The notes below the pieces were generated by a model. It saw only the letters and a program-made list of their open reading frames with translations. It searched no databases and had not been told where the DNA came from. DNA of 64,000 nucleotides from Methanofollis aquaemaris (lineage in GTDB: Archaea > Halobacteriota > Methanomicrobia > Methanomicrobiales > Methanofollaceae), in NCBI RefSeq assembly GCF_017357525.1, contig NZ_CP036172.1:2144561-2208560 (forward strand), in the 5' to 3' direction. The translations under genes were made by a program, and so were the position numbers. The stretch's first letter is position 1; each line of letters starts with the position of its first letter. Shown one piece after another: positions 1 to 64,000 of the stretch.

Positions 1-2408
1 CGAGGTACCTGGTATTGCTCATTGCGTTCATACGTTCTCATTACCCCGGATTAATGTTGCGAAATCGCCCCTTGTATTCTGAAAAATATGGCAGATATGT
101 CTCCCCTCCAACCGCAACCTTTTTAATTGGTTCTCCCGATATGATCTCCCACGCGGCCCTCTCTCTCTGTCCTCTTCCTCTCTTCGTGCTATATATTGGC
201 TTCGCAGATCCTGTCCTCCATCCGGGATGGGGGGCAAGGGCTATCATTCCCGTCCTTCCGGTCTCTGATCGGGAACACGAGTGAGTGCTTCTCGCATTCA
301 CCGGGGGATCCGGACGGATGCATATTTCTGGATCCTGTAGAATCGCTTATGAAACGAAGTTCAAGGTGGTTCTTTGAAAAATCCGGGGGAGGATTTCCCG
401 AACTCTCCACGTATCTGATTGCATCGGGGATGGGAACGCCCTCTTCACGATCTCCCCTTCGCCTTCCCGCCCCTATCTTCGTTCGGGGGTCCGGGTGCAG
501 GGGGCCGCCCCCGCTCCGATGGAAATCCGACCGGATATGCCTCTATTTTGGGGTCGGCCCCTTCGATCCGGGGCCATATCGGGCATATTGTGTGATCCCC
601 TGAGAATGAGACTTTTTCATGAAATGCCGGGATATCCGTCTGCTTACCCCGCCCTCTGGAGGGCCCATATGCGTGGCAGGGATAGCTTTTGCCCGGCCCT
701 GTGCATACCGCCGGTCTACGGCCCTTGTGTCCGGCAGGAAATCGGCGCGATTTCAAGGGCGTGGGTGCGGTTTCTGGCCGAAAAACGCTCTTCCTGCGGG
801 CTTTGTATGGGCGTCGGCCGGAAGAGTTCTCCTGGTGTGCTCTCCCTAACCTGCGGGAAAAATCGTCGATCAAAATCGAGACTTTCCTGGATTATCGGCT
901 TTTAAGAAATGCTCTGGATGACTATCTCTGCGGGGGGCTTGCCGCCCCCGCTCCCCCCAACGCGAAGATAGGCGACGGACGGTACCCCTCTCTTCAAGTT
1001 CGTCGATGGTGCCTTCCCGCCCCTGTCGCCATCCCCCGGGGTCGGGGGCAGCGCATCTGGTGAGAGCATGGAGATCCGCCCACACGCTGAAGCGCTGCTC
1101 AGAATATGTTCAATCGCGTATGCTTGAGCCCGGGGTTCATGCCTGATTCTACACCGTCGGATTATCATCGAACATACCCCGAAGTCTCCAGGTCTCGATC
1201 CATCATCAGGATCGAGACTTTTCCTCCCCTGCTTTAACCGACATGCCGGGGGGCGTCCCCGGCGCGATTTGACGGAGGAAGGCAGATCGATCCGACGTGC
1301 CGCCCACAGAGAGAACAAAGCATGTTCCCTCTCTCTCCTCCCGGGGGGAGACCCCCCCACGACGAAGATAGAGGCGGGGCGGCACTAATCTCTGGAACGA
1401 CACCGTGCTTTCAGAACATTCTTCCACTCACCTCTCAGGGCCAGGCGAGTTCCGGGATGACCTCATCAAGTATATCCCGAAGTTTCGGAGGGTTTGAACA
1501 TTCCCCCGGACTTTCTTCTCCTCTCTGATGCAGTACCCTGATGCATGGAGACACTTCTTCTCGTCGGTGCAGCAGGATCGGGAAGTCGACGCGGGTGTGC
1601 CTGATCATCTGTTCCCTTCTCCTGTGTGTGTGCCTGGCAGGGCTATCCTTTTCATCACCACGGATGAACCGCTCCTCCTCTCGATGGCGAACGACCCATG
1701 GCTTACCCACAGCATTGTCGAAGACCACTGCATCGTCCTATGAAGAAGTACGGTGCGGTCTTCTACCCCCGGGACAGAGTGCGACTTTTCGGTCAGGTCG
1801 GGCCGGACGATCGTCCTCGCCGTCCAGGTGACGCACTCTCTGCCACCATGGTGGCGGGGTTCTGCCGGGGCGATTGGACACGCGCACACCTTCGCTGAGG
1901 AGACGATCGTTCCCATGTCGGAGTCGGCAGAGAAAACCATCGAGGCCGGGCCGTCCACATCGTCTCGATCGTTGAGTGGCCGGAAGAGTTCTGGCATCTT
2001 TCTCTGCTCCGGGATCTGTCACAATTATTTCGGGTCTCTCTGCCCGCAAGGGTTGTGCCGCGCTCCCTGGCGTCTGCCTCGCGCAGGGCCAGGAGACCTC
2101 CCGGTCCGGGCTGTCGTGCCCCCGCCGCGGGTTGGAGGGGCATGGTGGGGTGGGGTCTGTGCCCTGTCCTCTCCCCCTTGCACCCCCCGCACCCTGGATC
2201 ATATATAATTTTTGAATTTGTTTCCTTTATTTCTCCTCAATTACCACAACCTATATTATAATGTAATGAAAATAATCTCCAATATTTGTGATGCCCCGTC
2301 CGTTTGCACGTTTCCCCCTTCACACGCCGTTTCGTGGTGTTAGGGGGATGCCCGGTCCCTTGACCGGTGGCCGTGCGGGTGGGTGGGGGCTGATGTGAGG
2401 GTGAGTGA
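1..2408. other. gene-poor leader region with decayed repeats
   Basis: I see no credible gene in these 2.4 kb. The open frames overlap on both strands, are rich in Arg, Pro and Gly, and lack family motifs. About 909-1153 is a degenerate copy of the dispersed GGCTCTG element: a GC-rich hairpin, then the typical right end with CTTGAGCCCGGGGTTCATG. About 1180-1520 matches the repeat at about 13.1-13.4 kb (shared GGATCGAGACT, GCCGCCCAC, GAAGATAG and GGGATGACCTC blocks). The last 200 bases turn AT-rich and carry TATA-like stretches ahead of the first glycosyltransferase. Confidence 0.6.
2199..2262 (+). promoter_or_regulatory. candidate TATA-box region for the first glycosyltransferase
   Basis: Two AT-rich stretches resembling archaeal TATA boxes (ATATATAATT near 2201 and CTATATTATAATG near 2251) stand in otherwise very GC-rich DNA. 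Either would give a leader of roughly 130-180 nt before the start codon. Placement is by pattern only. Confidence 0.35.
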
Positions 2409-3464
2409 GTGGAAAGCGGGTGGATGACAATCGGAACAGAGAGTGTGGCCCTCGGCGGCGGAGGTGCGGTCGAGGGTCGGCCTTCGGCCGCGGCCGGGGT
2501 AGATGAGGAAACCTGCTACCGCGGGCGGCGGGTCGCGGTCGTCGTGCCGGCGTATAACGAGGAGAACCTGATCAAGGAAACCCTGGACGGGATCCCCGAG
2601 TATGTCGAGAAGGTCTATGTCGTCGACGACGGCTCGACCGATCGGACCGGTGTGATCATCGACGCCTACGCCCGCCACGACCCCTGCATCGTCCCCATCC
2701 ATCACGACCCGAACCGCGGCGTCGGGGCGGCGATCACCTCCGGCTATCTCCGTGCCGTCGAGGACGAGATGGATCTCGTCGCCGTCATGGCCGGGGACAA
2801 CCAGATGGACCCCGCCTATCTCCCCTCCCTCCTCGATCCCATCATCGACGGCAAGGCCGACTATACCAAGGGCAACCGCCTCATCAGCGAAGACTACCGG
2901 ACCGGGATGAGCAAGTGGCGGAGCTTTGGCAACTCGGTCCTCACCTTCCTCACCAAGATCGCCTCCGGTTACTGGCAGATGATGGACCCGCAGAACGGCT
3001 ACACCGCGGTCTCGACCCGGGCCCTTGCGACCCTCCCCCTCGACCATGTCTACCAGGGCTACGGCTACTGCAACAATCTCCTGGTCTGGCTGAACATCTA
3101 TGGCATGCGGGTGCAGGACGTCGCCATCCCCGCGAGGTACGGCCGGGAGAAGTCGGGCATCCGCTACTCCACCTACATCCCCAAGGTCTCGCACCTCCTC
3201 CTCGGCAACTTCCTCTTCCGCCTCAAGACCAAGTACGTCCAGATGAGTTTCCACCCCCTCGTCTTCTTCTATGTCGCCGGGGCGGTGCTCACGCCGCTTG
3301 GGATGCTGGGGGGGTTGATCGCGTTGTGGGAGAAGTTTGCGATGGGCTACCCGGTGCTGTTTGTGCATGGGGTGTTGTCGTTTCTGGTGTTTGTGTTTGG
3401 AGCGCAGTGTCTGTTCTTTGCGATGTTTTTTGATATGCAGGCGAATGGGCAGCAGAGTTCATGA
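2409..3464 (+). CDS. GT2 family glycosyltransferase, polyprenyl-phosphate type
   Basis: This is a GT-A fold glycosyltransferase of the DPM1/GtrB-like GT2 group, expected to move a sugar from a nucleotide donor to a lipid or glycan acceptor at the cytoplasmic membrane face. Visible motifs are VVVPAYNEE (residues 44-52), DDGSTD (73-78), NRGVGAA (about 102-108) and AGDNQMDP (about 128-135). The C-terminus has two hydrophobic stretches (about 283-308 and 315-343), so it is probably membrane-anchored. The GTG at 2409 has a GAGGGTGAG stretch just upstream; an ATG at 2424 is the alternative start. The gene is GC-rich, unlike the AT-rich genes that follow, and ends about 55 bp before the DUF354 gene. 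Donor and acceptor cannot be read from sequence. Confidence 0.9.
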   Translation: MESGWMTIGTESVALGGGGAVEGRPSAAAGVDEETCYRGRRVAVVVPAYNEENLIKETLDGIPEYVEKVYVVDDGSTDRTGVIIDAYARHDPCIVPIHHDPNRGVGAAITSGYLRAVEDEMDLVAVMAGDNQMDPAYLPSLLDPIIDGKADYTKGNRLISEDYRTGMSKWRSFGNSVLTFLTKIASGYWQMMDPQNGYTAVSTRALATLPLDHVYQGYGYCNNLLVWLNIYGMRVQDVAIPARYGREKSGIRYSTYIPKVSHLLLGNFLFRLKTKYVQMSFHPLVFFYVAGAVLTPLGMLGGLIALWEKFAMGYPVLFVHGVLSFLVFVFGAQCLFFAMFFDMQANGQQSS

Positions 3465-3518
3465 ATATATGGAGAGTAATGGGAATTTCAGTAATTTTAA
3501 GGTGCTGATGGGGGTATA

Positions 3519-4637
3519 ATGAGGATTCTTATTGATATGGGACATCCAGCCCATGTTCATCTCTTTAAGAATTTTATCTGGGAGATGGAGAAAAGAGGGC
3601 ATCGTGTTCTTGTTACAGCCCGTGATAAAGACGTCGTTACTCAACTATTGAAGGCGTACAATATTCCATATATTCCTGTGGGCAAAAAAGGCACGGGATC
3701 ATTGAACCTGATAAAGGAGTGGACATTCAGGGATTTTGACATTATTCGCATCGCAAGGAAATTCAATCCAGATATTCTCCTTGGGGTGTTGAACCCTGCA
3801 ACGGCCCATGCGGCGCGGCTCCTCGGGAAGGTGTCGGTCACCTTTACCGATTCAGAACCTGAGATCGCGAAGTACCCGATTGCCGATACCATCACGTTGC
3901 CATTTACCGATGTCATCCTCACCCTTTCCTCAGTGCAGCATGATTATGGAGAAAAAGAGGTTCGTGTCAATAGTTACAAGGAACTCGCTTCCCTCCACCC
4001 ACTCCGTTTTTCTCCGAACCCTGATGTCTTGAACATCGCGGGACTGACTCCAGAAGATGACTATGCCCTGGTCCGGTTTGTTGCCTGGGGTGCCTATCAT
4101 GACATGGGTCAGGGTGGGCTCACACTGGAGGATAAACATGCCCTGATCAGGGAACTTGAACAATCGTGTCGTGTTTTCATATCTTCAGAGTCTCCGTTGC
4201 CTCCAGAGTTTGAGAAGTACCGTCTCCCCATCCCCCCGGAGAGAATGCACGACTTCCTCCATTATGCGAAGATCTTCGTCTCGGACTCACAGACCATGAC
4301 CACGGAGGCGGCTCTGCTGGGAACCCCTGCTGTACGTTGCAATAGTTTTGTCGGCAAGAATGATATGGGGAACTTTGTTGAGCTGGAGGAGCGATATCAC
4401 CTTATTTACAACTGCAAAGATGGAATTTCGGTATTATCGAAAGTGCGTGAGCTGCTTCTGTCATCAGACCTTAAGACTGAGTGGGCCCGGAGAAGAGAGC
4501 CTCTGTTGCAGGAAAAGATGGACCTGACGGCCTTCATGGTCTGGCTTGTTGAGAATTATCCACAGAGTTTTGCGGAGATGAGAGAGCATCCGGAGATGCA
4601 ATACTCCGGTGCCTCTGCTATGGGTGGTGTATCGTGA
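3519..4637 (+). CDS. DUF354 family protein (GT-B-like, glycan-cluster associated)
   Basis: The 372-residue protein begins MRILIDMGHPAHVHLFKN and matches the archaeal/bacterial DUF354 family over its whole length. These proteins resemble GT-B-fold glycosyltransferases and UDP-sugar 2-epimerases and are usually found in glycan clusters; no biochemical role is firmly known. The N-terminal half has the Rossmann-like start and a DILLGVLNPATAHAARLLGK segment. The C-terminal half has the SDSQTMTTEAALLGTPAVR block (about 255-275), typical of nucleotide-sugar binding in this fold. A GGGGGT stretch precedes the ATG. Composition is more AT-rich than the preceding gene, suggesting a junction between acquired modules. 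Confidence 0.85.
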   Translation: MRILIDMGHPAHVHLFKNFIWEMEKRGHRVLVTARDKDVVTQLLKAYNIPYIPVGKKGTGSLNLIKEWTFRDFDIIRIARKFNPDILLGVLNPATAHAARLLGKVSVTFTDSEPEIAKYPIADTITLPFTDVILTLSSVQHDYGEKEVRVNSYKELASLHPLRFSPNPDVLNIAGLTPEDDYALVRFVAWGAYHDMGQGGLTLEDKHALIRELEQSCRVFISSESPLPPEFEKYRLPIPPERMHDFLHYAKIFVSDSQTMTTEAALLGTPAVRCNSFVGKNDMGNFVELEERYHLIYNCKDGISVLSKVRELLLSSDLKTEWARRREPLLQEKMDLTAFMVWLVENYPQSFAEMREHPEMQYSGASAMGGVS

Positions 4638-4733
4638 GTACTAGATTTATGGGCTCTTTTGTGGGTTGGTATACACGAAAAGTATCAACGGCCTCCGTGA
4701 ATTTTCTTCAATTGGATTGAAGTAGGTTGGAAA

Positions 4734-5663
4734 ATGGCAACAGCTGAGATATTTGGTTTGGATGGTAAGAAGCTTCCTAGTTACATCCTAGTTACACCAG
4801 CAAGGAATGAAGAATCATTTCTCCCTCTAGTGGCAGAGTCATTAATTAAACAAACATTAAAACCAAAAATGTGGCTTATTGTAGATGATGGGAGCACGGA
4901 TAACACTCCACAAATTATACAGAACCTTGAATATGATTTTAAGTGGATTAAAAGCGTACGCCTCCCCCCCCATCCAAGAGATTTATTCTATCATTATTCA
5001 TTCGTATGCAAAAACGGCTTCGACAATGCAGTTGATCTCGCTGTTAAAAATAATATCAATTTTCAGTATATAGGTTTGGTTGATGCCGACACGGTTTTAG
5101 ATGAGAGATATTTCGAAATATTAGTTAGTGAATTTATAAATGACAATACTCTCGGAATTGCTAGTGGGAATATCTATGATACAAACAATGGCCAGATTGA
5201 AGAGAATACTGCAGGGCACTTGCCACGAGGCACTGGCAGACTCTGGACAAAGAAATGCTTTTTCGAGACAGATGGATATATTGTAGAGGCAGCAGCGCAT
5301 TCGATCTCAAATGTTAAAGCAATCTTGCGAGGTTATTCCATTAAAAAATTCGATAATATAATAGCAGTACAACAGAGACCAACTCGCAGTGCTGAAGGGC
5401 TATGGAGAACTTATATGAAAGATGGGTGGTTAGCATACTACTTAAATAAGCATCCCTTATTAATCTTATTAAATGTGGTCTGGTTCTCAACGAGGAGGCC
5501 ATTCTATCTAGGTATACCTTACCTTTTCGGATACCTGGAATCATTATTTGCTCGGTGTCAGAAGATTAATGACGATGAAATAAAAGAATACTATTGGAAT
5601 GTAAGACTAAGGGAATATAGGTCTCAATTAGGGAGTAAAATGAAAGCCATTTTCGTTAAATGA
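4734..5663 (+). CDS. GT2 family glycosyltransferase
   Basis: A GT2 (GT-A fold) glycosyltransferase of 309 residues. It has TPARNEE (21-27), the nucleotide-binding DDGSTD (51-56) and the metal-binding VDADT (about 116-120). A hydrophobic segment near residues 240-265 suggests association with the membrane. An AGGTTGG stretch lies just before the ATG. The gene is strongly AT-rich, as are the following minus-strand genes with which it converges, so this block probably arrived by transfer. Acceptor and donor are unknown; the neighbouring C5-epimerase homologue hints at a uronate-containing glycan, but that is inference. Confidence 0.9.
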   Translation: MATAEIFGLDGKKLPSYILVTPARNEESFLPLVAESLIKQTLKPKMWLIVDDGSTDNTPQIIQNLEYDFKWIKSVRLPPHPRDLFYHYSFVCKNGFDNAVDLAVKNNINFQYIGLVDADTVLDERYFEILVSEFINDNTLGIASGNIYDTNNGQIEENTAGHLPRGTGRLWTKKCFFETDGYIVEAAAHSISNVKAILRGYSIKKFDNIIAVQQRPTRSAEGLWRTYMKDGWLAYYLNKHPLLILLNVVWFSTRRPFYLGIPYLFGYLESLFARCQKINDDEIKEYYWNVRLREYRSQLGSKMKAIFVK

Positions 5664-5713
5664 GATGAGAAATAGCATCTAAAGTTTTGTCGATTTATAT
5701 GCCATAATGCTCG

Positions 5714-7777
5714 TTAGGGGCCTCTGATATTGTATCCATAAATTCCTTTGCTGTGATATATCAAATTATAATCCCCCAGCTTAAAGTGATTGAATATGTC
5801 CTCAGATAATGGAATATTTTTGCTATCACCATAGAGATCGGACTGTCTAACCGGTATAGGTTCATGTAGTGTACATTCTCGTAGAATATACAGTGTATCA
5901 TATGTGACTTCTTTGTTTTTCCCTAACACATCTAAACTTCTGATACGAGACCATAAGTTTCCTTTACCAATGATTGTTTGTTCTCCTCCATATAGTCTGT
6001 ATGTCCCGTAATATGCCGAATCTATCTTCACATCACCTGTAGATATCATTGAAGTTGTTTTAACTGCTTGAATCTCGCTATGTGTAAACTGATCTCTTAC
6101 TGTTGTTTCTTTGGCTACGATGGGGTTATCTCGATTGATTGCCGGTGTGGTTATCATAATAAGCGAGAAGAAAAAAATTAGTACAAACAGAGTTATTTTT
6201 TTAAGTTTGTTTGATTTAATTGGTTGAACACTTCTTATAACGAAATCTGAAACAGGAAGAATGGAAAGTGCTACGAGTAAAGGTAGCCATCTTCCGGTTA
6301 ATAGAGTTCGAATACCTAGCAATGGAATTCCATATGCCACAATAAAGAGCAATCCTGTAGAGATTCCAATGGTCTTCTTTCTACTGTCTTTAGAGGATAT
6401 CCATAATAAAATGCCTGGTATAACTAAAAGTGGTATAATCAGATAGTGTGACTGAACTATCAGCGTCTCAATCGCAGTATAGTGGTATTGTTGGCCGACG
6501 ATAAGCTTATCTGCCCCGTAAGCGCCTCCCTCAAGCGCCATAGATCGAACTGCTCGCACCATTGCTTCGAAGAAGGAATTAGCACTGCTTAACTCAGTAA
6601 TGCTCCAATAAAATAGAATCAAAACTCCAAAGAGCGTTAATACAATCAGAGAAGGGGGCGCTTTGTTCTTCTCTTTATTTAAATTGTTAATGCCTTTTGA
6701 GGTTAACGTTATACAACATAAAGCCAATAAAACGACAAATGTGGTTAACTGGTGAGTTATAGTAATTAATACAATAGATGTTATGAGAAGTGCTAAAATT
6801 ACATACGATTTTTTGTCTCGATAAACAAAGTATAGAATAATCGAGAAGCAACATAGGGTGACAGATCCTGCGGTAATATTTGTTATTCCCCGTACAATTA
6901 CGACATTTGTAAGGTTAAACAGTAAGGCTCCCAAGAGCCCTATTTGGCTGTCACACAATGTTTTACCGAGCAGGTATATAAATAATGTTGGTATTATTAT
7001 GCTACCTAATCCAATTGCGATTAAGATGCCTGTTTTAATATCGACACCGGGTATTATCTTCGCTGTTGCTATAAATATATGTAAAATGGGATAATAAAAA
7101 TACTTGCCACTAATCTCAAATGGTGGAATAAAATGCGAATTTGATAAAACTTCCGCAATCGATGCGTGGGTGAATGCATCTGATCCCATTACACTAGGGT
7201 AATTGAAAAATATCCCACTTCGAATGATAAATGAAATATACAGTATTTTTAAAAGCATCGATAATGCAGAGCCTTTACTTTGAGGTATTGCAATTTCGAC
7301 GCCAAGAATGGCCGAAGCGATTGCAATTAGTATAAAGTAAAGATCTGGTCTTGTACAATCACTGGTATACCACAAGATCTGTGCAAATATTAGAACAAAA
7401 CAAAATATTACGTCTAAAATACGCCATTTATGAGCGTTGGGGATCGAAATATTATCCGTGTTTTTAGGATATAGAAAGCTCCTCGGGGGCTTTCTTGGGC
7501 ATAGTATTTCGGGATCAGTGATCTGATTTCCGTTTTCAGCTTTGATTTGGTTACTATGGAAATTATATTGCCTGAGTAGTAGGTATGATACAGACCCCAC
7601 TATGATTGTAAATCCGATATAATATTGACCTAAGACTCCAATGAAACTTAAGATAATTACAATGATACCTAAAACCGCTCCAAACAGGCCTCCTATAATA
7701 TCTAACTTATCAAAAATATATTTTATTGTTTCATGGGGTAATTGCAATACGCTAAGTCTTCTTTTATCTGTATCCAT
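5714..7777 (-). CDS. multi-spanning membrane protein, GT-C glycosyltransferase-like
   Basis: The 687-residue protein has about twelve predicted transmembrane helices in the first 530 residues and then a roughly 130-residue soluble tail. The segment FNYPSVMGSDAFTH (about 193-206) lies in a loop after an early helix, where GT-C enzymes carry their acidic catalytic residue. The later helices and the extracytoplasmic tail fit the PMT/GT39-like or archaeal DUF6541-like plan. A role as a polyprenyl-phosphate-sugar-dependent transferase acting outside the membrane is inferred. An alternative is a polymerase (Wzy-like). The gene is very AT-rich and converges on the plus-strand GT2 gene with a 50-bp gap. 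Confidence 0.7.
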   Translation of the reverse strand: MDTDKRRLSVLQLPHETIKYIFDKLDIIGGLFGAVLGIIVIILSFIGVLGQYYIGFTIIVGSVSYLLLRQYNFHSNQIKAENGNQITDPEILCPRKPPRSFLYPKNTDNISIPNAHKWRILDVIFCFVLIFAQILWYTSDCTRPDLYFILIAIASAILGVEIAIPQSKGSALSMLLKILYISFIIRSGIFFNYPSVMGSDAFTHASIAEVLSNSHFIPPFEISGKYFYYPILHIFIATAKIIPGVDIKTGILIAIGLGSIIIPTLFIYLLGKTLCDSQIGLLGALLFNLTNVVIVRGITNITAGSVTLCCFSIILYFVYRDKKSYVILALLITSIVLITITHQLTTFVVLLALCCITLTSKGINNLNKEKNKAPPSLIVLTLFGVLILFYWSITELSSANSFFEAMVRAVRSMALEGGAYGADKLIVGQQYHYTAIETLIVQSHYLIIPLLVIPGILLWISSKDSRKKTIGISTGLLFIVAYGIPLLGIRTLLTGRWLPLLVALSILPVSDFVIRSVQPIKSNKLKKITLFVLIFFFSLIMITTPAINRDNPIVAKETTVRDQFTHSEIQAVKTTSMISTGDVKIDSAYYGTYRLYGGEQTIIGKGNLWSRIRSLDVLGKNKEVTYDTLYILRECTLHEPIPVRQSDLYGDSKNIPLSEDIFNHFKLGDYNLIYHSKGIYGYNIRGP

Positions 7778-8058
7778 GGGAGAACCCTAGTTTAATTAGT
7801 AGTTCATATTTAGGAACTTATAGACTTTATCTCTGGAGGAATTAGTGTGACTATTGGTCCGTGGGGGCCGGGTGTGGCCTAGGACTCTGTATCAATTTGA
7901 ATTCTCCTTTCTGGCCCCCCAAAATGAGAACGGCTATTTTAGAGATGATATTATTACAAAAGGGGATTCAAATCGAATCGCTTGGTAGGGGCGATCAGCT
8001 CGTCGGTTTCCACTGCTTAAAGGGGGAGGGGTGATGAACATCGACTATAAAGTGAATA

Positions 8059-9159
8059 CTATATCAAGGAAATGAATATGGAGAGGCTGGAGGCAATTAC
8101 TGTCATGACGCACAAATTTAATATAAATCCCGCAAAGTGTTTTCTAGCCCAAAGGGGATTGAGAGGAATATAAAACCTCCACTTATGATAATACTTTTCA
8201 AAAAATGGATCTTCGGTTATCGTGTACATCTCATTTAATAATTTCAAATGAACATAATGATAATCATAAGCAAAATGATGTTGACGATCATATGCCGTCC
8301 AATAGCCTAGATCATATTCGTGAAGGTGCCTCTTGACTTCTTGTACGCCCAGATCGAATAATTCTTTGGCATTGCTGTCTTTTGTATCTTGGTAGTATTT
8401 ATACAAATCTAATAGGCAGAATAAGTTACCATTTAGGATGGACGATGGTTTATCTGCGTTGCTTTTACAGGCTACTTCTTCAAACCACAATCCACCATCT
8501 TCGGGATCAACATGAAGCACACCTCCAGATGCCATTGGCACCCTCAACGAATTTATAATCAAATTGCATTTATATAGATATTTAGCGTCACATGTTAATT
8601 TATATGCGTTGAGATGGGTGACAAGTGCAGCTGTCTGTGCCATCGCTGAGTACCATGGGAGGTCTTGAGAACTCTTATCGGTAATGAAATTGTACGGATA
8701 TAACACATATCTTCTACCTGAATCTTCATGCCATTCGCATAAGTCCTCAAGGTAATTGACACAACTAAGAAATTGGTTGTAAAACTGGCAATTTTTCGTT
8801 TCAACGTAGAGTTTGTAACAATCGTTTGCTTTGTCAGCAATGGTCAACGGGTTTCTTTGGGTGCCAACAAATACTCCCTGTTTATTTCCATAGTCTACAT
8901 AAGGAACACCATTATTATCTATATGATTTACATTCGGGCCATGCAATTTGAAATAATTTGCCAATTTTCCATATATGGTCAGACTATTGTGTATGGACAG
9001 TGTGGAATTTATATGGGTTAAAACAAATGCGTGAATAATTAGGAGGATTATATAGGCCATATTTCGATACGCCCCGCTTATTGTGAGGGTAACAACAGTA
9101 AAGGTGACTACAAAGATAAGGATAATTAATATGTATTTTGTCCACTCTCTAATCAACAT
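8059..9159 (-). CDS. D-glucuronyl C5-epimerase homologue, membrane-anchored
   Basis: Residues 150-330 match the C-terminal catalytic domain of D-glucuronyl C5-epimerases (PF06662; the animal enzyme converts GlcA to IdoA in heparan sulfate). Visible landmarks are YPYNF (154-158), LPWYSAMAQ (167-175), the LNGNLF block followed by LLDLYKYY (242-256), and YDLGYWTAYD (282-291) followed by DYHYVHLKLLNEMY (299-312). That last pair corresponds to the family's YDxGxxTxYD ... DYHxxHxxQL signature with its key tyrosines. Two N-terminal hydrophobic segments (8-28, 33-50) and one at the C-terminus (344-365) would tether it to the membrane. An AGGTGCTGA stretch precedes the ATG. I infer epimerisation of a uronate within a polymerised or lipid-linked glycan. 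Substrate is unknown. Confidence 0.75.
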   Translation of the reverse strand: MLIREWTKYILIILIFVVTFTVVTLTISGAYRNMAYIILLIIHAFVLTHINSTLSIHNSLTIYGKLANYFKLHGPNVNHIDNNGVPYVDYGNKQGVFVGTQRNPLTIADKANDCYKLYVETKNCQFYNQFLSCVNYLEDLCEWHEDSGRRYVLYPYNFITDKSSQDLPWYSAMAQTAALVTHLNAYKLTCDAKYLYKCNLIINSLRVPMASGGVLHVDPEDGGLWFEEVACKSNADKPSSILNGNLFCLLDLYKYYQDTKDSNAKELFDLGVQEVKRHLHEYDLGYWTAYDRQHHFAYDYHYVHLKLLNEMYTITEDPFFEKYYHKWRFYIPLNPLWARKHFAGFILNLCVMTVIASSLSIFISLI

Positions 9160-9267
9160 TCAGCACCTTTGGTATTAATAATCAGGTTTCCAGAATATAT
9201 AGTATCCGAAAGATTATCTGAGAGGGGGTCCTAAAATTATAAGATCTTTCAGATAACTCTCAGAGTC

Positions 9268-10068
9268 ATGGCCTTCCGGGAAATTGACGATGATCTCTGG
9301 AAGATTGTCCGGAAATATCTCCCGTCAACGAAGCCGCACATCGGTCGGCCCTGGTGTGACCCCCGCGGGTTTTTCAACGGTATCCTGTACGTCTGAGCGC
9401 TGGCTGTACCTGGCACGATGTTCCGACGAAATACGGTACTAAATCGACGGTACACCGGTAGGTACCACCTTGAATTATGCGAGAAGGGGGTGTACCAGGC
9501 GATCTTCCTCGACCTGCTCCGATCCGCTTATGAGATCCGGAAGATCGATCTCTCGCACTGTGCGATGGATACGAAGGACATTCTGGCTAAAAAAGGGGAT
9601 CAACCGGCTATGATGGCTATAAAAAGGTAAATAGGAACAAGTTGAGTGCTCTAGTCGATCGAAAAGGCCTCTTTTACTTGCCTACACACAGTTTACCCTG
9701 CCAGAGTCCATGATTTCCAGTTCTACGAGCCAACCCTCGAAGCATTTGAGATTCCAGAAGTGCAGGATGACCTCGTGATCATTTCCGCAAATGCAGCCTA
9801 CGATGCTCGGGAGATTCGACAATACAACCGAAAAAGAGGGATAAAAGTAATATCTCAGTCAACAAGATCTCTCGGAAACATCTGAAGCAGGGAAGACGGA
9901 TAAGGTTCGATCCAGAACTCAAAAAGGGGCGAAGTGCCATTGAACGGCCCCTTAAGATGTATTGAGGCTTTTAAGAAGATTATTCCGCGTTAGGGGCGAT
10001 ATGAATGCTCATTCCTAGGACTGATTTATTTGGCGTGTGTCGTCCTGACCAGGAAAATATTGGGATGA
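9268..10068 (+). pseudogene. IS5-type transposase, decayed by stops and frameshifts
   Basis: The translation starts MAFREIDDDLWKIV and continues HIGRPWCDPRGFFNGILYV, then a stop. In other frames it goes on through YHLELCEKGVYQAIFLDLL, KIDLSHCAMDTKDILAKKG, VQDDLVIISANAAYDAREI and RFDPELKKGRSAIERP to an ILG-stop end. These are the successive blocks of an IS5/IS1182-like DDE transposase, but several frameshifts and in-frame stops break them. The domain order is intact, so this is one inactivated copy rather than scattered pieces. It lies between the C5-epimerase gene and a second, related IS5 remnant. Confidence 0.85.
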
Positions 10069-10226
10069 CCTCCACTACTGAAAGTTCGGAGAGACTTTAA
10101 AGATTTATACGCCTTCTAGCACTGCAATAGAGAGTGGGCATATTATCAGCCTAGATGCCTTTAAAGCGCTATAACAACATGTCCACAGTCTCGATTATCT
10201 TCGAGTTCATCCCATAACTCTCCTGA

Positions 10227-11145
10227 TCATGATTCACATGCGAACATGATCAATCCGAGGAATGATTCTTCTTTTCTTTCATGCCTTAGAGCAATCTTCT
10301 TAAATGCTTTAATCCAACTTAAAAATCGTTCGATAGCTCCTCTTTTCTTGTAAAGTTCTGGATCAAAAGGTACTGTTCTTTTTTTCTCTGGATCTTCCGT
10401 GTTTCTTGTATTTATTTGAATATTGCTCTTTATTCTGTTTTGGTCATTGTATGCTCTTATTTTTATTGTATCGTACGCTGGATCTGCGGATATGAATGTT
10501 GGTTTGAATTTATTTCCGAAAAACGTGAATCCTTCAAGGGTTTGTATATAAAGTGTTGAATCGTGGCTATTTTCAGGGGATATAACACAAGAAAGTGGTC
10601 TGCCGTTTCGATCGACTATTACGCTCAGTTTGTTCTCTTTTATTTTCTTATGGTCATCAAATCCGATGATGCCCCTTTTTTTGCGGGAATAGACTTCGTA
10701 TCTATCGAACAATGCGGAAGATCAACGATTTGAGATCGTATCCTCGCTGAAGTAGATCAAAAATATCTCCTTATTGGCGCTTTTCTCGCATAGATATTGA
10801 TGAAATCGATGTACCGTCGATTTGGTTCCATGTTTTTCGGGTACGTCGCTCCATGTACATCTGGTAGTAAGAACAAAGAGAATTCCATTCATTAAACGAC
10901 GAGGATCAGAACGAGGTCGTCCAGTGTGAGGTTTCTGAGGGGGGAGGTAATTGCTGATGATTGGGTAGTGCCCCATAAAAGAACTGAAAATTTATTTCGG
11001 GGAATCCGACAGAATTGCATCGAGCAGTGACCTGTATTCATAACATAAACTCACACAGGGAGAGTGTTTCTATTATCAGTTTTTTCTTGGGGCACTACCG
11101 ATGATTGATCAGGGGGTCATCATCGATATCGCGGAATGCCGCGAC
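10227..11145 (-). pseudogene. second IS5-type transposase, frameshifted and interrupted by a MITE
   Basis: On the minus strand the reading frame runs AFRDIDDDPLINH (about 11145-11100), is interrupted by a 136-bp element, and resumes as QLPPQKPHTGRPRSDPRRLM. It continues to GTKSTVHRFHQYLCEKS and stops near 10722. After at least one frameshift it continues with DLPHCSIDTKS, AKKG, LSVIVDRNGRPLSCVISPE and VPFDPELYKKRGAIERFLSW, and ends at 10227. It is a paralogue of the remnant at 9268-10068 but AT-richer. The ATG at 10976 is contributed by the inserted element and is not the native start. Confidence 0.85.
10964..11099. mobile_element. 136-bp MITE with GGTAGTGCCCC ends and 8-bp target duplication
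   Basis: The element begins GGTAGTGCCCCA and ends with its reverse complement. The terminal inverted repeats match at about 24 of the first 28 positions. The 8 bases GATGATTG occur immediately before (10956-10963) and after (11100-11107), a perfect target-site duplication. It holds no gene. Removing it and one copy of the duplication restores the N-terminal reading frame of the surrounding IS5 transposase, confirming insertion into a pre-existing IS. The family of the mobilising transposase is unclear. Confidence 0.9.
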
Positions 11146-11362
11146 ATGTGGTTTTAATCGAATGCAATTTATAATCAGGCAATGTGGATTGGGATCACTT
11201 TTGGGATATGCTCTTCTATTGCAAAATTATCTTATATCCCTCAACTCCTATATTTAATGGAGATAATTATCGTGGTGAGTTTAATTTATAAAAATATTTG
11301 TCAGCCTATGATAACTTGATGAGTAAGGTATTAGAGATAATATTAGATGGTGTGTGGTGGCA

Positions 11363-12229
11363 ATGGATCAAAACATTCATGGTAAATATCTTCAAAAAGC
11401 TATTGCAGTTTTGAGGATATTTAGCCCCTATGTAATTTACTATAAGTTATTAGATGCAGTATTAGACAGAAGTAGATTTGCAAATGTAATGACACTTGAA
11501 CAAATAAGGGATGGCATTAAAAAGGATACTATATTTATATTCGGATCCGGTTTTTCGATAAACTCGATAACCCCAGCAGAGTTTGAAACAATTAGTAATA
11601 TTGGAGATACTCTTTCTTTTAACTATTTTTTTAAGGGGATGTTTGTTCCAATTAAATATCATATCTGCGGAGAGGTCGCAAGTACTGGGCACTATGGACC
11701 AATCATGTTTGACAGGGATCGTCAACAGCGGATAGACGCCTACTATTCTGAACTTTTAAAAAATAGATTTTATAGTGACACCATTTTCCTTTTACGGTAT
11801 AAACGCGATTATACAATCTCACCGATCGCTGCATGGTCTTTCTTTAGCTCTAAATATTTTGTTGACCGTAAAGTGTGCCTGTATGGTATAAAAAGATCGG
11901 TTGAATTGAATAAAAATGGGTCTTCAATTAGCCATAATGGTGGTACATTGTCCGATGCAGTTAATATTGCATATATTTTAGGGTATAAAAAAATAGTTTT
12001 AGTAGGCGTAGATTTGTATGATCGGCGGTATTTCTGGCTTAATGAAAGTGAAACCCGAGATATAGATCGCAAGAGAAGCGCAAATTTCTTTGACGTACAT
12101 GACACTGCAAAACCGATCATTAAGTTAATGGGAACATGGCGAGAGACTCTAGAAGAGGAGGGAGTCGCTTTGTATGTCTATAATCCAAAATCACTACTTC
12201 GTGAAGTCCTACCTCTATACAGTGTTTGA
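11363..12229 (+). CDS. putative sialyltransferase, GT42 (CstI/CstII)-like
   Basis: The AT-rich 288-residue protein follows the layout of Campylobacter GT42 sialyltransferases. It has an N-terminal nucleotide-binding segment IFIFGSGFSINSI (about 57-69), a central GGTLSDAVNIAYILGYKK block (193-210) leading to VLVGVDLYD (212-220), a conserved-position histidine in FDVHD (His246), and a final LYVYNPKSLL (270-279). In CstII the matching elements bind CMP-Neu5Ac and supply the catalytic His. An alternative is a DUF115/MptE-like relative with the same fold logic. CMP-nonulosonate synthesis genes 4-8 kb downstream support a role in transferring a sialic-acid-like sugar. The ATG at 11363 is preferred over a GTG at 11354. 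Confidence 0.6.
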   Translation: MDQNIHGKYLQKAIAVLRIFSPYVIYYKLLDAVLDRSRFANVMTLEQIRDGIKKDTIFIFGSGFSINSITPAEFETISNIGDTLSFNYFFKGMFVPIKYHICGEVASTGHYGPIMFDRDRQQRIDAYYSELLKNRFYSDTIFLLRYKRDYTISPIAAWSFFSSKYFVDRKVCLYGIKRSVELNKNGSSISHNGGTLSDAVNIAYILGYKKIVLVGVDLYDRRYFWLNESETRDIDRKRSANFFDVHDTAKPIIKLMGTWRETLEEEGVALYVYNPKSLLREVLPLYSV

Positions 12230-12444
12230 ACTAACCCGACATGAGGTTTTCAACAGAACACTTTATTTAGAATCGATCTAAATCGGTGGGAGGGCTTACT
12301 GTTACTACATTTGGGTATGAAAAATTTCTAGCGACGATCTACCCAAGTTTGCGACAATATAGATCAGTATCAAGAGTTTAACACGAGATGGGGCAATTGT
12401 TACAAGAGATACGTTTATCATCCCCATTAGCAACATATTGATGA

Positions 12445-13050
12445 ATGATTCTGTCGAAACAAGATTATCTCTTTTATTTAGGTGCAGATAAGGCTTCTTT
12501 GAACCAAAAAAGGAAATATCCGAGGCTACTAGTTGACGAAGTTTGGATATATCAACGATTACTAAGGAAATGCGAGTATTGGAACAATTGCAAGAAAAAC
12601 AAAACTCTTATTCATAAGTTATATTTTCAGGTACTTTTATTCAGGTTAACAAGGCAAGGTATATGTTTAGGATTCACGATCGGACTTAATTGTTTTGGAC
12701 CCGGACTTAGCATCGCTCATCATGGAACTATTGTTGTAAATGGACGTGCCCGCATTGGTGCGAATTGCCGTGTTTATCCCGGCGTAAATATAGGCGTAAA
12801 TCCGGGTGATCCAATAAATGTGCCCTCCATAGGTGATAATGTCTATATTGGTCCCGGTGCTAAGATTTTTGGGAATATTCAAATAGCAAATGATATCGCC
12901 ATAGGAGCGAATGCTGTGGTTAATAAATCTTTTTTAGAGGCTGGAATTACGATTGGTGGAGTGCCTGCTCGTAAAATATCTGATAAGAGATCTAGTGTCG
13001 TAAAAGGAACTCAATTAGTGAATTCGTTGCAGGATCTTGATCACGGTTGA
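12445..13050 (+). CDS. serine-acetyltransferase-like hexapeptide-repeat acyltransferase
   Basis: The 201-residue protein has an alpha-helical N-terminus (1-75) and a left-handed beta-helix of hexapeptide repeats (about 76-185). The SIAHHGTIVVNG (about 90-101) and GVNIGVNPGDP blocks carry the family's acetyl-CoA-binding and His positions. The closest architecture is CysE-like serine O-acetyltransferases used in capsule clusters (colanic-acid-type acyltransferases). The likely role is O- or N-acetylation of a glycan residue, using acetyl-CoA in the cytoplasm. It is AT-rich like the GT42-like gene 215 bp upstream. It is flanked downstream by a repeat and an IS256 remnant. Confidence 0.8.
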   Translation: MILSKQDYLFYLGADKASLNQKRKYPRLLVDEVWIYQRLLRKCEYWNNCKKNKTLIHKLYFQVLLFRLTRQGICLGFTIGLNCFGPGLSIAHHGTIVVNGRARIGANCRVYPGVNIGVNPGDPINVPSIGDNVYIGPGAKIFGNIQIANDIAIGANAVVNKSFLEAGITIGGVPARKISDKRSSVVKGTQLVNSLQDLDHG

Positions 13051-13099
13051 TAGTGTAACGATCTCTCTGTAAAATTGAATTGACCTTGGATCCAACTAA

Positions 13100-13349
13100 G
13101 TATCCCAAAAGTATCCCGGGCTCGATCCATCGCCTGGATCGAGACTCTTCTCGGTCATTCCCCTGCCTTCCCCGCTTCAATCGTAATCGGGGAGCGGACC
13201 GATCAGCCGTGTCGTCCACCAAGAGAAGAAAGAGTTTTTAATTGCTCTCTTCCCCCAGGGGGAAGCCCCTCGGACCTCCTACGGCGAAAATAGTGGTGGG
13301 GCCGGCAGCAATCTCTTGAACGATGTCGTACTTCAGAAACGTCTTCCCA
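13100..13349. repeat. dispersed repeat copy, variant shared with 1180-1520
   Basis: Blocks such as TCCATC..GGATCGAGACT, GCCGTGTCGTCCAC, a GC-rich hairpin, GCGAAAATAG, GGCAGCAATCTC and TTTTGGGATGACCTC align in order with those near 1180-1460. No coding potential is evident. It directly abuts the IS256 remnant. Confidence 0.55.
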
Positions 13350-14455
13350 TCACCGATCAAGACCAGAGAGTTTTGGGATGACCTCGAAGATAATCTCTCC
13401 GATCACGAGGGTGTTATGAAGACTCCCACCACCTGATTCCTCAATCAGGTGATGCTCGCAGAGGCACTGCAGCAGGCGAGAGTTACTCCGTATGAACGGA
13501 CCGATGCGCGGAAGGCGCATTGGAACGGCTACAAAGACTGATCCCTCAAGACCCAGTATGGTGAGACAATCTTCTGGAAACCGCAGATCAGGGAGTTCCC
13601 ATTTGAAACACAGGTCTTTGGACACTATTGCCCGGGTAGAGAAAACTTTGGTGGATGCGATCGTCGAATCCTACCTCTAAGGCGTCTCAACGAGAAGGAT
13701 CCAAGAGGCCGTTACTCACTTGGAGATCGACCAGATCTCCCCCGCTTTGGTCTCCAGGATGGCTAAAGACCTCGACGACCAAGTTCAGGAATTCTTCGTG
13801 CGACCGATTGAACGGCCAATCCCGTACCTCTATGTGGATGCCTCCTACTTACAAGGGTGCGGGAGGAAGTTCGATACTTCACCAAAGCAGTCCTAGTGGT
13901 CGTCGGAGTGTGGGAAGATGATTATCTCGATATCATAGGATTTAAAGTTATGGAATGTGAGAATTAAGCGTTCTGGTTCGCTTTTTTCTATGAAATCAAG
14001 GAAAGAGGGGTATTTGGGCTCCAAATGGTCATCTACGATGGCCATATCGGCATCCAGAAGGCGGCCTTAGCCGCCTTCCTCGGTGCATCTTGGCGGATGT
14101 GCTCGGTTCACTCAAGGGCGGTCTTGAGCAAAATCTCCGAAAACACCAGAAGGAGGTTGCAGAGAGCTTGAAAGAGGCCTATGGAAGTGGACAAAGTCTA
14201 CTAGGATCTTGCCGATGACCTGAATGCACACGGATACTGGAAATAAGCCAATACGATCGAGCTGTTTCTTCCGGGGTTCATGAATTACACAGTATTCTCC
14301 AAAGAACACTGAAAGCGAATCCGAACCACCAACATGATGGGGGGGGTCGGTAAGGAATTGAAACGAAGGACCAAAGTCGTAGAGGCATTCCCAAATGGGG
14401 AATCTCTCCTCAGGAGAGTTGGATCGATCCAATTAATTAAGGCGTCGCGTATAGC
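13350..14455 (+). pseudogene. IS256 (mutator-type) transposase, heavily decayed
   Basis: Across frames the translation gives the order of an IS256-family transposase: WDDLEDNLSDH, MLAEALQQARVTPYERTD, a segment ending RPIPYLYVDASYL-like (out of frame), AVLVVVGVWEDDYLDIIGFK, KERGVFGLQMVIYDGHIGI, GASWRMCSVHSRAVLSKIS, and HWKRIRTTNMMGGVGKELKRRTKVVEAFPNGESLLRRVGS. The catalytic-domain signatures YDGHIGI and KRIRTTNM are clear, but stops and frameshifts occur throughout. It cannot encode an active enzyme. Together with the two IS5 remnants it marks 9.2-14.5 kb as a former insertion hot spot. Confidence 0.85.
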
Positions 14456-14524
14456 ATTTATCATCAGGATCAGAAGAGTACTGTGACGACCTTAATATGC
14501 TCCTCTTGGAGAATCCTTTCTAGA

Positions 14525-14540
14525 CAAATTTAAATAACCT
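14525..14540 (+). promoter_or_regulatory. TATA-box promoter of the flippase gene
   Basis: AAATTTAAATAACC, a good archaeal TATA-box match, lies about 25 bp upstream of the predicted start codon. Transcription would therefore begin at or next to the start codon, fitting a leaderless mRNA; no Shine-Dalgarno sequence is visible. Confidence 0.5.
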
Positions 14541-14559
14541 CCTCTCCAAATAACTGTCA

Positions 14560-16011
14560 TTGCATGGATATCAACAATTCGCCCGGCGAATCGGCCTCAT
14601 AGGAATAACCAACCTCCTCATCGGCCTGAGCGGACTCATCCTTCTCCCGATCCTCACCAAAACTCTCCCAATTGAAGAATACGGGACATACGTCCAGATC
14701 ACCGTGACCATCGGTCTTGTCCCCGGGGTGGTGATGCTCGGCCTCTCTTACACGATGGTCAGGTTCCTTGCGGCAACGAAATCACGGGAAGAAATCCAAG
14801 AAGGCTACTACTCGATCGTAGGCATTACAATCCTGACTGCGGGCCTTGCTTCGGCCACTCTCTTCATCCTGGCCGAACCCCTCGGCACTGCACTCTTCGA
14901 CGGCCGGACGGCGGTCACCCGGATCCTTGCTCTCGCTGTCTTTTTGGAGTGCATGAATCTCCTCCAGTTTAACTACTTCAGGACATTCCAGCAGATTAAG
15001 AAATACTCCTCTCTCCTCTTCTTCAAGACCTGCCTGCAGTTAATCATGGTTGGAGGGCTTGTCCTTGCTGGCTATGGGATTTTCGGTGCGGTGATGGGGC
15101 TGCTTATCACCGACCTGACTCTGTTCCTCATTATGGGTGCTCTCATCATCTCTGAGATTGGGTTTGCTGTCCCGAAGTTCATACATATAAGGGAGTACCT
15201 CTCCTTTGGCTTTCCAACGGTTCCAGGGAACCTCTCAAGTTGGGTGGTGAACTCAAGTGACAGGTATGTGATTGCCCTTTTCTTGGGAACTGCTTATGTG
15301 GGTTACTATGCGCCAGGGTATACACTTGGGAATATCATTGGGATGTTTGTAGCGCCGTTTTCATTTATCTTGCCTGCAGTTCTTTCGAAGTATTATGATG
15401 AGAATAATCTTCAGGAAGTTCAAAATATCCTTCAGTATTCTCTGAAGTATTTTCTTATGTTAGCAGTTCCATCGTTTGTTGGGTTGTCCATTCTTTCAAA
15501 ACCGTTGCTGGCAATTTTGTCGACACCAGAAATTGCGGCAAATAGTTATTTGATCACTCCATTTATCGCTTTAAGTGCCTTGTTCTTTGGAGTATATGCA
15601 ATTATTTTCCAGATCTTAATTTTAGAGAAAAATACCCGGATTACAGCAATGGTATGGATTATTGCTGCGGTGATTAATTTTGGGCTTAACCTTGTTGTAA
15701 TACCATATCTGGGAATCCTCGGTGCCGCCATTACGACACTGATTTCATTTATATTTGCTCTTGGATTTATTGCATATTATCTGATGGACAAATCCAAGAC
15801 GCCTTTATTATATAATATTGTCTCTAGAGCCATTTTTCCAATAATATTGGCATCTATTTCAATGATTCCAGTTTTAGTTGCTTTTAATCCCGTTGGAATA
15901 CTATCAATATTAATAACTGTGGCTTTGTGTGCTGCTATATATTTTGTTCTGATATATGCGCTCAAAGGAGTAACTAAAGAAGAAATATACTTTTTCAAGA
16001 ACTTTGTTTGA
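14560..16011 (+). CDS. polysaccharide flippase, Wzx/MOP superfamily
   Basis: The 483-residue protein has about 12-14 transmembrane helices and begins with the Wzx/polysaccharide-biosynthesis-family N-terminus NLLIGLSGLILLPILTKTLP followed by EEYGTY. The family exports lipid-linked oligosaccharides across the cytoplasmic membrane. The SSDRYVIALFLG (about 226-237) and GYYAPGYTLG segments are typical. The start is taken as TTG at 14560, about where a leaderless transcript would begin. The 5' half is GC-richer than the 3' half, which drifts to AT-rich sequence like the following nonulosonate genes. It probably exports the glycan built by neighbouring transferases. Confidence 0.9.
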   Translation: MHGYQQFARRIGLIGITNLLIGLSGLILLPILTKTLPIEEYGTYVQITVTIGLVPGVVMLGLSYTMVRFLAATKSREEIQEGYYSIVGITILTAGLASATLFILAEPLGTALFDGRTAVTRILALAVFLECMNLLQFNYFRTFQQIKKYSSLLFFKTCLQLIMVGGLVLAGYGIFGAVMGLLITDLTLFLIMGALIISEIGFAVPKFIHIREYLSFGFPTVPGNLSSWVVNSSDRYVIALFLGTAYVGYYAPGYTLGNIIGMFVAPFSFILPAVLSKYYDENNLQEVQNILQYSLKYFLMLAVPSFVGLSILSKPLLAILSTPEIAANSYLITPFIALSALFFGVYAIIFQILILEKNTRITAMVWIIAAVINFGLNLVVIPYLGILGAAITTLISFIFALGFIAYYLMDKSKTPLLYNIVSRAIFPIILASISMIPVLVAFNPVGILSILITVALCAAIYFVLIYALKGVTKEEIYFFKNFV

Positions 16012-16400
16012 TCATTCGAGAATTACCTTCTGTGATTCTCTGTTAATATGGTATGGATCTGGATTCAAACAGACCCACAAAAACTTTTTTCATGTTACTT
16101 TCCGCCTTTTGGCTGAATTGATTTCTCTGATTTCATGGAGTAACACCATGTGACTGCTGTTTTCTTCTATCTCGTATGGGGGTTATAATCCGCACTTGGG
16201 AGTAAAATCCAGAAAACGGAACGGAGATCGTGAAGAGATGAATTGCTGTCCTATCCCAGTGTAAAATAGGAGATTGAGGGAGTGAAATCACCTCCGTCAG
16301 TATTCAGGGCGAGGAGTGTAAGAAACAAGACATATAATTTTAGAATTATGCTGGCGCGTCTATCCGATGGTTAATACGCAAGTTCTATATCTAGTAATGT
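16012..16400. other. intergenic region before the nonulosonate operon
   Basis: I see no gene here. A T-rich stretch (ACTTTTTTCATG near 16083) may terminate flippase transcription. A TATA-like ACATATAATTTTAG near 16329 lies about 70-95 bp before the neuA-like start and is a promoter candidate. Confidence 0.4.
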
Positions 16401-17138
16401 ATGAAAAATTATGGGTTATTCAAAATGGTGGTTGGAAAAAATATTGCGGTTATACCAGCACGGGCAGGAAGTAAAAGGGTGATTAATAAAAATATTAGAG
16501 AAATGTGTGGGCGCCCTCTTATCTCCTATACTATTGAAGCGGCAAAAAAATGTGGCCTATTTTCACATATTATTGTCAGCACAGATGGCGAGGAAATTGC
16601 TGCAATATCTGAAGAATATGGTGCAGAAGTACCCTTTATCAGAGATAATAACTTGGCTGATGATTATTGTCCTGTATCGCTGGTTACACTTGATGCAATC
16701 AACAAAATGGATTTTAAATCAGATCAATATGAAAATGTGTGTCAATTAATGGCAAACTGTCCTTTAAGGGATGATATTGATATATTAAATAGTCACCAGC
16801 AGTTTTTAGAAACTCGTTCTGATGCTCAAATATCGGTTACTAAATATGGATGGTTCAATCCTTGGTGGGCAATGAAATGTGATGTCAATAATAAACTAAC
16901 ACCGATCTTTGAACAACAATTAAGTGAGCGCAGTCAGGATTTATCTGAGTTATATTGCCCAACAGGAGCAATTTGGTGGGCGAAAATCAACACACTCCGT
17001 AAAGAAAGAACATTTCACTGTACGAACCGAACGGGGTGGGTAATCCCCTGGGAAAAGGGTGTTGATATTGATACGGAAGATGATTGGAAATTAGCTGAAA
17101 TCCTTATGAAGAATAAACAATGGATTAAAAATGACTGA
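16401..17138 (+). CDS. neuA: acylneuraminate (nonulosonate) cytidylyltransferase
   Basis: This NeuA/LegF/PseF-type enzyme would activate a nonulosonic acid with CTP to give the CMP-sugar. The nucleotide-binding signature IAVIPARAGSKR (about 14-25) is followed by NKNIREMCGRPLISYTIEAA. The ADDYCPVSLVTLDA and NRTGWVIPWEKGVDIDTEDDW blocks (the last with the metal-binding acidic residues) are typical. Length (245) is close to the family's usual 225-240; an internal ATG at 16425 would give the common MVVGKNIAVIPARAG start. It overlaps the next gene by 8 bp, showing an operon. Whether the substrate is Neu5Ac, legionaminic or pseudaminic acid cannot be told from sequence. Confidence 0.85.
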   Translation: MKNYGLFKMVVGKNIAVIPARAGSKRVINKNIREMCGRPLISYTIEAAKKCGLFSHIIVSTDGEEIAAISEEYGAEVPFIRDNNLADDYCPVSLVTLDAINKMDFKSDQYENVCQLMANCPLRDDIDILNSHQQFLETRSDAQISVTKYGWFNPWWAMKCDVNNKLTPIFEQQLSERSQDLSELYCPTGAIWWAKINTLRKERTFHCTNRTGWVIPWEKGVDIDTEDDWKLAEILMKNKQWIKND

Positions 17139-18036
17139 TAATAAATTTGCGCTCTTTACAACTGTATATCCTGAAGGGATACAATATTTGAATGATTGGT
17201 ATTCCTCTGTTTATCATCAGGATACTCCCGATTTTGATATCTGGATTGGATGCGATCGTCTCTCGATCGAAGAGGCACAAAAAGCAATGGGGGATCGTAT
17301 TGAAGCGACATGGATCATTCGAAATGAGGATGAATCGCCAATTCAATTCAGAGAGAGAGCAATTCGGAAGATGATTAATCAGTATTCAGGAATTATATTT
17401 GTTGATAGTGATGATATCCTTGAACCTTCCCGTGTGAGCGCCGCTCAAAGTGCTCTCCAGTGTTATGATGGGTATGGGTGTTCCATGAATATTATTGATG
17501 AAGGCGGACATGATCTAGCAATAGAATTTAAACGGCCTCGAAATACTGGCCTCTTGGATTTATTGCTCCGCAATAATATTTTTGGTCTCTCCAATACTGC
17601 ATATCGCTCGGACATATTAAAGAAATGTCTCCCATTTCCGAAAAAATGTGTATTGCTTGATTGGTTCATTGCGACAAGGGCTCTGAATAACAATGCAAAT
17701 CTGTTTTTTGATGATATTGCTAGAATGAAATACCGTCAGCATTCTGCAAACACTGCGCGGGTGTTGCCTCCTTTTTCTGCTCAGCAGATTCTCTCTGCAA
17801 CAAAGTTAGTCCTTCAGCATTATGATCTTGTTTTGAGATATATTCCTGAATTGAGTCCTTTCTTTAAGAAACAGATCCCTTTATTTCAGGATGAAGTTCT
17901 TCTGTTTTATAACTGCATGATACAATCCACGGAAACGTTAGATGAATATATCGAAAGATTGAATAAAATGCCTGCAAAGCACATATGGTGGTCATGTGTT
18001 GCTCACCCTGATCTGGAGGAGTTATGGAAACAATAG
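17131..18036 (+). CDS. GT2-like glycosyltransferase in the nonulosonate operon
   Basis: The 301-residue protein has a GT-A-like start (FALFTTVYPEGIQYLNDWYSSV, read in two halves) with an IIFVDSDDILEPSRV block (about 88-102) containing the DxDD metal-binding motif, and a later LLDWFIATRALN. No membrane segment is evident. It overlaps neuA by 8 bp and the neuB-like gene by 13 bp, so the three are co-translated. A link to nonulosonate synthesis or transfer is inferred from this position. The fold-level assignment is firmer than the reaction. Confidence 0.7.
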   Translation: MTDNKFALFTTVYPEGIQYLNDWYSSVYHQDTPDFDIWIGCDRLSIEEAQKAMGDRIEATWIIRNEDESPIQFRERAIRKMINQYSGIIFVDSDDILEPSRVSAAQSALQCYDGYGCSMNIIDEGGHDLAIEFKRPRNTGLLDLLLRNNIFGLSNTAYRSDILKKCLPFPKKCVLLDWFIATRALNNNANLFFDDIARMKYRQHSANTARVLPPFSAQQILSATKLVLQHYDLVLRYIPELSPFFKKQIPLFQDEVLLFYNCMIQSTETLDEYIERLNKMPAKHIWWSCVAHPDLEELWKQ

Positions 18037-19076
18037 ACATTGATGGTAAGATTGTCGGAAAAGGGAAAGTACCTTATTTTATCGCTGAGATTGGGTCAAA
18101 CCATAATGGTGATATGGATCTATGCAAAAAAATGATCGATGCAGCAATTGCATGCGGTGCTGATGCTGTTAAATTTCAGTCTTGGACAAAATCGTCGTTG
18201 ATCTCAAAGGCTGAATATGCTCGGAATACCGAATATTCAGATAAGAAAAAACATTTTGGATCTCTGGAGGCGATGGTTGAGAAATATCAGTTCACAACCG
18301 ATCAACATAAAGAGATCATATCATATTGCAAAAGTGCAGGCATTACTTTTCTATCAAGTTGTTTCTCGAATAGTGAGGTGGATTTGCTTGTCTCTCTTGA
18401 CGTGCCTGTTTTCAAGATCGCATCAATGGATATCAACAACCTTCCATTCCTGGAATATGTTGCGAGCAAAGGTAGACCAGTAATTCTTTCCACTGGAATG
18501 GCATCCCTTGGAGAGATTGAAACCGCTATTGCTACATTACGCTCATCTGGATCCGGTTCAATCGCCCTATTGCACTGTGTTTCTATCTATCCGCCGAATT
18601 TTGAAACCATTAATTTGCGTAATATCTCAACACTTGAAATGGCCTTTGACATGCCGGTGGGATTTAGTGATCATACGTTAGGAACTGCAATTCCCACTGC
18701 TGCTATTGCTTTAGGTGCATGTATCATTGAAAAGCATTTTACGCTTGATAAAAACCTTCTGGGGTGGGATCATGCGATCTCTGCCGATCCTGTTGAGATG
18801 AAAAGAATTGTTCAGGACGGAAAAGAGGTTTTTCTCTCTCTTGGAAATACTTTAAGATCAGTAAGTGATGCTGAACTTGAGAAAAGAAAAAAGTTTCGCC
18901 GAAGTGTAGTTCTAAAGAGAAACATGAAAAAGGGAGAGATTATTGATAGAAATGATATAGATTTCAAACGACCTGGAACTGGAATCGGCCCTGAAGAAAT
19001 AAAATATCTCATTGACAGGTCTCTGAGTGAGGATGTGGAGGCTGATGTTGAATTGAAGTGGTCTGATATCAATTGA
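18024..19076 (+). CDS. neuB: N-acetylneuraminate/legionaminate/pseudaminate synthase
   Basis: The NeuB family condenses a hexosamine with phosphoenolpyruvate to make a nine-carbon nonulosonic acid. Residues 1-285 form the TIM-barrel domain: IAEIGSNHNGDMDLCKKMI (about 20-38), GADAVKFQSW, FKIASMDINNLPFLEY, STGMASLGEIETA, and FSDHTLG followed by the EKHFTLDK loop. Residues 290-350 form the SAF/antifreeze-like domain (RRSVVLKRNMKKGEII). Length 350 is normal. It overlaps the upstream transferase by 13 bp. The sequence does not settle which of the three sugars is made; the adjacent 4,6-dehydratase and aminotransferase favour a legionaminic- or pseudaminic-type product. Confidence 0.88.
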   Translation: METIDIDGKIVGKGKVPYFIAEIGSNHNGDMDLCKKMIDAAIACGADAVKFQSWTKSSLISKAEYARNTEYSDKKKHFGSLEAMVEKYQFTTDQHKEIISYCKSAGITFLSSCFSNSEVDLLVSLDVPVFKIASMDINNLPFLEYVASKGRPVILSTGMASLGEIETAIATLRSSGSGSIALLHCVSIYPPNFETINLRNISTLEMAFDMPVGFSDHTLGTAIPTAAIALGACIIEKHFTLDKNLLGWDHAISADPVEMKRIVQDGKEVFLSLGNTLRSVSDAELEKRKKFRRSVVLKRNMKKGEIIDRNDIDFKRPGTGIGPEEIKYLIDRSLSEDVEADVELKWSDIN

Positions 19077-19121
19077 AATTCTTTATTTTGTTTCAGTACA
19101 AAATATTATATCAGAGAAATT

Positions 19122-19547
19122 ATGAGATTCAAAGATTGGGAATATCCTGAAATTAAGAATGGGTTGCTAACAAAATATAACTGGGTAGTTCAGCATCCTG
19201 ATAAATTAATCTTAGGATATAAATCTGATATTGGAACCTTTTCTTATATTAATGCAAAATATGGAGTAATAATTGAAGATTATGCACAAATTGGATCACA
19301 TTGCTCTATATATTCAGTTTCCACAATTGATAATAAGGAAGGTTCGGTTGTTTTAAAGAAGAATTGTAAAATCGGCACACATTCTGTGTTGATGCCTGGC
19401 GTTACAGTTGGAGAAAACTCGATTGTAGGAGCTTTTAGTTTTGTAAATAAAGATATTCCAGACAATGTAATTGCATATGGTGTACCCGCCAAAGTTGTGA
19501 AAATGATTGACCATAACTGTGAAAATAATGACACCTTAGGTGACTGA
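19122..19547 (+). CDS. hexapeptide-repeat acetyltransferase (sugar-amine type)
   Basis: The 141-residue left-handed beta-helix protein has repeats from about residue 40 to 125, including IEDYAQIGSHCSIYSVSTID and KKNCKIGTHSVLMPGVTVG, then a capping VNKDIPDNVIAYGVPAKVVK. It resembles WbbJ/maa-type and sugar N-acetyltransferases (WbpD/FdtC-like). Lying between the neuB-like and DegT aminotransferase genes, it is a reasonable candidate for N-acetylating the aminated UDP-sugar. It could equally serve the diamino-uronate operon downstream, which lacks an obvious acetyltransferase. It stops 3 bp before the next ATG. Confidence 0.75.
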   Translation: MRFKDWEYPEIKNGLLTKYNWVVQHPDKLILGYKSDIGTFSYINAKYGVIIEDYAQIGSHCSIYSVSTIDNKEGSVVLKKNCKIGTHSVLMPGVTVGENSIVGAFSFVNKDIPDNVIAYGVPAKVVKMIDHNCENNDTLGD

Positions 19548-19550
19548 GAA

Positions 19551-20678
19551 ATGGCATGGAAAATCCCCCTCTTTAAAATGTACTGGGATGAAGACGACGT
19601 CAGTGCTGTCAGTGAAGCGATTCGCTCAGGGATGAATTGGGCGGTCGGTTCAAATATCCCTAGGTTCGAAGAAGAAATCGCGCAGTACGTCGGAACGAAA
19701 TATTGTATTACATTCAATTCTGGAACCTCAGCCCTCCACGCTGCCCTCATTGCCCATGGGATCACCCCTGGCGATGAGGTGATCGTCCCCTCCTTCACCT
19801 TCATAGCAACCGCAAACGCCCCCCAATTTGTCGGCGCAAAACCGGTCTTTGCAGACATTGAAGAAACCACCTGTGGATTAGATCCAGAAGATGTAGTCGA
19901 ACGAATTACTCCTAAGACAAGGGCGATCATGCCTGTCCATTATGGTGGATGCCCCTGCATGATTCGGGAGCTGCGCGAGATCGCTGATGACCATGATCTG
20001 ATCCTCATCGAAGATGCTGCAGAGGCCTTTGGGGCGGCTATCGACGGCAAAAAAGTTGGAACCTTCGGCGATTCGGCGATGATGAGTTTTTGCCAGAATA
20101 AAATCATCACGACCGGAGAGGGGGGTGCGATCGTGACCGATTCACGAGACGTATACGAAAAAATGAAACTCATTCAATCGCATGGCCGCCTAGAAACTGC
20201 GGATTATTTCTCAACCACCGCAGTGATGGATTACGTCTCTCTCGGTTATAACTTCAGGATGTCGAATATCACCGCGGCACTGGGTATCGCTCAGCTTGGC
20301 AAGGTCGAGGATATCATCCGGATGAGGTGGGTTGATGCAGCGTATTATATCAAGCGTCTGAAGGCCGAAGTGCCAGAGTGCGTCATTCCAGAACTTCCAG
20401 AGGATTATTATCATGTCTATCAGTTGTTCTCTCTTCGGGTGAAGGATCGTGATGCCTTGATGCAGTATCTCGAAAAGAAAGGGATCATGACGAAAATCTA
20501 TTTCTCGCCTGTCCATTATACGCATTTTTACCGTTCCCAGATGAAAAATCCATACAACTTGCCAGCAACCGAAAAAGTCTCAGAAGATATTCTCAGTCTT
20601 CCCTTCTACCCTGGAATTTCACGAGATGATATTGATTATGTGATAGATTCCGTGAAGGAATTTTATGAGGTGGCCTGA
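19551..20678 (+). CDS. DegT/DnrJ/EryC1/StrS aminotransferase (nonulosonate precursor)
   Basis: A PLP-dependent sugar aminotransferase of 375 residues, normal for the family. The PLP lysine is Lys184 in SFCQNKIITTGEGG, with the IEDAAEAFG acidic motif at 153-161 and the FNSGTSALHAAL phosphate-binding block at 55-66. It would add an amino group to a 4-keto UDP-sugar such as that made by the adjacent dehydratase (LegC/PseC-like role, inferred). An AGGTGACTGAGAA stretch precedes its ATG, and the dehydratase starts right after its stop. It is GC-richer than the upstream neuA/neuB genes. Confidence 0.85.
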   Translation: MAWKIPLFKMYWDEDDVSAVSEAIRSGMNWAVGSNIPRFEEEIAQYVGTKYCITFNSGTSALHAALIAHGITPGDEVIVPSFTFIATANAPQFVGAKPVFADIEETTCGLDPEDVVERITPKTRAIMPVHYGGCPCMIRELREIADDHDLILIEDAAEAFGAAIDGKKVGTFGDSAMMSFCQNKIITTGEGGAIVTDSRDVYEKMKLIQSHGRLETADYFSTTAVMDYVSLGYNFRMSNITAALGIAQLGKVEDIIRMRWVDAAYYIKRLKAEVPECVIPELPEDYYHVYQLFSLRVKDRDALMQYLEKKGIMTKIYFSPVHYTHFYRSQMKNPYNLPATEKVSEDILSLPFYPGISRDDIDYVIDSVKEFYEVA

Positions 20679-21707
20679 ATGGATGAAGTTGATTTCTACT
20701 GTGGCAAATCGATCCTTGTCACCGGGGGGGTTGGATCGATCGGAAAAGAACTGGTAAAAAAAATTCTGAAAATGGATGTAGGTTCAGTCAGGGTTCTGGA
20801 TAATAATGAGACTGGGCTCTTTGACCTGGGGCAGGAACTACAATCAGATAAAATTCGATTGCTGGTTGGTGATGTGAGGGATAAAGAACGATTGAAACGC
20901 GCCATGGAGGGGATTGACGTAGTGTTTCATGCTGCAGCCCTGAAGCACGTCCCTCTCTGTGAGTATAACCCATTCGATGCGGTTAAGACCAACATTCTTG
21001 GAACCCAGAATGTGCTCAATGTTGCTCTTGATGAGGAGGTAGAGAAGGTCATCGTTATCAGCACCGATAAAGCTGCCAATCCTGTAAATGTCATGGGTGC
21101 AACAAAACTTCTTGCAGAGAGATTGACCCTCTCTGCAAATTTCTATAGGGGGAAGAGAAAGACTGTTTTTTCCTGTGTACGGTTTGGAAATGTGATGGCA
21201 TCGCGTGGCTCTGTTATTCCCCTATTTATGGAACAGATTAAAGGGGGAGGCCCTGTTACTGTCACCGATCCTGAAATGACTCGGTTCATCATGGATATTC
21301 CAAAGGCAACCGGTCTGATATTAGAAGCAGGGAAAATAGCACAGCATGGTGAGATCTTTATTCTGAAGATGCCTGTACTTAAAATTGGTGACCTTGCAGA
21401 TGTTATGATCGCTTTTTGCACCCAAAAATATGGTCAGAGTGTCAATGACGTACGGATCAAAGTTACTGGCGCCCGCCCAGGAGAGAAAAAATATGAAGAA
21501 TTGATGACAGAATCTGAGGCAGAACATGCATATGAGAATGAACATATGTTCATTGTTCTGCCTCTCCATGTCAAGGAAAAGATGCAGAGCAGTATTCTGC
21601 CAGATGGATTTTATAAATCTCAGAAAAAGCGGTATTCTTCGTCTGAAGAGGCAATAATTAACAAAAGGGGTATTTTTGATTTGTTACGCAATTTATATCC
21701 TTTTTGA
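20679..21707 (+). CDS. UDP-sugar 4,6-dehydratase, short FlaA1/PseB/LegB type
   Basis: An SDR enzyme with TGGVGSIGKE (15-24) for NAD(P) binding, HAAALKHVPLCE (about 87-98) and STDKAANPVNVMGATK (about 127-142). The MxxxK form of the catalytic motif marks the FlaA1/PseB/CapD group of UDP-GlcNAc 4,6-dehydratases. The 342-residue length fits the soluble short type. Its ATG follows the aminotransferase stop directly (TGAATG), with GAGGTGG upstream, so the two are co-translated. It probably makes the 4-keto-6-deoxy intermediate that the aminotransferase uses. AT-rich sequence follows its stop in the convergent gap to the minus-strand operon. Confidence 0.88.
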   Translation: MDEVDFYCGKSILVTGGVGSIGKELVKKILKMDVGSVRVLDNNETGLFDLGQELQSDKIRLLVGDVRDKERLKRAMEGIDVVFHAAALKHVPLCEYNPFDAVKTNILGTQNVLNVALDEEVEKVIVISTDKAANPVNVMGATKLLAERLTLSANFYRGKRKTVFSCVRFGNVMASRGSVIPLFMEQIKGGGPVTVTDPEMTRFIMDIPKATGLILEAGKIAQHGEIFILKMPVLKIGDLADVMIAFCTQKYGQSVNDVRIKVTGARPGEKKYEELMTESEAEHAYENEHMFIVLPLHVKEKMQSSILPDGFYKSQKKRYSSSEEAIINKRGIFDLLRNLYPF

Positions 21708-21883
21708 TTATTTCTATTCACAATTTTAGTTGCAGATCTGACATATATTTTTATGTGTTCTTCTATGGCTTCAAAAAAGACCTCAATTAACGCCTGCCAT
21801 GTATAAAAAATTATAAATGGCATTTATAAATCATTTAATAAAATATCTTCTATGGGGCCCAGAATCGTGGCTTTGAAAACATC

Positions 21884-23143
21884 CTACAGCGTACAATACC
21901 GGCACCCCTCTCTCACCCCATCATTCTTCTTCAGCATCCCCGTCACATCCACAATGATCGGCTTCCCATTGCAGATCGCAAGTACCTTCTCCAGTGTCAA
22001 CGACGCAAATACATCATGCGGCGAGTTGATGATGATGCATGCCATTGGATCGTCAATCTCCTGGAGCGAGCCGATCGGCGTCGCTCCGAACCGCTCGATC
22101 TCCTTTGCCCCAAGCAGTGGGTCGTACCCATACACATCCACATCAAACTCCTTCAACTCACGGACCATCTCGCTGACCGGGCTCTCCCTGGTGTCGGGGA
22201 CGTTCTCCTTGTAGGTGAGGCCCATGATCAGCACCTTCGAGTCCCTGATCACCTTGCCAGCCCGGTTCAACTCCTTGATCGCCATATCCGCGACATGCTT
22301 GGGCATGGAGTCGTTGATCGCACGTCCGGCCAGGATCACCTGGGGGTGGTAGCCGAGTTCCTGGGCTTTGTAGACGAGGTAGTAGGGGTCGACTGGGATG
22401 CAGTGGCCGCCGACGAGGCCGGGGCGGTACTGGTGGAAGTTCCACTTCGTGCCGGCGGCCTTGATCACTTCCTGGGTGTCGATGCCCATCTTGTGGAAGA
22501 TGAGGGAGAGCTCGTTCATGAGGGCGATGTTGAGGTCACGCTGGATGTTCTCGATCACCTTCGCCGCCTCGGCGGTCCTGATGTCGGGCGCGCGGTACAC
22601 GGTGGTGACGAGGCTGTAGAGTTCGCAGAGGGCGTCGCTTGATTCAAAGTCCATGCCGGCGACGTTCTTGGTGATCTTTGCGAGTTCGTGGGCGTCGTCG
22701 CCAGGGTTGATCCGCTCAGGGGAGTAGCCGACCTTGAAGTCCTTCCCGCAGACGAGGCCTGACTCCTCTTCGAGGATCGGCTTGATGATCCCTTCGGTGA
22801 CGCCGGGGTACACCGTCGACTCCAGGACGACGATCGCACCGGGCTTGAGGTTATAGCCGACGGTGCGGGCCGCGGACTTGACGAAGGAGAGGTCAGGCTC
22901 TTTGGTCTTTTTCACCGGGGTGGGGACACAGATGGAGATGAAGTCCGCCTTTTTGATCTCGGCGGGATCTGAGGTGACGTGCAGCGGTGCCTTCGTGGTC
23001 TCCGCGATGTGCCGCGCCTTCTCTTCCACGATCTCGTAACCGATCGTGGGAATCTTCTCCGCAAATGCCTCTGCAAGGGGCAGGCCGACATAGCCGAGCC
23101 CGACGACGCAGACGGTCTTGTCCTTCAGTGATTCCTGAACCAT
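21884..23143 (-). CDS. UDP-N-acetylhexosamine 6-dehydrogenase (WbpA/WbpO/TviB-like)
   Basis: A UDP-glucose/GDP-mannose dehydrogenase family member of 419 residues. The NAD-binding site is VCVVGLGYVGLPLAEAFAEK (about 10-29). The catalytic cysteine is in GGHCIPVDPYYLVYKAQELG (about 264-283), and the C-terminal UDP-binding domain contains LIMGLTYKENVPDTR. It would oxidise C6 of UDP-GlcNAc or UDP-GalNAc to the uronic acid. It is the last gene of the minus-strand operon, overlapping the upstream epimerase by 19 bp. That pairing is like tviB/tviC for UDP-GalNAcA, so that is my preferred reading; WbpA-like UDP-GlcNAcA formation is the alternative. Confidence 0.88.
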   Translation of the reverse strand: MVQESLKDKTVCVVGLGYVGLPLAEAFAEKIPTIGYEIVEEKARHIAETTKAPLHVTSDPAEIKKADFISICVPTPVKKTKEPDLSFVKSAARTVGYNLKPGAIVVLESTVYPGVTEGIIKPILEEESGLVCGKDFKVGYSPERINPGDDAHELAKITKNVAGMDFESSDALCELYSLVTTVYRAPDIRTAEAAKVIENIQRDLNIALMNELSLIFHKMGIDTQEVIKAAGTKWNFHQYRPGLVGGHCIPVDPYYLVYKAQELGYHPQVILAGRAINDSMPKHVADMAIKELNRAGKVIRDSKVLIMGLTYKENVPDTRESPVSEMVRELKEFDVDVYGYDPLLGAKEIERFGATPIGSLQEIDDPMACIIINSPHDVFASLTLEKVLAICNGKPIIVDVTGMLKKNDGVREGCRYCTL

Positions 23144-24051
23144 GTGATCGTCTCCATAAGTCCTGTTTTCAAGTCGTACTCCGGTGCGTACCCAAACGCC
23201 TCGCGCGCACGCGAGATGTCGGCGAGGGAATCTCTGACGTCGCCGGGGCGAGGGGCCTCGTGGATCGGTTCGAGGTCTTTCCCGACGATCTCCATGATGG
23301 TGCCGGCAAGTGTCAGGAGGTCGATCCGCTCGCCACAGGCGATGTTGAAGGCACCCTGGGCGTCGCTCTCCATTGCTCTGATGTTCGCCTGCACGACGTT
23401 TTTGATGTAGGTGAAGTCCCGCGTCTGTTTGCCATCGCCGTAGATGACCGGCGGCTGGTCATTCAGGATCCGCTTCACGAAGTTCGGGATGACGGCGGCG
23501 TACTGGGAGTTCGGGTCCTGGCGCGGGCCGAAGACATTGAAGTACCTGAGGCAGACGGTCTGCACCTCGAAAAGATCGGAAAAGACCGATGCATAATACT
23601 CGTCGGCGATCTTGGAGACGGCGTACGGGGAGAGGGGGTGGGGGTTCATGCCCTCGTGCTTGGGCAGGGTCGGGGTGTTGCCGTAGACCGAGGAGGAGGA
23701 GGCCATGACGACCTTTCTGACCCTAGCGTCGCGCGCTGCAAGGAGGACGTTCAGGGTGCCGGTGACATTTGCCTCATGGGTCGCCATCGGGTTCTTCACC
23801 GAGCGCTGGACACTGGGGAGCGCCGCTTGGTGGAAGATTCCGTCGGCGTCCTGGAAGAGGTTCTCGAGGAGGTCGGTGTCGTTGATGTCTCCCTGGACAA
23901 AGGATATGTCCTCACTGTCGACGAGATCCTGGATGTTTTCCATCCGTCCCGTGGAGAGGTTATCGATGATCGTGACCTCGTGGTCCAGAGAAAGCGTCCT
24001 GGCAAGATTTGACCCGATGAATCCTGCCCCGCCTGTGATAATATATTTCAT
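23125..24051 (-). CDS. NAD-dependent UDP-sugar 4-epimerase (WbpP/TviC/GalE-like)
   Basis: An extended SDR epimerase of 308 residues: TGGAGFIGSNLARTL (6-20), the ASSSSVYGNTPTLPKHEG block (about 117-134) and the catalytic YAVSK (about 144-148). It would interconvert gluco and galacto forms of a UDP-sugar or UDP-sugar acid. GGAG lies 6 nt before the ATG. A MITE sits directly upstream; its removal gives a TAATG overlap with the dehydrogenase gene above, so this gene was once directly coupled to it. It overlaps the downstream dehydrogenase by 19 bp. It is similar in plan to the epimerase at 58 kb. Confidence 0.85.
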   Translation of the reverse strand: MKYIITGGAGFIGSNLARTLSLDHEVTIIDNLSTGRMENIQDLVDSEDISFVQGDINDTDLLENLFQDADGIFHQAALPSVQRSVKNPMATHEANVTGTLNVLLAARDARVRKVVMASSSSVYGNTPTLPKHEGMNPHPLSPYAVSKIADEYYASVFSDLFEVQTVCLRYFNVFGPRQDPNSQYAAVIPNFVKRILNDQPPVIYGDGKQTRDFTYIKNVVQANIRAMESDAQGAFNIACGERIDLLTLAGTIMEIVGKDLEPIHEAPRPGDVRDSLADISRAREAFGYAPEYDLKTGLMETITWFRNH

Positions 24052-24068
24052 TATATCTCCATTTTTTC

Positions 24069-24299
24069 GGCTCTGTAGAATTCCTCAAGACGGTCATCTC
24101 TGCGGGGGGCTCGCCGCCCCCCGGTCCCCCCGCGCGAAGATGGGCAGGGGACGGCAATACCCTCTTCATCGTCATTGATAGTGCCTTCCCGTCCCTATCG
24201 CAATCCCGGGGGTCCGGGGGCAGAGCCCCCGGCGTGAGCATGGGGGAAGGCGGTTGAATCAGACTTAAACCTAGAAAAAGTGAGGTTTTCTACAGGGCC
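24069..24299. mobile_element. 231-bp GGCTCTG-type MITE, perfect 8-bp target duplication
   Basis: The ends are GGCTCTGTAGAATTCCTCA and, reversed, GGCCCTGTAGAAAACCTCA, matching at 16 of 19 positions. ATTTTTTC flanks both sides (24061-24068 and 24300-24307). Inside are two GC hairpins, including CCGGGGGCAGAGCCCCCGG. It has no gene. It inserted at the wecC-epimerase junction and now provides the last codons and TAG stop of the dehydrogenase. Confidence 0.92.
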
Positions 24300-25747
24300 A
24301 TTTTTTCAATAATATGTCTGTTTTTATCCCCTCTCCCGATCCCCCTATAGGCGAAGCCGGCGTCGATCCAGACATCAGGATTCACAACATTCCGCCCATC
24401 GATGATCGCGGGATGCGCACATCCACACAACTCCCTCACACGCGCCGGCACCAGTCCCCGATACTCCTTATGCCCGGCAAACACCACCACCGCATCTGCA
24501 CCCTCAAGCACACCCTCTAAATCACGACTCAGCCCCGCTGGCACATCCGGCGCCGTCGCGGGGTCCACCCACGGATCATGCACACGCACCTCCGCGCCCG
24601 CCGCACGGGCCATCTCATAAAACGGCTCCGACGGGGTGTTCCGTGCATCATCCGAATCGTTGATAAACGCCCACCCGAGCAGCGCAATCTTCGCCCCCTC
24701 CAGCGTCTTGCCCGCCTGCGCGAGCGCCGACTCCGTCAGCCGGAGCATATGCACCGGCATGAAGTCGTTGATCCCCCGAGCAAGGGTGTACAGCGACTCC
24801 CGGCCTGTCGGATAGTCAAGATCATCAGGCCCGAGCTGCTGCACCCCTCGCTCCAGATGGTAAGTATCCTTGGTGAGGCAGTGGCCGCCGACGCCGGCGC
24901 CGGGCCAGAGGACCGCACGGGTGATGCCCTCGCCCTTCAGGGAGGCCACGCCGGCACGGACGTCGTAGACGTTGATGCCCATCGCCTCGCAGTACAGGGC
25001 GAGCTGGTTGATGGCGGCGATCTGGAGGTCGCGGAAGGTGTTCTCCGCAGTCTTCGTCACCTCGGCGGCGGTGGCGGTCATCGGGATGACCTGGCCGGTG
25101 GTGAGGACGCGGGAGTAGAGCTCGACGGCCCGCCGGGTGGAGACCTCGTCGATGCCGCCGACGCAGCGGTCGTGCTCGCGGATGTTGCGGAGGAGGCGGC
25201 CGACCATCACCCGCTCTGGGGCGTGGGCGAGGGCGAAGTCCTCCCCCGCGACAAGGCCTGACTCCGCTTCGAGGATCTCGCGGGCCATGCCCGCGGTGGT
25301 GCCCGGGGTGATCGTCGACTCAAGGACCACGAGGGTGCCGGGCGTGAGGTGTCGGCCTACGTTTCGGATCCCTTCGATGAGGGGAGTGAAGTCGGGGAGG
25401 AGGTCTTTTTTGTCCCTGAAGGGCGTCTGGATCGCGAGGGTGACGGCGTCGCACCCGGCGACCTTTGAGAAGTCTGGGGTGCAGGAGAATGTTCCGGCTG
25501 AGACGACCTTTTTGAGGAGGTCTCCGAGCCCGGGCTCCTCGCCCTTGAGGGGCGACTCGCCCCTGTTGAGCATCGCAATCTTGTAGCCCGAGGTGGGCGA
25601 GTCGCGCTGGAAGCCGTAGACGTGTTCGGTCCCGGGAGCGTTTGCGAAGAGGAGGGCGGCCGGGATGCCGACATAGCCCATGCCGAAGACGCCGATGGTG
25701 CGGATGGGGCCGCGCTGTTTGATGAGTGAAGTGAGGTTCGTGGTCAT
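24290..25747 (-). CDS. wecC: UDP-N-acetyl-D-mannosamine dehydrogenase-like (WecC family)
   Basis: A 485-residue nucleotide-sugar dehydrogenase with IGVFGMGYVGIPAALLF (about 18-34), VVLESTITPGTTAG and the catalytic-cysteine motif GAGVGGHCLTKDTYHLE. The pair with the upstream wecB supports oxidation of UDP-ManNAc(-type) sugars to the uronic acid. The ATG at 25747 overlaps the wecB stop as ATGA and is preferred over one 9 bp upstream. Its final residues MAL and the TAG come from the inverted end of a MITE. The pre-insertion sequence would read GAAAAAATGGAGATATAATG, ending in MEI and a TAA that overlaps the next start. Confidence 0.88.
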   Translation of the reverse strand: MTTNLTSLIKQRGPIRTIGVFGMGYVGIPAALLFANAPGTEHVYGFQRDSPTSGYKIAMLNRGESPLKGEEPGLGDLLKKVVSAGTFSCTPDFSKVAGCDAVTLAIQTPFRDKKDLLPDFTPLIEGIRNVGRHLTPGTLVVLESTITPGTTAGMAREILEAESGLVAGEDFALAHAPERVMVGRLLRNIREHDRCVGGIDEVSTRRAVELYSRVLTTGQVIPMTATAAEVTKTAENTFRDLQIAAINQLALYCEAMGINVYDVRAGVASLKGEGITRAVLWPGAGVGGHCLTKDTYHLERGVQQLGPDDLDYPTGRESLYTLARGINDFMPVHMLRLTESALAQAGKTLEGAKIALLGWAFINDSDDARNTPSEPFYEMARAAGAEVRVHDPWVDPATAPDVPAGLSRDLEGVLEGADAVVVFAGHKEYRGLVPARVRELCGCAHPAIIDGRNVVNPDVWIDAGFAYRGIGRGDKNRHIIEKMAL

Positions 25748-26815
25748 GGTATACATCTCGATATCGATTCATAATCCGCGATGATCGCGGCGATCTGTTC
25801 TGCGGCGGTGCCGTCGCCGAAGCGAGTTGAGTGGCGGCGGTTCTGAACCCCCGCCTGCTGCGCCTCCGCGATGATCCTCTCCCGGTCCGCGCCGACGAGG
25901 ACGTTCCAGCCGTCCTTGATGGTCTCCACCCACTCGGTGTTCTCCCGCAGGGTGACGCAGGGCACCTGGAGGATATAGGCCTCCTTCTGCACCCCGCCCG
26001 AGTCGGTGAGGACCGCACGCCTTGCTGAGGAGGTGGAGCATCTCCAGATACGGGAGTGGCTCTGTGATGCGAACGTTCTCCCCCGTCTTGATGCCGTACG
26101 CGGTGAGGTACTTGCGGGTGCGCGGATGGGCCGGGAAGATCACCGGCAGGTCGAGGGCGGCGAAGGCCTCCATGATCGACCGCAGGTGCTCCTCGTGGTC
26201 GGTGTTGCCGGCGCGGTGGACGGTGGCGAGATAGTAGCCGCCCTCTTCCAGCTCCGGGAAGGGTGCGTGCTCCTCTGCGAGAGTGCGGTTGTGGCGGAGG
26301 GCGTCGACCATCACGTCGCCGGTGAGGTGGACGCCGGCCGTGACCCCTTCGGCCGCCAGGTTCTGCACCGCCGTCTCGGTCGGGCAGAAGAGGAGGGTAG
26401 AGCAGTGGTCGGTGAGCACGCGGTTCACCTCTTCTGGCATCGTCCGGTCGAAACTTCGCAGGCCGGCCTCGACGTGCGCCACCGGGATATGGAGCTTTGC
26501 CGCTGCCAGGGCGCCGGCGAGGGTGGAGTTCGTGTCACCGTAGACCAGTACCATTCCGGGATCTTCCTGGAGGATGACCTCCTCGATGGCGGCGAGCATC
26601 CTCCCGGTCTGCTCACCATGGCGGCCTGACCCGATCCCCAGGTTGTAGTCGGGGGTCGGGATCCCGAGGTCGCGGAAGAAGACGTCTGAGAGAGCGGCGT
26701 CATAGTGCTGGCCGGTATGGACGAGCACCTCCTGGTGGTTTCGTCGGAGGGCGGCGGAGAGCGGGGCACACTTGATGAACTGGGGGCGAGCCCCGACGAT
26801 GGAGAGGACCTTCAC
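25744..26815 (-). pseudogene. wecB: UDP-GlcNAc 2-epimerase (WecB/WbpI-like), single frameshift
   Basis: The N-terminal 270 residues are an intact non-hydrolysing 2-epimerase: VGARPQFIKCAPL, VYGDTNSTLAGALAA, HVEAGLRSFDRTMPEEVNR and LATVHRAGNTDHEEHL. After LPYLEMLHLLSKA the frame shifts near 26016-26024; the adjacent frame continues AVLTDSGGVQKEAYILQVP and ENTEWVETIKDGWNVLVG to a stop at 25744. Removing one base there restores a normal protein of about 355 residues. It may be a real inactivation or a sequencing error. It overlaps the upstream oxidoreductase by 4 bp and the downstream wecC by 4 bp. An intact wecB at 43.5 kb could substitute. Confidence 0.85.
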
Positions 26816-27729
26816 AGCGCCACGCCCTCTCTGATCGCGTCGCAGACCTGCACGTTGGCAAGCCCCTGTGCGGGCGTCACCGGGAAGGGTTTTTGGTCGC
26901 GGGCGCAGCGCACAAAGGTCTGGAGTTCGGTCTTGAGGGGCTCGACCTTGTTCACCAGGAGCTTCTCGATGATGTTCTCCTGGTGGTACAGCCCGTTGGT
27001 CTGGTCGTAGGTGCAGGGCTTGCGGTAGACGTACACCTCCTGGGCCATGAAGTCGGCCTCGATGGTGCGGTTCTCCTCCTCGATGTAGATCGACCTCACC
27101 TTCTTGGAGGACTTGCGGGAGGCGGAGAGGTAGACCGGGGTGGTGCCGAAGGTGGCGAGGGCCGAGGCGACGTCCGCCGTGCCGGTGGCCTGGAGGGTGT
27201 ACTCCTGGTCAGGGAAGAGGATGTTGAAGGCGACGTCGATGTCGTGGATCATCAGGTCCTCGACGACCGAGGAGCCGGTGACGCGGGCCGAGGCCGGGTT
27301 GTGGCGGTGGAAGGCGACGTACAGGGGGTCGTGTACGAGCCCGGCGATCTCGGTGACGATCGGGTTGAAACGCTCGATGTGCCCGACGCCGACGACGACG
27401 TCGTCGGGGATCATGGCGATGAGGGCCGCCCCCTCCTCCGCGGTGAGGCAGATTGGCTTCTCGACGAGGGTGTGCACCCCGGCGGCGATCAACTCGCCGG
27501 CGGTCCTGAAGTGGTACGGCGTCGGCACGCAGACCGAGACGCACTCGGCCTTGCTGAGGAGTTCGTCCATCGAGCGGCAGACCTCGGCGCCGGTCGCGGC
27601 CGCGACCTCCTCGGCAGCGGCAGTATCGAGATCATAGACATAGGTGGTGCCGACCTCCTTGAGTTCGGTGTACACCCGGACGTGGTTTCTTCCCATCGCC
27701 CCGGTGCCGATGACGCCCGCGTCCATCAT
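26812..27729 (-). CDS. Gfo/Idh/MocA oxidoreductase, UDP-GlcNAc(A) 3-dehydrogenase-like
   Basis: A 305-residue protein with the N-terminal Rossmann motif GVIGTGAMGRNH (about 5-16), the EKPICLTAEEG block (about 90-100) carrying the conserved EKP lysine, GVGHIERFNP and the DLMIHDIDVAFNIL motif with the family's catalytic His/Asp positions. This matches WbpB/GnnA enzymes that oxidise C3 of UDP-GlcNAc or UDP-GlcNAcA. The next gene upstream is the matching 3-aminotransferase, ending directly before this start, and the downstream 2-epimerase overlaps by 4 bp. Together they match the WbpB-WbpE-WbpI order of steps for a 2,3-diamino uronate. Confidence 0.85.
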   Translation of the reverse strand: MMDAGVIGTGAMGRNHVRVYTELKEVGTTYVYDLDTAAAEEVAAATGAEVCRSMDELLSKAECVSVCVPTPYHFRTAGELIAAGVHTLVEKPICLTAEEGAALIAMIPDDVVVGVGHIERFNPIVTEIAGLVHDPLYVAFHRHNPASARVTGSSVVEDLMIHDIDVAFNILFPDQEYTLQATGTADVASALATFGTTPVYLSASRKSSKKVRSIYIEEENRTIEADFMAQEVYVYRKPCTYDQTNGLYHQENIIEKLLVNKVEPLKTELQTFVRCARDQKPFPVTPAQGLANVQVCDAIREGVAL

Positions 27730-28812
27730 TCAGGCCACCTCGTTGATCGCGTCGCAGATGTACGCCCGGCCCTCGTCGGTGACGTTGGGGTGGACCGGGA
27801 TGGAGAGCACCGAGGCCGCGAGTTTCTCGGAGATCGGGCAGGCGTCGGCCCCGGCATAGAGGGGTTGGTGGTTCAGGGCTACGGGATAGTGGACGGCGCA
27901 GCCGATCCCCTGCTCGCGGAGATGGGCCATCAGGTCGTCCCGCGAGAGCGGGAAGGCGTCGGTGACCTGGAGGGAGTACTGGTGCCAGACATGCGTCCTG
28001 CCGGGGGCGACCGCGGGGAGCACCAGGCCAGGTGCGGTGATGTGGGTGCGGTAATAGTCGGCATTCTCCTGCCGGCGGCGGTTGAAGCCGTCGAGTTTTT
28101 TGAGCTGCACCCGGCCGACCGCCGCGGCGAGGTCGGTCATCCGGTAGTTGTAGCCGAGTTCGGTGTGGAGGTATTTGTCGGCCTGGCCGTGGTTGATGAT
28201 CCGGCGGAGGAGTACCTTATAGTCATCAGAGCCGGTCGTCACCATCCCGCCCTCGCCGGTCGCCATGTTCTTCGTCGCATAGAAGGAGAAGCAGGCGAGG
28301 TCGCCGAGCGACCCGGTCCTCTGTCTGTGATATTCCGCGCCGTGGGCCTGGGCGGCGTCCTCGATGAAGACGAGATTATTATCATCGCAGATCTCGCGCA
28401 GCGCCCCGGCGTCGCAGGGCTGGCCGTACAGGTGGACACCGATGACGGCCTTTGTCCGGGGGGTGATCTTCGCGCTCACATCGGCCGGGTCGACCGTGGC
28501 GGTCGCCCGCTCGACGTCCGCAAAGACCGGCACCGCCCCGCACATCGAGACCGAGGAGGCGGTCGCAAAGAAGGTGAAGGCCGGGACGATCACCTCGTCG
28601 CCTGGCCCGACGCCGGCGGCGAGCAGCGCGGCGTGGAGGGCCGCGGTGCCGGAGTTGACGGCGACGGCGTGCGGGACACCGCAGTACGCGGCGAATTCCT
28701 GTTCAAACGCGGCGGTCTCCGGGCCCTGGGCGATCATACCCGAGTCGAGGACGACGGTGACGGCCTCTGCTTCCTCGCTTCCGAGGGAGGGCTGTGCGAT
28801 TGGGATCTGCAT
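27730..28812 (-). CDS. DegT-family sugar 3-aminotransferase (WbpE/GnnB-like)
   Basis: A PLP aminotransferase of 360 residues with the VNSGTAALHAALLAAGVGPG block (about 52-71), the IEDAAQAHGAE acidic motif (150-160) and PLP Lys181 in FYATKNMATGEGG. The start at 28812 (MQIPIAQPSLG) is chosen because AGGAG lies about 10 nt upstream, while an upstream in-frame extension lacks homology. It would aminate the 3-keto sugar made by the neighbouring oxidoreductase. It is the first gene of a tightly packed six-gene minus-strand operon and has a strong TATA box upstream. Confidence 0.88.
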   Translation of the reverse strand: MQIPIAQPSLGSEEAEAVTVVLDSGMIAQGPETAAFEQEFAAYCGVPHAVAVNSGTAALHAALLAAGVGPGDEVIVPAFTFFATASSVSMCGAVPVFADVERATATVDPADVSAKITPRTKAVIGVHLYGQPCDAGALREICDDNNLVFIEDAAQAHGAEYHRQRTGSLGDLACFSFYATKNMATGEGGMVTTGSDDYKVLLRRIINHGQADKYLHTELGYNYRMTDLAAAVGRVQLKKLDGFNRRRQENADYYRTHITAPGLVLPAVAPGRTHVWHQYSLQVTDAFPLSRDDLMAHLREQGIGCAVHYPVALNHQPLYAGADACPISEKLAASVLSIPVHPNVTDEGRAYICDAINEVA

Positions 28813-28852
28813 GGGGGTGCTCCTGATTGAATGCGCTGTTATTTTCGTGTGT

Positions 28853-28866
28853 CTTTTTATAAAAGT
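28853..28866 (-). promoter_or_regulatory. TATA-box promoter of the diamino-uronate operon
   Basis: Read on the minus strand, CTTTTATAAAAAG is a near-ideal archaeal TATA box. Initiation about 25 bp downstream would fall near 28832, leaving a short leader of roughly 20 nt that contains the AGGAG ribosome-binding site of the aminotransferase gene. Confidence 0.6.
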
Positions 28867-28962
28867 TTGTATTTTCTTCTGGGAATCAGGGGGAGTTAAA
28901 CAGATTCGGAAGAGATGGAGCCGATGGAGGGGGAAATTTTTCCCTGGAAAAAAGAGGGACAT

Positions 28963-29166
28963 TCACGAGGGAGAGGGCCCGCCCTCTCCCTCCTCGTCCT
29001 CTACCCTCACCGTGATCAGGTACGAGTGCCAGCCACCCCGTCTGATCGTGATCTCGGCGATCTCGCCTTCGGTCTGGCGCATCTCGGCGGCCAGGACGTG
29101 GGGGACGAGGTACAGGGGGACGGGGTACACGCTCCTCGTCCCGGCAGGAGTCTTCTTTGATGGCAT
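28963..29166 (-). CDS. small hypothetical protein
   Basis: A 67-residue frame beginning MPSKKTPAGTRSVYPVPLY, ending in an acidic, Gly/Pro-rich tail. The middle (EIAEITIRRGGWHSYLITVRV) alternates charged and hydrophobic residues like a small beta-sheet. GGAG lies upstream of the ATG. I recognise no family. It sits alone upstream of the uronate operon promoter; composition matches the GC-rich neighbours. Expression is plausible but unproven. Confidence 0.4.
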   Translation of the reverse strand: MPSKKTPAGTRSVYPVPLYLVPHVLAAEMRQTEGEIAEITIRRGGWHSYLITVRVEDEEGEGGPSPS

Positions 29167-29339
29167 GGTGATCGCTCTCCGGTGTCTTCGCACACCAGAG
29201 GGAGGTGGGAGGGGAGAGGGATAAATGAGGGGCGTGTGCGGGGGGTGAAAGTGAGCGTGAGAGTGTCGGGATGTTTCTTCATCGGGGGGATGAGCCCTTC
29301 TTCCCGGGATGCGGCCGGGAAGAACTATGGGGTATCTCT

Positions 29340-29455
29340 CAAAGAGGTTCGAAGGGGTTGGCCTCCTCCTCTGGACGAAGATGGCCGGGGGACGGTGACT
29401 GTATAGAATTTTGCATGAACCCCACGTTCATGCCCGATTCTCCAGAGCCGATCTG
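29340..29455. repeat. partial GGCTCTG-type element
   Basis: The segment ends GTTCATGCCCGATTCTCCAG followed by AGCC, the usual right end of the dispersed element, after a short GACGAAGATGGCCGGGGGACGG block. The left part is missing or degenerate and I found no target duplication. Confidence 0.45.
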
Positions 29456-29463
29456 CGACACCA

Positions 29464-29889
29464 TTATGGGTTCCCCGAAGATCGGTCGTGAAGATGCTCC
29501 AGGATGGCATCCCGGAATGCCGTGAGGGCACCGAGATCCTGGTGCAAGATTGCATAGACCTGTTCGAGATCCAGATCCCAGTAGATGTGGACCAGGACAT
29601 TCCGGAATCCTGCCAGGGCCGAGAGATCACGGGTAAGCGGTTCAGGGAGAATCCCGTTCTCGCCGAGGATCTCAAAAGTCTCGCGGTAACTTGCAGGTTT
29701 CCTGAGCCGCTCTTCTGCGATCAGATCGGTTGCAATATCGATCGCCGACTGGATCCCGACCAACATTGCATGAAAGACCATATTCCGGGTATCTCGATCA
29801 GAAAAGAACTGCTCCCTGGAGATGGATTGATATCGTTCCCAGTCCCCCATCGCATCCTGGAGTTCCCGCATGTGGTGAAGAATTCTCAT
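29464..29889 (-). CDS. hepT: HepT-like RNase toxin (DUF86)
   Basis: The 141-residue helical protein carries the HepT catalytic signature Rx4HxY as RNVLVHIY (about 101-108). The preceding LTRDLSALAGF and following LEQVYAILHQDL segments are typical of DUF86. HepT acts as a HEPN RNase toxin, and its partner MntA neutralises it by adding AMP near the active-site tyrosine. Its start overlaps the mntA stop by 4 bp (ATGA), so both are co-translated. Motifs are intact, so this pair may be functional. It is the first of several toxin-antitoxin modules in 29.4-33.3 kb. Confidence 0.88.
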   Translation of the reverse strand: MRILHHMRELQDAMGDWERYQSISREQFFSDRDTRNMVFHAMLVGIQSAIDIATDLIAEERLRKPASYRETFEILGENGILPEPLTRDLSALAGFRNVLVHIYWDLDLEQVYAILHQDLGALTAFRDAILEHLHDRSSGNP

Positions 29890-30305
29890 GTGGCCCCTGT
29901 TGTAAGAAGCGAGCGGTCCATCCTATCGTAGAGGGGCTTGAGATCGAGGTACTTCGCCAGCACATCAGCCTCAAATGCAACTCGCAGGCTCTCATCCCTG
30001 GCAAAGACAACCCTTCCCGTCTTCACCACTTCATACTGGAACTCCACGGGTGCGGTATTGAGAATCCGAAGGTCAACCTCGTATCTCGGCGTGATGCATC
30101 GTTCCAGATCGGCTGCGATCTTCATAGCATATCTGAAGAGTTCATATGGGCTCCTTTCCCCGGAAACGATAAGCCCTATGTCGATGTCATGAAAGTCGCT
30201 TCGCGCCAGGAACGAGCCATAGAGATAACCCAGCAGCAGATCCTCGACACCGGAGAGGCACCGGCTGATCTCTATGATCATCTCTTCTCTCTCACGATCG
30301 TTCAT
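29886..30305 (-). CDS. mntA: MntA-like nucleotidyltransferase antitoxin
   Basis: A minimal nucleotidyltransferase of 139 residues. The GSFLARSDFHDIDIGLIV block (about 31-48) has the GS and DxD catalytic pattern of the pol-beta superfamily, followed by YEVDLRILN (about 75-83) with a further acidic residue. The start MNDREREEM at 30305 is chosen because a GGGGGAGA ribosome-binding site precedes it, while an upstream in-frame extension has no homology. It pairs with the downstream HepT toxin in the usual antitoxin-first order. It is unlike the second mntA at 32.4 kb in detail, so the two pairs are separate acquisitions rather than a recent duplication. Confidence 0.82.
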   Translation of the reverse strand: MNDREREEMIIEISRCLSGVEDLLLGYLYGSFLARSDFHDIDIGLIVSGERSPYELFRYAMKIAADLERCITPRYEVDLRILNTAPVEFQYEVVKTGRVVFARDESLRVAFEADVLAKYLDLKPLYDRMDRSLLTTGAT

Positions 30306-30530
30306 ATCTCCCCCTGAAGACATAGTGACTTCTAACCTGATACTAGGATTGGGTGAAGGCAGGATAAAACTAGCGTTGCACTGAAAGCCTGGTGGTAGCG
30401 TGCATCCATTCTTCTGCAGGATTCCGTCCAGAAGAGAAGAGATCAGGTGCCCTGGCGTTTGGTCGACCGAAATCCTGGGGGTTGGAGGTAGCGATATTTG
30501 GATCGAGTGTGAAGAGGGGAACACTTCTCC

Positions 30531-30703
30531 TCACGCAAGGGTTTGCATGCCGTCTGTCCGGAACCACGGCGAGGGATGATCTCCTCTTCCCTCTTCTACG
30601 ACCTCATGCCAGACAGAATACACACTGATGAAAATCGATGGAGCAGATTGAAACGACTGATCTTTGCGAGGTGGATGAGCGGTGAGGAGTTACTGACTGC
30701 TCG
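30531..30703 (-). pseudogene. DUF3368 PIN-domain toxin remnant
   Basis: The minus strand encodes AVSNSSPLIHLAKISRFNLL, the N-terminal PIN/DUF3368 signature (normally VSDTSPLI.LAKI), then shifts frame to WHEVVEEGRGDHPSPWF and ends. The catalytic acidic residue of SD is Asn here, and the C-terminal half of the domain is missing. It directly follows and slightly overlaps the UPF0175 antitoxin remnant, the standard pairing of this toxin-antitoxin type. Confidence 0.7.
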
Positions 30704-30951
30704 TGGCATAGGCTTTTGTCCTGGTCGAGATCCTCATTGGCATAGTGCCTGGGGATCTTCTGTGCTCCAGGCAATTGCTCCCATTCCCATCTGTTCACCC
30801 CTGCGAGAGCACAGGCCTTTCCAGACGAGAGGATGCCACGCTGGTAGAGTGCCAGGGCGAGTTCCTGCTGCAGTGCGGCCTGGATCGTATCGGGAGGAAG
30901 ACGGAGTGCCTGGACGATATCCTCGGGCACCACGATCGTGATGTCTGACAT
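30690..30951 (-). pseudogene. UPF0175 antitoxin, C-terminal frameshift
   Basis: MSDITIVVPEDIVQALRLPP, ELALALYQRGILSSGKACAL and the AGVNRWEWEQL block are classic UPF0175. After HYANEDLDQD the frame slips in a run of four A (minus strand; 30714-30717). In the alternative frame the protein would end AYATSSQ with a TAA at 30690, the expected length. As read, it is extended by unrelated residues to 30604. The next gene is a broken PIN toxin, so the pair is probably dead. Confidence 0.78.
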
Positions 30952-31581
30952 ACTGTATGGGGAAGGGTGGAGCGTAGATCGTATAATACTATTGAAGAGT
31001 CAGGAAAGAAAGGCCGCCTATTTTTGACCATGAGCATATCCCAAAACTCTCCGGGGTTGAACATCTCCTCGGACCGAAGCGCTCCCTTCCAGAAATGCTG
31101 AACTTTCTCCTCTACCAGGGGGCTTGCCGACCCCCGACTGCCCGCTGATGAAGATTGGCGGGGGATCCGCATCCCGTTTCTCGGTGGCGATCCCCGGAAA
31201 TCAGCCCCTGATCCGGGCTCTGTTTCCACTATTTTCAGGGGCGTACCGCGGCGCCAGGATGGATGACATTACCTGCAGTCATATGGGGCGTCTGCGGGCC
31301 GGGTGAGGGGTGGTTTCCATCGTGCACCGGGGGAAAAATGGTCTCTCCTGGGAGATCTGGAACGAAGCCTGGTCCGGCCCCGGATCCGGGGCCGGCTCCC
31401 TGAATCCGGGGACAATATAGGCGTATTTGGGGGGGAGAGGGCCGTCGGTCCGGGTGGATACGCATCCCCCATGAGCGGGGGGGTCAATCCCTGCCCGGAG
31501 ATGGAACCGGGAATGCGTTCTTCATGAAGGGATCGTTGCGTGCAGGGGGAGATCGGGCGTTCACTTCGACAGAATTACAGT
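30952..31581. other. intergenic region with partial dispersed repeat
   Basis: No gene is supported. About 31030-31200 matches the left part of the long dispersed repeat (ATCCCAAAACTCTC, GAACATCTCC, CCGAAGCGCT, GGGGGCTTGCC, GATGAAGATTGG), aligned with 41.3 kb and 53.9 kb. The rest is GC-rich with short palindromes. Confidence 0.5.
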
Positions 31582-31786
31582 TACAGGAACGCCTGGAATT
31601 CCTCGACGGTCAGCCCGACCTGGAGAAGAATCGTCTGAAGGGTCTTAGGGGCAAGGTTTTTCACTGAATGTACAGGGACCGTGACGATGACGCCGCGCCC
31701 GGGATGATGAGGTAATGGTGGCTGCCCCGTATTCCAACCTCCTCGAAGCCGGCTCTATTCAGGGCCAGGACTATCGGGAGTTTCAT
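31582..31786 (-). pseudogene. hicA: HicA toxin, frameshifted
   Basis: The start MKLPIVLALNRAGFEEVGIRG and GSHHYL (with the HicA catalytic histidine) is in one frame. The remainder, HPGRGVIVTVPVHSVKNLAP and KTLQTILLQVGLTVEEFQAFL, is in another. A one-base change around 31725-31735 would repair it. The ATG overlaps the hicB stop as ATGA, giving the less common hicB-hicA order. A toxin without full length is probably inactive. Confidence 0.8.
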
Positions 31787-32018
31787 GTTGCATTGCTCGT
31801 GTTCAGAGGTACAGAGACCTCAACCGGAATGGGCTTTCCCGGTTTTCTGGCTACCTCGAGGTACCCCGCGATTGCCTCTTCAATATGTGCCAGTGCTTCT
31901 TCCTGGATCGATCCCTCGCCGATGCACCCGGGAAGGGAAGGGAAGGGACGGTTACGGTGTACCCTCCATCCTCATTCTGCTCCATGAGGACAGTGTAACG
32001 GAGACGAGTCTCTGCCAT
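31783..32018 (-). pseudogene. hicB: HicB antitoxin, frameshifted by a 5-bp tandem repeat
   Basis: The frame begins MAETRLRYTVLMEQNEDGG, after a GGAGGG ribosome-binding site, and reads YTVTVPSLPFPGASARD. Family HicB proteins read TVPSLPGCIGEG here. The DNA has three copies of CCCTT (minus strand; about 31928-31948). With two copies the frame becomes VPSLPGCIGEGSIQEEALAH and continues LEVARKPGKPIPVEVSVPLN to the TGA at 31783. So one extra 5-bp unit is the sole visible lesion in hicB. Confidence 0.85.
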
Positions 32019-32381
32019 GATCCCTCCACTGGAGAGTGATACATGGCAATATATAGGAGTTCCGTACGAGGTGAATGCCCCGACTGAATCAGGCATATGG
32101 TCCTGGACCATGCCGATGCTCCCGCTCATCTCCTGAAGTTTGGTCCTGATGGCGGCACTCCTGACAACCTCACTTCGGAGGCAATCGCCCGCTCCCCGAT
32201 AGAGGCATCGAGACGGTGCTTGAAGAGAGGGAGGATGAGACAGGAAGCCCGGGTTCTTCAGGGTGGGGTCGTTCACCCTCGTCCCGATCCCGGACGAGGG
32301 CCGTGGGGGGACTTCGAAGATTGCCCGGGGTCATTATCATGGCAACTCTTATCTCCCTCTATTCAGATAGGAGAAGATCAG

Positions 32382-32672
32382 ATGAGCCTGTATGCAGATG
32401 TGCTGGAAAAGAGGGATGAGATCCTGCGGATCGCAGCAGGCCACGGTGCCCGTACGGTCCGGCTCTTCGGCTCGGCTGTCAGGGGTGAGGAGACCCCGGA
32501 GAGCGACATCGATCTGCTCGTCGAATTTGAACCTGGACGAAATCTCCTCGACCATGTCGCCCTTGTCCAGGATCTGGAGGACCTGCTCGGCCGCAAGGTC
32601 GACGTCGTGACCGAGGGTGGACTGCACTGGTATATCAGGGACCGCATCCACCAGGAGGCCGTCCCCCTGTGA
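32382..32672 (+). CDS. mntA: MntA-like nucleotidyltransferase antitoxin, second copy
   Basis: A 96-residue minimal nucleotidyltransferase. The LFGSAVRGEETPESDIDLLV block (about 27-46) shows the canonical GSxxRGE...SDxD pattern, followed by GRKVDVVTEGGL with the third acidic residue. The ATG at 32382 is preceded by AGGAGA. It would AMPylate and silence the HepT toxin encoded by the next gene, whose GTG start overlaps this stop by 4 bp. All motifs are intact, so this module is probably functional. It is closer to textbook MntA than the copy at 29.9 kb. Confidence 0.9.
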   Translation: MSLYADVLEKRDEILRIAAGHGARTVRLFGSAVRGEETPESDIDLLVEFEPGRNLLDHVALVQDLEDLLGRKVDVVTEGGLHWYIRDRIHQEAVPL

Positions 32673-33013
32673 AAGACGACCGGCTGTACCTCATCCATAT
32701 CCTTGAGTGTGCTGGCAGGATCGAGTCCTACACCCGGGGAGGGCGGGAGGCGTTCATGGCATCCCCGATGGTGCAGGATGCGGTGATCCGGAACTTCGAG
32801 ATCATCGGCGAGGCGGTGAAGCAGGTCTCAGAACAGGTGAAAGAAAAACGTCCCGACGTCCCATGGCGTGCAATTGCCGGTCTTCGTGATATCCTGATCC
32901 ATCGGTATATGGGGGTGGACCTGGACGCGGTGTGGGACGTCGTCGAACAGGATCTCCCTGCACTGAAGCGGGCAGTTGCAGAGATCCTGGCCACGTTGCA
33001 GCAGGGCCCCTGA
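32669..33013 (+). CDS. hepT: HepT-like RNase toxin (DUF86), second copy
   Basis: A 114-residue DUF86 protein with the Rx4HxY signature as RDILIHRY (about 73-80), preceded by NFEIIGEAVKQVSEQVKEK and followed by VWDVVEQDLPALKRAV. It starts with GTG, overlapping the mntA stop (GTGA). It is full length with intact catalytic residues. It belongs to the short, SDIDLLV-partnered HepT subgroup, distinct from the 141-residue copy at 29.5 kb. Confidence 0.9.
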   Translation: MKDDRLYLIHILECAGRIESYTRGGREAFMASPMVQDAVIRNFEIIGEAVKQVSEQVKEKRPDVPWRAIAGLRDILIHRYMGVDLDAVWDVVEQDLPALKRAVAEILATLQQGP

Positions 33014-33084
33014 ACCGGAGACGATCGAGGGCTGCGCTTTTTTTAAAATGTCCTCTCTTTCCAGAAAAGGATGGACCTTCATAG

Positions 33085-33288
33085 TCAGTCCCGGGTGTCG
33101 GCCGCGGCATCCCGGCTGCGCAAAAATGCCTCGATCTCCTGCCTGAACTGGGCGAAATCTCCGATATGCTCCTGCAGGATCGCAAACGTGAGGGCGTCGT
33201 CGATCGCTCCGGAGCGGTGGACGACGGATGGTTCTGAACCCTTTCATCGCCTTGAGGTTCGTGAGCCTCCCTCTGCTGAGGATTCCGT
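33085..33288 (-). pseudogene. third HepT-like fragment
   Basis: The minus strand encodes GILSRGRLTNLKAMKGFRTI, then after one extra C continues IVVHRSGAIDDALTFAILQE and HIGDFAQFRQEIEAFLRSRD to a TGA. This is the C-terminal half of a DUF86 protein. The Rx4HxY motif is damaged by the frameshift, and its tyrosine reads Ser. The N-terminal half is replaced by the truncated tnpB, suggesting a transposon insertion or deletion junction near 33290. Confidence 0.7.
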
Positions 33289-33294
33289 GCCGGA

Positions 33295-33912
33295 TCAGAT
33301 CTCGTCCGTACCGGGCACGCCGAGGCGGAGGTCGGTGTTCAGCATCGCACAGATATCGAAGACATTCACAATCCCACGGTCGATCCCGAGTACCTTAACC
33401 TCCTGCACTGGTTCCACGTCTGGATGCTCCATCGAGATGTGGAGGTAAAACACCTTCTTTCTCCTGTCATAGGAGAGAGTCGAAGTCGTGACCTTCCAGG
33501 AGAGGTACTGGCGATGATACTCGGAGATCGGAAACGTCGCTTTGATCCGTCCTTTCACCGATGCAATGGTAGCAAGACCCCGCACCAGGTTCACCGTGAT
33601 GACTCGTTGATTGTACCGCATAGCGGCGAACGGCTTTCGTTCGGGTATGGTCTTACACTTCACGGCTTTCAGGGCCTCACACGCGCAATCTCGCGCACCC
33701 TGCACCAGAGAGGACGGAAGATCAGGAACAGTCTCACGAACACCCTTGTAGGTTGCCTTGTGGTTCTCCACCTTATTCCACGTATGGTCCTTGGACCCCC
33801 ACTGTGCAGAGGCAGAGAACGCGATGGAATAGGCTCTCATCGTATTGAGGAGAGCAGTAGGGCCACCTTCAGGCAACTGAAGTTTGAACGTGATTGTCCG
33901 GATCACATTCAG
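33295..33912 (-). pseudogene. tnpB: truncated TnpB (IS200/IS605 type), RuvC lost after motif I
   Basis: From about 33912 the frame reads VIRTITFKLQLPEGG, then WNKVENHKATYKGV, YNQRVITVNLVRG, YDRRKKVFYLHISMEHPD and VKVLGIDRGIVN. That covers the wedge/REC part of TnpB and the first RuvC aspartate. After this it turns into unrelated sequence and stops at 33295. RuvC motifs II and III and the zinc ribbon are absent, so the nuclease is dead. An IS605-type end hairpin lies 50 bp upstream. Confidence 0.8.
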
Positions 33913-33952
33913 ATGCTGACCATGATAGCAGAAAAATGTACCGGAGGTGACG

Positions 33953-33990
33953 GGCAATTCCTCCCCGGCCTGAAGGCCGGGGTCTCCTTG
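33953..33990. repeat. IS200/IS605-type terminal hairpin
   Basis: AATTCCTCCCCGGCCTGAAG followed by GCCGGGG forms a perfect 8-bp stem (33963-33970 with 33975-33982) with a TGAA loop. This is the usual left-end structure of IS605/IS1341-type elements and lies at the 5' side of the tnpB remnant. Confidence 0.6.
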
Positions 33991-34113
33991 CCCATTTAGA
34001 TGAACCTCCTGATCCCCCCTATGGTCTTGATTATGCACCTGGAGGAAACCTCATCGGGAATCCAATCGATATAAATGAAATGAACAGGGTTAGAAGATAT
34101 CAAAAATATTCCA

Positions 34114-34314
34114 ATGTCTGATCACATCACCAGAGTCCTCAAAATCGTCTCCGGCAGTGTTATAACTCAGGTTATGGTGATGGGTTGTATCGGTCGGGGA
34201 TTATGGGTTGCCTTGATGCATCGGTTCGCAGTGCATAGTGTCACCCCATCCAGACGCTGCATCAGAAATAATATGAAGCCAGGATCCAGCACATTCAGGA
34301 GAGAATCGATATGA
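34114..34314 (+). pseudogene. possible truncated flippase N-terminus
   Basis: The frame MSDHITRVLKIVSGSVITQV resembles the amphipathic N-terminus of Wzx-type flippases but loses similarity after about 25 residues. An intact flippase follows at 34358. It may be a leftover of an earlier copy. Support is weak and rests on this short stretch and the position. Confidence 0.25.
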
Positions 34315-34357
34315 GAGCATACTCCCGGTACATCGGAGTGCCTTTGAGTCAGGGTGC

Positions 34358-35728
34358 ATGACAGGCAACGAGCAGAAGGGAATAATTACCAGGTTTTTTT
34401 CACACCTGATCCTCCCCGTCGTGAAGAGAAACCCGTATGCTTCTCGTGTGTTCGAGTTTATCCTGGATAATCCACTTTACAGGGGCGTACTCATCCTTGG
34501 CAGCGGCACCGCAGTTGCCCAGTTGATCGGTATCATTTCGATGCTGCTCATTACGCGCCTCTATACTCCGTCTGATCTGGGTGTTCTTGCGGTATATTCA
34601 TCCATATTGGGGATCGTCGGGACCGGCGCCACTTTTCGGTATGAGTTTGCCTATGCATTACCAAAACAAGATGAAGATGCGGCAAATTTGTTTGGACTGT
34701 GTCTCGTCCTCCTGATCATTACAACCGCGGGGTTTGCACTGATTCTCCTCTCTGGAAGGGAACTTCTGATCGATGCCTTTGGTCTGGATACCCTTGAGCG
34801 GTATATCTGGTTCCTGCTTATCGGTTTCTTCGGGATGGGGCTCTATACAATACTGAACTACTGGGCAATCCGGCAGAGGGATTACAAGAGGATCACCTAC
34901 ACAAAGATCAATCAGGGTGCAGGGGGTGCAGTGTGCAAGATCCTCCTTGGTATTGTCTCATTAGGGCCAGTGGGCCTGATAATCGGGCATATCGTCTCTC
35001 AGATCGTGGGAATCGGCACGTTTGCACGTGCTATGTGGAGGAAGGAGAGAGAAAACCTCAAGGCCATATCCTTGAGCGGCATGAAGGGTGTTGCAAAAAC
35101 ATACCGGAGTTTTCCAATATTTAATCTGCCGGCCTCTATCGTGAACACCATGTCCTTGCAACTCCCGCCGCTTATGTTGCTCGCACTCTATGATGCACAG
35201 GTTGTCGGTTTCTACGCCCTTGCCCATATGGTGATGGTGCTTCCTGTCAGTGTCATCTCACAGTCGATGGGGCAGGCATACGTTGGCGAAGCGTCAAAGA
35301 TGGTCAGGGAGGAGTCCCGAGAACTGCGAATGTTCTATATGAGAACATTCAGGCATTTATCGATGATTGCCGTCCCTCTCATTGGTATCCCGGCGTTGTG
35401 TGCCCCGTTTGTGGTTCCGATCATTTTTGGTGGGGCATGGGTGGAGGCGGGATGGTATTGCTGGCCGTTGGCGTTGATGGTCATCCCACAATTTATTTTT
35501 TCACCAATAGGTACTTTGTCATTGTATGGATATAATCACTGGGCGTTCATGTGGAATGTTGCACGTGTTATCGGGATTATTATCTCATTTTATCTGAGTT
35601 TTTTGCTCGAATTGTCTGTAATAACAACTATAATAATTTATGCATTTGTTATGTTGGTGATGTATATCGTTGGGTTCATAATGAATTTGAAGGCGATTGC
35701 CAACTTTTCGTCGGAGATAACGCACTAG
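34358..35728 (+). CDS. polysaccharide flippase, Wzx family, second copy
   Basis: The 456-residue protein has about 12 transmembrane helices, with the family N-terminus GVLILGSGTAVAQLIGIISM and LLITRLYTPSDLGVLAVYSS (about 50-89). It would flip a lipid-linked glycan across the membrane. It belongs to a different Wzx branch (polysacc_synt_3-like) from the one at 14.5 kb, so the locus may export two glycans. The last 60 codons become AT-rich, continuing into the AT-rich acetyltransferase gene downstream. Confidence 0.9.
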   Translation: MTGNEQKGIITRFFSHLILPVVKRNPYASRVFEFILDNPLYRGVLILGSGTAVAQLIGIISMLLITRLYTPSDLGVLAVYSSILGIVGTGATFRYEFAYALPKQDEDAANLFGLCLVLLIITTAGFALILLSGRELLIDAFGLDTLERYIWFLLIGFFGMGLYTILNYWAIRQRDYKRITYTKINQGAGGAVCKILLGIVSLGPVGLIIGHIVSQIVGIGTFARAMWRKERENLKAISLSGMKGVAKTYRSFPIFNLPASIVNTMSLQLPPLMLLALYDAQVVGFYALAHMVMVLPVSVISQSMGQAYVGEASKMVREESRELRMFYMRTFRHLSMIAVPLIGIPALCAPFVVPIIFGGAWVEAGWYCWPLALMVIPQFIFSPIGTLSLYGYNHWAFMWNVARVIGIIISFYLSFLLELSVITTIIIYAFVMLVMYIVGFIMNLKAIANFSSEITH

Positions 35729-35862
35729 ATAAGTATAATAACTGGATCGAATGATGGGGTTATAGAAAGGAGAAATGCGGATATCACAATGTGATTATAT
35801 CTTTGATGAAATATTGTGGTGTGCGTCGTAATTGCTAAGAATATGGGGGAGGGGGGGTAGAA

Positions 35863-36501
35863 ATGATTCCTGGGATAGAAAAAATTGTTGAAAATAACTT
35901 CTTAAAAAAAAGATATGTCTTTTTGACAAATAAAGAACATTTTCCCGGACTGCGTGTACCCAAAAAAGATGAAAGTATTGCATGTAAAATCGAAAATACC
36001 GGTGATGAGGAATATATCCCGGGACTTCTGGCCGATATAGTCGATGATAAGGATGTTCTGGGGAGCATTAAGAAAATCTTAACGAATTTTAAGAATAGTG
36101 TTCTCATCTCTGCAAGTTATGATGGTGAAACGGCGGGATGTATTGTCGTTCTTATTCCCTCTGAGCCTATTATATATGATAACTGTAAGTATACCCCCGA
36201 TCAGGTACGTTTTGCTCAGCTCTATGTAAACAGTAAATACCGTAGGAGAGGTATTTCATCACATTTACGATATGCTGCATTTGATTATTGGTATAATCAT
36301 TATCCGGATAGGACTGTTGTGGGTATTATAGAGGGATCGAATGATGCATCACTCCAAGGAGCACAGAAGATGAATTATAATTTCGGGGGGGTCAATTACT
36401 TAATAAAATTTTTTGGAAAAAACCTGATGTCGGTAACAAATTGCACCGGGAAATGGGAGTTTCTTTTGTTATTTAGGGGTACAAAGTTTAAGAGAATCTA
36501 A
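35863..36501 (+). CDS. GNAT family N-acetyltransferase
   Basis: The 212-residue protein has the GNAT acetyl-CoA motif A in QLYVNSKYRRRGISSHLRYA (about 121-140), with the R-x-x-G-x signature, then DYWYNHYPDRTVVGIIEGSN and a C-terminal AQKMNYNFGGVNYLIKF typical of the fold's last strand. Substrate is unknown. Its place between a flippase and ATP-grasp genes suggests modification of a glycan amino sugar or amino-acid substituent. AT-rich. Confidence 0.75.
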   Translation: MIPGIEKIVENNFLKKRYVFLTNKEHFPGLRVPKKDESIACKIENTGDEEYIPGLLADIVDDKDVLGSIKKILTNFKNSVLISASYDGETAGCIVVLIPSEPIIYDNCKYTPDQVRFAQLYVNSKYRRRGISSHLRYAAFDYWYNHYPDRTVVGIIEGSNDASLQGAQKMNYNFGGVNYLIKFFGKNLMSVTNCTGKWEFLLLFRGTKFKRI

Positions 36502-36561
36502 TTTATTTCACTCCCGGATATTTCCTGGGAATCTATTTCTGAAAAAGAATCTCTGATATAT

Positions 36562-37011
36562 ATGAAGAACAAGACCCCTGCTTTCGTTTTCGGATGCCAG
36601 TATAATGATCTGAGTATCATTCAGAAACTGGGCCGCCAGGGTACTCCGGTCTACGCCTGTCACTTGTCGAACCTCTGTGTGGATCATCAGGATCTTGAGA
36701 GTGGTGCATTTATTTTTCCAGAATCCGGGGATGTTTTTCCTTTTCTGAAATTCATTGTCATCGAAAATACCATCCAACAGGAGGACTCAAGGTATTTTTA
36801 TTCGATGATGGAAATGTCCTGTGATGCATCCCCCAGAACAGACAAAAAACCTGGCTTGAGGGTTGCAGGAGAAAATTGCCAGGTTCAATTGTCTGGGAGG
36901 AATAGTCTCTCTATAATCCCTCGCATCGATAAGTGGGAAACCCGCGTTGCCTTTCGGAATGCCGGGAGCAAAAATTTCTCTTTGCCGTTCCAGGAGGTCA
37001 CGGCAAAATGA
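36562..37011 (+). CDS. short protein resembling an ATP-grasp N-terminal domain
   Basis: Residues 1-75 (PAFVFGCQYNDLSIIQKLGR, QGTPVYACHLSNL, SGAFIFPESGDVFPFLKF) match the N-terminal Rossmann-like preATP-grasp domain of carboxylate-amine ligases. Residues 76-149 do not continue the ATP-grasp fold. It may be a truncated gene. However, its stop overlaps the next ATG (AAAATGA) and GGAGG sits within its end, so it may be translated together with the ATP-grasp gene and even act as its missing partner domain. Confidence 0.5.
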   Translation: MKNKTPAFVFGCQYNDLSIIQKLGRQGTPVYACHLSNLCVDHQDLESGAFIFPESGDVFPFLKFIVIENTIQQEDSRYFYSMMEMSCDASPRTDKKPGLRVAGENCQVQLSGRNSLSIIPRIDKWETRVAFRNAGSKNFSLPFQEVTAK

Positions 37012-38024
37012 AAAAAATCCTTATTCTACAGCCTGATTTAGACCAGTCGGTCTCGATTGCAAAATATATCAAAAAACATTCGGATAGGTATTATGTAGTC
37101 GGTGGATATGAGGAGGGCGTTCCAATTCCAGGAAGATTTTCTTATTTTGATGAAATGATTGTGGTGCCCTCAGATAGCGACTTGATCCCGGAGAACTATG
37201 ATCTGATAATCCCTACCGGTGCGAAAAGCACCTTTCAAGAGATCACTCAAAAAGGGACGATAAATATTGGTAATATCAAGTATGATAAAGCAAATCTCAT
37301 AGTCTTCGATAAAGTAAAAACGCTCGAAATTGTACGTGAAATCGGCATTCCAATCCCGGATATGTATTCAGATCTTGATGAAGTCCTTGAATATCCGGTA
37401 TTTTACAAACAGGACTTTGAGAGGGGTGGAGGGGCCAGGGGAATTTTGAAAGATAAAAGTGAGTTAAGGGGAGTTTTCAACGAAAAAGGACAGATCTATC
37501 AGGAGTATATTAATTCTCCCTCTACGTATGGTGTTGCTTTTCTTGCGCATGAGGGACATATGATTACCTCCTTTATTCAAAAGGAGTTGCTGAGTTACCC
37601 TCGTGCCGGTGGCTCTGGCGTGGTATTGACAATTTTTGATGATCCAGGATTAATTGAGTATACGAAGCGGATAATCCAGAGATTGAATCTCAGTGGATGG
37701 GGTCTGGTTGAATTTAAATATTGCCCAAAAAGGGATGATTATGTATTCATGGAAGTAAATGCAAAGTTCTGGGCTTCAATAGAATTAGCATTTATGAATA
37801 ATTCAGTATTCCTCAAGGAATTATTTGACATCGATTACACTGAACCGAAAACATCGAATATAATTTTCATGAATCGATTGGTAGAGTATGGCATTCTAGA
37901 ATATATTCAAACATGTGTTGAGTATAAGGATTTCTACAAACTCAATTCGCTGAAATCCGTAACCGAACTGACTCTGGGATGTCTGCGTGGAGTCAGAAGA
38001 AATATTATGGGAGACCTCGATTAA
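37008..38024 (+). CDS. ATP-grasp ligase (carbamoyl-phosphate-synthase-like)
   Basis: The 338-residue protein starts MKKILILQPDLDQSVSIAKY with a preATP-grasp fold. It then has the ATP-binding region FDKVKTLEIVREIGIPIPDM (about 96-115), PVFYKQDFERGGGARGI (about 128-144), YQEYINSPSTYGVAF, and the metal-binding FMEVNAKFWASIELA (about 247-261) with its Glu/Asn pair. Such enzymes join a carboxylate to an amine through an acyl-phosphate. In a glycan cluster this could amidate a uronic acid or attach an amino acid, but that is inference. A GGAGGT ribosome-binding site lies 10 nt upstream of the ATG. Confidence 0.8.
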   Translation: MKKILILQPDLDQSVSIAKYIKKHSDRYYVVGGYEEGVPIPGRFSYFDEMIVVPSDSDLIPENYDLIIPTGAKSTFQEITQKGTINIGNIKYDKANLIVFDKVKTLEIVREIGIPIPDMYSDLDEVLEYPVFYKQDFERGGGARGILKDKSELRGVFNEKGQIYQEYINSPSTYGVAFLAHEGHMITSFIQKELLSYPRAGGSGVVLTIFDDPGLIEYTKRIIQRLNLSGWGLVEFKYCPKRDDYVFMEVNAKFWASIELAFMNNSVFLKELFDIDYTEPKTSNIIFMNRLVEYGILEYIQTCVEYKDFYKLNSLKSVTELTLGCLRGVRRNIMGDLD

Positions 38025-38302
38025 CCCGGGGCCTGGGGGGCATCAGTTATAAAATATCTGTCCCGGTTAAGTGAAAGGTTTCTGAAAATCCTCCTGGAAT
38101 TTTCATCAGGTACCGTCAAAAGCATTTCGAGAGTTTCGACCCGCCACGCTCCCTCCTCTCTACAATGCCGCAGCATCTTCTCGTAGAACATCATCCCCTC
38201 CCTGTTCAGGCAGTGTGCCAGAGGAGGAAGACGTCGATGCAGCGCTCGGCCGTATCGATGGTGCCTGACGAGATCCCGGCACCGCTTGAAATCGATTCGC
38301 AT
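38021..38302 (-). pseudogene. polysaccharide deacetylase C-terminal fragment
   Basis: Minus-strand pieces in two frames, IDTAERCIDVFLLWHT and then CLNREGMMFYEKMLRHCREE followed by GAWRVETLEML, parallel the end of the intact deacetylase at 52.5 kb (VIDTVEQCHGVMTILWHN, LRMYHKILDYC, GKDAWLTNG). The catalytic N-terminal domain is absent. It is converging with the ATP-grasp gene, overlapping its end by 4 bp. Confidence 0.65.
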
Positions 38303-38757
38303 GTAGTCGTCAGACTGGAAGGAAACTCCTTAAGGGAGTTCTGTACGGCCAGCAGTCAGGTTCGGCGATAGCGGTGTCGCCGAAGGCCGCTTCGAGTTCG
38401 GTGTTCGCGAGAAGAGTTTGGTCTTTGCGGCGTTGAAGCCGGTCAGGGTGGAGGTGCAGCCTCAGGGGTTGTCGACAGGGATGCTCTCGATGGTGCCGCT
38501 GGAGGCGGCGGCATCAGCGATCAGTGTGTCACGTTTCCGCACCGCCGTCTTGTTGACGGAAGACAGGACAAATGCAGCCACTGGTGTTTCTCTCCTGCAT
38601 GGACGGCCCTTGGCCCGCCGAAGCGGAGGTCGGTGCTCGGCATCGCACTCGGGATGAATTCGATCGATACGATGTCGCGCCTGTATCGATTCATCACCTG
38701 TCATGGTGACGGCGCCGCCGATCAGGGAGAACTCCGGGATAGCAATAGAAGAATTTC
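38303..38757. other. unexplained decayed coding-like sequence
   Basis: The GC-rich stretch holds broken frames on the minus strand (for example DTLIADAAASSGTIESIPVD and NTELEAAFGDTAIAEPDCW) that look like former protein-coding DNA. One segment (GCGATGCCGAGCACCGACCT) closely matches the tail of the tnpB remnant near 33.34 kb. I cannot assign a family. Confidence 0.35.
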
Positions 38758-39530
38758 GGCTCTGTTGAATTCCTCTTCTGGCGTGACCATGAGGGGCTGC
38801 TCACACCCTTGCTCCTCCGTGATGGATCGGCAGAGGACGGGAACCCCCTCTGAACGATTCCCCGTCCGCCTTCCCACTCTATCGCAATCCCGGGGGTTTC
38901 GGGGGCAGAGCCCCCGGCGAGAACATAAGGGGAAGGGACGTCGATCAGAAGGGTCGCCCCACCAGAAGAACAAGAAACGTTGCCCTGCTCTCTCTCGCTG
39001 GGGGAACCCCCCGAACCCCCCCACGGCGAAGATGGCCGAGGGGCGGCGAGGTGCTCGGTTCCCGCCACCCTCAAGGCCAGGAGAAGAGGAATTGAGGGTT
39101 TACCATGAAAATGATCCAGACGTTCAATTCTGGAGTTATGGATGAGAATTTGAACACACAGATTTCTCTCATACCTGATATACGGAGAAAAAAAACCGCC
39201 CTCAGAATGTTCGGGCTCTCTGCCTTCCCGCCCCCATCTTCGTCCCGGGGGTTCGGGGGCTCTGCCCCCGGCGTGAAAATGTGGGAAGGGGTGATGATCA
39301 TGCGTGCCGCCCCGACCGCAGAATCTTCACCGTCGTCTCATACCGGGGGGCGAGTGCCCCCCGGACCCCCCACGGCGAAGATAGCCGAGGGGCGGCAATT
39401 GAACAGTACCCTTCAGGTGCCCTGTTGCGAGGAGAGGAATCAAGTATCCCTCCGCACTCAGGAGAACTGCAACGAGAAATTTTCATCCCGTATGCTTGAG
39501 CCAGGGGTTCATGCCTGATTCAACAGAACC
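38758..39530. mobile_element. 773-bp GGCTCTG-type element, perfect 8-bp target duplication
   Basis: The left end is GGCTCTGTTGAATTCCTC and the right end GATTCAACAGAACC. AGAATTTC flanks it on both sides (38750-38757 and 39531-39538). It contains several GC hairpins (for example CCGGGGGCAGAGCCCCCGG) and, from about 39100 to its end, a block nearly identical to 46195-46620. It is long for the family and may be a composite. No gene inside. Confidence 0.85.
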
Positions 39531-39596
39531 AGAATTTCAGGATGAAATCGCCGCCAGGGGGTCATATCGTCAGATCTATTCCAGAAATATTCAAAT

Positions 39597-39612
39597 CAGA
39601 ATATTTATCACG
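39597..39612 (+). promoter_or_regulatory. TATA-box promoter of the beta-propeller gene
   Basis: AGAATATTTATCAC lies about 28-35 bp before the ATG at 39636, so transcription would start only a few bases upstream of the coding sequence. No ribosome-binding site is visible, fitting a nearly leaderless mRNA. Confidence 0.45.
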
Positions 39613-39635
39613 CCTCTCGGTAATACTTCGGAGAC

Positions 39636-41279
39636 ATGGTATCTGCGACGGCAACGGCCAGAGGCATGGCCCCCCTCTGGATCTGTCTCCTTCTTGCCTG
39701 CCTGCCTGCCGGCGTCCTCGCAGAGGAACCCCTCTGGAACCTTTCTGTGCCGTCCGCGATCGGTGAGCTCACCATGACCCCGGACGGGTCGTATGTTCTG
39801 ACAAACGGGGAACGCCTCTGTTTTCTCACCGGCAACGGCACCGTCCTCTGGACAGAGTGCTCGGCTGAGATGACTGACTGCTCTGCAGACGGCCGTTCGA
39901 TCGCCGCTGCACGAGGCCAGCAACTCACTCTCTTCGCCAGGAACGCCACGGTGCTCTGGAGAGACGACCTTGATTCCGATACTGTGGACCTAGCCCTCTC
40001 CTCAGATGGCACGCGGCTTGTGGTCGCAGACCTCCCTGGAAGGGTGCATTTCTTCAATGCTGACGGCACCCTCCGTGCCACCGTCGATACCCGGGGCGAT
40101 CCTGATGACGATGAGAAGAACGATCACCGCTCCTGGATCAGCGACATCGCCCTCTCAGAGAAGGGGACGTACGCCGCGGTCATCTCCAGCCGCGGCCTTT
40201 TCTATTATACCGGCAACGGAAGAAAACTCTGGGCGCACGAGGACGAACTGGAGGGCGGCACCGCCGTCGCCGTCTCCGGGACAGGAGACGAGATCGCCGC
40301 CGCCTCGGATGCCGGCGTCCGCCTTCTGAACCGCACCGGTGCACTCCTCTGGGAATATAAGTCCCACCGTCCGGTCACAGCGCTGGCGCTCTCCTCGAAC
40401 GGCTCCCGCGTCCTTGCCGGCTCGCAGGACAACACTCTCATATGCTTTGATAGAGGCGGAGAGCAACTCTGGACGTTCACCGCCGGTGGCTGGATCCGGG
40501 ATGTCGCCGTCTCTGAGAATGGCTCTCATGTCCTTGCCGGATCCATGGATGGGCAGGCCTACCTCTTCGACGGCGAAGGCCAGGTGCTCAAGACGTACCC
40601 CCTCGACGGCTGGGTTGACCATGTCGCCCTCACCGCCGACGGCACCGCCGGCGTCGCTGCCTCTTCTCATGAGATCATCGGTTTTTCTACGACTGTTCCT
40701 GTATCCCTCCCAGCGCCTGCGGCTGAGGTGCAGACGACCACGGTCATAACGACCGCGAGTCCGACGACTCCGACTGCCGTGGCTACGACGACCGCCGTCC
40801 CGACGGCCGTCCCCGCTCCTGATCCGAAGGAAGGCGTCGGCCTTCCTCTCCTGCTGGTCGGGCTGCTCATCGGTGGCGTGGTCCTCGGGGCAGGTTATCT
40901 TCATCGCCGGCGTTCTTCTCTCCCCGAGGTGCGGGTGGTAGAAGAGGGGAGCGAACGATCTGCATCATCCACGGAGATACCCCTTGTTCTGGAGGAGGAA
41001 GAACCCGTCGCATCCTGGGAGGCCTTTATGGAGCAGGGAAAAACCCGGGAAGCGGCCCAGATCATCTCGCAGCAGATGCTTGTCCTGGTCGGAGTGCGGA
41101 CCGGTGCCCACATCTTTACCACCGCCGATGCCCTCGATGCCTGCCCGGGACAGCGGCACGATCTCGCCGCCTTCTTTGCGGCCGCGGACCGCCTCGGCTA
41201 CGCCCTCGAGCCGCCGGATGTGCGTGAAGTGGAGGCGCTCGCGGCTGCATATCTGCACATTGCAGAACGGATGGGATAG
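39636..41279 (+). CDS. secreted, membrane-anchored PQQ/WD-type beta-propeller protein
   Basis: The 547-residue protein has a signal peptide (about 1-30, hydrophobic core LWICLLLACLPAGVLA). About seven propeller blades follow (about 35-350), with recurring units such as ALSSDGTRLVVAD, ALSSNGSRVLAGSQDN and AVSENGSHVLAGSMDG, each ending near LW or an aromatic. Next come a Thr/Pro/Ala-rich linker (about 355-400), a transmembrane helix (about 408-428) and a cytoplasmic tail of about 120 residues containing WEAFMEQGKTREAAQIISQQ. Many N-x-S/T sequons suggest it may itself be glycosylated. It is probably a surface sensor or scaffold; ligand unknown. The gene is GC-rich and flanked by mobile elements on both sides. 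Confidence 0.8.
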   Translation: MVSATATARGMAPLWICLLLACLPAGVLAEEPLWNLSVPSAIGELTMTPDGSYVLTNGERLCFLTGNGTVLWTECSAEMTDCSADGRSIAAARGQQLTLFARNATVLWRDDLDSDTVDLALSSDGTRLVVADLPGRVHFFNADGTLRATVDTRGDPDDDEKNDHRSWISDIALSEKGTYAAVISSRGLFYYTGNGRKLWAHEDELEGGTAVAVSGTGDEIAAASDAGVRLLNRTGALLWEYKSHRPVTALALSSNGSRVLAGSQDNTLICFDRGGEQLWTFTAGGWIRDVAVSENGSHVLAGSMDGQAYLFDGEGQVLKTYPLDGWVDHVALTADGTAGVAASSHEIIGFSTTVPVSLPAPAAEVQTTTVITTASPTTPTAVATTTAVPTAVPAPDPKEGVGLPLLLVGLLIGGVVLGAGYLHRRRSSLPEVRVVEEGSERSASSTEIPLVLEEEEPVASWEAFMEQGKTREAAQIISQQMLVLVGVRTGAHIFTTADALDACPGQRHDLAAFFAAADRLGYALEPPDVREVEALAAAYLHIAERMG

Positions 41280-41299
41280 AGGGTCAGGACTATTTCTGG

Positions 41300-41746
41300 T
41301 TGAGCATATCCCCAAACTCTCAGAGGGTTGAAGACTCACTTGAACCGAAGCGCTTTCTTCCGGAAATTATGGACAGATATCTTCCACCGGGGGACTTTGC
41401 CCCCTGGACTTCCCATGGATGAAGATTGGTGGGGGACCGCATCCCCTCTTCGTGTTCTTCTCTCCGCCTTCCCGCCCCTATCGCAATCCCGGGGGTCCGG
41501 GGGCAGCGCCCCCGGCGAGAGCATGGAGGATGGCGGGCGATCAGACAGGCCGCCCCACCAGAAGGACGAGAAATTCTCATCTGCTCTCGCACGCCGGGGG
41601 GAGACCCACCGGACCCCCCACGGCGAAGATAGTCAGGGGGCGGCGAAGTACCCGGTTCCCGTCACCCTCCTGGTCATCTACCATAAATCTTTTTCATGCG
41701 GTATGCCTGAGGCGTGTTCTCGGCTTATGCCTAATTTTACAGAGCC
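41300..41746. repeat. long dispersed repeat copy
   Basis: It starts ATATCCCCAAACTCTCAGAG and ends ATTTTACAGAGCC. It shares ordered blocks with 31.03, 45.94, 46.3 and 53.94 kb: CCGAAGCGCTTTCTTCCGGA, GATGAAGATTGGTGGGGG, CCCTATCGCAATCCCGGG, then CCGGGGGCAGCGCCCCCGG, GGCCGCCCC and GAAGATAG. The left terminal repeat is missing and no target duplication was found, so it may be truncated. Confidence 0.7.
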
Positions 41747-41989
41747 GAAAAATGAGAGAAATACTGATCCCCGGCACTCTTATCATGCAGGGGTTTGGGG
41801 GGCGGTCAATCCCCCGCACAAAGACCAGTACAGACGATTTCTTCACGGCTAAAAATGTCTGTCGTTCACTGCATTCCATTCGCGACCTTTTGTTCTTGAC
41901 TCGCCACTGCCATGTTGTGGTGATGGCCGGAATTTTATAAATTTTAATATATATCTATTGTGCTACAGACACCGAAGAATTATGGGGGG

Positions 41990-42320
41990 ACGGGACCGGT
42001 TGTCATGGTCTGTTCAGCGTCCTGGGATGATACGTCCTCGAGTTCGTACCGGTGGAACATGCCCGGCGAGGAGCATCTCCAGCGTCCTGAATGAACCTGT
42101 CCGGATAGAGGCTAACCTGAAGGTCAAAGAAGTCTTTTTTGAGGACGAGGCCTTCACCACAAGCAGAGAACGGGTTCTACAGTCTTGTGGAAGTTGCCAG
42201 GAACAGACTCTTTCGATTGTTTGGTCCTGCAACACCCTTGATCTTGAGATGATGCAGGCGATGAAGAAGGCGAACTTTCATCTGCTCATTGTTGGTTCTG
42301 AGTCGGGGGAGCAGAGGTGA
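41990..42320 (+). pseudogene. B12-radical SAM protein fragment
   Basis: LKVKEVFFEDEAFTTSRERV, VWSCNTLDLEMMQAMKKANF and HLLIVGSESG align with AVREVFFEDDTFTIHSQRV, NTLDLRTMQEMKRAHC and RLLITGYESG in the intact radical SAM gene at 56.6 kb. Upstream, ARSISSVLNE parallels VRSISGVLDE. The cluster cysteines and both termini are gone. It lies directly before a GT4 gene. Confidence 0.8.
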
Positions 42321-42325
42321 GATGA

Positions 42326-43459
42326 ATGAGAACATCCACCATCTGTATGGTGCATGGCTCGGACGTGAGCATCCCGAATGGTGCTACCGATCGAGTCATT
42401 GCATTTGTCAACGGCTTAAAAAATGCAGATTATGATGTTCATCTGGTGGTTCCGGAGCCGATGGGTACACTTCCGAAAGATGTGGAAGGGATAAATATCC
42501 ATTCGATAAACACCACGGAAAAAGGGATAACGAATCAAGTTTCGAGGGCCGTCGCATTATCTCTAAAAGCAAAAAGGATTGCCCGGAATACCGGTGCGTT
42601 ATTGCAGATCGAACATAGTACCCTCGCAGGATTTGCATCTCTCATGGGGTGTTCTGATTTTATACTGGACATGCATGATCTTTGTTTTACCGATCCGCTG
42701 TATTTGAATCTCCCATTTTCAAAATTCATACAACGCGGCATCTATAAAGTCGAAGAACGTGCTGTGAAAAATGCGTCTAAAATTCTTGTGGTCTCAGAAC
42801 CCATGAAAAACTTTGTTATTGACGAATGGAATATTCCGGGAGATAGAATTGAAGTTATACCGAGTGGATACTTTGCATCTAAAATTGGCAATGGCATTTC
42901 GCAAGTCCCGGTAAGTCCGGATGTGATCTCAAGAGTCGGTTCTCTTTTCGTTCATCTTGATATAGATGCGATCGTGGCACTGGCAAAGTCTCTTCAAGAA
43001 ACAGAGGTGAAAATTCATCTTATCGGCGGGGGTGTCGCAGAACATGAATTACACCTGAACATTCAAAAATACCATCTTAACAATATTGTGGTGCGTGGAT
43101 GGGTATCATATCAAGAGGCAGTTCGCATAATGCGTGGTTCTCTTGTGACATTTGAGTCGATAAAAGATACGATGACCACAAGGCTGGCATCGCCGATAAA
43201 AATCCTGAATTATGCGGCAATCGGCAGACCAATTGTCTTATCGGATGTAAGTGAACTCAGTGGCATCTTTCAGTCAAAAAATGCCGCCCTCGTATCTGAT
43301 CCCTCGGATATTGATCAATTTGTTGAAAATACTCATTTGCTTCTCGATAATGCAGGTTTACGGGATCAGATTGGGAATAATGCATTCAATCTGACACGTG
43401 CCTATAGTTGGGAGAAACAGGGAGAAAAACTAGCAAATATCCTGGATGATATGGACTGA
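42326..43459 (+). CDS. GT4 family glycosyltransferase
   Basis: A GT-B fold retaining glycosyltransferase of 377 residues. The N-terminal acceptor domain starts ICMVHGSDVSIPNGATDRVI, with the glycine-containing loop. The linker has NASKILVVSEPMKNFVIDEW and IEVIPSGYFASKI. The C-terminal domain has VKIHLIGGGVAEHEL, VVRGWVSYQEAV and SPIKILNYAAIGRPIVLSD, where the family's EX7E region carries a less usual first residue. GAGGTG lies 8 nt before the ATG. It follows a radical SAM fragment and precedes wecB by about 60 bp, on the same strand. Confidence 0.88.
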   Translation: MRTSTICMVHGSDVSIPNGATDRVIAFVNGLKNADYDVHLVVPEPMGTLPKDVEGINIHSINTTEKGITNQVSRAVALSLKAKRIARNTGALLQIEHSTLAGFASLMGCSDFILDMHDLCFTDPLYLNLPFSKFIQRGIYKVEERAVKNASKILVVSEPMKNFVIDEWNIPGDRIEVIPSGYFASKIGNGISQVPVSPDVISRVGSLFVHLDIDAIVALAKSLQETEVKIHLIGGGVAEHELHLNIQKYHLNNIVVRGWVSYQEAVRIMRGSLVTFESIKDTMTTRLASPIKILNYAAIGRPIVLSDVSELSGIFQSKNAALVSDPSDIDQFVENTHLLLDNAGLRDQIGNNAFNLTRAYSWEKQGEKLANILDDMD

Positions 43460-43517
43460 ACAATCTGTGGGGTACAGATGGTAATGTTTCATCGAATCTT
43501 GAGAGAGGAGACAATCT

Positions 43518-44642
43518 ATGATTGCAATTGTCCTCGGCACTCGCCCTGAGATCATCAAGATGTCCCCGATTATTCGGGCCTGTGAGACCCATGGGCTTGA
43601 CTGCTTCATCCTTCATACCGGGCAGCATTACTCCTACGATATGGACAGGGCCTTCTTCGTGGACCTCGACCTCCCTGAACCGGAGTATAGCCTCGACGTC
43701 GGTTCGTGGACCCATGCCGAACAGACCGGTCGGATCATGGCCGGTATCGAGAAGGTCTTGATGAAGGAGAAGCCTGAGATCGTCCTTGTCCAGGGTGACA
43801 CCAATACGGTCCTCGCCGGGACTCTCGCCGCCGCGAAACTTTCTCTTCAAGTCGGCCATGTCGAGGCCGGTCTCCGAAGTTTTGACCGGAGGATGCCTGA
43901 GGAGATCAACCGGGTCGTCGCCGATCACATCTCCGACCATCTTTTCGCCCCCACCGAAACATCCAGACAGAATCTTCTTCGAGAAGGGATTGACGACGCG
44001 AAGATTCTGGTCACCGGGAACACCGTGGTCGACGCCGTCTCTCAGAACCTCGAGATCTCAAAGACGCGGTTCGATGTTCTCGATGAAATGACGTTGAAGC
44101 CAGGGGAATATTTCCTTGTCACCGCCCATAGAGCAGAAAATGTCGACATACGGATGCGTCTGGGAGGGATTCTCGATAGCCTTGCTGCAATCGGGGATGC
44201 CTACTCGAACCCTGTGATCTTCCCGATGCACCCGAGAACCGCGAAGATGGTCAGGGAATTTGGCCTCTCCCTGGAGGGGATCACGGTTACCGGACCTCTG
44301 GGATACCTTGAGTTCCTCCAGTTGGAATCGAACGCCCGCCTCATCCTCACGGATTCCGGGGGCCTGCAAGAGGAAGCCTGCATCCTTGGAGTGCCCTGTG
44401 TCACCCTGCGGGACAACACCGAACGTCCCGAGACGGTTGAAGTGGGGGCGAATGTGCTCGCAGGCGTGCACTCTGAAAAAATTATTTCGAGTGTATCGAG
44501 GATGCTGGGTGCAGCCTCGACATGGAAAAACCCGTATGGAGAAGGAAATGCAGGTGAAAAAATTGTTGCCCGGGTGGCCCACCAACGAAGATCTGAATTA
44601 CATCTGCCACTCTCATCCAGTGGATGTATAGAAAAGAAGTAA
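43518..44642 (+). CDS. wecB: UDP-N-acetylglucosamine 2-epimerase, non-hydrolysing
   Basis: It interconverts UDP-GlcNAc and UDP-ManNAc. The intact 374-residue protein shows VLGTRPEIIKMSPIIRACE (4-22), HTGQHYSYDM, VLVQGDTNTVLAGTLAAAKL (about 92-111), VEAGLRSFDRRMPEEINRVV, TAHRAENVDIRMRL and LTDSGGLQEEACILGVPCVT followed by LRDNTERPET. These include the catalytic Asp/Glu/His set of the WecB family. An AGAGGAG ribosome-binding site precedes the ATG. It overlaps the next GT4 gene by 19 bp. It is the functional counterpart of the frameshifted copy at 25.7 kb and can supply UDP-ManNAc to both subclusters. Confidence 0.93.
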   Translation: MIAIVLGTRPEIIKMSPIIRACETHGLDCFILHTGQHYSYDMDRAFFVDLDLPEPEYSLDVGSWTHAEQTGRIMAGIEKVLMKEKPEIVLVQGDTNTVLAGTLAAAKLSLQVGHVEAGLRSFDRRMPEEINRVVADHISDHLFAPTETSRQNLLREGIDDAKILVTGNTVVDAVSQNLEISKTRFDVLDEMTLKPGEYFLVTAHRAENVDIRMRLGGILDSLAAIGDAYSNPVIFPMHPRTAKMVREFGLSLEGITVTGPLGYLEFLQLESNARLILTDSGGLQEEACILGVPCVTLRDNTERPETVEVGANVLAGVHSEKIISSVSRMLGAASTWKNPYGEGNAGEKIVARVAHQRRSELHLPLSSSGCIEKK

Positions 44643-45835
44643 TACCACCTGCAGATGTAAGATGGGTTTATTTGAGAGGTGATGACGTGTTAGATCATTT
44701 GTCTTTATTATATCCGGGATCGATATGCCCTGACTTAACCGGAGGCTACCTCCGAACGATTCCATTGGCAAAATTAGTCAGGGATGATTTTATCGAGGTG
44801 AATATTTACACCACCGATGAGAATAAAAAATATCATGGCCAGATTGATGGCATCAATATTATACAGGATAAAAAGTTCAATGGATCTCTCGATAAATTCG
44901 TTTATTATTTTAATGGGCTTTTCTCCAATAATTTTAATTTGAAAGTTCCTGAATGTGCCTTAGATAACATTGATGATACTCTCTTTCAACTCGAAGGACC
45001 GTATTTCTATAATTTCATTAAAAAAACAAATATTGACCGATTTATTTTAGACGAGCATAACATCTATTGGGAACTTCAAGAATTTCCGTCATCTGACCCA
45101 AAAGAACTTGTGTACAATACAATCTCGGGGGCCAGGAATAAAAAGATCGAATTGGAAGCTCTTAATGCTGCGGATCACGTCCTGGTTTGTTCAAAACGAG
45201 ATAAACAACTGATACTCGCTCATCTCCCACATATTGTCGATAAAATAACTGTTATTCCGAACTGTGTTTTTGCAAGTGAATATAGCCAATATATAATGGA
45301 TGCTTCTGTGAAGAACAGAGATAATGAACCCTGCTCTGTTTTGTTTGTAGGATCTTTATCATATGCGCCGAATATCGATGCAGTCAGGATTATCTGTTCC
45401 AGAATTGCGCCTGTATTCGGAGATGAGGTACAATTTCTCATTGTCGGGAAAAATCCTCCCGATATTCCGAGACCATCAAATGTGAATTTTGTGGGCTATG
45501 TTGATGATGTCAAGGAATATATCATGAAAAGTGACATCTGCATCGCTCCATTGCGCTATGGGAGCGGGACGAGGCTTAAGATCCTTGAGTACATGGCGAT
45601 GGGCAAGCCGATCGTTTCAACGTCAAAAGGTGCCGAGGGTATTGATTATACGGAGAATAAGGACATCATCATAGAGGATGATCTGGATGCGTTCTCTGAA
45701 AAGATCCGGATCCTCCTGGATGACAGGAGACTGAGGATTAATCTCGGAAAAAACGCTATGGATCTCATTCAACAGAAGTATGACTGGGAAATCTATCGAA
45801 AAACTCTTCATGAAGTCTATGAAGCCTGTAGGTAA
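44624..45835 (+). CDS. GT4 family glycosyltransferase
   Basis: A 403-residue GT-B enzyme. The C-terminal domain shows SVLFVGSLSYAPNIDAVRII (about 238-257), FLIVGKNPPDIPRPSNVNF, VGYVDDVKEYIMKSDICIAP and LRYGSGTRLKILEYMAMGKP, the nucleotide-sugar-binding region of GT4 enzymes. The N-terminal half contains RFILDEHNIYWELQEFPSSD. It overlaps wecB by 19 bp, so the two are co-translated and it may use a ManNAc-type donor (inference). The 5' half is AT-rich compared with wecB. Confidence 0.88.
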   Translation: MYRKEVIPPADVRWVYLRGDDVLDHLSLLYPGSICPDLTGGYLRTIPLAKLVRDDFIEVNIYTTDENKKYHGQIDGINIIQDKKFNGSLDKFVYYFNGLFSNNFNLKVPECALDNIDDTLFQLEGPYFYNFIKKTNIDRFILDEHNIYWELQEFPSSDPKELVYNTISGARNKKIELEALNAADHVLVCSKRDKQLILAHLPHIVDKITVIPNCVFASEYSQYIMDASVKNRDNEPCSVLFVGSLSYAPNIDAVRIICSRIAPVFGDEVQFLIVGKNPPDIPRPSNVNFVGYVDDVKEYIMKSDICIAPLRYGSGTRLKILEYMAMGKPIVSTSKGAEGIDYTENKDIIIEDDLDAFSEKIRILLDDRRLRINLGKNAMDLIQQKYDWEIYRKTLHEVYEACR

Positions 45836-45929
45836 TATCCCCCGGCCTTCTCAAGTATTCTCTGGTCGCTCCTCGAAGCGCGTTCTGCTTCTCATACTTC
45901 CTTCTGGTCACACTCCCTGGTCAGGGGTT

Positions 45930-46194
45930 GACCCTGAGGTTACCCCAAAAGTGTCTGTGGGCTTGAACATTCACCGGGATCGAAGCACATTTTTTCAGAA
46001 ACTCTGAACTGCTCTCCTCTGCCGGGGGAAAAACCCGGATCCCTCACGGACAAAGATAGTCGAGGTGCGGCATGAAGTGGTGGTCCCATGTGGCGTCCTG
46101 CTCCGAAGACGGAGCAAGGACCTATGCCCACTTCAGAGACCCATGTAATTTTCATGGCGTATGCTTGAGCCCCAGGTTCATGCAGAATTACTAT
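45930..46194. repeat. dispersed repeat copy
   Basis: Ordered blocks TTACCCCAAAAGTGTC, TTGAACATTCACCGGGATCG, GGGGGAAAAACCCGGATCCC, AAAGATAGTCGAGG and the end-type GTATGCTTGAGCCCCAGGTT show a diverged family member. It directly precedes the better-preserved block at 46195-46620. Confidence 0.55.
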
Positions 46195-46620
46195 CAAAAT
46201 GATCCTGACGTTCAATTCTGGAGTTATGGATGAGAATTTGAATACACAGATTTCTCTCATACCTGATATACGGAGAACAAAACCACCCTCAGAACGATCC
46301 GGTTCTCTGCCTTCCCGCCCCTATCTTCGTCCCGGGGGTCCGGGGATAGCGCCTCCGGCGTGAAGATGTGGGATGGCGTGATGATCCGACGTGCCGCCCT
46401 CAATCGTAGAATCTTCACCGTCGTCTCGCGTCGGGGGGAGACCCCCCGGACCCCCCACGATGAAGATAGCCGAGGGGCGGCAATTGAACAGTATCCTTCA
46501 GGTAACCTGTTGCGAGGAGAGGAATCAAGTATCCCTTCGCACTCGGGAGAACTGCAACGAGAAATTTTCATCCCGTATGCTTGAGGCATGCTCCCGCCTC
46601 ATGCCGAATTCTCCAGAGCC
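46195..46620. repeat. dispersed repeat block nearly identical to 39100-39530
   Basis: From AAAATGATCCTGACGTTCAA to GAATTCTCCAGAGCC it aligns base for base over most of its length with 39100-39530, including TTATGGATGAGAATTTGAA, CAATTGAACAGTATCCTTCA and GAATCAAGTATCCCTTCGCA. Part of the same block recurs at 51660-51850. No gene inside. Confidence 0.85.
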
Positions 46621-46674
46621 TTAAAATAGAATGTCGAGCCTGACTGACTCACCATAAACAATGGTATCACCCGA

Positions 46675-47874
46675 ATGGTGGCACTCATCGAATCGGCGGT
46701 GGTCTGGTTGAAATTACGATACGTGGCCATGACTCCTGATCGGGATCTTGGTAGTGGCGTAAATAAGAAATTAGTATCTCAAGTGTCGAATCTGAGTTCT
46801 CTGGGAATGGATGCAAAACTGGTGTTGATTGGTATTATCAACTCCGACGGGCCTTACTCCGATTATATCGCTGCATATCCGTTAAGAGACATAACCGGAC
46901 GGAACATTGTGATGCGTGTCAGGCGACTGTGGGAGATGCGGAGAATATTTAGGAATACCATTCGATTTTTGGGTGCATCTGATATCCTCTATCTCCGGGG
47001 CTCCGCTCCCATCCTCTCGTGCCCGTTCAATATAATCAGATGTTTTAGAACCTGTAAACTGGTGATTGAACACCAAACAATCGAGGAGAAAGAACTGAAG
47101 TTAAACAATCAATCTCTCGAAATCTGGTTAGATCGTCTTTTTGGAGATTTTCTACGGAAACAATCTGACGCTATCGTGTGTGTCACAGATGAGATCGCCG
47201 AGTACCAACTGAGGAATTCGGGACATTTTGCGAAACCTCATGTTACCATTGGAAACGGTTTTGAGGTCGCCACGGTTTCCATGAGACGGTCACCGATCCT
47301 GCAGAGTGATGAAGTACATTTTCTCTGTGTTGCTATGATAAATCCCTGGCACGGGCTCGACCGGCTTCTTCAGGGCCTTGCCACCTATAACGGGACATCG
47401 AAAGTCATCCTCCACATTGCCGGGGATGGTCCTGAACTGCCCCGCCTCCGGCAATTGACCGACGACCTCGGCATCGTCGACCGGGTGATCTTCCATGGTT
47501 TTCTGAGCGGCAGGAATCTCGATGCCCTCTTTGATCAGTGTCATGTTGCGGTAGGAAGTCTTGGGATTCATAGGATCGGTCTGAAGGAGGCGTCGATTCT
47601 CAAGGCCCGCGAGTATTGTGCTCGAGGGATACCCTTTATTTACGGGATATCAGATCCTGATTTCCCGGTAGATTTTCCTTATATTCTCTATCTCCCTGCC
47701 GATGAAAGTCCTATTGATATCGAAGGGGTTCTGGCGTTCGCAAAGAAGGTCTGTGGAGATCCCGATCACCCACAGAAGATGCGCCGCTACGCTGAGGAGC
47801 ACCTCGACTGGTCAGTGAAGATGAAAACACTCAAAGAGTTTCTGGAGACCATGGTCGGGAATAATTCCGCCTGA
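46675..47874 (+). CDS. GT4 family glycosyltransferase
   Basis: A 399-residue GT-B enzyme. Visible segments are DRDLGSGVNKKLVSQVSNLS in the acceptor domain, DAIVCVTDEIAEYQLRNSGH and VTIGNGFEVATVS in the linker. The donor domain has CVAMINPWHGLDRLLQGLAT, VILHIAGDGPELPRLRQLTD, VIFHGFLSGRNLDALFDQCH and IGLKEASILKAREYCARGIP, which holds the EX7E-like acidic motif. No clear ribosome-binding site precedes the ATG. It stands alone between two repeat blocks. Confidence 0.88.
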   Translation: MVALIESAVVWLKLRYVAMTPDRDLGSGVNKKLVSQVSNLSSLGMDAKLVLIGIINSDGPYSDYIAAYPLRDITGRNIVMRVRRLWEMRRIFRNTIRFLGASDILYLRGSAPILSCPFNIIRCFRTCKLVIEHQTIEEKELKLNNQSLEIWLDRLFGDFLRKQSDAIVCVTDEIAEYQLRNSGHFAKPHVTIGNGFEVATVSMRRSPILQSDEVHFLCVAMINPWHGLDRLLQGLATYNGTSKVILHIAGDGPELPRLRQLTDDLGIVDRVIFHGFLSGRNLDALFDQCHVAVGSLGIHRIGLKEASILKAREYCARGIPFIYGISDPDFPVDFPYILYLPADESPIDIEGVLAFAKKVCGDPDHPQKMRRYAEEHLDWSVKMKTLKEFLETMVGNNSA

Positions 47875-48004
47875 AGTGAGCACCTGGCTCTATGAAGAGA
47901 ATGGAGGTGTGTGTTCTGGGCCTTTCATGCTTAAGGATATTCAAGCGAGTACCTAATTAAACTCTCCAGACGGTACGGGGCCGGTTCAGAATAGATGTAA
48001 GACC

Positions 48005-48508
48005 GGCTCTGTTGAATCGGGCATGAACCCCTGGCTCAAGCATACGCTTGAACATTGTTCGGCCCTGTAGAAACCATCCTCTTTTCATCCCCTCAACCCC
48101 CCTATGACCTGAATCCATCGCCTTCCCTCATTCTTGCGCCGGGGGCTCTGCCCCCGGACCCCTGGGATGAAGATAGGGGCGGGAAGGCGCCATTGATGCA
48201 CCTGAAGATGGGGTTGTCGTCCTCGCCCCTATCCTGATGCGGGGGACCGGGGGGCGGCCAGCCCCCCGCAAAGATATCCATCCAGAGCATTTCTACAAAG
48301 CCCATTGTTCAAAAGATCTTCTGATCGGCGTGCCTTCCCACACGCTCGCGCCGGAGGCGCTGCCCCCGGACCCCCGGGATGAAGATGAGGACGGGAAGGC
48401 ATGTGGTGATCGTTCTGAGGGTGATCCCGTTCTCTGTCGATCCGTCACGCAGAGGGAAGGGTGTGATCAACCCCTGATGTTCACACCAGAAGAGGATTCA
48501 ACAGAGCC
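48005..48508. mobile_element. GGCTCTG-type element (reverse orientation) hosting a nested copy
   Basis: The ends are GGCTCTGTTGAATCGGGCAT and GGATTCAACAGAGCC. The flanks GTAAGACC and ATAAGATC agree at 6 of 8 positions. Its sequence minus the nested insert is the reverse complement of the element at 60610-60894 (GAACATTGTTC joined to AGATCTTCTGATCG). That intact relative serves as the empty site. Confidence 0.85.
48061..48302. mobile_element. 242-bp nested GGCCCTG-type MITE, perfect 8-bp duplication
   Basis: It begins GGCCCTGTAGAAACC and ends TTTCTACAAAGCC. CATTGTTC precedes it (48053-48060) and follows it (48303-48310). It belongs to the same subfamily as the 24069-24299 element and carries two GC hairpins. 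It inserted into the element at 48005-48508. Confidence 0.92.
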
Positions 48509-48689
48509 ATAAGATCGGAAAACCCTCCTCTTTCTGGCTGTGTGTGACTGCTCTCCCCACTTCAGTCCGGGGGACGGTCATATCATCAACGAAGAAATCT
48601 CGGGTTCCGGGCAAGCACCCATTCACCGCACTCCAGGAGGGGACCGTCCCATTCGCTTCTGGAGAATGAGTAATCATGGGGCCGAAAAA

Positions 48690-48710
48690 TCCACACATTT
48701 ATATACAGAA
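48690..48710 (+). promoter_or_regulatory. TATA-box promoter for the DUF2206 gene pair
   Basis: CACATTTATATACAG matches the archaeal TATA consensus. Initiation about 25 bp downstream would give a leader of about 85-90 nt containing the GGAGGT ribosome-binding site at 48803-48808. Confidence 0.5.
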
Positions 48711-48814
48711 TATCGTATACTTTGCCCGGGTGTGGGGGCACTGGACATCCGGAACAGAACCTCAAGACAGACATCTGTCATGAGGTTCAGTCTGGAGTCC
48801 TCTGGAGGTAGAAG

Positions 48815-49066
48815 ATGCAGATTGGACATTTTGTTGAACATTTTCCTCCTGTTCTTTCTTCTTCTGGAGATGTATCTGGCTATTTCCGTTGTGTTGGTGC
48901 AGATATTGCCACTCCTCGTCTCGCCTTTGAAGGGGCCGAGAACTCAAATATTTCGTGTCCATCTCCCGGAAAGAATGCTGCTGAAAATATCGGGAGGAAG
49001 TACGACCCGGAGAGTGGTGGGGGACCGCTTCAGAGGATCTATGAAATCTTCAGGGATGACATATGA
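48815..49066 (+). CDS. short protein coupled to the DUF2206 gene
   Basis: The 83-residue frame begins MQIGHFVEHFPPVLSSSGDV. A perfect GGAGGT lies 6 nt before its ATG, and its TGA overlaps the next ATG as ATGA, so it is very likely translated. The first dozen residues resemble the N-terminus of GT4 glycosyltransferases (xIGHFVExFPP), but the rest (SNISCPSPGKNAAENIGRKY, GGGPLQRIYEIFRDDI) does not follow that fold. It may be an internally deleted transferase gene kept for coupling, or an unrelated small protein. Confidence 0.5.
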   Translation: MQIGHFVEHFPPVLSSSGDVSGYFRCVGADIATPRLAFEGAENSNISCPSPGKNAAENIGRKYDPESGGGPLQRIYEIFRDDI

Positions 49067-51258
49067 GAGTCAAAAATGTCTTCCGTTTGAATGATTGGGA
49101 TTTTCGATCGTTTTTTATTTTCGTGCTGTCTCTCCAGCTCGCCCTTATAGGCACCTTTATTCTTGACACCTTCGGTCTCTCACTTCCTTTCCTCAGGGAA
49201 ATGATCGGATTTCTCTATCTCACCTTTGTCCCCGGTTATCTCTTCCTGCGCATCTTTCGGATCCACCATCTTGGCAATATCGAGACATTCCTCTATGCTA
49301 TAGGGCTTTCCTTTGCGTTTCTGATGTTTACCGGGTTATTTATGAACACCGTCTACCCATTTTTCGGTATCATCCACCCGATCACCCTCGTATCGGTGAT
49401 GATTACCATCAGCGTCATGGTGTTTTTCCTCTGTATCCTCGCCTATGTGCGGGACCGTACATTTTCGGCTCATGATCTGCTCCCTCTTGGGGATGTCTTC
49501 TCGCCACCGGTACTCTTCTTCTCTCTGTTCCCTTTCGTGGCAATCTGGGGGAGTTATCTCATGAACCACTATCAGAGTACTCTCCTCCAGATGGGCCTCC
49601 TGATGGCCATTGCCATCGTCCCTGTGATAGTGATGTTCACTCGTCTTATTCCTGAAAAATACTATCCTTATATTCTATTTACCCTCGCTCTCGCTCTCCT
49701 CTTTCATACCGCTCTCATCACAAGGTACGTCTGGGGCTGGGACATTCAAGAAGAGTTCTATTTATCAAATTTTGTCGTCTCAGAATCGTTCTGGGATCCT
49801 ACGATCTATCGAAACTGTAATGCTATGCTCAGCCTTGTCATGCTGGCTCCCATTTACTCACTTGTCCTCGATATGGGTATGGACTGGATCTTCAAGATCC
49901 TGTACCCCTTCTTCTTTGCTCTTGTCCCTCTGGGCCTGTATTTGTTTATCGGGAGGCAGACCAATGAAAAAATCGCTTTTTTGAGTGGTTTCTTCTTTAT
50001 GTCCATATACACCTTCTACATGAGTATGCCATCTCTCGCCCGGCAGGAGATCGCTGAACTCTATCTTGTCATCATCCTTCTTGCAATGATCAATCAGGAT
50101 CTGAAATGGCGGCAAAAATCGGCTCTTTTTGCATTATTCAGTGTTTCTCTGGTTGTTTCCCACTATGGGATCGCATATCTCTTTGTATTTATTTTATTTT
50201 GTTCCTGGGCCATAGTGGCTGTGGAGAGTCGTTTCCATCTCCTGGATATAACTAGTCGAATCCTCACCGGGATACAGGATCGATGGGGTCATTTCAGAGG
50301 TCTGAAGATGCAAAAATTCTCGTTTCACCCCTCGGTCCTCCCTCTCAATCTGGTGATGATATATCTTATATTCCTCTCGATCTGGTATATTTACACCGCG
50401 AGTTCAAAGCCCTTTGATATTGGCGTCATCATTCTGGATCAGGTCGTTGAAAGTACCTCCTCTGAACTGTTGAGTCCTGATGCTGCCCAGGGGATGGCAA
50501 TGATCACAAATCCGGCAACGACACCTCTTCATGAGATTGGTAAGTACATGCATCTGTTGACAATATCCTTTATTGGGCTTGGATTTGTCGCTACTCTCTT
50601 TGGTCAGATCAAGACCCGTTTTGATCCCAGATATCTCCTCTTCTCTTTTGTGGCACTTGGCCTCTGTTTCGGAGGGGTTGCTCTCCCCTATTTTGCCAGT
50701 GCGATCAATGCTCCGAGACTCTATCAGATCTGTCTCATTCTTCTGGCACCATTCTGTATCATCGGGGGTTTGGCTGTTCTTTCAGGAGCAATGAATCGAC
50801 TCGGTCGTCCGGAGGCACCATATAAATTATTATCTGTATTTTTTGCCGTTTTCATCTTGTTCAATTGCGGATGGGTTTATGAGGTCTCTCACGATAGGTC
50901 GACATCTTTTGCCCTCAATGATGAGGTCGATCTGGTTCATTTCAACCAGATGGAGATCACCGGGGGAGAGTGGTTGGCATCTCTGACATCCAAGAACAGG
51001 ATCTATGCAGACACCTATCGATACCAGTTATTCAAACGATATTATGGTCGTCCTGCTATGCGTGTAAACCCTACGACACTCTTACAGGAAGATGACTACA
51101 TGTATCTTTTCATGGGTACTTCGAATGTCCAGACCAAAATGCTGGCCGTTCATTCTTCGAGAGGAGTTACGTTGGTTTTTGATCGTTATGATGTCTCATC
51201 GCCTCTTCTCTCCTACGACCTTATCTACAACAATGAGGGTGCGGAGGTGTATTATTAG
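49063..51258 (+). CDS. DUF2206 family archaeal membrane protein
   Basis: The 731-residue protein has around 15 predicted transmembrane helices and the archaeal DUF2206 landmarks: FLYLTFVPGYLFLRIFRIHH near 50-70, RYVWGWDIQEEFYLSNFVV (about 222-240), YRNCNAMLSLVMLAPIYSLV and a C-terminal extracytoplasmic domain after residue 600 (MEITGGEWLASL). The loop WDIQEEF after an early helix carries acidic residues as in GT-C enzymes, so a membrane glycosyltransferase or polymerase role is plausible but unproven. It is translationally coupled to the 83-residue frame upstream. The last base of its TAG stop coincides with the first base of an inverted repeat-type sequence at 51258. Confidence 0.82.
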   Translation: MRVKNVFRLNDWDFRSFFIFVLSLQLALIGTFILDTFGLSLPFLREMIGFLYLTFVPGYLFLRIFRIHHLGNIETFLYAIGLSFAFLMFTGLFMNTVYPFFGIIHPITLVSVMITISVMVFFLCILAYVRDRTFSAHDLLPLGDVFSPPVLFFSLFPFVAIWGSYLMNHYQSTLLQMGLLMAIAIVPVIVMFTRLIPEKYYPYILFTLALALLFHTALITRYVWGWDIQEEFYLSNFVVSESFWDPTIYRNCNAMLSLVMLAPIYSLVLDMGMDWIFKILYPFFFALVPLGLYLFIGRQTNEKIAFLSGFFFMSIYTFYMSMPSLARQEIAELYLVIILLAMINQDLKWRQKSALFALFSVSLVVSHYGIAYLFVFILFCSWAIVAVESRFHLLDITSRILTGIQDRWGHFRGLKMQKFSFHPSVLPLNLVMIYLIFLSIWYIYTASSKPFDIGVIILDQVVESTSSELLSPDAAQGMAMITNPATTPLHEIGKYMHLLTISFIGLGFVATLFGQIKTRFDPRYLLFSFVALGLCFGGVALPYFASAINAPRLYQICLILLAPFCIIGGLAVLSGAMNRLGRPEAPYKLLSVFFAVFILFNCGWVYEVSHDRSTSFALNDEVDLVHFNQMEITGGEWLASLTSKNRIYADTYRYQLFKRYYGRPAMRVNPTTLLQEDDYMYLFMGTSNVQTKMLAVHSSRGVTLVFDRYDVSSPLLSYDLIYNNEGAEVYY

Positions 51259-51640
51259 GACTCTGGAGATTCGCTCATGAACCGAAAGCACACCTCAAGC
51301 ATACCGCATGAAAATCTTTCATCGTAGATCTTCGAAGTGTGGAAGGATCCTTGATATCTCTCAATCGCGACTGTGGGGCGAGGTAGGCACCACCTCAATC
51401 GCCGCCCCTCGTCTCTCTTTGCTGTGAGGGATTCAGGGGGTTCGCCCCCCTGGCGCAAGGCGGCGGTGAAGATTCTGCGATAGGGGTGGCACGTCTGATC
51501 CCTCATCATCTCACACAAAATATCTGACTTTGTAGATACGCAGATGAAAGGATCTTTCAAGCCGACACCATGAAAAACCCGGCGAGAGCGTAGGGTGAAG
51601 ACACGTCGATCAGATGGGCCGCCCCCACAGAAGAACGAAA
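51258..51640. repeat. dispersed repeat, reverse orientation
   Basis: It opens GGACTCTGGAGATTCGCTCA and continues CACACCTCAAGCATACCGCA, the reverse complement of the family's right end. A GC hairpin and a GATGGGCCGCCCCCACAGAA block follow. Target duplication was not found. Confidence 0.6.
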
Positions 51641-51850
51641 AAATTTTTGTCACGCTCTCGCGCCGGGGGGCCTTGCCCCCGGACCCCCCACGTATGAAGA
51701 TAGGCGAGGGGCGGCAATTGAACAGTATCCTTCAGGTGCCCGGTTGCGAGGAGAGGAATCAAGTATCCCTCCGCACTCGGGAGAACTGCAACGAGAAATA
51801 TTCAACCACGTATGCTTGAACCCGGGGTTCATGCTCAATTCTACAGAACC
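51641..51850. repeat. dispersed repeat, third copy of the 46.2-kb block (partial)
   Basis: GGGGGGCCTTGCCCCCGGAC, CAATTGAACAGTATCCTTCA, GAGGAATCAAGTATCCCTCC and the CTTGAACCCGGGGTTCATGC end align with 39330-39530 and 46430-46620. It ends CAATTCTACAGAACC. Confidence 0.7.
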
Positions 51851-51916
51851 ATCCATTCGCATAACTTCCCTGACCAAGAACACAATGATCGTGATTCTGG
51901 ATTCTGTTCCCGGAAC

Positions 51917-52478
51917 GGCTCTGTATAATCGCTCATGAAGCGAAAGCACGCCTCAGGCATACCTCCTGAAAAGTTTTTCATGGTAAATTCTCTAGGTGGT
52001 TATCTCTGCGGGGGGCTAGCCGCCCCCCGGTCCCCCCGCGTCAAGATAGGACAGGGGACGGGAACTCCCTCTTCATGTTCGCTGATTTTGCCTTCCCAAC
52101 CCTATCTTCATATCGGGGGTCCGGGGGCAGCGCCCCCGGCGCGAGCATGCGGGAAGGCGGGTGGGTCACGCTTGTACCCAGAAGAGGTAAGGATTTCCTA
52201 TGAAAAACAAAAAAGAATGGGTGGAAAAGCTCCGCTCTTTAAATCTGCCACCCCCGCCATTGGGTTGGGGAGCGGGTCTGAATTTTACAATGAATTTCCT
52301 ATACGCGTTCTAAGACGCATGTCTGCTTTCAAGAGACACCTGATTCATTTCTACAACGGGCTCGAGGCCCAAAAATCCTTCAACCTTTGCTCCCCAGGGC
52401 ACCTATTTGGGACAAAACATAATACGTTTTTCATGGTGCCGGCTTGAAAGCCCCTTTCATCTGCGTTTCTACAAAGCC
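51917..52478. mobile_element. 562-bp GGCTCTG-type element, 7/8 target duplication
   Basis: It begins GGCTCTGTATAATCGCTCAT and ends TTTCTACAAAGCC. The flanks are CCCGGAAC (51909-51916) and CACGGAAC (52479-52486). The left half has the usual GC hairpins (GCGGGGGG..CCGCCCCCCGG). The right half (52190-52440) is AT-richer and unlike other copies. No gene inside. Confidence 0.75.
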
Positions 52479-52510
52479 CACGGAACTATTTTCCTATCTC
52501 ATGATCCTCT

Positions 52511-53560
52511 TCAGTCTCTCATGAAGTGATTGCACAGTGCCGCACCATTGGTCAACCACGCGTCTTTCCCGGAGCAATAATCTAAAATCTTATGGTACAT
52601 CCTCAACTGCTCCCCTCTCATGTAGGTGTTGTGCCAGAGGATGGTCATGACGCCATGGCACTGCTCGACCGTATCGATCACCTGTTTCGTGATCTCCCAT
52701 GCCTGTGATGCATCCAGTTTCATGTACAGATCAAAGGTGCAGTCCATGATCGCGAGGGGGATCTCAAGGAGGTCGATGGATTGATTCTTTGAGAGATTAT
52801 ATGGGATGAAAGGGTGACACATGCCGTTTCTGAACCCTATACAGTCGGCATACCCGAAGGTCGTGTCGTACTTGAATCCTGCCTCTCTGATATATTCCCA
52901 GGTTTCTGGAACCCTGAAGCGGAGATAATGGTTCCGATACCCGACAGGCGGTCGCCCGAGCACATCTTCAAGACGTTTTTTTTCTTCCCTGATCTTTTCC
53001 GGGTTGTTGTAGGCGTCATGTCCACCGTGGAGGCCGACCTCCCAGCCGCGGTTGATGATGGTGCCGATCTCTCCTTCGAGGTCTTCGATGTTGAAGGCAT
53101 GATCCGGATCGCCGTCCTCCAATGCGAGGAAGAAGAAGGTCGAAGATCCTCCGTAACATTCTTCGAGATCCATGATCTCGCTGAAATTACAGAGAGGGAG
53201 TTTTTTTGAGCGCATATTGGCAAGGGCCGATCGGATCCCCTGTATATCACTATTTCTGAGTGATCCCAGTGCTGCGAGCCCTTTGAAGGGGATCGATCGG
53301 TAGGCTTCGTCGATATCGTGGGTCAGACAGACTGCAAAGGTTTTGTCGTCTGGATAATCGATGTTATGGCCTACATCATGGAGGTACCTGGATGCATGGG
53401 GAGTGAAGATGTCGCGGCAATTGCTCGCGAAGTGAGGAAATCGGTCATATTGATCTCGTATTCGGTTGTCGTACTCTTCTTTTCTGGTGTATAGATCCCA
53501 GAGCGGAGGGTTCTGGCGAAGAAGACGAAGTGCTCTTTCTGGATATTTTTTCACACCCAT
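52511..53560 (-). CDS. polysaccharide deacetylase family protein
   Basis: The 349-residue protein belongs to the NodB-like/carbohydrate esterase 4 group. Metal and catalytic sites appear as FAVCLTHDIDEAY (about 74-86) and EVGLHGGHDAYNN (about 178-190), the latter being the HxxxH-type motif. GYRNHYLRFRVPETWEYIRE (about 210-229), FKYDTTFGYADCIGFRNGMC and TILWHNTYMRGEQL (about 303-316) complete the fold. It would remove N-acetyl groups from a glycan. No signal peptide is seen, so it is probably cytoplasmic, acting on lipid-linked or nucleotide-sugar substrates. A fragment of a paralogue lies at 38.0 kb. Confidence 0.88.
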   Translation of the reverse strand: MGVKKYPERALRLLRQNPPLWDLYTRKEEYDNRIRDQYDRFPHFASNCRDIFTPHASRYLHDVGHNIDYPDDKTFAVCLTHDIDEAYRSIPFKGLAALGSLRNSDIQGIRSALANMRSKKLPLCNFSEIMDLEECYGGSSTFFFLALEDGDPDHAFNIEDLEGEIGTIINRGWEVGLHGGHDAYNNPEKIREEKKRLEDVLGRPPVGYRNHYLRFRVPETWEYIREAGFKYDTTFGYADCIGFRNGMCHPFIPYNLSKNQSIDLLEIPLAIMDCTFDLYMKLDASQAWEITKQVIDTVEQCHGVMTILWHNTYMRGEQLRMYHKILDYCSGKDAWLTNGAALCNHFMRD

Positions 53561-53865
53561 TATTTTATGGGTCGAAAGATTCCAGGATTCAGGTTTCGAA
53601 GACGTATTATGGCCCCCCCGTTGTTCTTCTGATCCCGATGGTCGAGAGAAATGGATGCCTCTCCGAGCCTCAGGATTGCCATGAAAAAATACCAGTGGTA
53701 TTTTTCAAAGAACCACCTGAAACTCCTTCTCATAAGGGATCCTATAATATCTTTCTCACTGTGGACGTCTCGTGGGGGGTCGGAGATCGCTCTGCGTACT
53801 TTTGATCTCCGGGATCGTAAATTTGAAAATTCGGCTCCGGATGACCACTCATGAGATGAATTTTC

Positions 53866-54272
53866 GGTTCTTTAAAATCGAGCATGAGCCAAAAACACGC
53901 CTCAGGCATACTCCATGAAAAGTTTTTCATGGATCATACCCCAAAACTCTCAGAGAGTAGAACACTCACTTGAACCAAAGTACTTCCTTCCGGAAATTAT
54001 GAACGCATATCTTCTACCTGGGGGCGAGTGACCCCCGGAACCCTCCACAGATGAAGATTGGTGAGGGCTCGCATCCCTTTTTTCATGATCTTCTCTTCGC
54101 CTTCCCGACCCTATCGCAATCCCGGGGGTCCGGGGGCAGCGCCCCCGGCGCGAGCATGTTGGAAACCATATCGATCAGACGGGCCGCCCCTATTGAAGGA
54201 TTCTCGCTCTGAACAATTTTCATGCAGTATACTTGAGGCGTGCTCTCGACTCATGCCCGATTCTACAGAGTC
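53866..54272. mobile_element. 407-bp GGCTCTG-type element with long inverted ends
   Basis: The left end (GGTTCTTTAAAATCGAGCAT, then CACGCCTCAGGCATACTCCA) and right end (TATACTTGAGGCGTGCTCTC, then GATTCTACAGAGTC) are inverted repeats over about 50 bp. The flanks GAATTTTC (53858-53865) and GATATTTC (54273-54280) agree at 6 of 8. The interior matches the long repeat at 41.3 kb. Confidence 0.7.
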
Positions 54273-54411
54273 GATATTTCATTGGTTGAGCATGAGGCAC
54301 GCCTCATGGAGGTTTCATAGTAAACCCTCTGCAGGGCTCGGTGAACCCCCTTCAGTGAGATCCTGTCTCCCCGGAGGATGATGCTTTTCTCCATCCGTCC
54401 GGAGATGCAAA

Positions 54412-54427
54412 TCATTATATAAATGAA
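54412..54427 (+). promoter_or_regulatory. candidate TATA box upstream of the GT2 gene
   Basis: TCATTATATAAATGAAAC matches the archaeal TATA consensus and would give a leader of about 110-120 nt before the start at 54561. Pattern-based only. Confidence 0.35.
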
Positions 54428-54560
54428 ACCGGTGTTTATCTGCGGGGGGAGCATGGTTTTTCACGGGGGGTGGAAGATCTAACATTCAATATCACACGCT
54501 CTCCTATTCCCGGAAGCATATTAAAACTCTTTCCGGGACGTTATGGTGATTTGAAAGCAC

Positions 54561-55583
54561 ATGTGGGGGGTAAGGAGTGTGCGTGGGGTCGAGGTCTCGG
54601 TTCCATCTTCAGAGGAGTATAAACATCCGGGAAGATCGGATCGATCCAAATATTATGATCTTAAAAATGCCGGATTGCCATTTCCTGGACTTCGTGATCT
54701 TGCCGTCGGTCATGTCGTCGCTGCAATGCCTGCTTTCAACGAGGAGCACCAGATCGCCAGGACCATCCTTGCGGTGAAGAGGTATGTCGATTATGTCATC
54801 GTCGTCGATGACGGTTCGGTTGACGCCACCGCCGATCTGGCCGGTGCACTTGGTACAATTGTCGTCAGGCACGAGCAGAACCGCGGCTACGGCGGTGCAC
54901 TCAGGACGATCTTTGAAGTCGCCCATGCACTCGGTGCCGACGGTCTGGTGGTCCTGGACGCCGACGGCCAGCATGACCCTGACGAGATCCCGAGACTCCT
55001 CAAGAAACTGGATGACGGGGTCGATGTTGTCATAGGCTCACGATTTTTGAAAGGTTCCTGGACCAATGCACCGGCCTACCGGAAGTTCGGGATGAAAGTT
55101 CTCAACATCACCCTCTCCTTTGCCGGCGTATCCCATCTCACCGATACGCAATGTGGTTTTCGGGCCTATGGTCGACGAGCGATCGAAGCGATACGGATCT
55201 CCCAGGGAGGGATGTCGGCAGGATCGGAGATCCTCCTCCAGGCCGCAGAGCGCCACCTGAAGATCGAAGAAGTGCCGGTCAGCGTACGCTATGACCTCAA
55301 GAGTACCTCGACCCTGCACCCGGTCACCCATGGTTTTTCAGTCATGAATATGATAGTCCAGCAGATCTTTGCCAGGAGACCGCTGGCTTTTTTTGCAATT
55401 CCAGGATTTGGCTTTCTACTCCTCGGCTTCATCTCCGGATATAACCCTTTTCTGGGCTATTCCGTCACTTCGAAGATCCCCTCGCTCCTCGGTATCGGGA
55501 GTCTGGTCTTTCTGATCACGGGGACGCTTCTCATCGCCGTCGGTCTGGTCCTCATGCTCCTCGCAGATGGGCAGGATGGGTGA
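54561..55583 (+). CDS. GT2 family glycosyltransferase, DPM1/GtrB-like
   Basis: A 340-residue GT2 enzyme with VVAAMPAFNEEHQIARTILA (about 51-70), VVDDGSVDAT (about 80-89), QNRGYGGALRT (about 103-113), VLDADGQHDPDEIPR (about 128-142) and IGSRFLKGS. Two transmembrane helices end it (about 272-292 and 306-330). The family makes polyprenyl-phosphate-linked sugars for extracytoplasmic transfer. It is similar in plan to the first gene of the window. The next GT2 gene starts about 35 bp downstream, and the GT2/GT2/radical SAM genes form one operon. Confidence 0.92.
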   Translation: MWGVRSVRGVEVSVPSSEEYKHPGRSDRSKYYDLKNAGLPFPGLRDLAVGHVVAAMPAFNEEHQIARTILAVKRYVDYVIVVDDGSVDATADLAGALGTIVVRHEQNRGYGGALRTIFEVAHALGADGLVVLDADGQHDPDEIPRLLKKLDDGVDVVIGSRFLKGSWTNAPAYRKFGMKVLNITLSFAGVSHLTDTQCGFRAYGRRAIEAIRISQGGMSAGSEILLQAAERHLKIEEVPVSVRYDLKSTSTLHPVTHGFSVMNMIVQQIFARRPLAFFAIPGFGFLLLGFISGYNPFLGYSVTSKIPSLLGIGSLVFLITGTLLIAVGLVLMLLADGQDG

Positions 55584-55616
55584 GGTGGTCTTCGTGCGTG
55601 AGTATGGGGGGTCAGG

Positions 55617-56570
55617 GTGATGGATGCAACGCCACCGGATCCGAAGATCTCGGTCATTGTCCCTGCAAAAAATGCCGGGACACAACTTCAACCCTGTCTT
55701 GATGCTCTTTTCAATCAGTCTATCCCGGTTTATGAGGTGATTCTCGTCGATGGAAATTCTACGGACGATACCGTCGAGATTGCCGGGCAGTATCCCCTCA
55801 GGATCATCTCCGAGGACTATGGGACCGTCGGCGGTGCACGGCAGGCCGGTTTTGAAGAGGCATCCGGCGACTATGTGGCCTACACCGATGCCGACTGTCG
55901 GCCTCTGCCAGACTGGCTCGAACACCTCTCTCCTGAACTTCGGCGCGGCGTTGCAGGAGTCGGGGGAGGGGTACGAAATATTGGGTCCGGCATCTGGGAA
56001 GAATCCATTGCCCTTGCACTGGACACGTTTCTGGGGAGTGCGAACTCTGTCCAGGACCGTCTCATCCCCTATAAGAAGAAGGTCTCCAGCATCAGCGGCT
56101 GCAACTGCATGTATCGGCGTCTGGACCTCCTGGAGGTCGGCGGGTTTGATGTCGGCCTCCCGGTCAATGAGGACACCGAGCTCAACAGGCGGATCCGAAG
56201 ACTGGGCGACCTTGTGTACACCCCGGATGCGCTCGTCCTTCATGAACAGAAGCGGGGCCTCGGTGATTTTGCCCGGAGAATGCACTTCTTCGGCTATGGA
56301 AGAGGAAGGAACCGACTCTGGGACCTGCAGGTCGCCCCCCCGGTCCTCGGTCTCTTTGTTATTTTCACGTATTTTTCCTTTTTCGAAGTGTTTCTTCTGC
56401 TTCTTCTGATCTATTTTGGTCTGATCATCCTCTTTGATCTGGCGATATTCGTGAGGACGAGAAGGCCCGCCTATCTCCTCTCGGTCCCGGTCGTCTACCT
56501 GGTGGAGCATCTCTCCTATATGCTGGGGTTCTGGCATGGACTTGCACACAGTTTCTGGAGGAAATCATGA
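55617..56570 (+). CDS. GT2 family glycosyltransferase with C-terminal membrane segments
   Basis: A 317-residue protein with ISVIVPAKNAGTQLQPCLDA (about 11-30), VDGNSTDDT (about 44-52), VGGARQAGFEEASGDYVAYT (about 69-88) followed by the metal-binding DADCRPLPDWL. GGFDVGLPVNEDTELNRRIR holds the ED motif near 180. Two or three hydrophobic helices end the protein (about 240-300). Start is GTG at 55617 or ATG at 55620. Its TGA overlaps the ATG of the radical SAM gene, so the two are co-translated. Confidence 0.9.
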   Translation: MMDATPPDPKISVIVPAKNAGTQLQPCLDALFNQSIPVYEVILVDGNSTDDTVEIAGQYPLRIISEDYGTVGGARQAGFEEASGDYVAYTDADCRPLPDWLEHLSPELRRGVAGVGGGVRNIGSGIWEESIALALDTFLGSANSVQDRLIPYKKKVSSISGCNCMYRRLDLLEVGGFDVGLPVNEDTELNRRIRRLGDLVYTPDALVLHEQKRGLGDFARRMHFFGYGRGRNRLWDLQVAPPVLGLFVIFTYFSFFEVFLLLLLIYFGLIILFDLAIFVRTRRPAYLLSVPVVYLVEHLSYMLGFWHGLAHSFWRKS

Positions 56571-58024
56571 AGATCAGTCTGTTAAACCCACCATATTTCC
56601 CTCATTTTAGCAGGGGCGGACGCTGGCAGGATACGGGAAGAGGAGGTACCCTCTACTATCCGATCTGGCTGGCATACGCCGCCGCCCTCCTCGGTCAGGA
56701 GCACGAGATCGATCTCATCGACGCCCCCGCGAGGGGCTGGTCCAGAGATGACGTCGTCAGGTATATCTCCTGGTCAGACCCGGGTATGACGGTCATCGAC
56801 TCCAGTTTCCCGAGTCTGAAAAACGACTGTGCCGTTGCCGGAGCCGTTCGAGAGGCCTGCCCGGGGACAAAGACGGTGCTGGTGGGACCGCCGGCGTCGC
56901 AGTTGCCTGACCGGATCCTGGAAGAGGGAGGTGTCGACATTGTTGCACGCTTCGAATATGATTTTACCCTGAGAGAACTTGCGAGAACAGTTGAGAAAGG
57001 GGAGGATCTGCGCCCTGTCCGCGGCATATCGTACCGCACCGATGGAACGACGGTTCATAATCCGGACCGGGAGTTCTCCTCTTCTGAAGACCTCGACGAG
57101 ATCCCTTTCGTCTCTGAGGTCTATGACCAACATCTGAATATCGAGGACTATTTTCTTGGTCAGTCCCTCTATCCTGAGGTCCAGATCCTGACCGGGAGGG
57201 GGTGCCCGAACCAGTGCACCTTCTGCGCCTGGCCCCAGACCCTCACGGGACGGAAGTACCGGGTCAGGAGCATCTCCGGTGTGCTGGACGAACTCTCCTG
57301 GATCGAGGAGAACCTTGCGGTCAGGGAGGTTTTTTTTGAAGACGACACCTTCACGATCCATTCGCAGAGGGTGCTGGACTTTTGCAGAGAGTATCAGGAA
57401 CGTGGCCTCACGATACCCTGGTCATGCAATGCCCGCGCCAACACCCTGGACCTCCGGACGATGCAGGAGATGAAAAGAGCACATTGCCGTCTTTTGATAA
57501 CTGGATATGAGTCGGGGGACGACGAGATCTTAAGGAGGGTAAAAAAAGGTATCACCACCGATCAGATCCGTGCGTTCGCACGGAATGCCAGGAAGGCCGG
57601 ACTGATGGTCCATGGTGATTTTATCATCGGTCTGCCGGGTGAGACGAAGGCCTCCATTGCGCGGACACGTGACCTCATCAGGGAGACGAGGCCTGAAGTT
57701 CTCCAGGTCGCGGTGGCCTCCCCCTTCCCGGGGACTGCATTTTATGCGTGGTGCAGGGAACAGGGGTATCTCCTCTACGAAGACTCGGACGGGTATCTTG
57801 ACGCCCATGGCCATCAGAGGGCCGTCATCTCATATCCCGACCTGAGCGGCGAGCAGATGGTGGAGGAGGCCAACGCTCTTCTCCGCGGCTATTACCTCTC
57901 GCCCCGCTATGTCCCTCTGGTCCTCAGGCAGATCTTACGGAGAGATGGTACGGAAGAGGCGAAGAGGATCTGGCATTCGGCGAAGATGTTTCTCGGATAT
58001 CTTCATCTGGGGCGAAAAATGTGA
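56567..58024 (+). CDS. B12-binding-domain radical SAM protein
   Basis: The 485-residue protein has an N-terminal cobalamin-binding Rossmann domain (about 1-150; TVLVGPPASQLPDRILEEGG). Then comes a radical SAM core with the cluster motif GCPNQCTFC (CxxxCxxC, about 210-218), EVFFEDDTFT (about 257-266), LLITGYESGDDEILRRVKKG and MVHGDFIIGLPGET (about 346-359). Such enzymes use cobalamin and S-adenosylmethionine for methylation or other radical reactions at unreactive carbons. Coupling to a GT2 gene by a 4-bp overlap suggests action on a glycan or its lipid carrier. A fragment of a paralogue lies at 42.0-42.3 kb. Confidence 0.9.
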   Translation: MKISLLNPPYFPHFSRGGRWQDTGRGGTLYYPIWLAYAAALLGQEHEIDLIDAPARGWSRDDVVRYISWSDPGMTVIDSSFPSLKNDCAVAGAVREACPGTKTVLVGPPASQLPDRILEEGGVDIVARFEYDFTLRELARTVEKGEDLRPVRGISYRTDGTTVHNPDREFSSSEDLDEIPFVSEVYDQHLNIEDYFLGQSLYPEVQILTGRGCPNQCTFCAWPQTLTGRKYRVRSISGVLDELSWIEENLAVREVFFEDDTFTIHSQRVLDFCREYQERGLTIPWSCNARANTLDLRTMQEMKRAHCRLLITGYESGDDEILRRVKKGITTDQIRAFARNARKAGLMVHGDFIIGLPGETKASIARTRDLIRETRPEVLQVAVASPFPGTAFYAWCREQGYLLYEDSDGYLDAHGHQRAVISYPDLSGEQMVEEANALLRGYYLSPRYVPLVLRQILRRDGTEEAKRIWHSAKMFLGYLHLGRKM

Positions 58025-58057
58025 GGGGAGTGTGAAGGCGCCCGATGTATTGGTGGC

Positions 58058-58975
58058 CTATCCGGAGCGTGCATCCCACCGGATCGTCTCCACCAACCCG
58101 TCCACCAGCGACCATTCAGGTGCCCACCCGAGCACCTCGCGGGCCCTGGAGATATCCGCGAGCGAGTGGCGGACGTCGCCCTGGCGGACCGGGCCGTACT
58201 CCACCGGCACCTCGCGCCCGGCCGCCTCCATCACACCCCTGGCCAGGGTGTTGAGGTCGGTCTGCCGCCCGCGCGCGATGTTGAAGACCCCGGTCACGTC
58301 CCGCTCCATCGCGAGGAGGTTTGCCCGCACCACGTCGGCCACATAGACGAAGTCGCGGGTCTGCCCGCCGTCGCCGTGGATGGTGATCGGTTCGCCCGCC
58401 TTGACCCGGTCGGTGAAGATGGAGATCACTCCCGAGTACTGGGAGGAGGGATCCTGGCGCGGCCCGAAGACATTGAAGTACCGCAGCGCCACGGTCTTGA
58501 GCCCGAAGAGTTTTGAGAAGACTGCCTCATAGTGTTCGCCGGTCAGTTTGGAGATGGCGTACGGAGAGACCGGGGCCGGGAGCATCCCCTCGTGCTTCGG
58601 GAGGGTGGGCTCCTCGCCGTACACCGCCGACGAGGAGGCGAAGACGACTTTTTTCACGCCGGCGCCCCGCGCCGCGAGGAGGACGTCGAGCGTTCCGGTC
58701 TCGTTGACGGTGTGGGTGGCGAGGGGGTCGTCGACCGATTTCGGGACCGAGGCGATCGCCGCCTGGTGGAAGACGCCGTCGGCACCTCTGAAGATCTCCC
58801 GGAGGAGGGGGAGGTCGGTCACGCTCCCCTCGACGAACTCGACATCGAAGTCCTGGATGTTCTCACGATGACCGGTGGAGAGGTCGTCGATGACCACGAC
58901 CTCGTGCTCATTCGAGAGCACCTCTGCGATATGGGAGCCGATGAACCCCGCACCCCCCGTTACGACATATCTCAT
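58058..58975 (-). CDS. NAD-dependent UDP-sugar 4-epimerase (GalE-like)
   Basis: An extended SDR epimerase: TGGAGFIGSHIAEVL (about 6-20), FASSSAVYGEEPTLPKHEGM (about 115-134), the catalytic YAISK (about 143-147) and RYFNVFGPRQDPSSQYSGVI (about 171-190). It is 305 residues from the ATG at 58975. It is close in plan to the epimerase at 23.1 kb, probably a paralogue. It starts 13 bp after the manC stop, so both are one operon supplying activated sugars. Galacto/gluco epimerisation of UDP-sugars is the likely reaction; the exact substrate is open. It converges with the radical SAM gene. Confidence 0.88.
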   Translation of the reverse strand: MRYVVTGGAGFIGSHIAEVLSNEHEVVVIDDLSTGHRENIQDFDVEFVEGSVTDLPLLREIFRGADGVFHQAAIASVPKSVDDPLATHTVNETGTLDVLLAARGAGVKKVVFASSSAVYGEEPTLPKHEGMLPAPVSPYAISKLTGEHYEAVFSKLFGLKTVALRYFNVFGPRQDPSSQYSGVISIFTDRVKAGEPITIHGDGGQTRDFVYVADVVRANLLAMERDVTGVFNIARGRQTDLNTLARGVMEAAGREVPVEYGPVRQGDVRHSLADISRAREVLGWAPEWSLVDGLVETIRWDARSG

Positions 58976-58988
58976 GCGATCCGATTCC

Positions 58989-60383
58989 TTAGTGTATCGT
59001 ATGGGTACATAGCACTGTCGGTCTCTTTTCCGGCTGCTTTTCACGTTTGAAATCGTCGTCGTACCTGACGATGTCGTCCTCTGTGATGTGTTCGCCGTTC
59101 TGGACCTCGATCACTTCGAGCGGGATCAGGCCCGGATTCTCGAGCCGGTGCTTCACCCCGGCGGGGACATAGGTGCTCTCGCCGGAGCGGACAAAGAACC
59201 GCTCCCCATTGTTCGAGACGAGGGCCGTACCCCTGACCACCACCCAGTGCTCGCTCCGGTGGTGGTGGAGTTGGAGCGAGAGCCTCCGACCGGGGAGGAC
59301 GGTGATCCGTTTGATGGAGAAGGAAGGCCCACTTTCGAGGAGGGTGTATGAGCCCCAGGGCCTGAAGACCGTGGTGTGACTCTCGCATCGGGCGTCCCCT
59401 CGTGTCTGCAATGTCCCGACGATCTCGCCGACCCGCTGCGCCTCGGCCTTCGGGCAGACCAGGAGGACATCTCTGGTATCGACGATCGCCATCTCCGAGA
59501 CCCCGATGGTGGCGACGAGGCGGTCGGAGACGATGAGGTTGTTCCCCCCATCGATCCCGAGGTGTTCGCCATGGACGACGTTTCCCTTTCCATCTTTTTC
59601 TGCAAGAGCATAAAAGGCGTCAAAACTTCCCACGTCGCTCCATGCCGAGGTGAGCGGGACGACCGCGGCCCTCTTCGTCCGCTCCATCACCCCGTAGTCG
59701 ACCGAGATCGCCGGTGTCAGCCTGAAAGCCTCTTCAGTTGATTTTTCAAACGCCGAGAGGGCTTCTGGTATGCAGTGCCGGCACTCTTCGAAGAAGAGGC
59801 GGGTGTTGAAGAGGAACATCCCCGAGTTCCAGAGAAACCCGTCTTTGATATACTGCTCTGCCGTCTGAAGGTCGGGCTTTTCGACAAAGGCATCGACCCG
59901 ATACCCCCCCTCGACCCGGGTGCCCGGCCTGATATAGCCGTACCCGGTCTGCGGCGAACGCGGGGGAACCCCGAAGGTGACGAGGTACTCTTCTGCCAGT
60001 CTCCCGGCCGCCTTCATCGCCGCTCCATAGGTTTCGTCGGTCTCGACGAGGTGGTCGGACGGGAAGACCGCGACGTGCTCTTCATCGTCGACGGCATGTT
60101 TCAGCCCGTACAGCACCGCCGGCAGAGTATTTTTCCCCTCTGGCTCGACGAGCACCCGGCACTCGGCTCCGACCCCTTTCATCTGGTCCATGACCAGGAA
60201 CCGGTGGTCCGCGCTGGTGACCACCGTCACCTCGTCGGGTGCTGAGAAGAGCAGGGCCCTCCTGAGAGTCTTCTGGAAGAGTGACTCCCCCTCGAAGTAC
60301 TGGAGAAATTGTTTCGGAAAATGGGAGCGGCTCAAGGGAAAGAGCCGGGTACCTCTCCCGCCTGCAAGTATCAAGGTCTTCAT
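58989..60383 (-). CDS. manC: mannose-1-phosphate guanylyltransferase / mannose-6-phosphate isomerase
   Basis: The 464-residue bifunctional enzyme makes GDP-mannose. The guanylyltransferase domain (about 1-340) has LILAGGRGTRLFPLSRSHFP (4-23) with KQF, the VLVEPEGKNTLPAVLYGL block (about 76-93), FPSDHLVETDE and FVEKPDLQTAEQYI. The cupin isomerase domain (about 345-455) has FRPWGSYTLLESG, LSLQLHHHRSEHWVVVRGTA (with the metal-binding His/Glu set) and STYVPAGVKHRLENPG. The length is standard for ManC/AlgA. A GGGGGGACAG stretch precedes the ATG. GDP-mannose would feed mannosyl- or dolichol-phosphate-mannose-type transferases in the cluster. Confidence 0.95.
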   Translation of the reverse strand: MKTLILAGGRGTRLFPLSRSHFPKQFLQYFEGESLFQKTLRRALLFSAPDEVTVVTSADHRFLVMDQMKGVGAECRVLVEPEGKNTLPAVLYGLKHAVDDEEHVAVFPSDHLVETDETYGAAMKAAGRLAEEYLVTFGVPPRSPQTGYGYIRPGTRVEGGYRVDAFVEKPDLQTAEQYIKDGFLWNSGMFLFNTRLFFEECRHCIPEALSAFEKSTEEAFRLTPAISVDYGVMERTKRAAVVPLTSAWSDVGSFDAFYALAEKDGKGNVVHGEHLGIDGGNNLIVSDRLVATIGVSEMAIVDTRDVLLVCPKAEAQRVGEIVGTLQTRGDARCESHTTVFRPWGSYTLLESGPSFSIKRITVLPGRRLSLQLHHHRSEHWVVVRGTALVSNNGERFFVRSGESTYVPAGVKHRLENPGLIPLEVIEVQNGEHITEDDIVRYDDDFKREKQPEKRPTVLCTHTIH

Positions 60384-60417
60384 CTGTCCCCCCTGTTGGA
60401 ATGGAAAAATCCTGTTT

Positions 60418-60450
60418 GGTCTATAAATCGTTGATAATATATAATGATGG
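60418..60450 (-). promoter_or_regulatory. promoter region of manC
   Basis: On the minus strand ATTATATATTATC and GATTTATAGACC are two TATA-like stretches 35-65 bp upstream of the manC ATG. Either fits an archaeal promoter with a short leader. Confidence 0.4.
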
Positions 60451-60609
60451 TGGGTCTTTCACCGGCCCATCAGAAGAAAGGGATTCAGATTCATTCGGTT
60501 TTGTTGAGATCCTTTGAATTGATCGATTGAGATCATTCCTTATGGGGCTGATAGGCTAACCTGCTCTTATCTTCTGCAGGGGATGATCGAGAGTGAGTTC
60601 GAGAAAATC

Positions 60610-60894
60610 GGCCCTGTTGAATCTTCTTCAGGAGTGTGCATCAGGGGCTGACCACACCCTTGTCCTCGGGTGGCTGGTTTCCCGCCGTTCCCCCCGCAGA
60701 AGAGAGGGAGTAGGACGGTAATCCCCTCTTCAGCATCATCACATGCGCCTTCCTGCTCCTATCGCAATCCCGGGGGTCCGGGGGCAGCGCCCCCGGTGCA
60801 AGCATGCGGGAAGGCACGTCGATCAGAAGATCTCTTGAACAATGTTCAATCGCGGATGCTTGAGCCCGGGGTTCATGCCTGTTTCAACAGAGCC
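60610..60894. mobile_element. 285-bp GGCTCTG-type element, 7/8 target duplication
   Basis: It runs from GGCCCTGTTGAATCTTCTTC to CTGTTTCAACAGAGCC. The flanks are AGAAAATC (60602-60609) and AGAGAATC (60895-60902). It contains one GC hairpin (CCGGGGGCAGCGCCCCCGG). It is the uninterrupted counterpart of the 48005-48508 element. It lies immediately downstream of the Hsp20-like gene stop. Confidence 0.85.
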
Positions 60895-60904
60895 AGAGAA
60901 TCAT

Positions 60905-61288
60905 TCACTCGGTTTTCACACAGACGATATCGAGGACACCGTGGTTGCATGAGACCGAACTCTGCTCTTCGTCGACCTCGCTTTCGAGATCGATCGTCTC
61001 CTGTACGCCGCCGATCGTCAGGGTGACTGCCTTCGCCTCGATCGCCGCCGAGACCTGTTCCTCGCAATCCGGGGGAATCGGGGCGGTGATATAGACACAC
61101 CGATCGCACTCGGTGATCTCGTAGTCGATCCCATCGTCGTCATGGGCCTCAGGTTCGGGTCCGGGCCCGCCCCCGCCGGCGATGATCGCACATCCGATGA
61201 CCCTCGGGTTTTCGCCGTTCTGACTCAGGGCCTCCTTCAGGATCTCTGCCAGGTTTTTGAAAATCTCGTCATAGGGATTGTTTGACAT
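60905..61288 (-). CDS. Hsp20/alpha-crystallin-like small protein
   Basis: The 127-residue protein has an N-terminal helix (NPYDEIFKNLAEILKEAL), a Gly/Pro-rich linker, then a beta-rich domain. That domain reads YEITECDRCVYITAPIPPDC, KAVTLTIGGVQETIDLESEV and SCNHGVLDIVCVK, following the strand order of the alpha-crystallin/Hsp20 fold including the final NxGVLxI motif. It contains several cysteines. The start MSNNPYDEIF at 61288 overlaps the upstream regulator's end by about 20 bp, so both are co-expressed. This regulator-plus-Hsp20-like pairing suggests the regulator controls both; function is not known. Confidence 0.65.
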   Translation of the reverse strand: MSNNPYDEIFKNLAEILKEALSQNGENPRVIGCAIIAGGGGPGPEPEAHDDDGIDYEITECDRCVYITAPIPPDCEEQVSAAIEAKAVTLTIGGVQETIDLESEVDEEQSSVSCNHGVLDIVCVKTE

Positions 61289-61901
61289 AAGGACCACGCA
61301 ACATGTACTCGTTACCGTTCTGTTCGACGATACCCTTCACGATCAGGTCTTTGAGCATCCTCTCCACCGGCCCGGCCTCCAGGCCGGTGTACTCCTCGAG
61401 GTCTCTGAGGGTGAGGGTGCAGTGGGCCAGGGCCAGGACCAGGTCCATCTCGACCTCGTCGGCGAGCAGGTTCCGGCTGTACCTGACGATGTCATTCATC
61501 TTGACATCGATCTCCCGCTCGATGGTCTCCAACTCGGCGGCCAGGCGGTCGCGCGCCCGGATCATCCTGGCGAGGGTGTACAGGGAAACCAGGTACTTCC
61601 CCTCCAGATTCTCTGCCGGTTGGATGAGGGGGACTGGATCGCCGTTGCTGAGGTGGACATCGATCCTGATCTCCCGGGTCAGGCAATAATACTTCCGCCG
61701 CCGGTCGTCGTGGAAGGAAGAGAGGATCCGCTCCTGTTCCATCAACTGGAGGTGCTCGATCACCGCCTTTGGCGAGATCATCAGTCTGTCCGAGATCTCG
61801 GTGACAAAGCAGGGCTTCTGTCTGAGGAGATCCAGGATCCTCCTCCTGTTGCGGTTCCCCAGGATGTCGAGGATGCGGGAGGTCTCGGTGCTCTCAAACA
61901 T
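61269..61901 (-). CDS. ArsR-type winged-helix transcriptional regulator
   Basis: The 210-residue protein has an N-terminal winged helix (about 8-75): SRILDILGNRNRRRILDLLR, then FVTEISDRLMISPKAVIEHL as the recognition helix region, and ILSSFHDDRRRKYYCLTREI as the wing. A second half (about 105-200) is helical, with LAAELETIEREIDVKMNDIV, and ends in another helix-turn-helix-like segment (LTLRDLEEYTGLEAGPVERM). No metal-binding cysteine motif is seen. CAGGTAAAG precedes the ATG. It overlaps the Hsp20-like gene downstream. The ligand or stress signal is unknown. Confidence 0.82.
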   Translation of the reverse strand: MFESTETSRILDILGNRNRRRILDLLRQKPCFVTEISDRLMISPKAVIEHLQLMEQERILSSFHDDRRRKYYCLTREIRIDVHLSNGDPVPLIQPAENLEGKYLVSLYTLARMIRARDRLAAELETIEREIDVKMNDIVRYSRNLLADEVEMDLVLALAHCTLTLRDLEEYTGLEAGPVERMLKDLIVKGIVEQNGNEYMLRGPYVKQSL

Positions 61902-61929
61902 CTTTACCTGATGTTAGTGGTTATCCTAT

Positions 61930-61951
61930 TAAAAAAATGGGATTATCCCAT
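61930..61951 (-). terminator. intrinsic terminator of guaB
   Basis: ATGGGATAATCCCAT (minus strand; 61951-61937) is a perfect palindrome followed by seven T. The guaB TAA stop lies inside the stem. The hairpin plus T-run fits termination just before the regulator gene. Confidence 0.6.
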
Positions 61952-63415
61952 CTGCCGGTAGTTCGGGGCCTCGTCGGTGATGAGAATATTGTGCGGATGG
62001 GACTCTCCCATACCGGCCGCGGTGATCCTGACAAACTGCGCTCTGGTCCTCAGGTCATCGATCGTTGCCGAGCCCGTATACCCCATCGCGGCCTTCAGCC
62101 CGCCCATGAGTTGGTAGACAACCTCCGAGACCTTTCCGACATAGGGAATCGCCCCTTCGACGCCCTCGGGGACGTACTTCGTCCTGCCGATCCCCTTCTT
62201 CTGGAAGTACCGGTCCGAGGACTCGCCGCCGCTCATCACGCCGAGCGATCCCATGCCGCGGTACTGCTTGTACTTCCTGCCCTGCATCGCGATGAGCCGC
62301 CCCGGAGCCTCGTCGGTCCCGGCAAGGAGACTGCCCATCATCACCGAGTTGGCGCCTGCAGCGATGGCCTTGGCGATGTCGCCCGAATACCGCACCCCGC
62401 CGTCGGCGATGACCGGGATGCCGAGCGGCGACGCCACCTCGGCGACACTTGCGATCGCCGTGACCTGCGGGACACCGACCCCGGCCACGATCCTGGTGGT
62501 GCAGATCGAGCCAGGTCCGATCCCGACCTTGAGCCCGTCGACCGTATCGGCGAGGGCCTCGGCGGCTTCCGAGGTCGCGATGTTGCCCGCGATGACGTCG
62601 GCCTTCACGCTGCCCTTGATGTTCCTGACCGCTTCGACCACATTCATGTTGTGCCCGTGGGCGCAGTCCACGACTATGGCGTCGACCCCTGCCTCATCGA
62701 GCATGATGGCGCGTTCTACATCGAAGGGCCCGACCCCTGCAGCCACCCTCAGGCTGCCCGAGGCGTCACGGTTTGCCTGCGGGAAAGAACGCTTCTCCAG
62801 GATGTCCTGCATGGTGATGATCCCGAGGAGCTTCCCGTTCCCGTTGGTCACCGGCAGACGCTCGACCTTGTTGGCGTACATCGTCTCCAGTGCCTCTGCG
62901 GTGGTGACATCCTCGCGGGCCGTGATCGGTTCTCTGGTCATGATCGAGGCGATCGGTTCCTCGCCACGCACATGCAGGATAGCCCTGATGTCACGGCGGG
63001 AGACAATCCCAACCAGTTGCTTCTCCTTGATCACCGGCACACCGCTGATCCCGTGCCGGTTCATCAGCGCCTCCACCTCATTGAGCGTGGCGTCAGGTCC
63101 GACCGAGAGCACCTCGCGCTCGATGAGGTCTTCGGCATGCTTGACCCTGGTCACCTCTTCGACCTGGTGGTCCGGCTTCATGTTCCGGTGGATGACCCCG
63201 ATCCCGCCGAGGCGGGCGAGGGCGATGGCCATCTCCGACTCGGTCACCGTGTCCATCGCTGAGGAGACGATCGGGATATTCAACGGGATCTTCTTTGAGA
63301 AGATTGCATGCACATCGGCGTTGTACGGCTCGACGTACGACGCCGCGGGCTTGAGGAGGACATCGTCGAAGGTGAGAGCGGTGGGGATCTCGAATTTTTC
63401 TGTGTACATGGTCAT
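61943..63415 (-). CDS. guaB: inosine-5'-monophosphate dehydrogenase
   Basis: It oxidises IMP to XMP with NAD, the first committed step to GMP. The 490-residue protein has the N-terminal TALTFDDVLLKPAASYVEP, tandem CBS domains (about 95-215; GISGVPVIKEKQLVGIVSRR and ERLPVTNGNGKLLGIITMQD), VDAIVVDCAHGHN, and the catalytic cysteine loop GIGPGSICTTRIVAGVGVPQ (about 298-317). GMGSLGVMSGGESSDRYFQK follows, then the flap. The ATG at 63415 overlaps the mfnB stop as TGATG with AGG just upstream, so the two are co-translated. GC-rich, housekeeping. Confidence 0.97.
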   Translation of the reverse strand: MTMYTEKFEIPTALTFDDVLLKPAASYVEPYNADVHAIFSKKIPLNIPIVSSAMDTVTESEMAIALARLGGIGVIHRNMKPDHQVEEVTRVKHAEDLIEREVLSVGPDATLNEVEALMNRHGISGVPVIKEKQLVGIVSRRDIRAILHVRGEEPIASIMTREPITAREDVTTAEALETMYANKVERLPVTNGNGKLLGIITMQDILEKRSFPQANRDASGSLRVAAGVGPFDVERAIMLDEAGVDAIVVDCAHGHNMNVVEAVRNIKGSVKADVIAGNIATSEAAEALADTVDGLKVGIGPGSICTTRIVAGVGVPQVTAIASVAEVASPLGIPVIADGGVRYSGDIAKAIAAGANSVMMGSLLAGTDEAPGRLIAMQGRKYKQYRGMGSLGVMSGGESSDRYFQKKGIGRTKYVPEGVEGAIPYVGKVSEVVYQLMGGLKAAMGYTGSATIDDLRTRAQFVRITAAGMGESHPHNILITDEAPNYRQMG

Positions 63416-64000
63416 CACCTGAGCATTGCCAGGGCCTTCTCCACCAGTTCGGGCCTGATGGCATCGGTCCGATCGCCGCCGCAGACCATCCCGCGCACCC
63501 CGATGATCTCGGGATCGATGGTCTTGAGGGCGGTGAGATCCTCGAACTTCAACGAACCCGCAAGAGCGGTCTCGACCCCAAGGCTCCGGTTCTTTGCGGT
63601 AAAGGCGGCAAGCATATCCGCGTCCATGAAGGCGAAGGTGCTCTTCCCGTCTTTCTTACCGGTGTCGATCATGGCGACGTCGGCGCCGGCATCGGCAGCA
63701 GCCTCTGCGGCGACGAAGGGCGAGATGGTGCCGAGGCGCTGGTAGTCGGAGTACGCGGCGATGACGACGATCTTCTCCGGGAATTCGTCTTTGACCGCCT
63801 TTACGACCGCTCTGCTCAGTTCGTAGGCCTTTTCCTTGCCGTCAAACATGAGCCCCACCTTGATGTAGTCAGCACCAGCGCATGCCGCTCCGTATGCTGC
63901 GAGAGCGGCGCCTCCAGGTTTGTAATCAAAATCACCTATGGCAGCACTGACTGGCTTCTCCGCCATCTCCTTGATCGCGCGGATCACCCAGGGGAAATTG
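63415..64000 (-). CDS. mfnB: (5-formylfuran-3-yl)methyl phosphate synthase, N-terminus beyond window
   Basis: The protein matches MfnB (DUF556/UPF0264), which condenses two glyceraldehyde-3-phosphate molecules to start the furan ring of methanofuran, a C1 carrier in methanogenesis. Visible parts include NFPWVIRAIKEMAEKPVSAA at the window edge, then GADYIKVGLMFDGKEKA, IVVIAAYSDYQR, DVAMIDTGKKDGKSTFAFMD and a final GVRGMVCGGDRTDAIRPE. These carry the lysines and Asp of the family's TIM-barrel active site. About 40 N-terminal residues lie beyond position 64000. It strongly supports a methanogenic archaeon. Confidence 0.92.
   Translation of the reverse strand, partial: NFPWVIRAIKEMAEKPVSAAIGDFDYKPGGAALAAYGAACAGADYIKVGLMFDGKEKAYELSRAVVKAVKDEFPEKIVVIAAYSDYQRLGTISPFVAAEAAADAGADVAMIDTGKKDGKSTFAFMDADMLAAFTAKNRSLGVETALAGSLKFEDLTALKTIDPEIIGVRGMVCGGDRTDAIRPELVEKALAMLR

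Follow-up and report, generated by a model that had tools for sequence, protein, structure and literature searches.

The locus described here raises the question of which enzyme attaches a CMP-activated nonulosonic acid in an archaeon. Few archaea have been shown to contain nonulosonic acids, and Halorubrum sp. PV6, the only one whose legionaminic acid pathway has been worked out, has no assigned transferase (PMC6137143). The same gap is stated for bacterial legionaminic acid (PMC7439481). The window, a stretch of 64,000 nucleotides from the methanogen Methanofollis aquaemaris, harbors a six-gene operon (16401-21707) that encodes a CMP-nonulosonate synthetase, a GT2-like protein, NeuB, a hexapeptide acetyltransferase, a DegT aminotransferase and a UDP-GlcNAc dehydratase. 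A gene for a GT42-like protein is found 4.2 kb upstream, with a flippase and transposase remnants in between and broken IS4/IS5-type transposases (9160-11354) on its upstream side. It is likely that these genes form a horizontally moving surface-glycan island, in which the operon makes a CMP-nonulosonate, the 11354-12229 protein transfers the sugar and the flippase exports the glycan.

A sequence-only reading had recognized the NeuA-like, NeuB-like, hexapeptide, DegT and dehydratase genes as an ordered set, and all are present and intact; its list was incomplete, as the operon also contains the GT2-like gene. The nonulosonate route that it proposed is upheld by the gene families and by neighborhood comparison. 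The second hexapeptide protein and the flippase were absent from that reading.

Table. Features of the nonulosonate locus, with coordinates in the window
Feature	Coordinates	Strand	Details
GT42-like candidate CMP-nonulosonate transferase	11354..12229	+	291 aa; GTG start, in-frame ATG alternative at 11363
Second hexapeptide acyltransferase (EpsC/CysE-like)	12445..13050	+	Pfam Hexapep 6.8e-8; EpsC best NCBIfam model, below cut-off
Mutator-family (IS256-type) transposase remnant	13050..14560	+	Broken frames; two pieces match Transposase_mut (1.8e-11 and 4.4e-12)
Polysaccharide flippase (Wzx-type)	14560..16011	+	Polysacc_synt_3 8.8e-19; likely exporter of lipid-linked glycan
CMP-nonulosonate synthetase (PseF/LegF-like)	16401..17138	+	CTP_transf_3/PseF; TIGR03584 213.5 bits, above cut-off 205.7; omega 0.17 vs G057
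GT2-like protein	17131..18036	+	301 aa; VDSDD motif; no family match itself, homologues reach GT2 at 5e-4
NeuB-family nonulosonate synthase, LegI/NeuB side	18024..19076	+	NeuB 298 bits; NeuB and SAF domains; below NnaB and PseI curated cut-offs
Hexapeptide N-acetyltransferase (NeuD/PglD-like)	19122..19547	+	Hexapep; TIGR03570 best, 65 bits; presumed LegH step, 4-amino-sugar N-acetylation
DegT/DnrJ aminotransferase (LegC/PseC step)	19551..20678	+	PF01041 382 bits; PseC 303, LegC 274, both below cut-off
UDP-GlcNAc 4,6-dehydratase, soluble (LegB step)	20679..21707	+	PF02719 Polysacc_synt_2 365 bits; PglF/WbpM-type TDK...Mx3K, signature TDKAANPVNVMGATK
Non-hydrolysing UDP-GlcNAc 2-epimerase (WecB), intact	43518..44642	+	wecB 430.6 bits; NeuC only 71.9 vs cut-off 235.9

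The 11354-12229 protein is GT42-like and not a filed member of GT42, as it fails the Pfam cut-off. PF06002 (GT42, CST-I; gathering score 25 bits) matches neither this protein nor, at a limit as loose as E 0.1, any other in the genome, and a single-sequence search of the PDB with the candidate returned only noise. Among 22 family members PF06002 reaches one (E 0.086), and its lack of matches in the homologue genomes says nothing on absence. A profile of the 22 homologues, run against the whole PDB with hmmsearch, has Cst-I (2.3e-5) and Cst-II (1.3e-4) as its only real matches, and hhalign places the family against GT42 at 94.5% (E 8e-8). For the predicted fold, Foldseek returns Cst-I (E 3.9e-6), Cst-II (1.3e-5) and MptE (8.2e-6), with a probability of 1.00 to 2p2v and 2x62 and a TM of about 0.44-0.49, reflecting a GT-A variant fold that is common to MptE. 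In the structural comparison with CstII suggested earlier, the predicted fold matched Cst-I/II and, equally well, MptE.

The motifs picked out from the letters alone (FGSGFS, GGT...GYKKIVLVGVD and YNPKSLL) are all present, and the His at the catalytic position is H249, within HDT. This residue aligns with Cst-II H188 (HMMER, family profile) and with Cst-I H202 in HSK (MAFFT), which are the general-base histidines of these enzymes (PMC4202792). The His is kept in 14 of the 22 members, the window protein included, and is lacking in eight. N90 falls in the column of CstII N31, the cytidine Asn, which is Asn in 22/22; equivalents of CstII D154 and G152 are likewise found in all members, and Ser or Thr at S132 in 21. 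At the CMP-site columns of the candidate, N31 is kept, N9 is replaced by S65, S132 by Thr and Y162 by W228, and Y156 corresponds to Y222, while the CstII acceptor contacts N51 and R129 are not conserved. The family tree has long branches with most forks open, only the split of the His-lacking subgroup with G026 having moderate support, and we make no claim from it about a donor lineage.

The genomic surroundings of the homologues point in the same direction. All 25 homologue-bearing genomes contain neuB, versus 75 of 393 across the phylum, and 9/10 homologues are located within 20 kb of it, versus 14/117 GT4 genes in the same genomes (Fisher p 4e-7). In unrelated phyla, 16 of 21 loci have neuB and/or a CMP-synthetase inside the fetched ±10 kb. 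Against the transferase reading, a homologue is found in only four of the 75 NeuB-bearing archaea. The four other homologue-bearing archaeal genomes encode a legionaminic-type set with NeuC and a TDK...Mx3K dehydratase, and in Halorubrum aquaticum the relative lies 17 kb from that organism's own neuB. Viral contigs, phages and plasmids yielded no GT42-like homologue. None was seen in the available flank of a sister operon (L061 in genome G057) either, which also counts against the transferase reading. One match from the phylum search, in G230, was rejected and read as a DUF1152-like false positive. The GT42-like assignment is supported by the profile search, the predicted fold, the key residues and this neighborhood comparison against a control. 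As judged from sequence comparison, the resemblance to GT42 is beyond chance, and its support exceeds what the first reading could show.

The sole Pfam match of the candidate is to PF01973 (MptE-like), at 19.5 bits (E 9e-4) and short of the gathering score of 34.6. This profile touches 17 of the 22 members, and Foldseek ranks the MptE structure 8sd5 as high as Cst-II, so that the protein could be imagined as an MptE-like or Maf-like fold acting on another nucleotide substrate, either a pterin pyrophosphokinase relative or a nucleotidyl-type enzyme travelling in surface islands. We consider this very unlikely. The genome has a true MptE elsewhere (C1:1179963); the AD[AG]A and [TS]DLDG motifs of that protein and of 8sd5 are missing from the candidate; the family profile picks Cst-I/II and not 8sd5 in the PDB; and linkage to neuB would be unexpected for a pterin enzyme. 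The candidate is set apart from MptE by residues and not by fold. The sequence-only reading had opposed MptE/DUF115 membership to a CMP-sugar site, which is a false dichotomy because PF01973 also includes the catalytic domain of Maf, a pseudaminic acid transferase that is structurally nearest to Cst-II (PMC7142665, PMC11339370). The candidate is itself not Maf-type, being a single domain, versus a three-domain Maf with a central PF01973. The transferase might instead be the GT2-like protein, with the GT42-like gene a leftover or serving another island, given that the GT2-like frame overlaps both the cytidylyltransferase and neuB, has an omega of 0.17 and immediately precedes neuB in each of its three carriers (G000, G016 and G057), and that transposase remnants surround the GT42-like gene. 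However, GT2-type DxD enzymes normally use UDP or GDP sugars, the protein is confined to these three of 393 genomes, and the GT42-like frame is intact, has all the family residues and has neuB-linked relatives across phyla, which makes the GT2-like protein an improbable choice. Its AlphaFold model, made without an alignment, had a pLDDT of 44.5 and was set aside.

The sugar made by the operon is probably legionaminic-like. This type is favored over pseudaminic acid because the dehydratase, a candidate for the retaining LegB/PglF step, is PglF/WbpM-like with TDK...Mx3K (PMC8987622), and a PseB reading was rejected on the same signature, which has Met where PseB/FlaA1 has Tyr (Yx3K) (PMC8987622). 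The NeuB-family protein scores 367.4 against an NnaB cut-off of 399.65 and 306.9 against a PseI cut-off of 340.25, and so favors NnaB by 60 bits, whereas the true PseI proteins of L033 and L038 show the reverse, by 150-210. The legionaminic-type cluster of G453 includes a relative of the operon's hexapeptide protein (E 7.8e-42). A product such as pseudaminic acid or a Pse-like stereoisomer would fit a cytidylyltransferase that passes the PseF cut-off, and the DegT protein and the dehydratase score best with PseC and PseB, though far below cut-off; with the Met and the NeuB preference opposing it, no PseG in the genome and no PseH-type GNAT in the operon, such a product is unlikely. NeuB is nevertheless intermediate between the models, so that the product may be a third stereoisomer. 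The absence of NeuC and PseG, seen earlier in the window, holds for the complete 2.75-Mb genome: PseG has no match at E 10, and no NeuC (LegG) is found, the Epimerase_2 proteins being of WecB type only. Together with the transposase remnants close by, this could indicate a pathway that died through loss of LegG. That is unlikely, as none of the six genes is broken and all show purifying selection (omega 0.07-0.17) when compared with an 80%-identical operon from another family (G057), likewise without NeuC in the operon, and three WecB genes could contribute to the missing step. Because NeuC and PseG are absent, the sister operon lacks NeuC and the six genes are under purifying selection, one step would be filled by an unrecognized enzyme. 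The WecB at 43518..44642 is a possible stand-in. A DUF354 gene (3519-4637), tried as the missing hydrolase, has only an Epimerase_2 trace (E 0.32) and is kept as a weak lead.

From the gene identities, motifs, fold, linkage and selection we infer the reactions, stereochemistry, acceptor and transfer activity as follows. The product of the operon would be a CMP-activated nonulosonic acid of a most probably legionaminic-like kind. UDP-GlcNAc would be dehydrated (20679), transaminated (19551) and N-acetylated (19122), after which UDP would be removed by an enzyme other than NeuC or PseG. NeuB (18024) would condense the freed sugar with PEP, and the synthetase (16401) would activate the product with CTP. 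The 11354-12229 protein would be a soluble GT42/GT29/Maf-fold transferase with His249 as general base that, in the cytoplasm, moves the sugar from CMP to a lipid-linked precursor of the glycan. The glycan would then be flipped (14560) and attached to a surface protein or polymer; a tblastn search with the AglB of G016 detected no AglB oligosaccharyltransferase in the window or in its flanks, covering about 50 kb downstream and 18 kb upstream.

The GT42-like protein appears to be a distant cousin of bacterial enzymes that attach sialic acids, and it recurs next to genes for sialic-acid-like sugars in many bacteria and archaea that are unrelated to each other. A cross-phylum family linked to neuB, with the sialyltransferase base retained but missed by the GT42 model, offers a testable transferase candidate in both domains, and an 'MptE-like/DUF115' annotation can conceal sugar transferases. 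More speculatively, and with doubt prevailing, these proteins may constitute an unrecognized CMP-nonulosonate transferase family, present in six or more bacterial phyla as well as in archaea, where it would supply the missing transferase. The operon type lacking NeuC and PseG would then use a different UDP-removal step, and its product might be a stereoisomer distinct from both Leg and Pse.

Among known systems, the Halorubrum sp. PV6 pathway is likewise archaeal and shares homologues of the LegB, LegC, LegI, LegF and NeuD-like proteins, but it includes LegG (NeuC) and a formyltransferase, both lacking in the window (PMC6137143). The Sps pathway of B. subtilis follows the same UDP-linked logic of dehydratase, aminotransferase, NeuB and cytidylyltransferase (PMC7439481), but has SpsG at the step without an assigned enzyme in the window operon, and no GT42 (PMC7439481). 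MptE, a 6-hydroxymethylpterin pyrophosphokinase, is alike in fold and differs by its ADGA and DLDG motifs and as a separate protein of this genome. The flagellin pseudaminyltransferase Maf is of the same fold class, with its PF01973 profile touching the GT42-like family below threshold, and uses a nonulosonate donor, the donor type proposed for the candidate; it differs in its flagellin acceptor and in extra N- and C-terminal domains (PMC11339370), neither of which the candidate has. A further parallel is with Cst-I and Cst-II of Campylobacter jejuni (CAZy GT42). Identity is about 17-19%, the candidate falls below PF06002, is extended by some 55 residues in its N-terminal part, has Ser for N9 and does not keep N51/R129, but the fold, the GxGxS nucleotide loop, the Asn at N31, the general-base His, the SxxxxxxA..GYK.I.L.G.D core and the C-terminal P.SLL are the same.

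Homologues of the GT42-like protein, a candidate CMP-nonulosonate transferase, are rare and accompany neuB. They occur in 4 of the 393 genomes of the phylum, where a fifth match (G230) was rejected as a homologue; an additional, fifth archaeal homologue belongs to the order of the haloarchaea. Scanning 84,980 species gave 21 homologue loci, spanning Bacteroidota, Verrucomicrobiota, Omnitrophota, Bacillota, Acidobacteriota, Pseudomonadota and Halorubrum aquaticum. Every one of the 25 homologue-bearing genomes contains neuB, whereas across the phylum 75 of 393 do (hypergeometric p 0.001, calculated on the four sampled archaea), and 16 of the 21 scanned loci harbor neuB and/or a CMP-synthetase within the fetched flank, although these counts may carry a selection bias because homologues were collected through conserved short patterns. 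Surface-glycan genes might simply cluster, but in ten of these genomes neuB is no more than 20 kb away from 9 of 10 homologues versus 14 of 117 GT4 genes (p 4e-7), and mere clustering of all such genes is therefore ruled out as the explanation. The linkage shows association with nonulosonate synthesis and is not proof of the reaction. One cluster (L015:1-10299, genome G026) contains a full NeuB, two partial NeuB frames, NeuC, DegT, a dehydratase and a GT42-like gene; its second NeuB lacks the N-terminal half.

An unlikely alternative places the window's GT42-like protein with MptE; PF01973 is the sole Pfam match of the single sequence, below cut-off. The sequence-only reading had proposed a comparison with CstII; the AlphaFold model (pLDDT 72.8, core above 90) does resemble Cst-I (3.9e-6) and Cst-II (1.3e-5), but MptE matches too (8.2e-6), with human ST8SiaIII next and weak, so fold alone does not separate the two. 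The 22-member family profile, run against all PDB sequences, recovers Cst-I (2.3e-5) and Cst-II (1.3e-4), with no other match of note and none to MptE (8sd5). When the family profile is compared with a Cst profile, the match reaches 94.5% (E 8e-8) but is limited to the GYK.I.L.G.D core. The protein carries neither MptE motif, these being AADAA and TDLDG in the genome's own MptE and ADGA and SDLDG in 8sd5. The GT42-like family appears novel, since PF06002/GT42 is not matched and a literature search outside subscription journals found no publication on it. Transfer activity, donor, acceptor and product of the system are what we infer.

N90, at the CstII N31 column, and the equivalents of CstII G152/D154 are invariant in the family, and the S132 column is S/T in 21 of 22 members. 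H249 occupies the position of Cst-I H202/CstII H188, the established general base (PMC4202792), as the sequence-only reading had claimed; MAFFT places CstII H184 there, whereas HMMER and the Cst-I row favour H188/H202. Of the 22 members, 14 have this His, for the most part within HxT. Eight scanned loci (L029, L030, L031, L033, L035, L038, L042, L044) have Met, Glu or Gln instead, and the G026 member (L015:9358-10299), which clusters with most of this subgroup, also lacks the His by inspection, with one of these or another residue at that column. Most His-less members still adjoin nonulosonate genes and several are neuB-linked, so their catalytic base may differ. Ser replaces CstII N9, and neither N51 nor R129 is conserved; since R129, N51 and Y81 bind the acceptor in CstII (PMC4202792), a different acceptor is expected from these residues.

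The host genome is a complete, 2.75-Mb archaeal one, in which an island at 4-22 kb of the window has 37-45% G+C versus 57-66% in the backbone; at third codon positions the island genes have a G+C of 0.25-0.53, the flanking UDP-sugar genes one of 0.77-0.83. Family searches recovered the whole biosynthetic set read earlier from the sequence. The island also encodes a D-glucuronyl C5-epimerase C-terminal family protein (8059-9159, minus strand; PF06662, E 4e-40), predicted to be a heparan/alginate-like uronic acid epimerase, and a 687-aa ORF (5714-7777, minus strand) with zero Pfam matches at E 0.01.

Features of the island and the GT2-like family
Feature	Position	Strand	Remarks
DUF354 (GT-B-like) gene	3519-4637	+	at island edge
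Broken IS4/IS5-type transposases	9160-11354	both	adjoin GT42-like gene; 122-nt inverted repeat
GT42-like gene	11354		upstream of, not within, operon
Hexapeptide protein	12445		upstream of operon
Broken Mutator transposase	13050-14560		upstream of operon
Flippase	14560		upstream of operon
Six-gene operon	16401-21707		CMP-nonulosonate synthetase, GT2-like protein, NeuB, hexapeptide acetyltransferase, DegT aminotransferase, UDP-GlcNAc dehydratase
GT2-like family members	17131-18036; L061:10786-11691; L062:9091-9996		directly before neuB

The suspected lack of NeuC/LegG and PseG holds genome-wide: PseG has no match at E 10, and NCBIfam assigns each of the three Epimerase_2 genes to WecB. A frameshifted one among them is split over two frames (25769-26815, minus strand; Epimerase_2 pieces at 26018-26743 and 25780-26031), reflecting either a frameshift or a sequencing error, and the two further copies are intact. 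Purely speculative candidates for the missing step are the WecB at 43518, the DUF354 gene, a weak lead as a UDP-removal enzyme, and the GT2-like gene. The 301-aa GT2-like family with VDSDD occurs in 3 of 393 genomes, each time beside neuB. In G016, the archaeal oligosaccharyltransferase AglB was seen about 5 kb from the GT2-like gene.

A sister operon in another family (G057) is alike in gene order, with about 80% DNA identity over 5.3 kb; neither NeuC in the 13 kb examined around it nor a GT42-like copy in its examined flank was found. Since omega is 0.07-0.17 for all six operon genes and this sister operon also lacks NeuC, the pathway is under selection though its operon has no recognised hydrolysing epimerase. 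Between neuB and the hexapeptide gene the sister operon has an insert encoding a formyltransferase and a PIG-L deacetylase (L061:8093-9567), which suggests, by analogy with Halorubrum PV6, an N-formylated nonulosonate.

As to the sugar, the operon dehydratase carries TDKAANPVNVMGATK; this is the TDK...Mx3K signature seen in the retaining enzymes PglF/WbpM, where PseB/FlaA1 have Tyr (PMC8987622). NeuB favours NnaB over PseI by 60 bits, the same difference being 150 for Halorubrum LegI and -150 to -214 for true PseI, and the cytidylyltransferase leans to PseF. On balance a legionaminic-type sugar is favoured, though the Met is not by itself proof of retention at C5, and the product may be a third stereoisomer. 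Such a dehydratase, together with an in-cluster NeuC, is common to the four other archaeal genomes with a GT42-like gene. One of the archaea bearing this gene is Halorubrum aquaticum (G177), whose gene set is matched by the experimentally studied legionaminic genes of Halorubrum sp. PV6 (PMC6137143).
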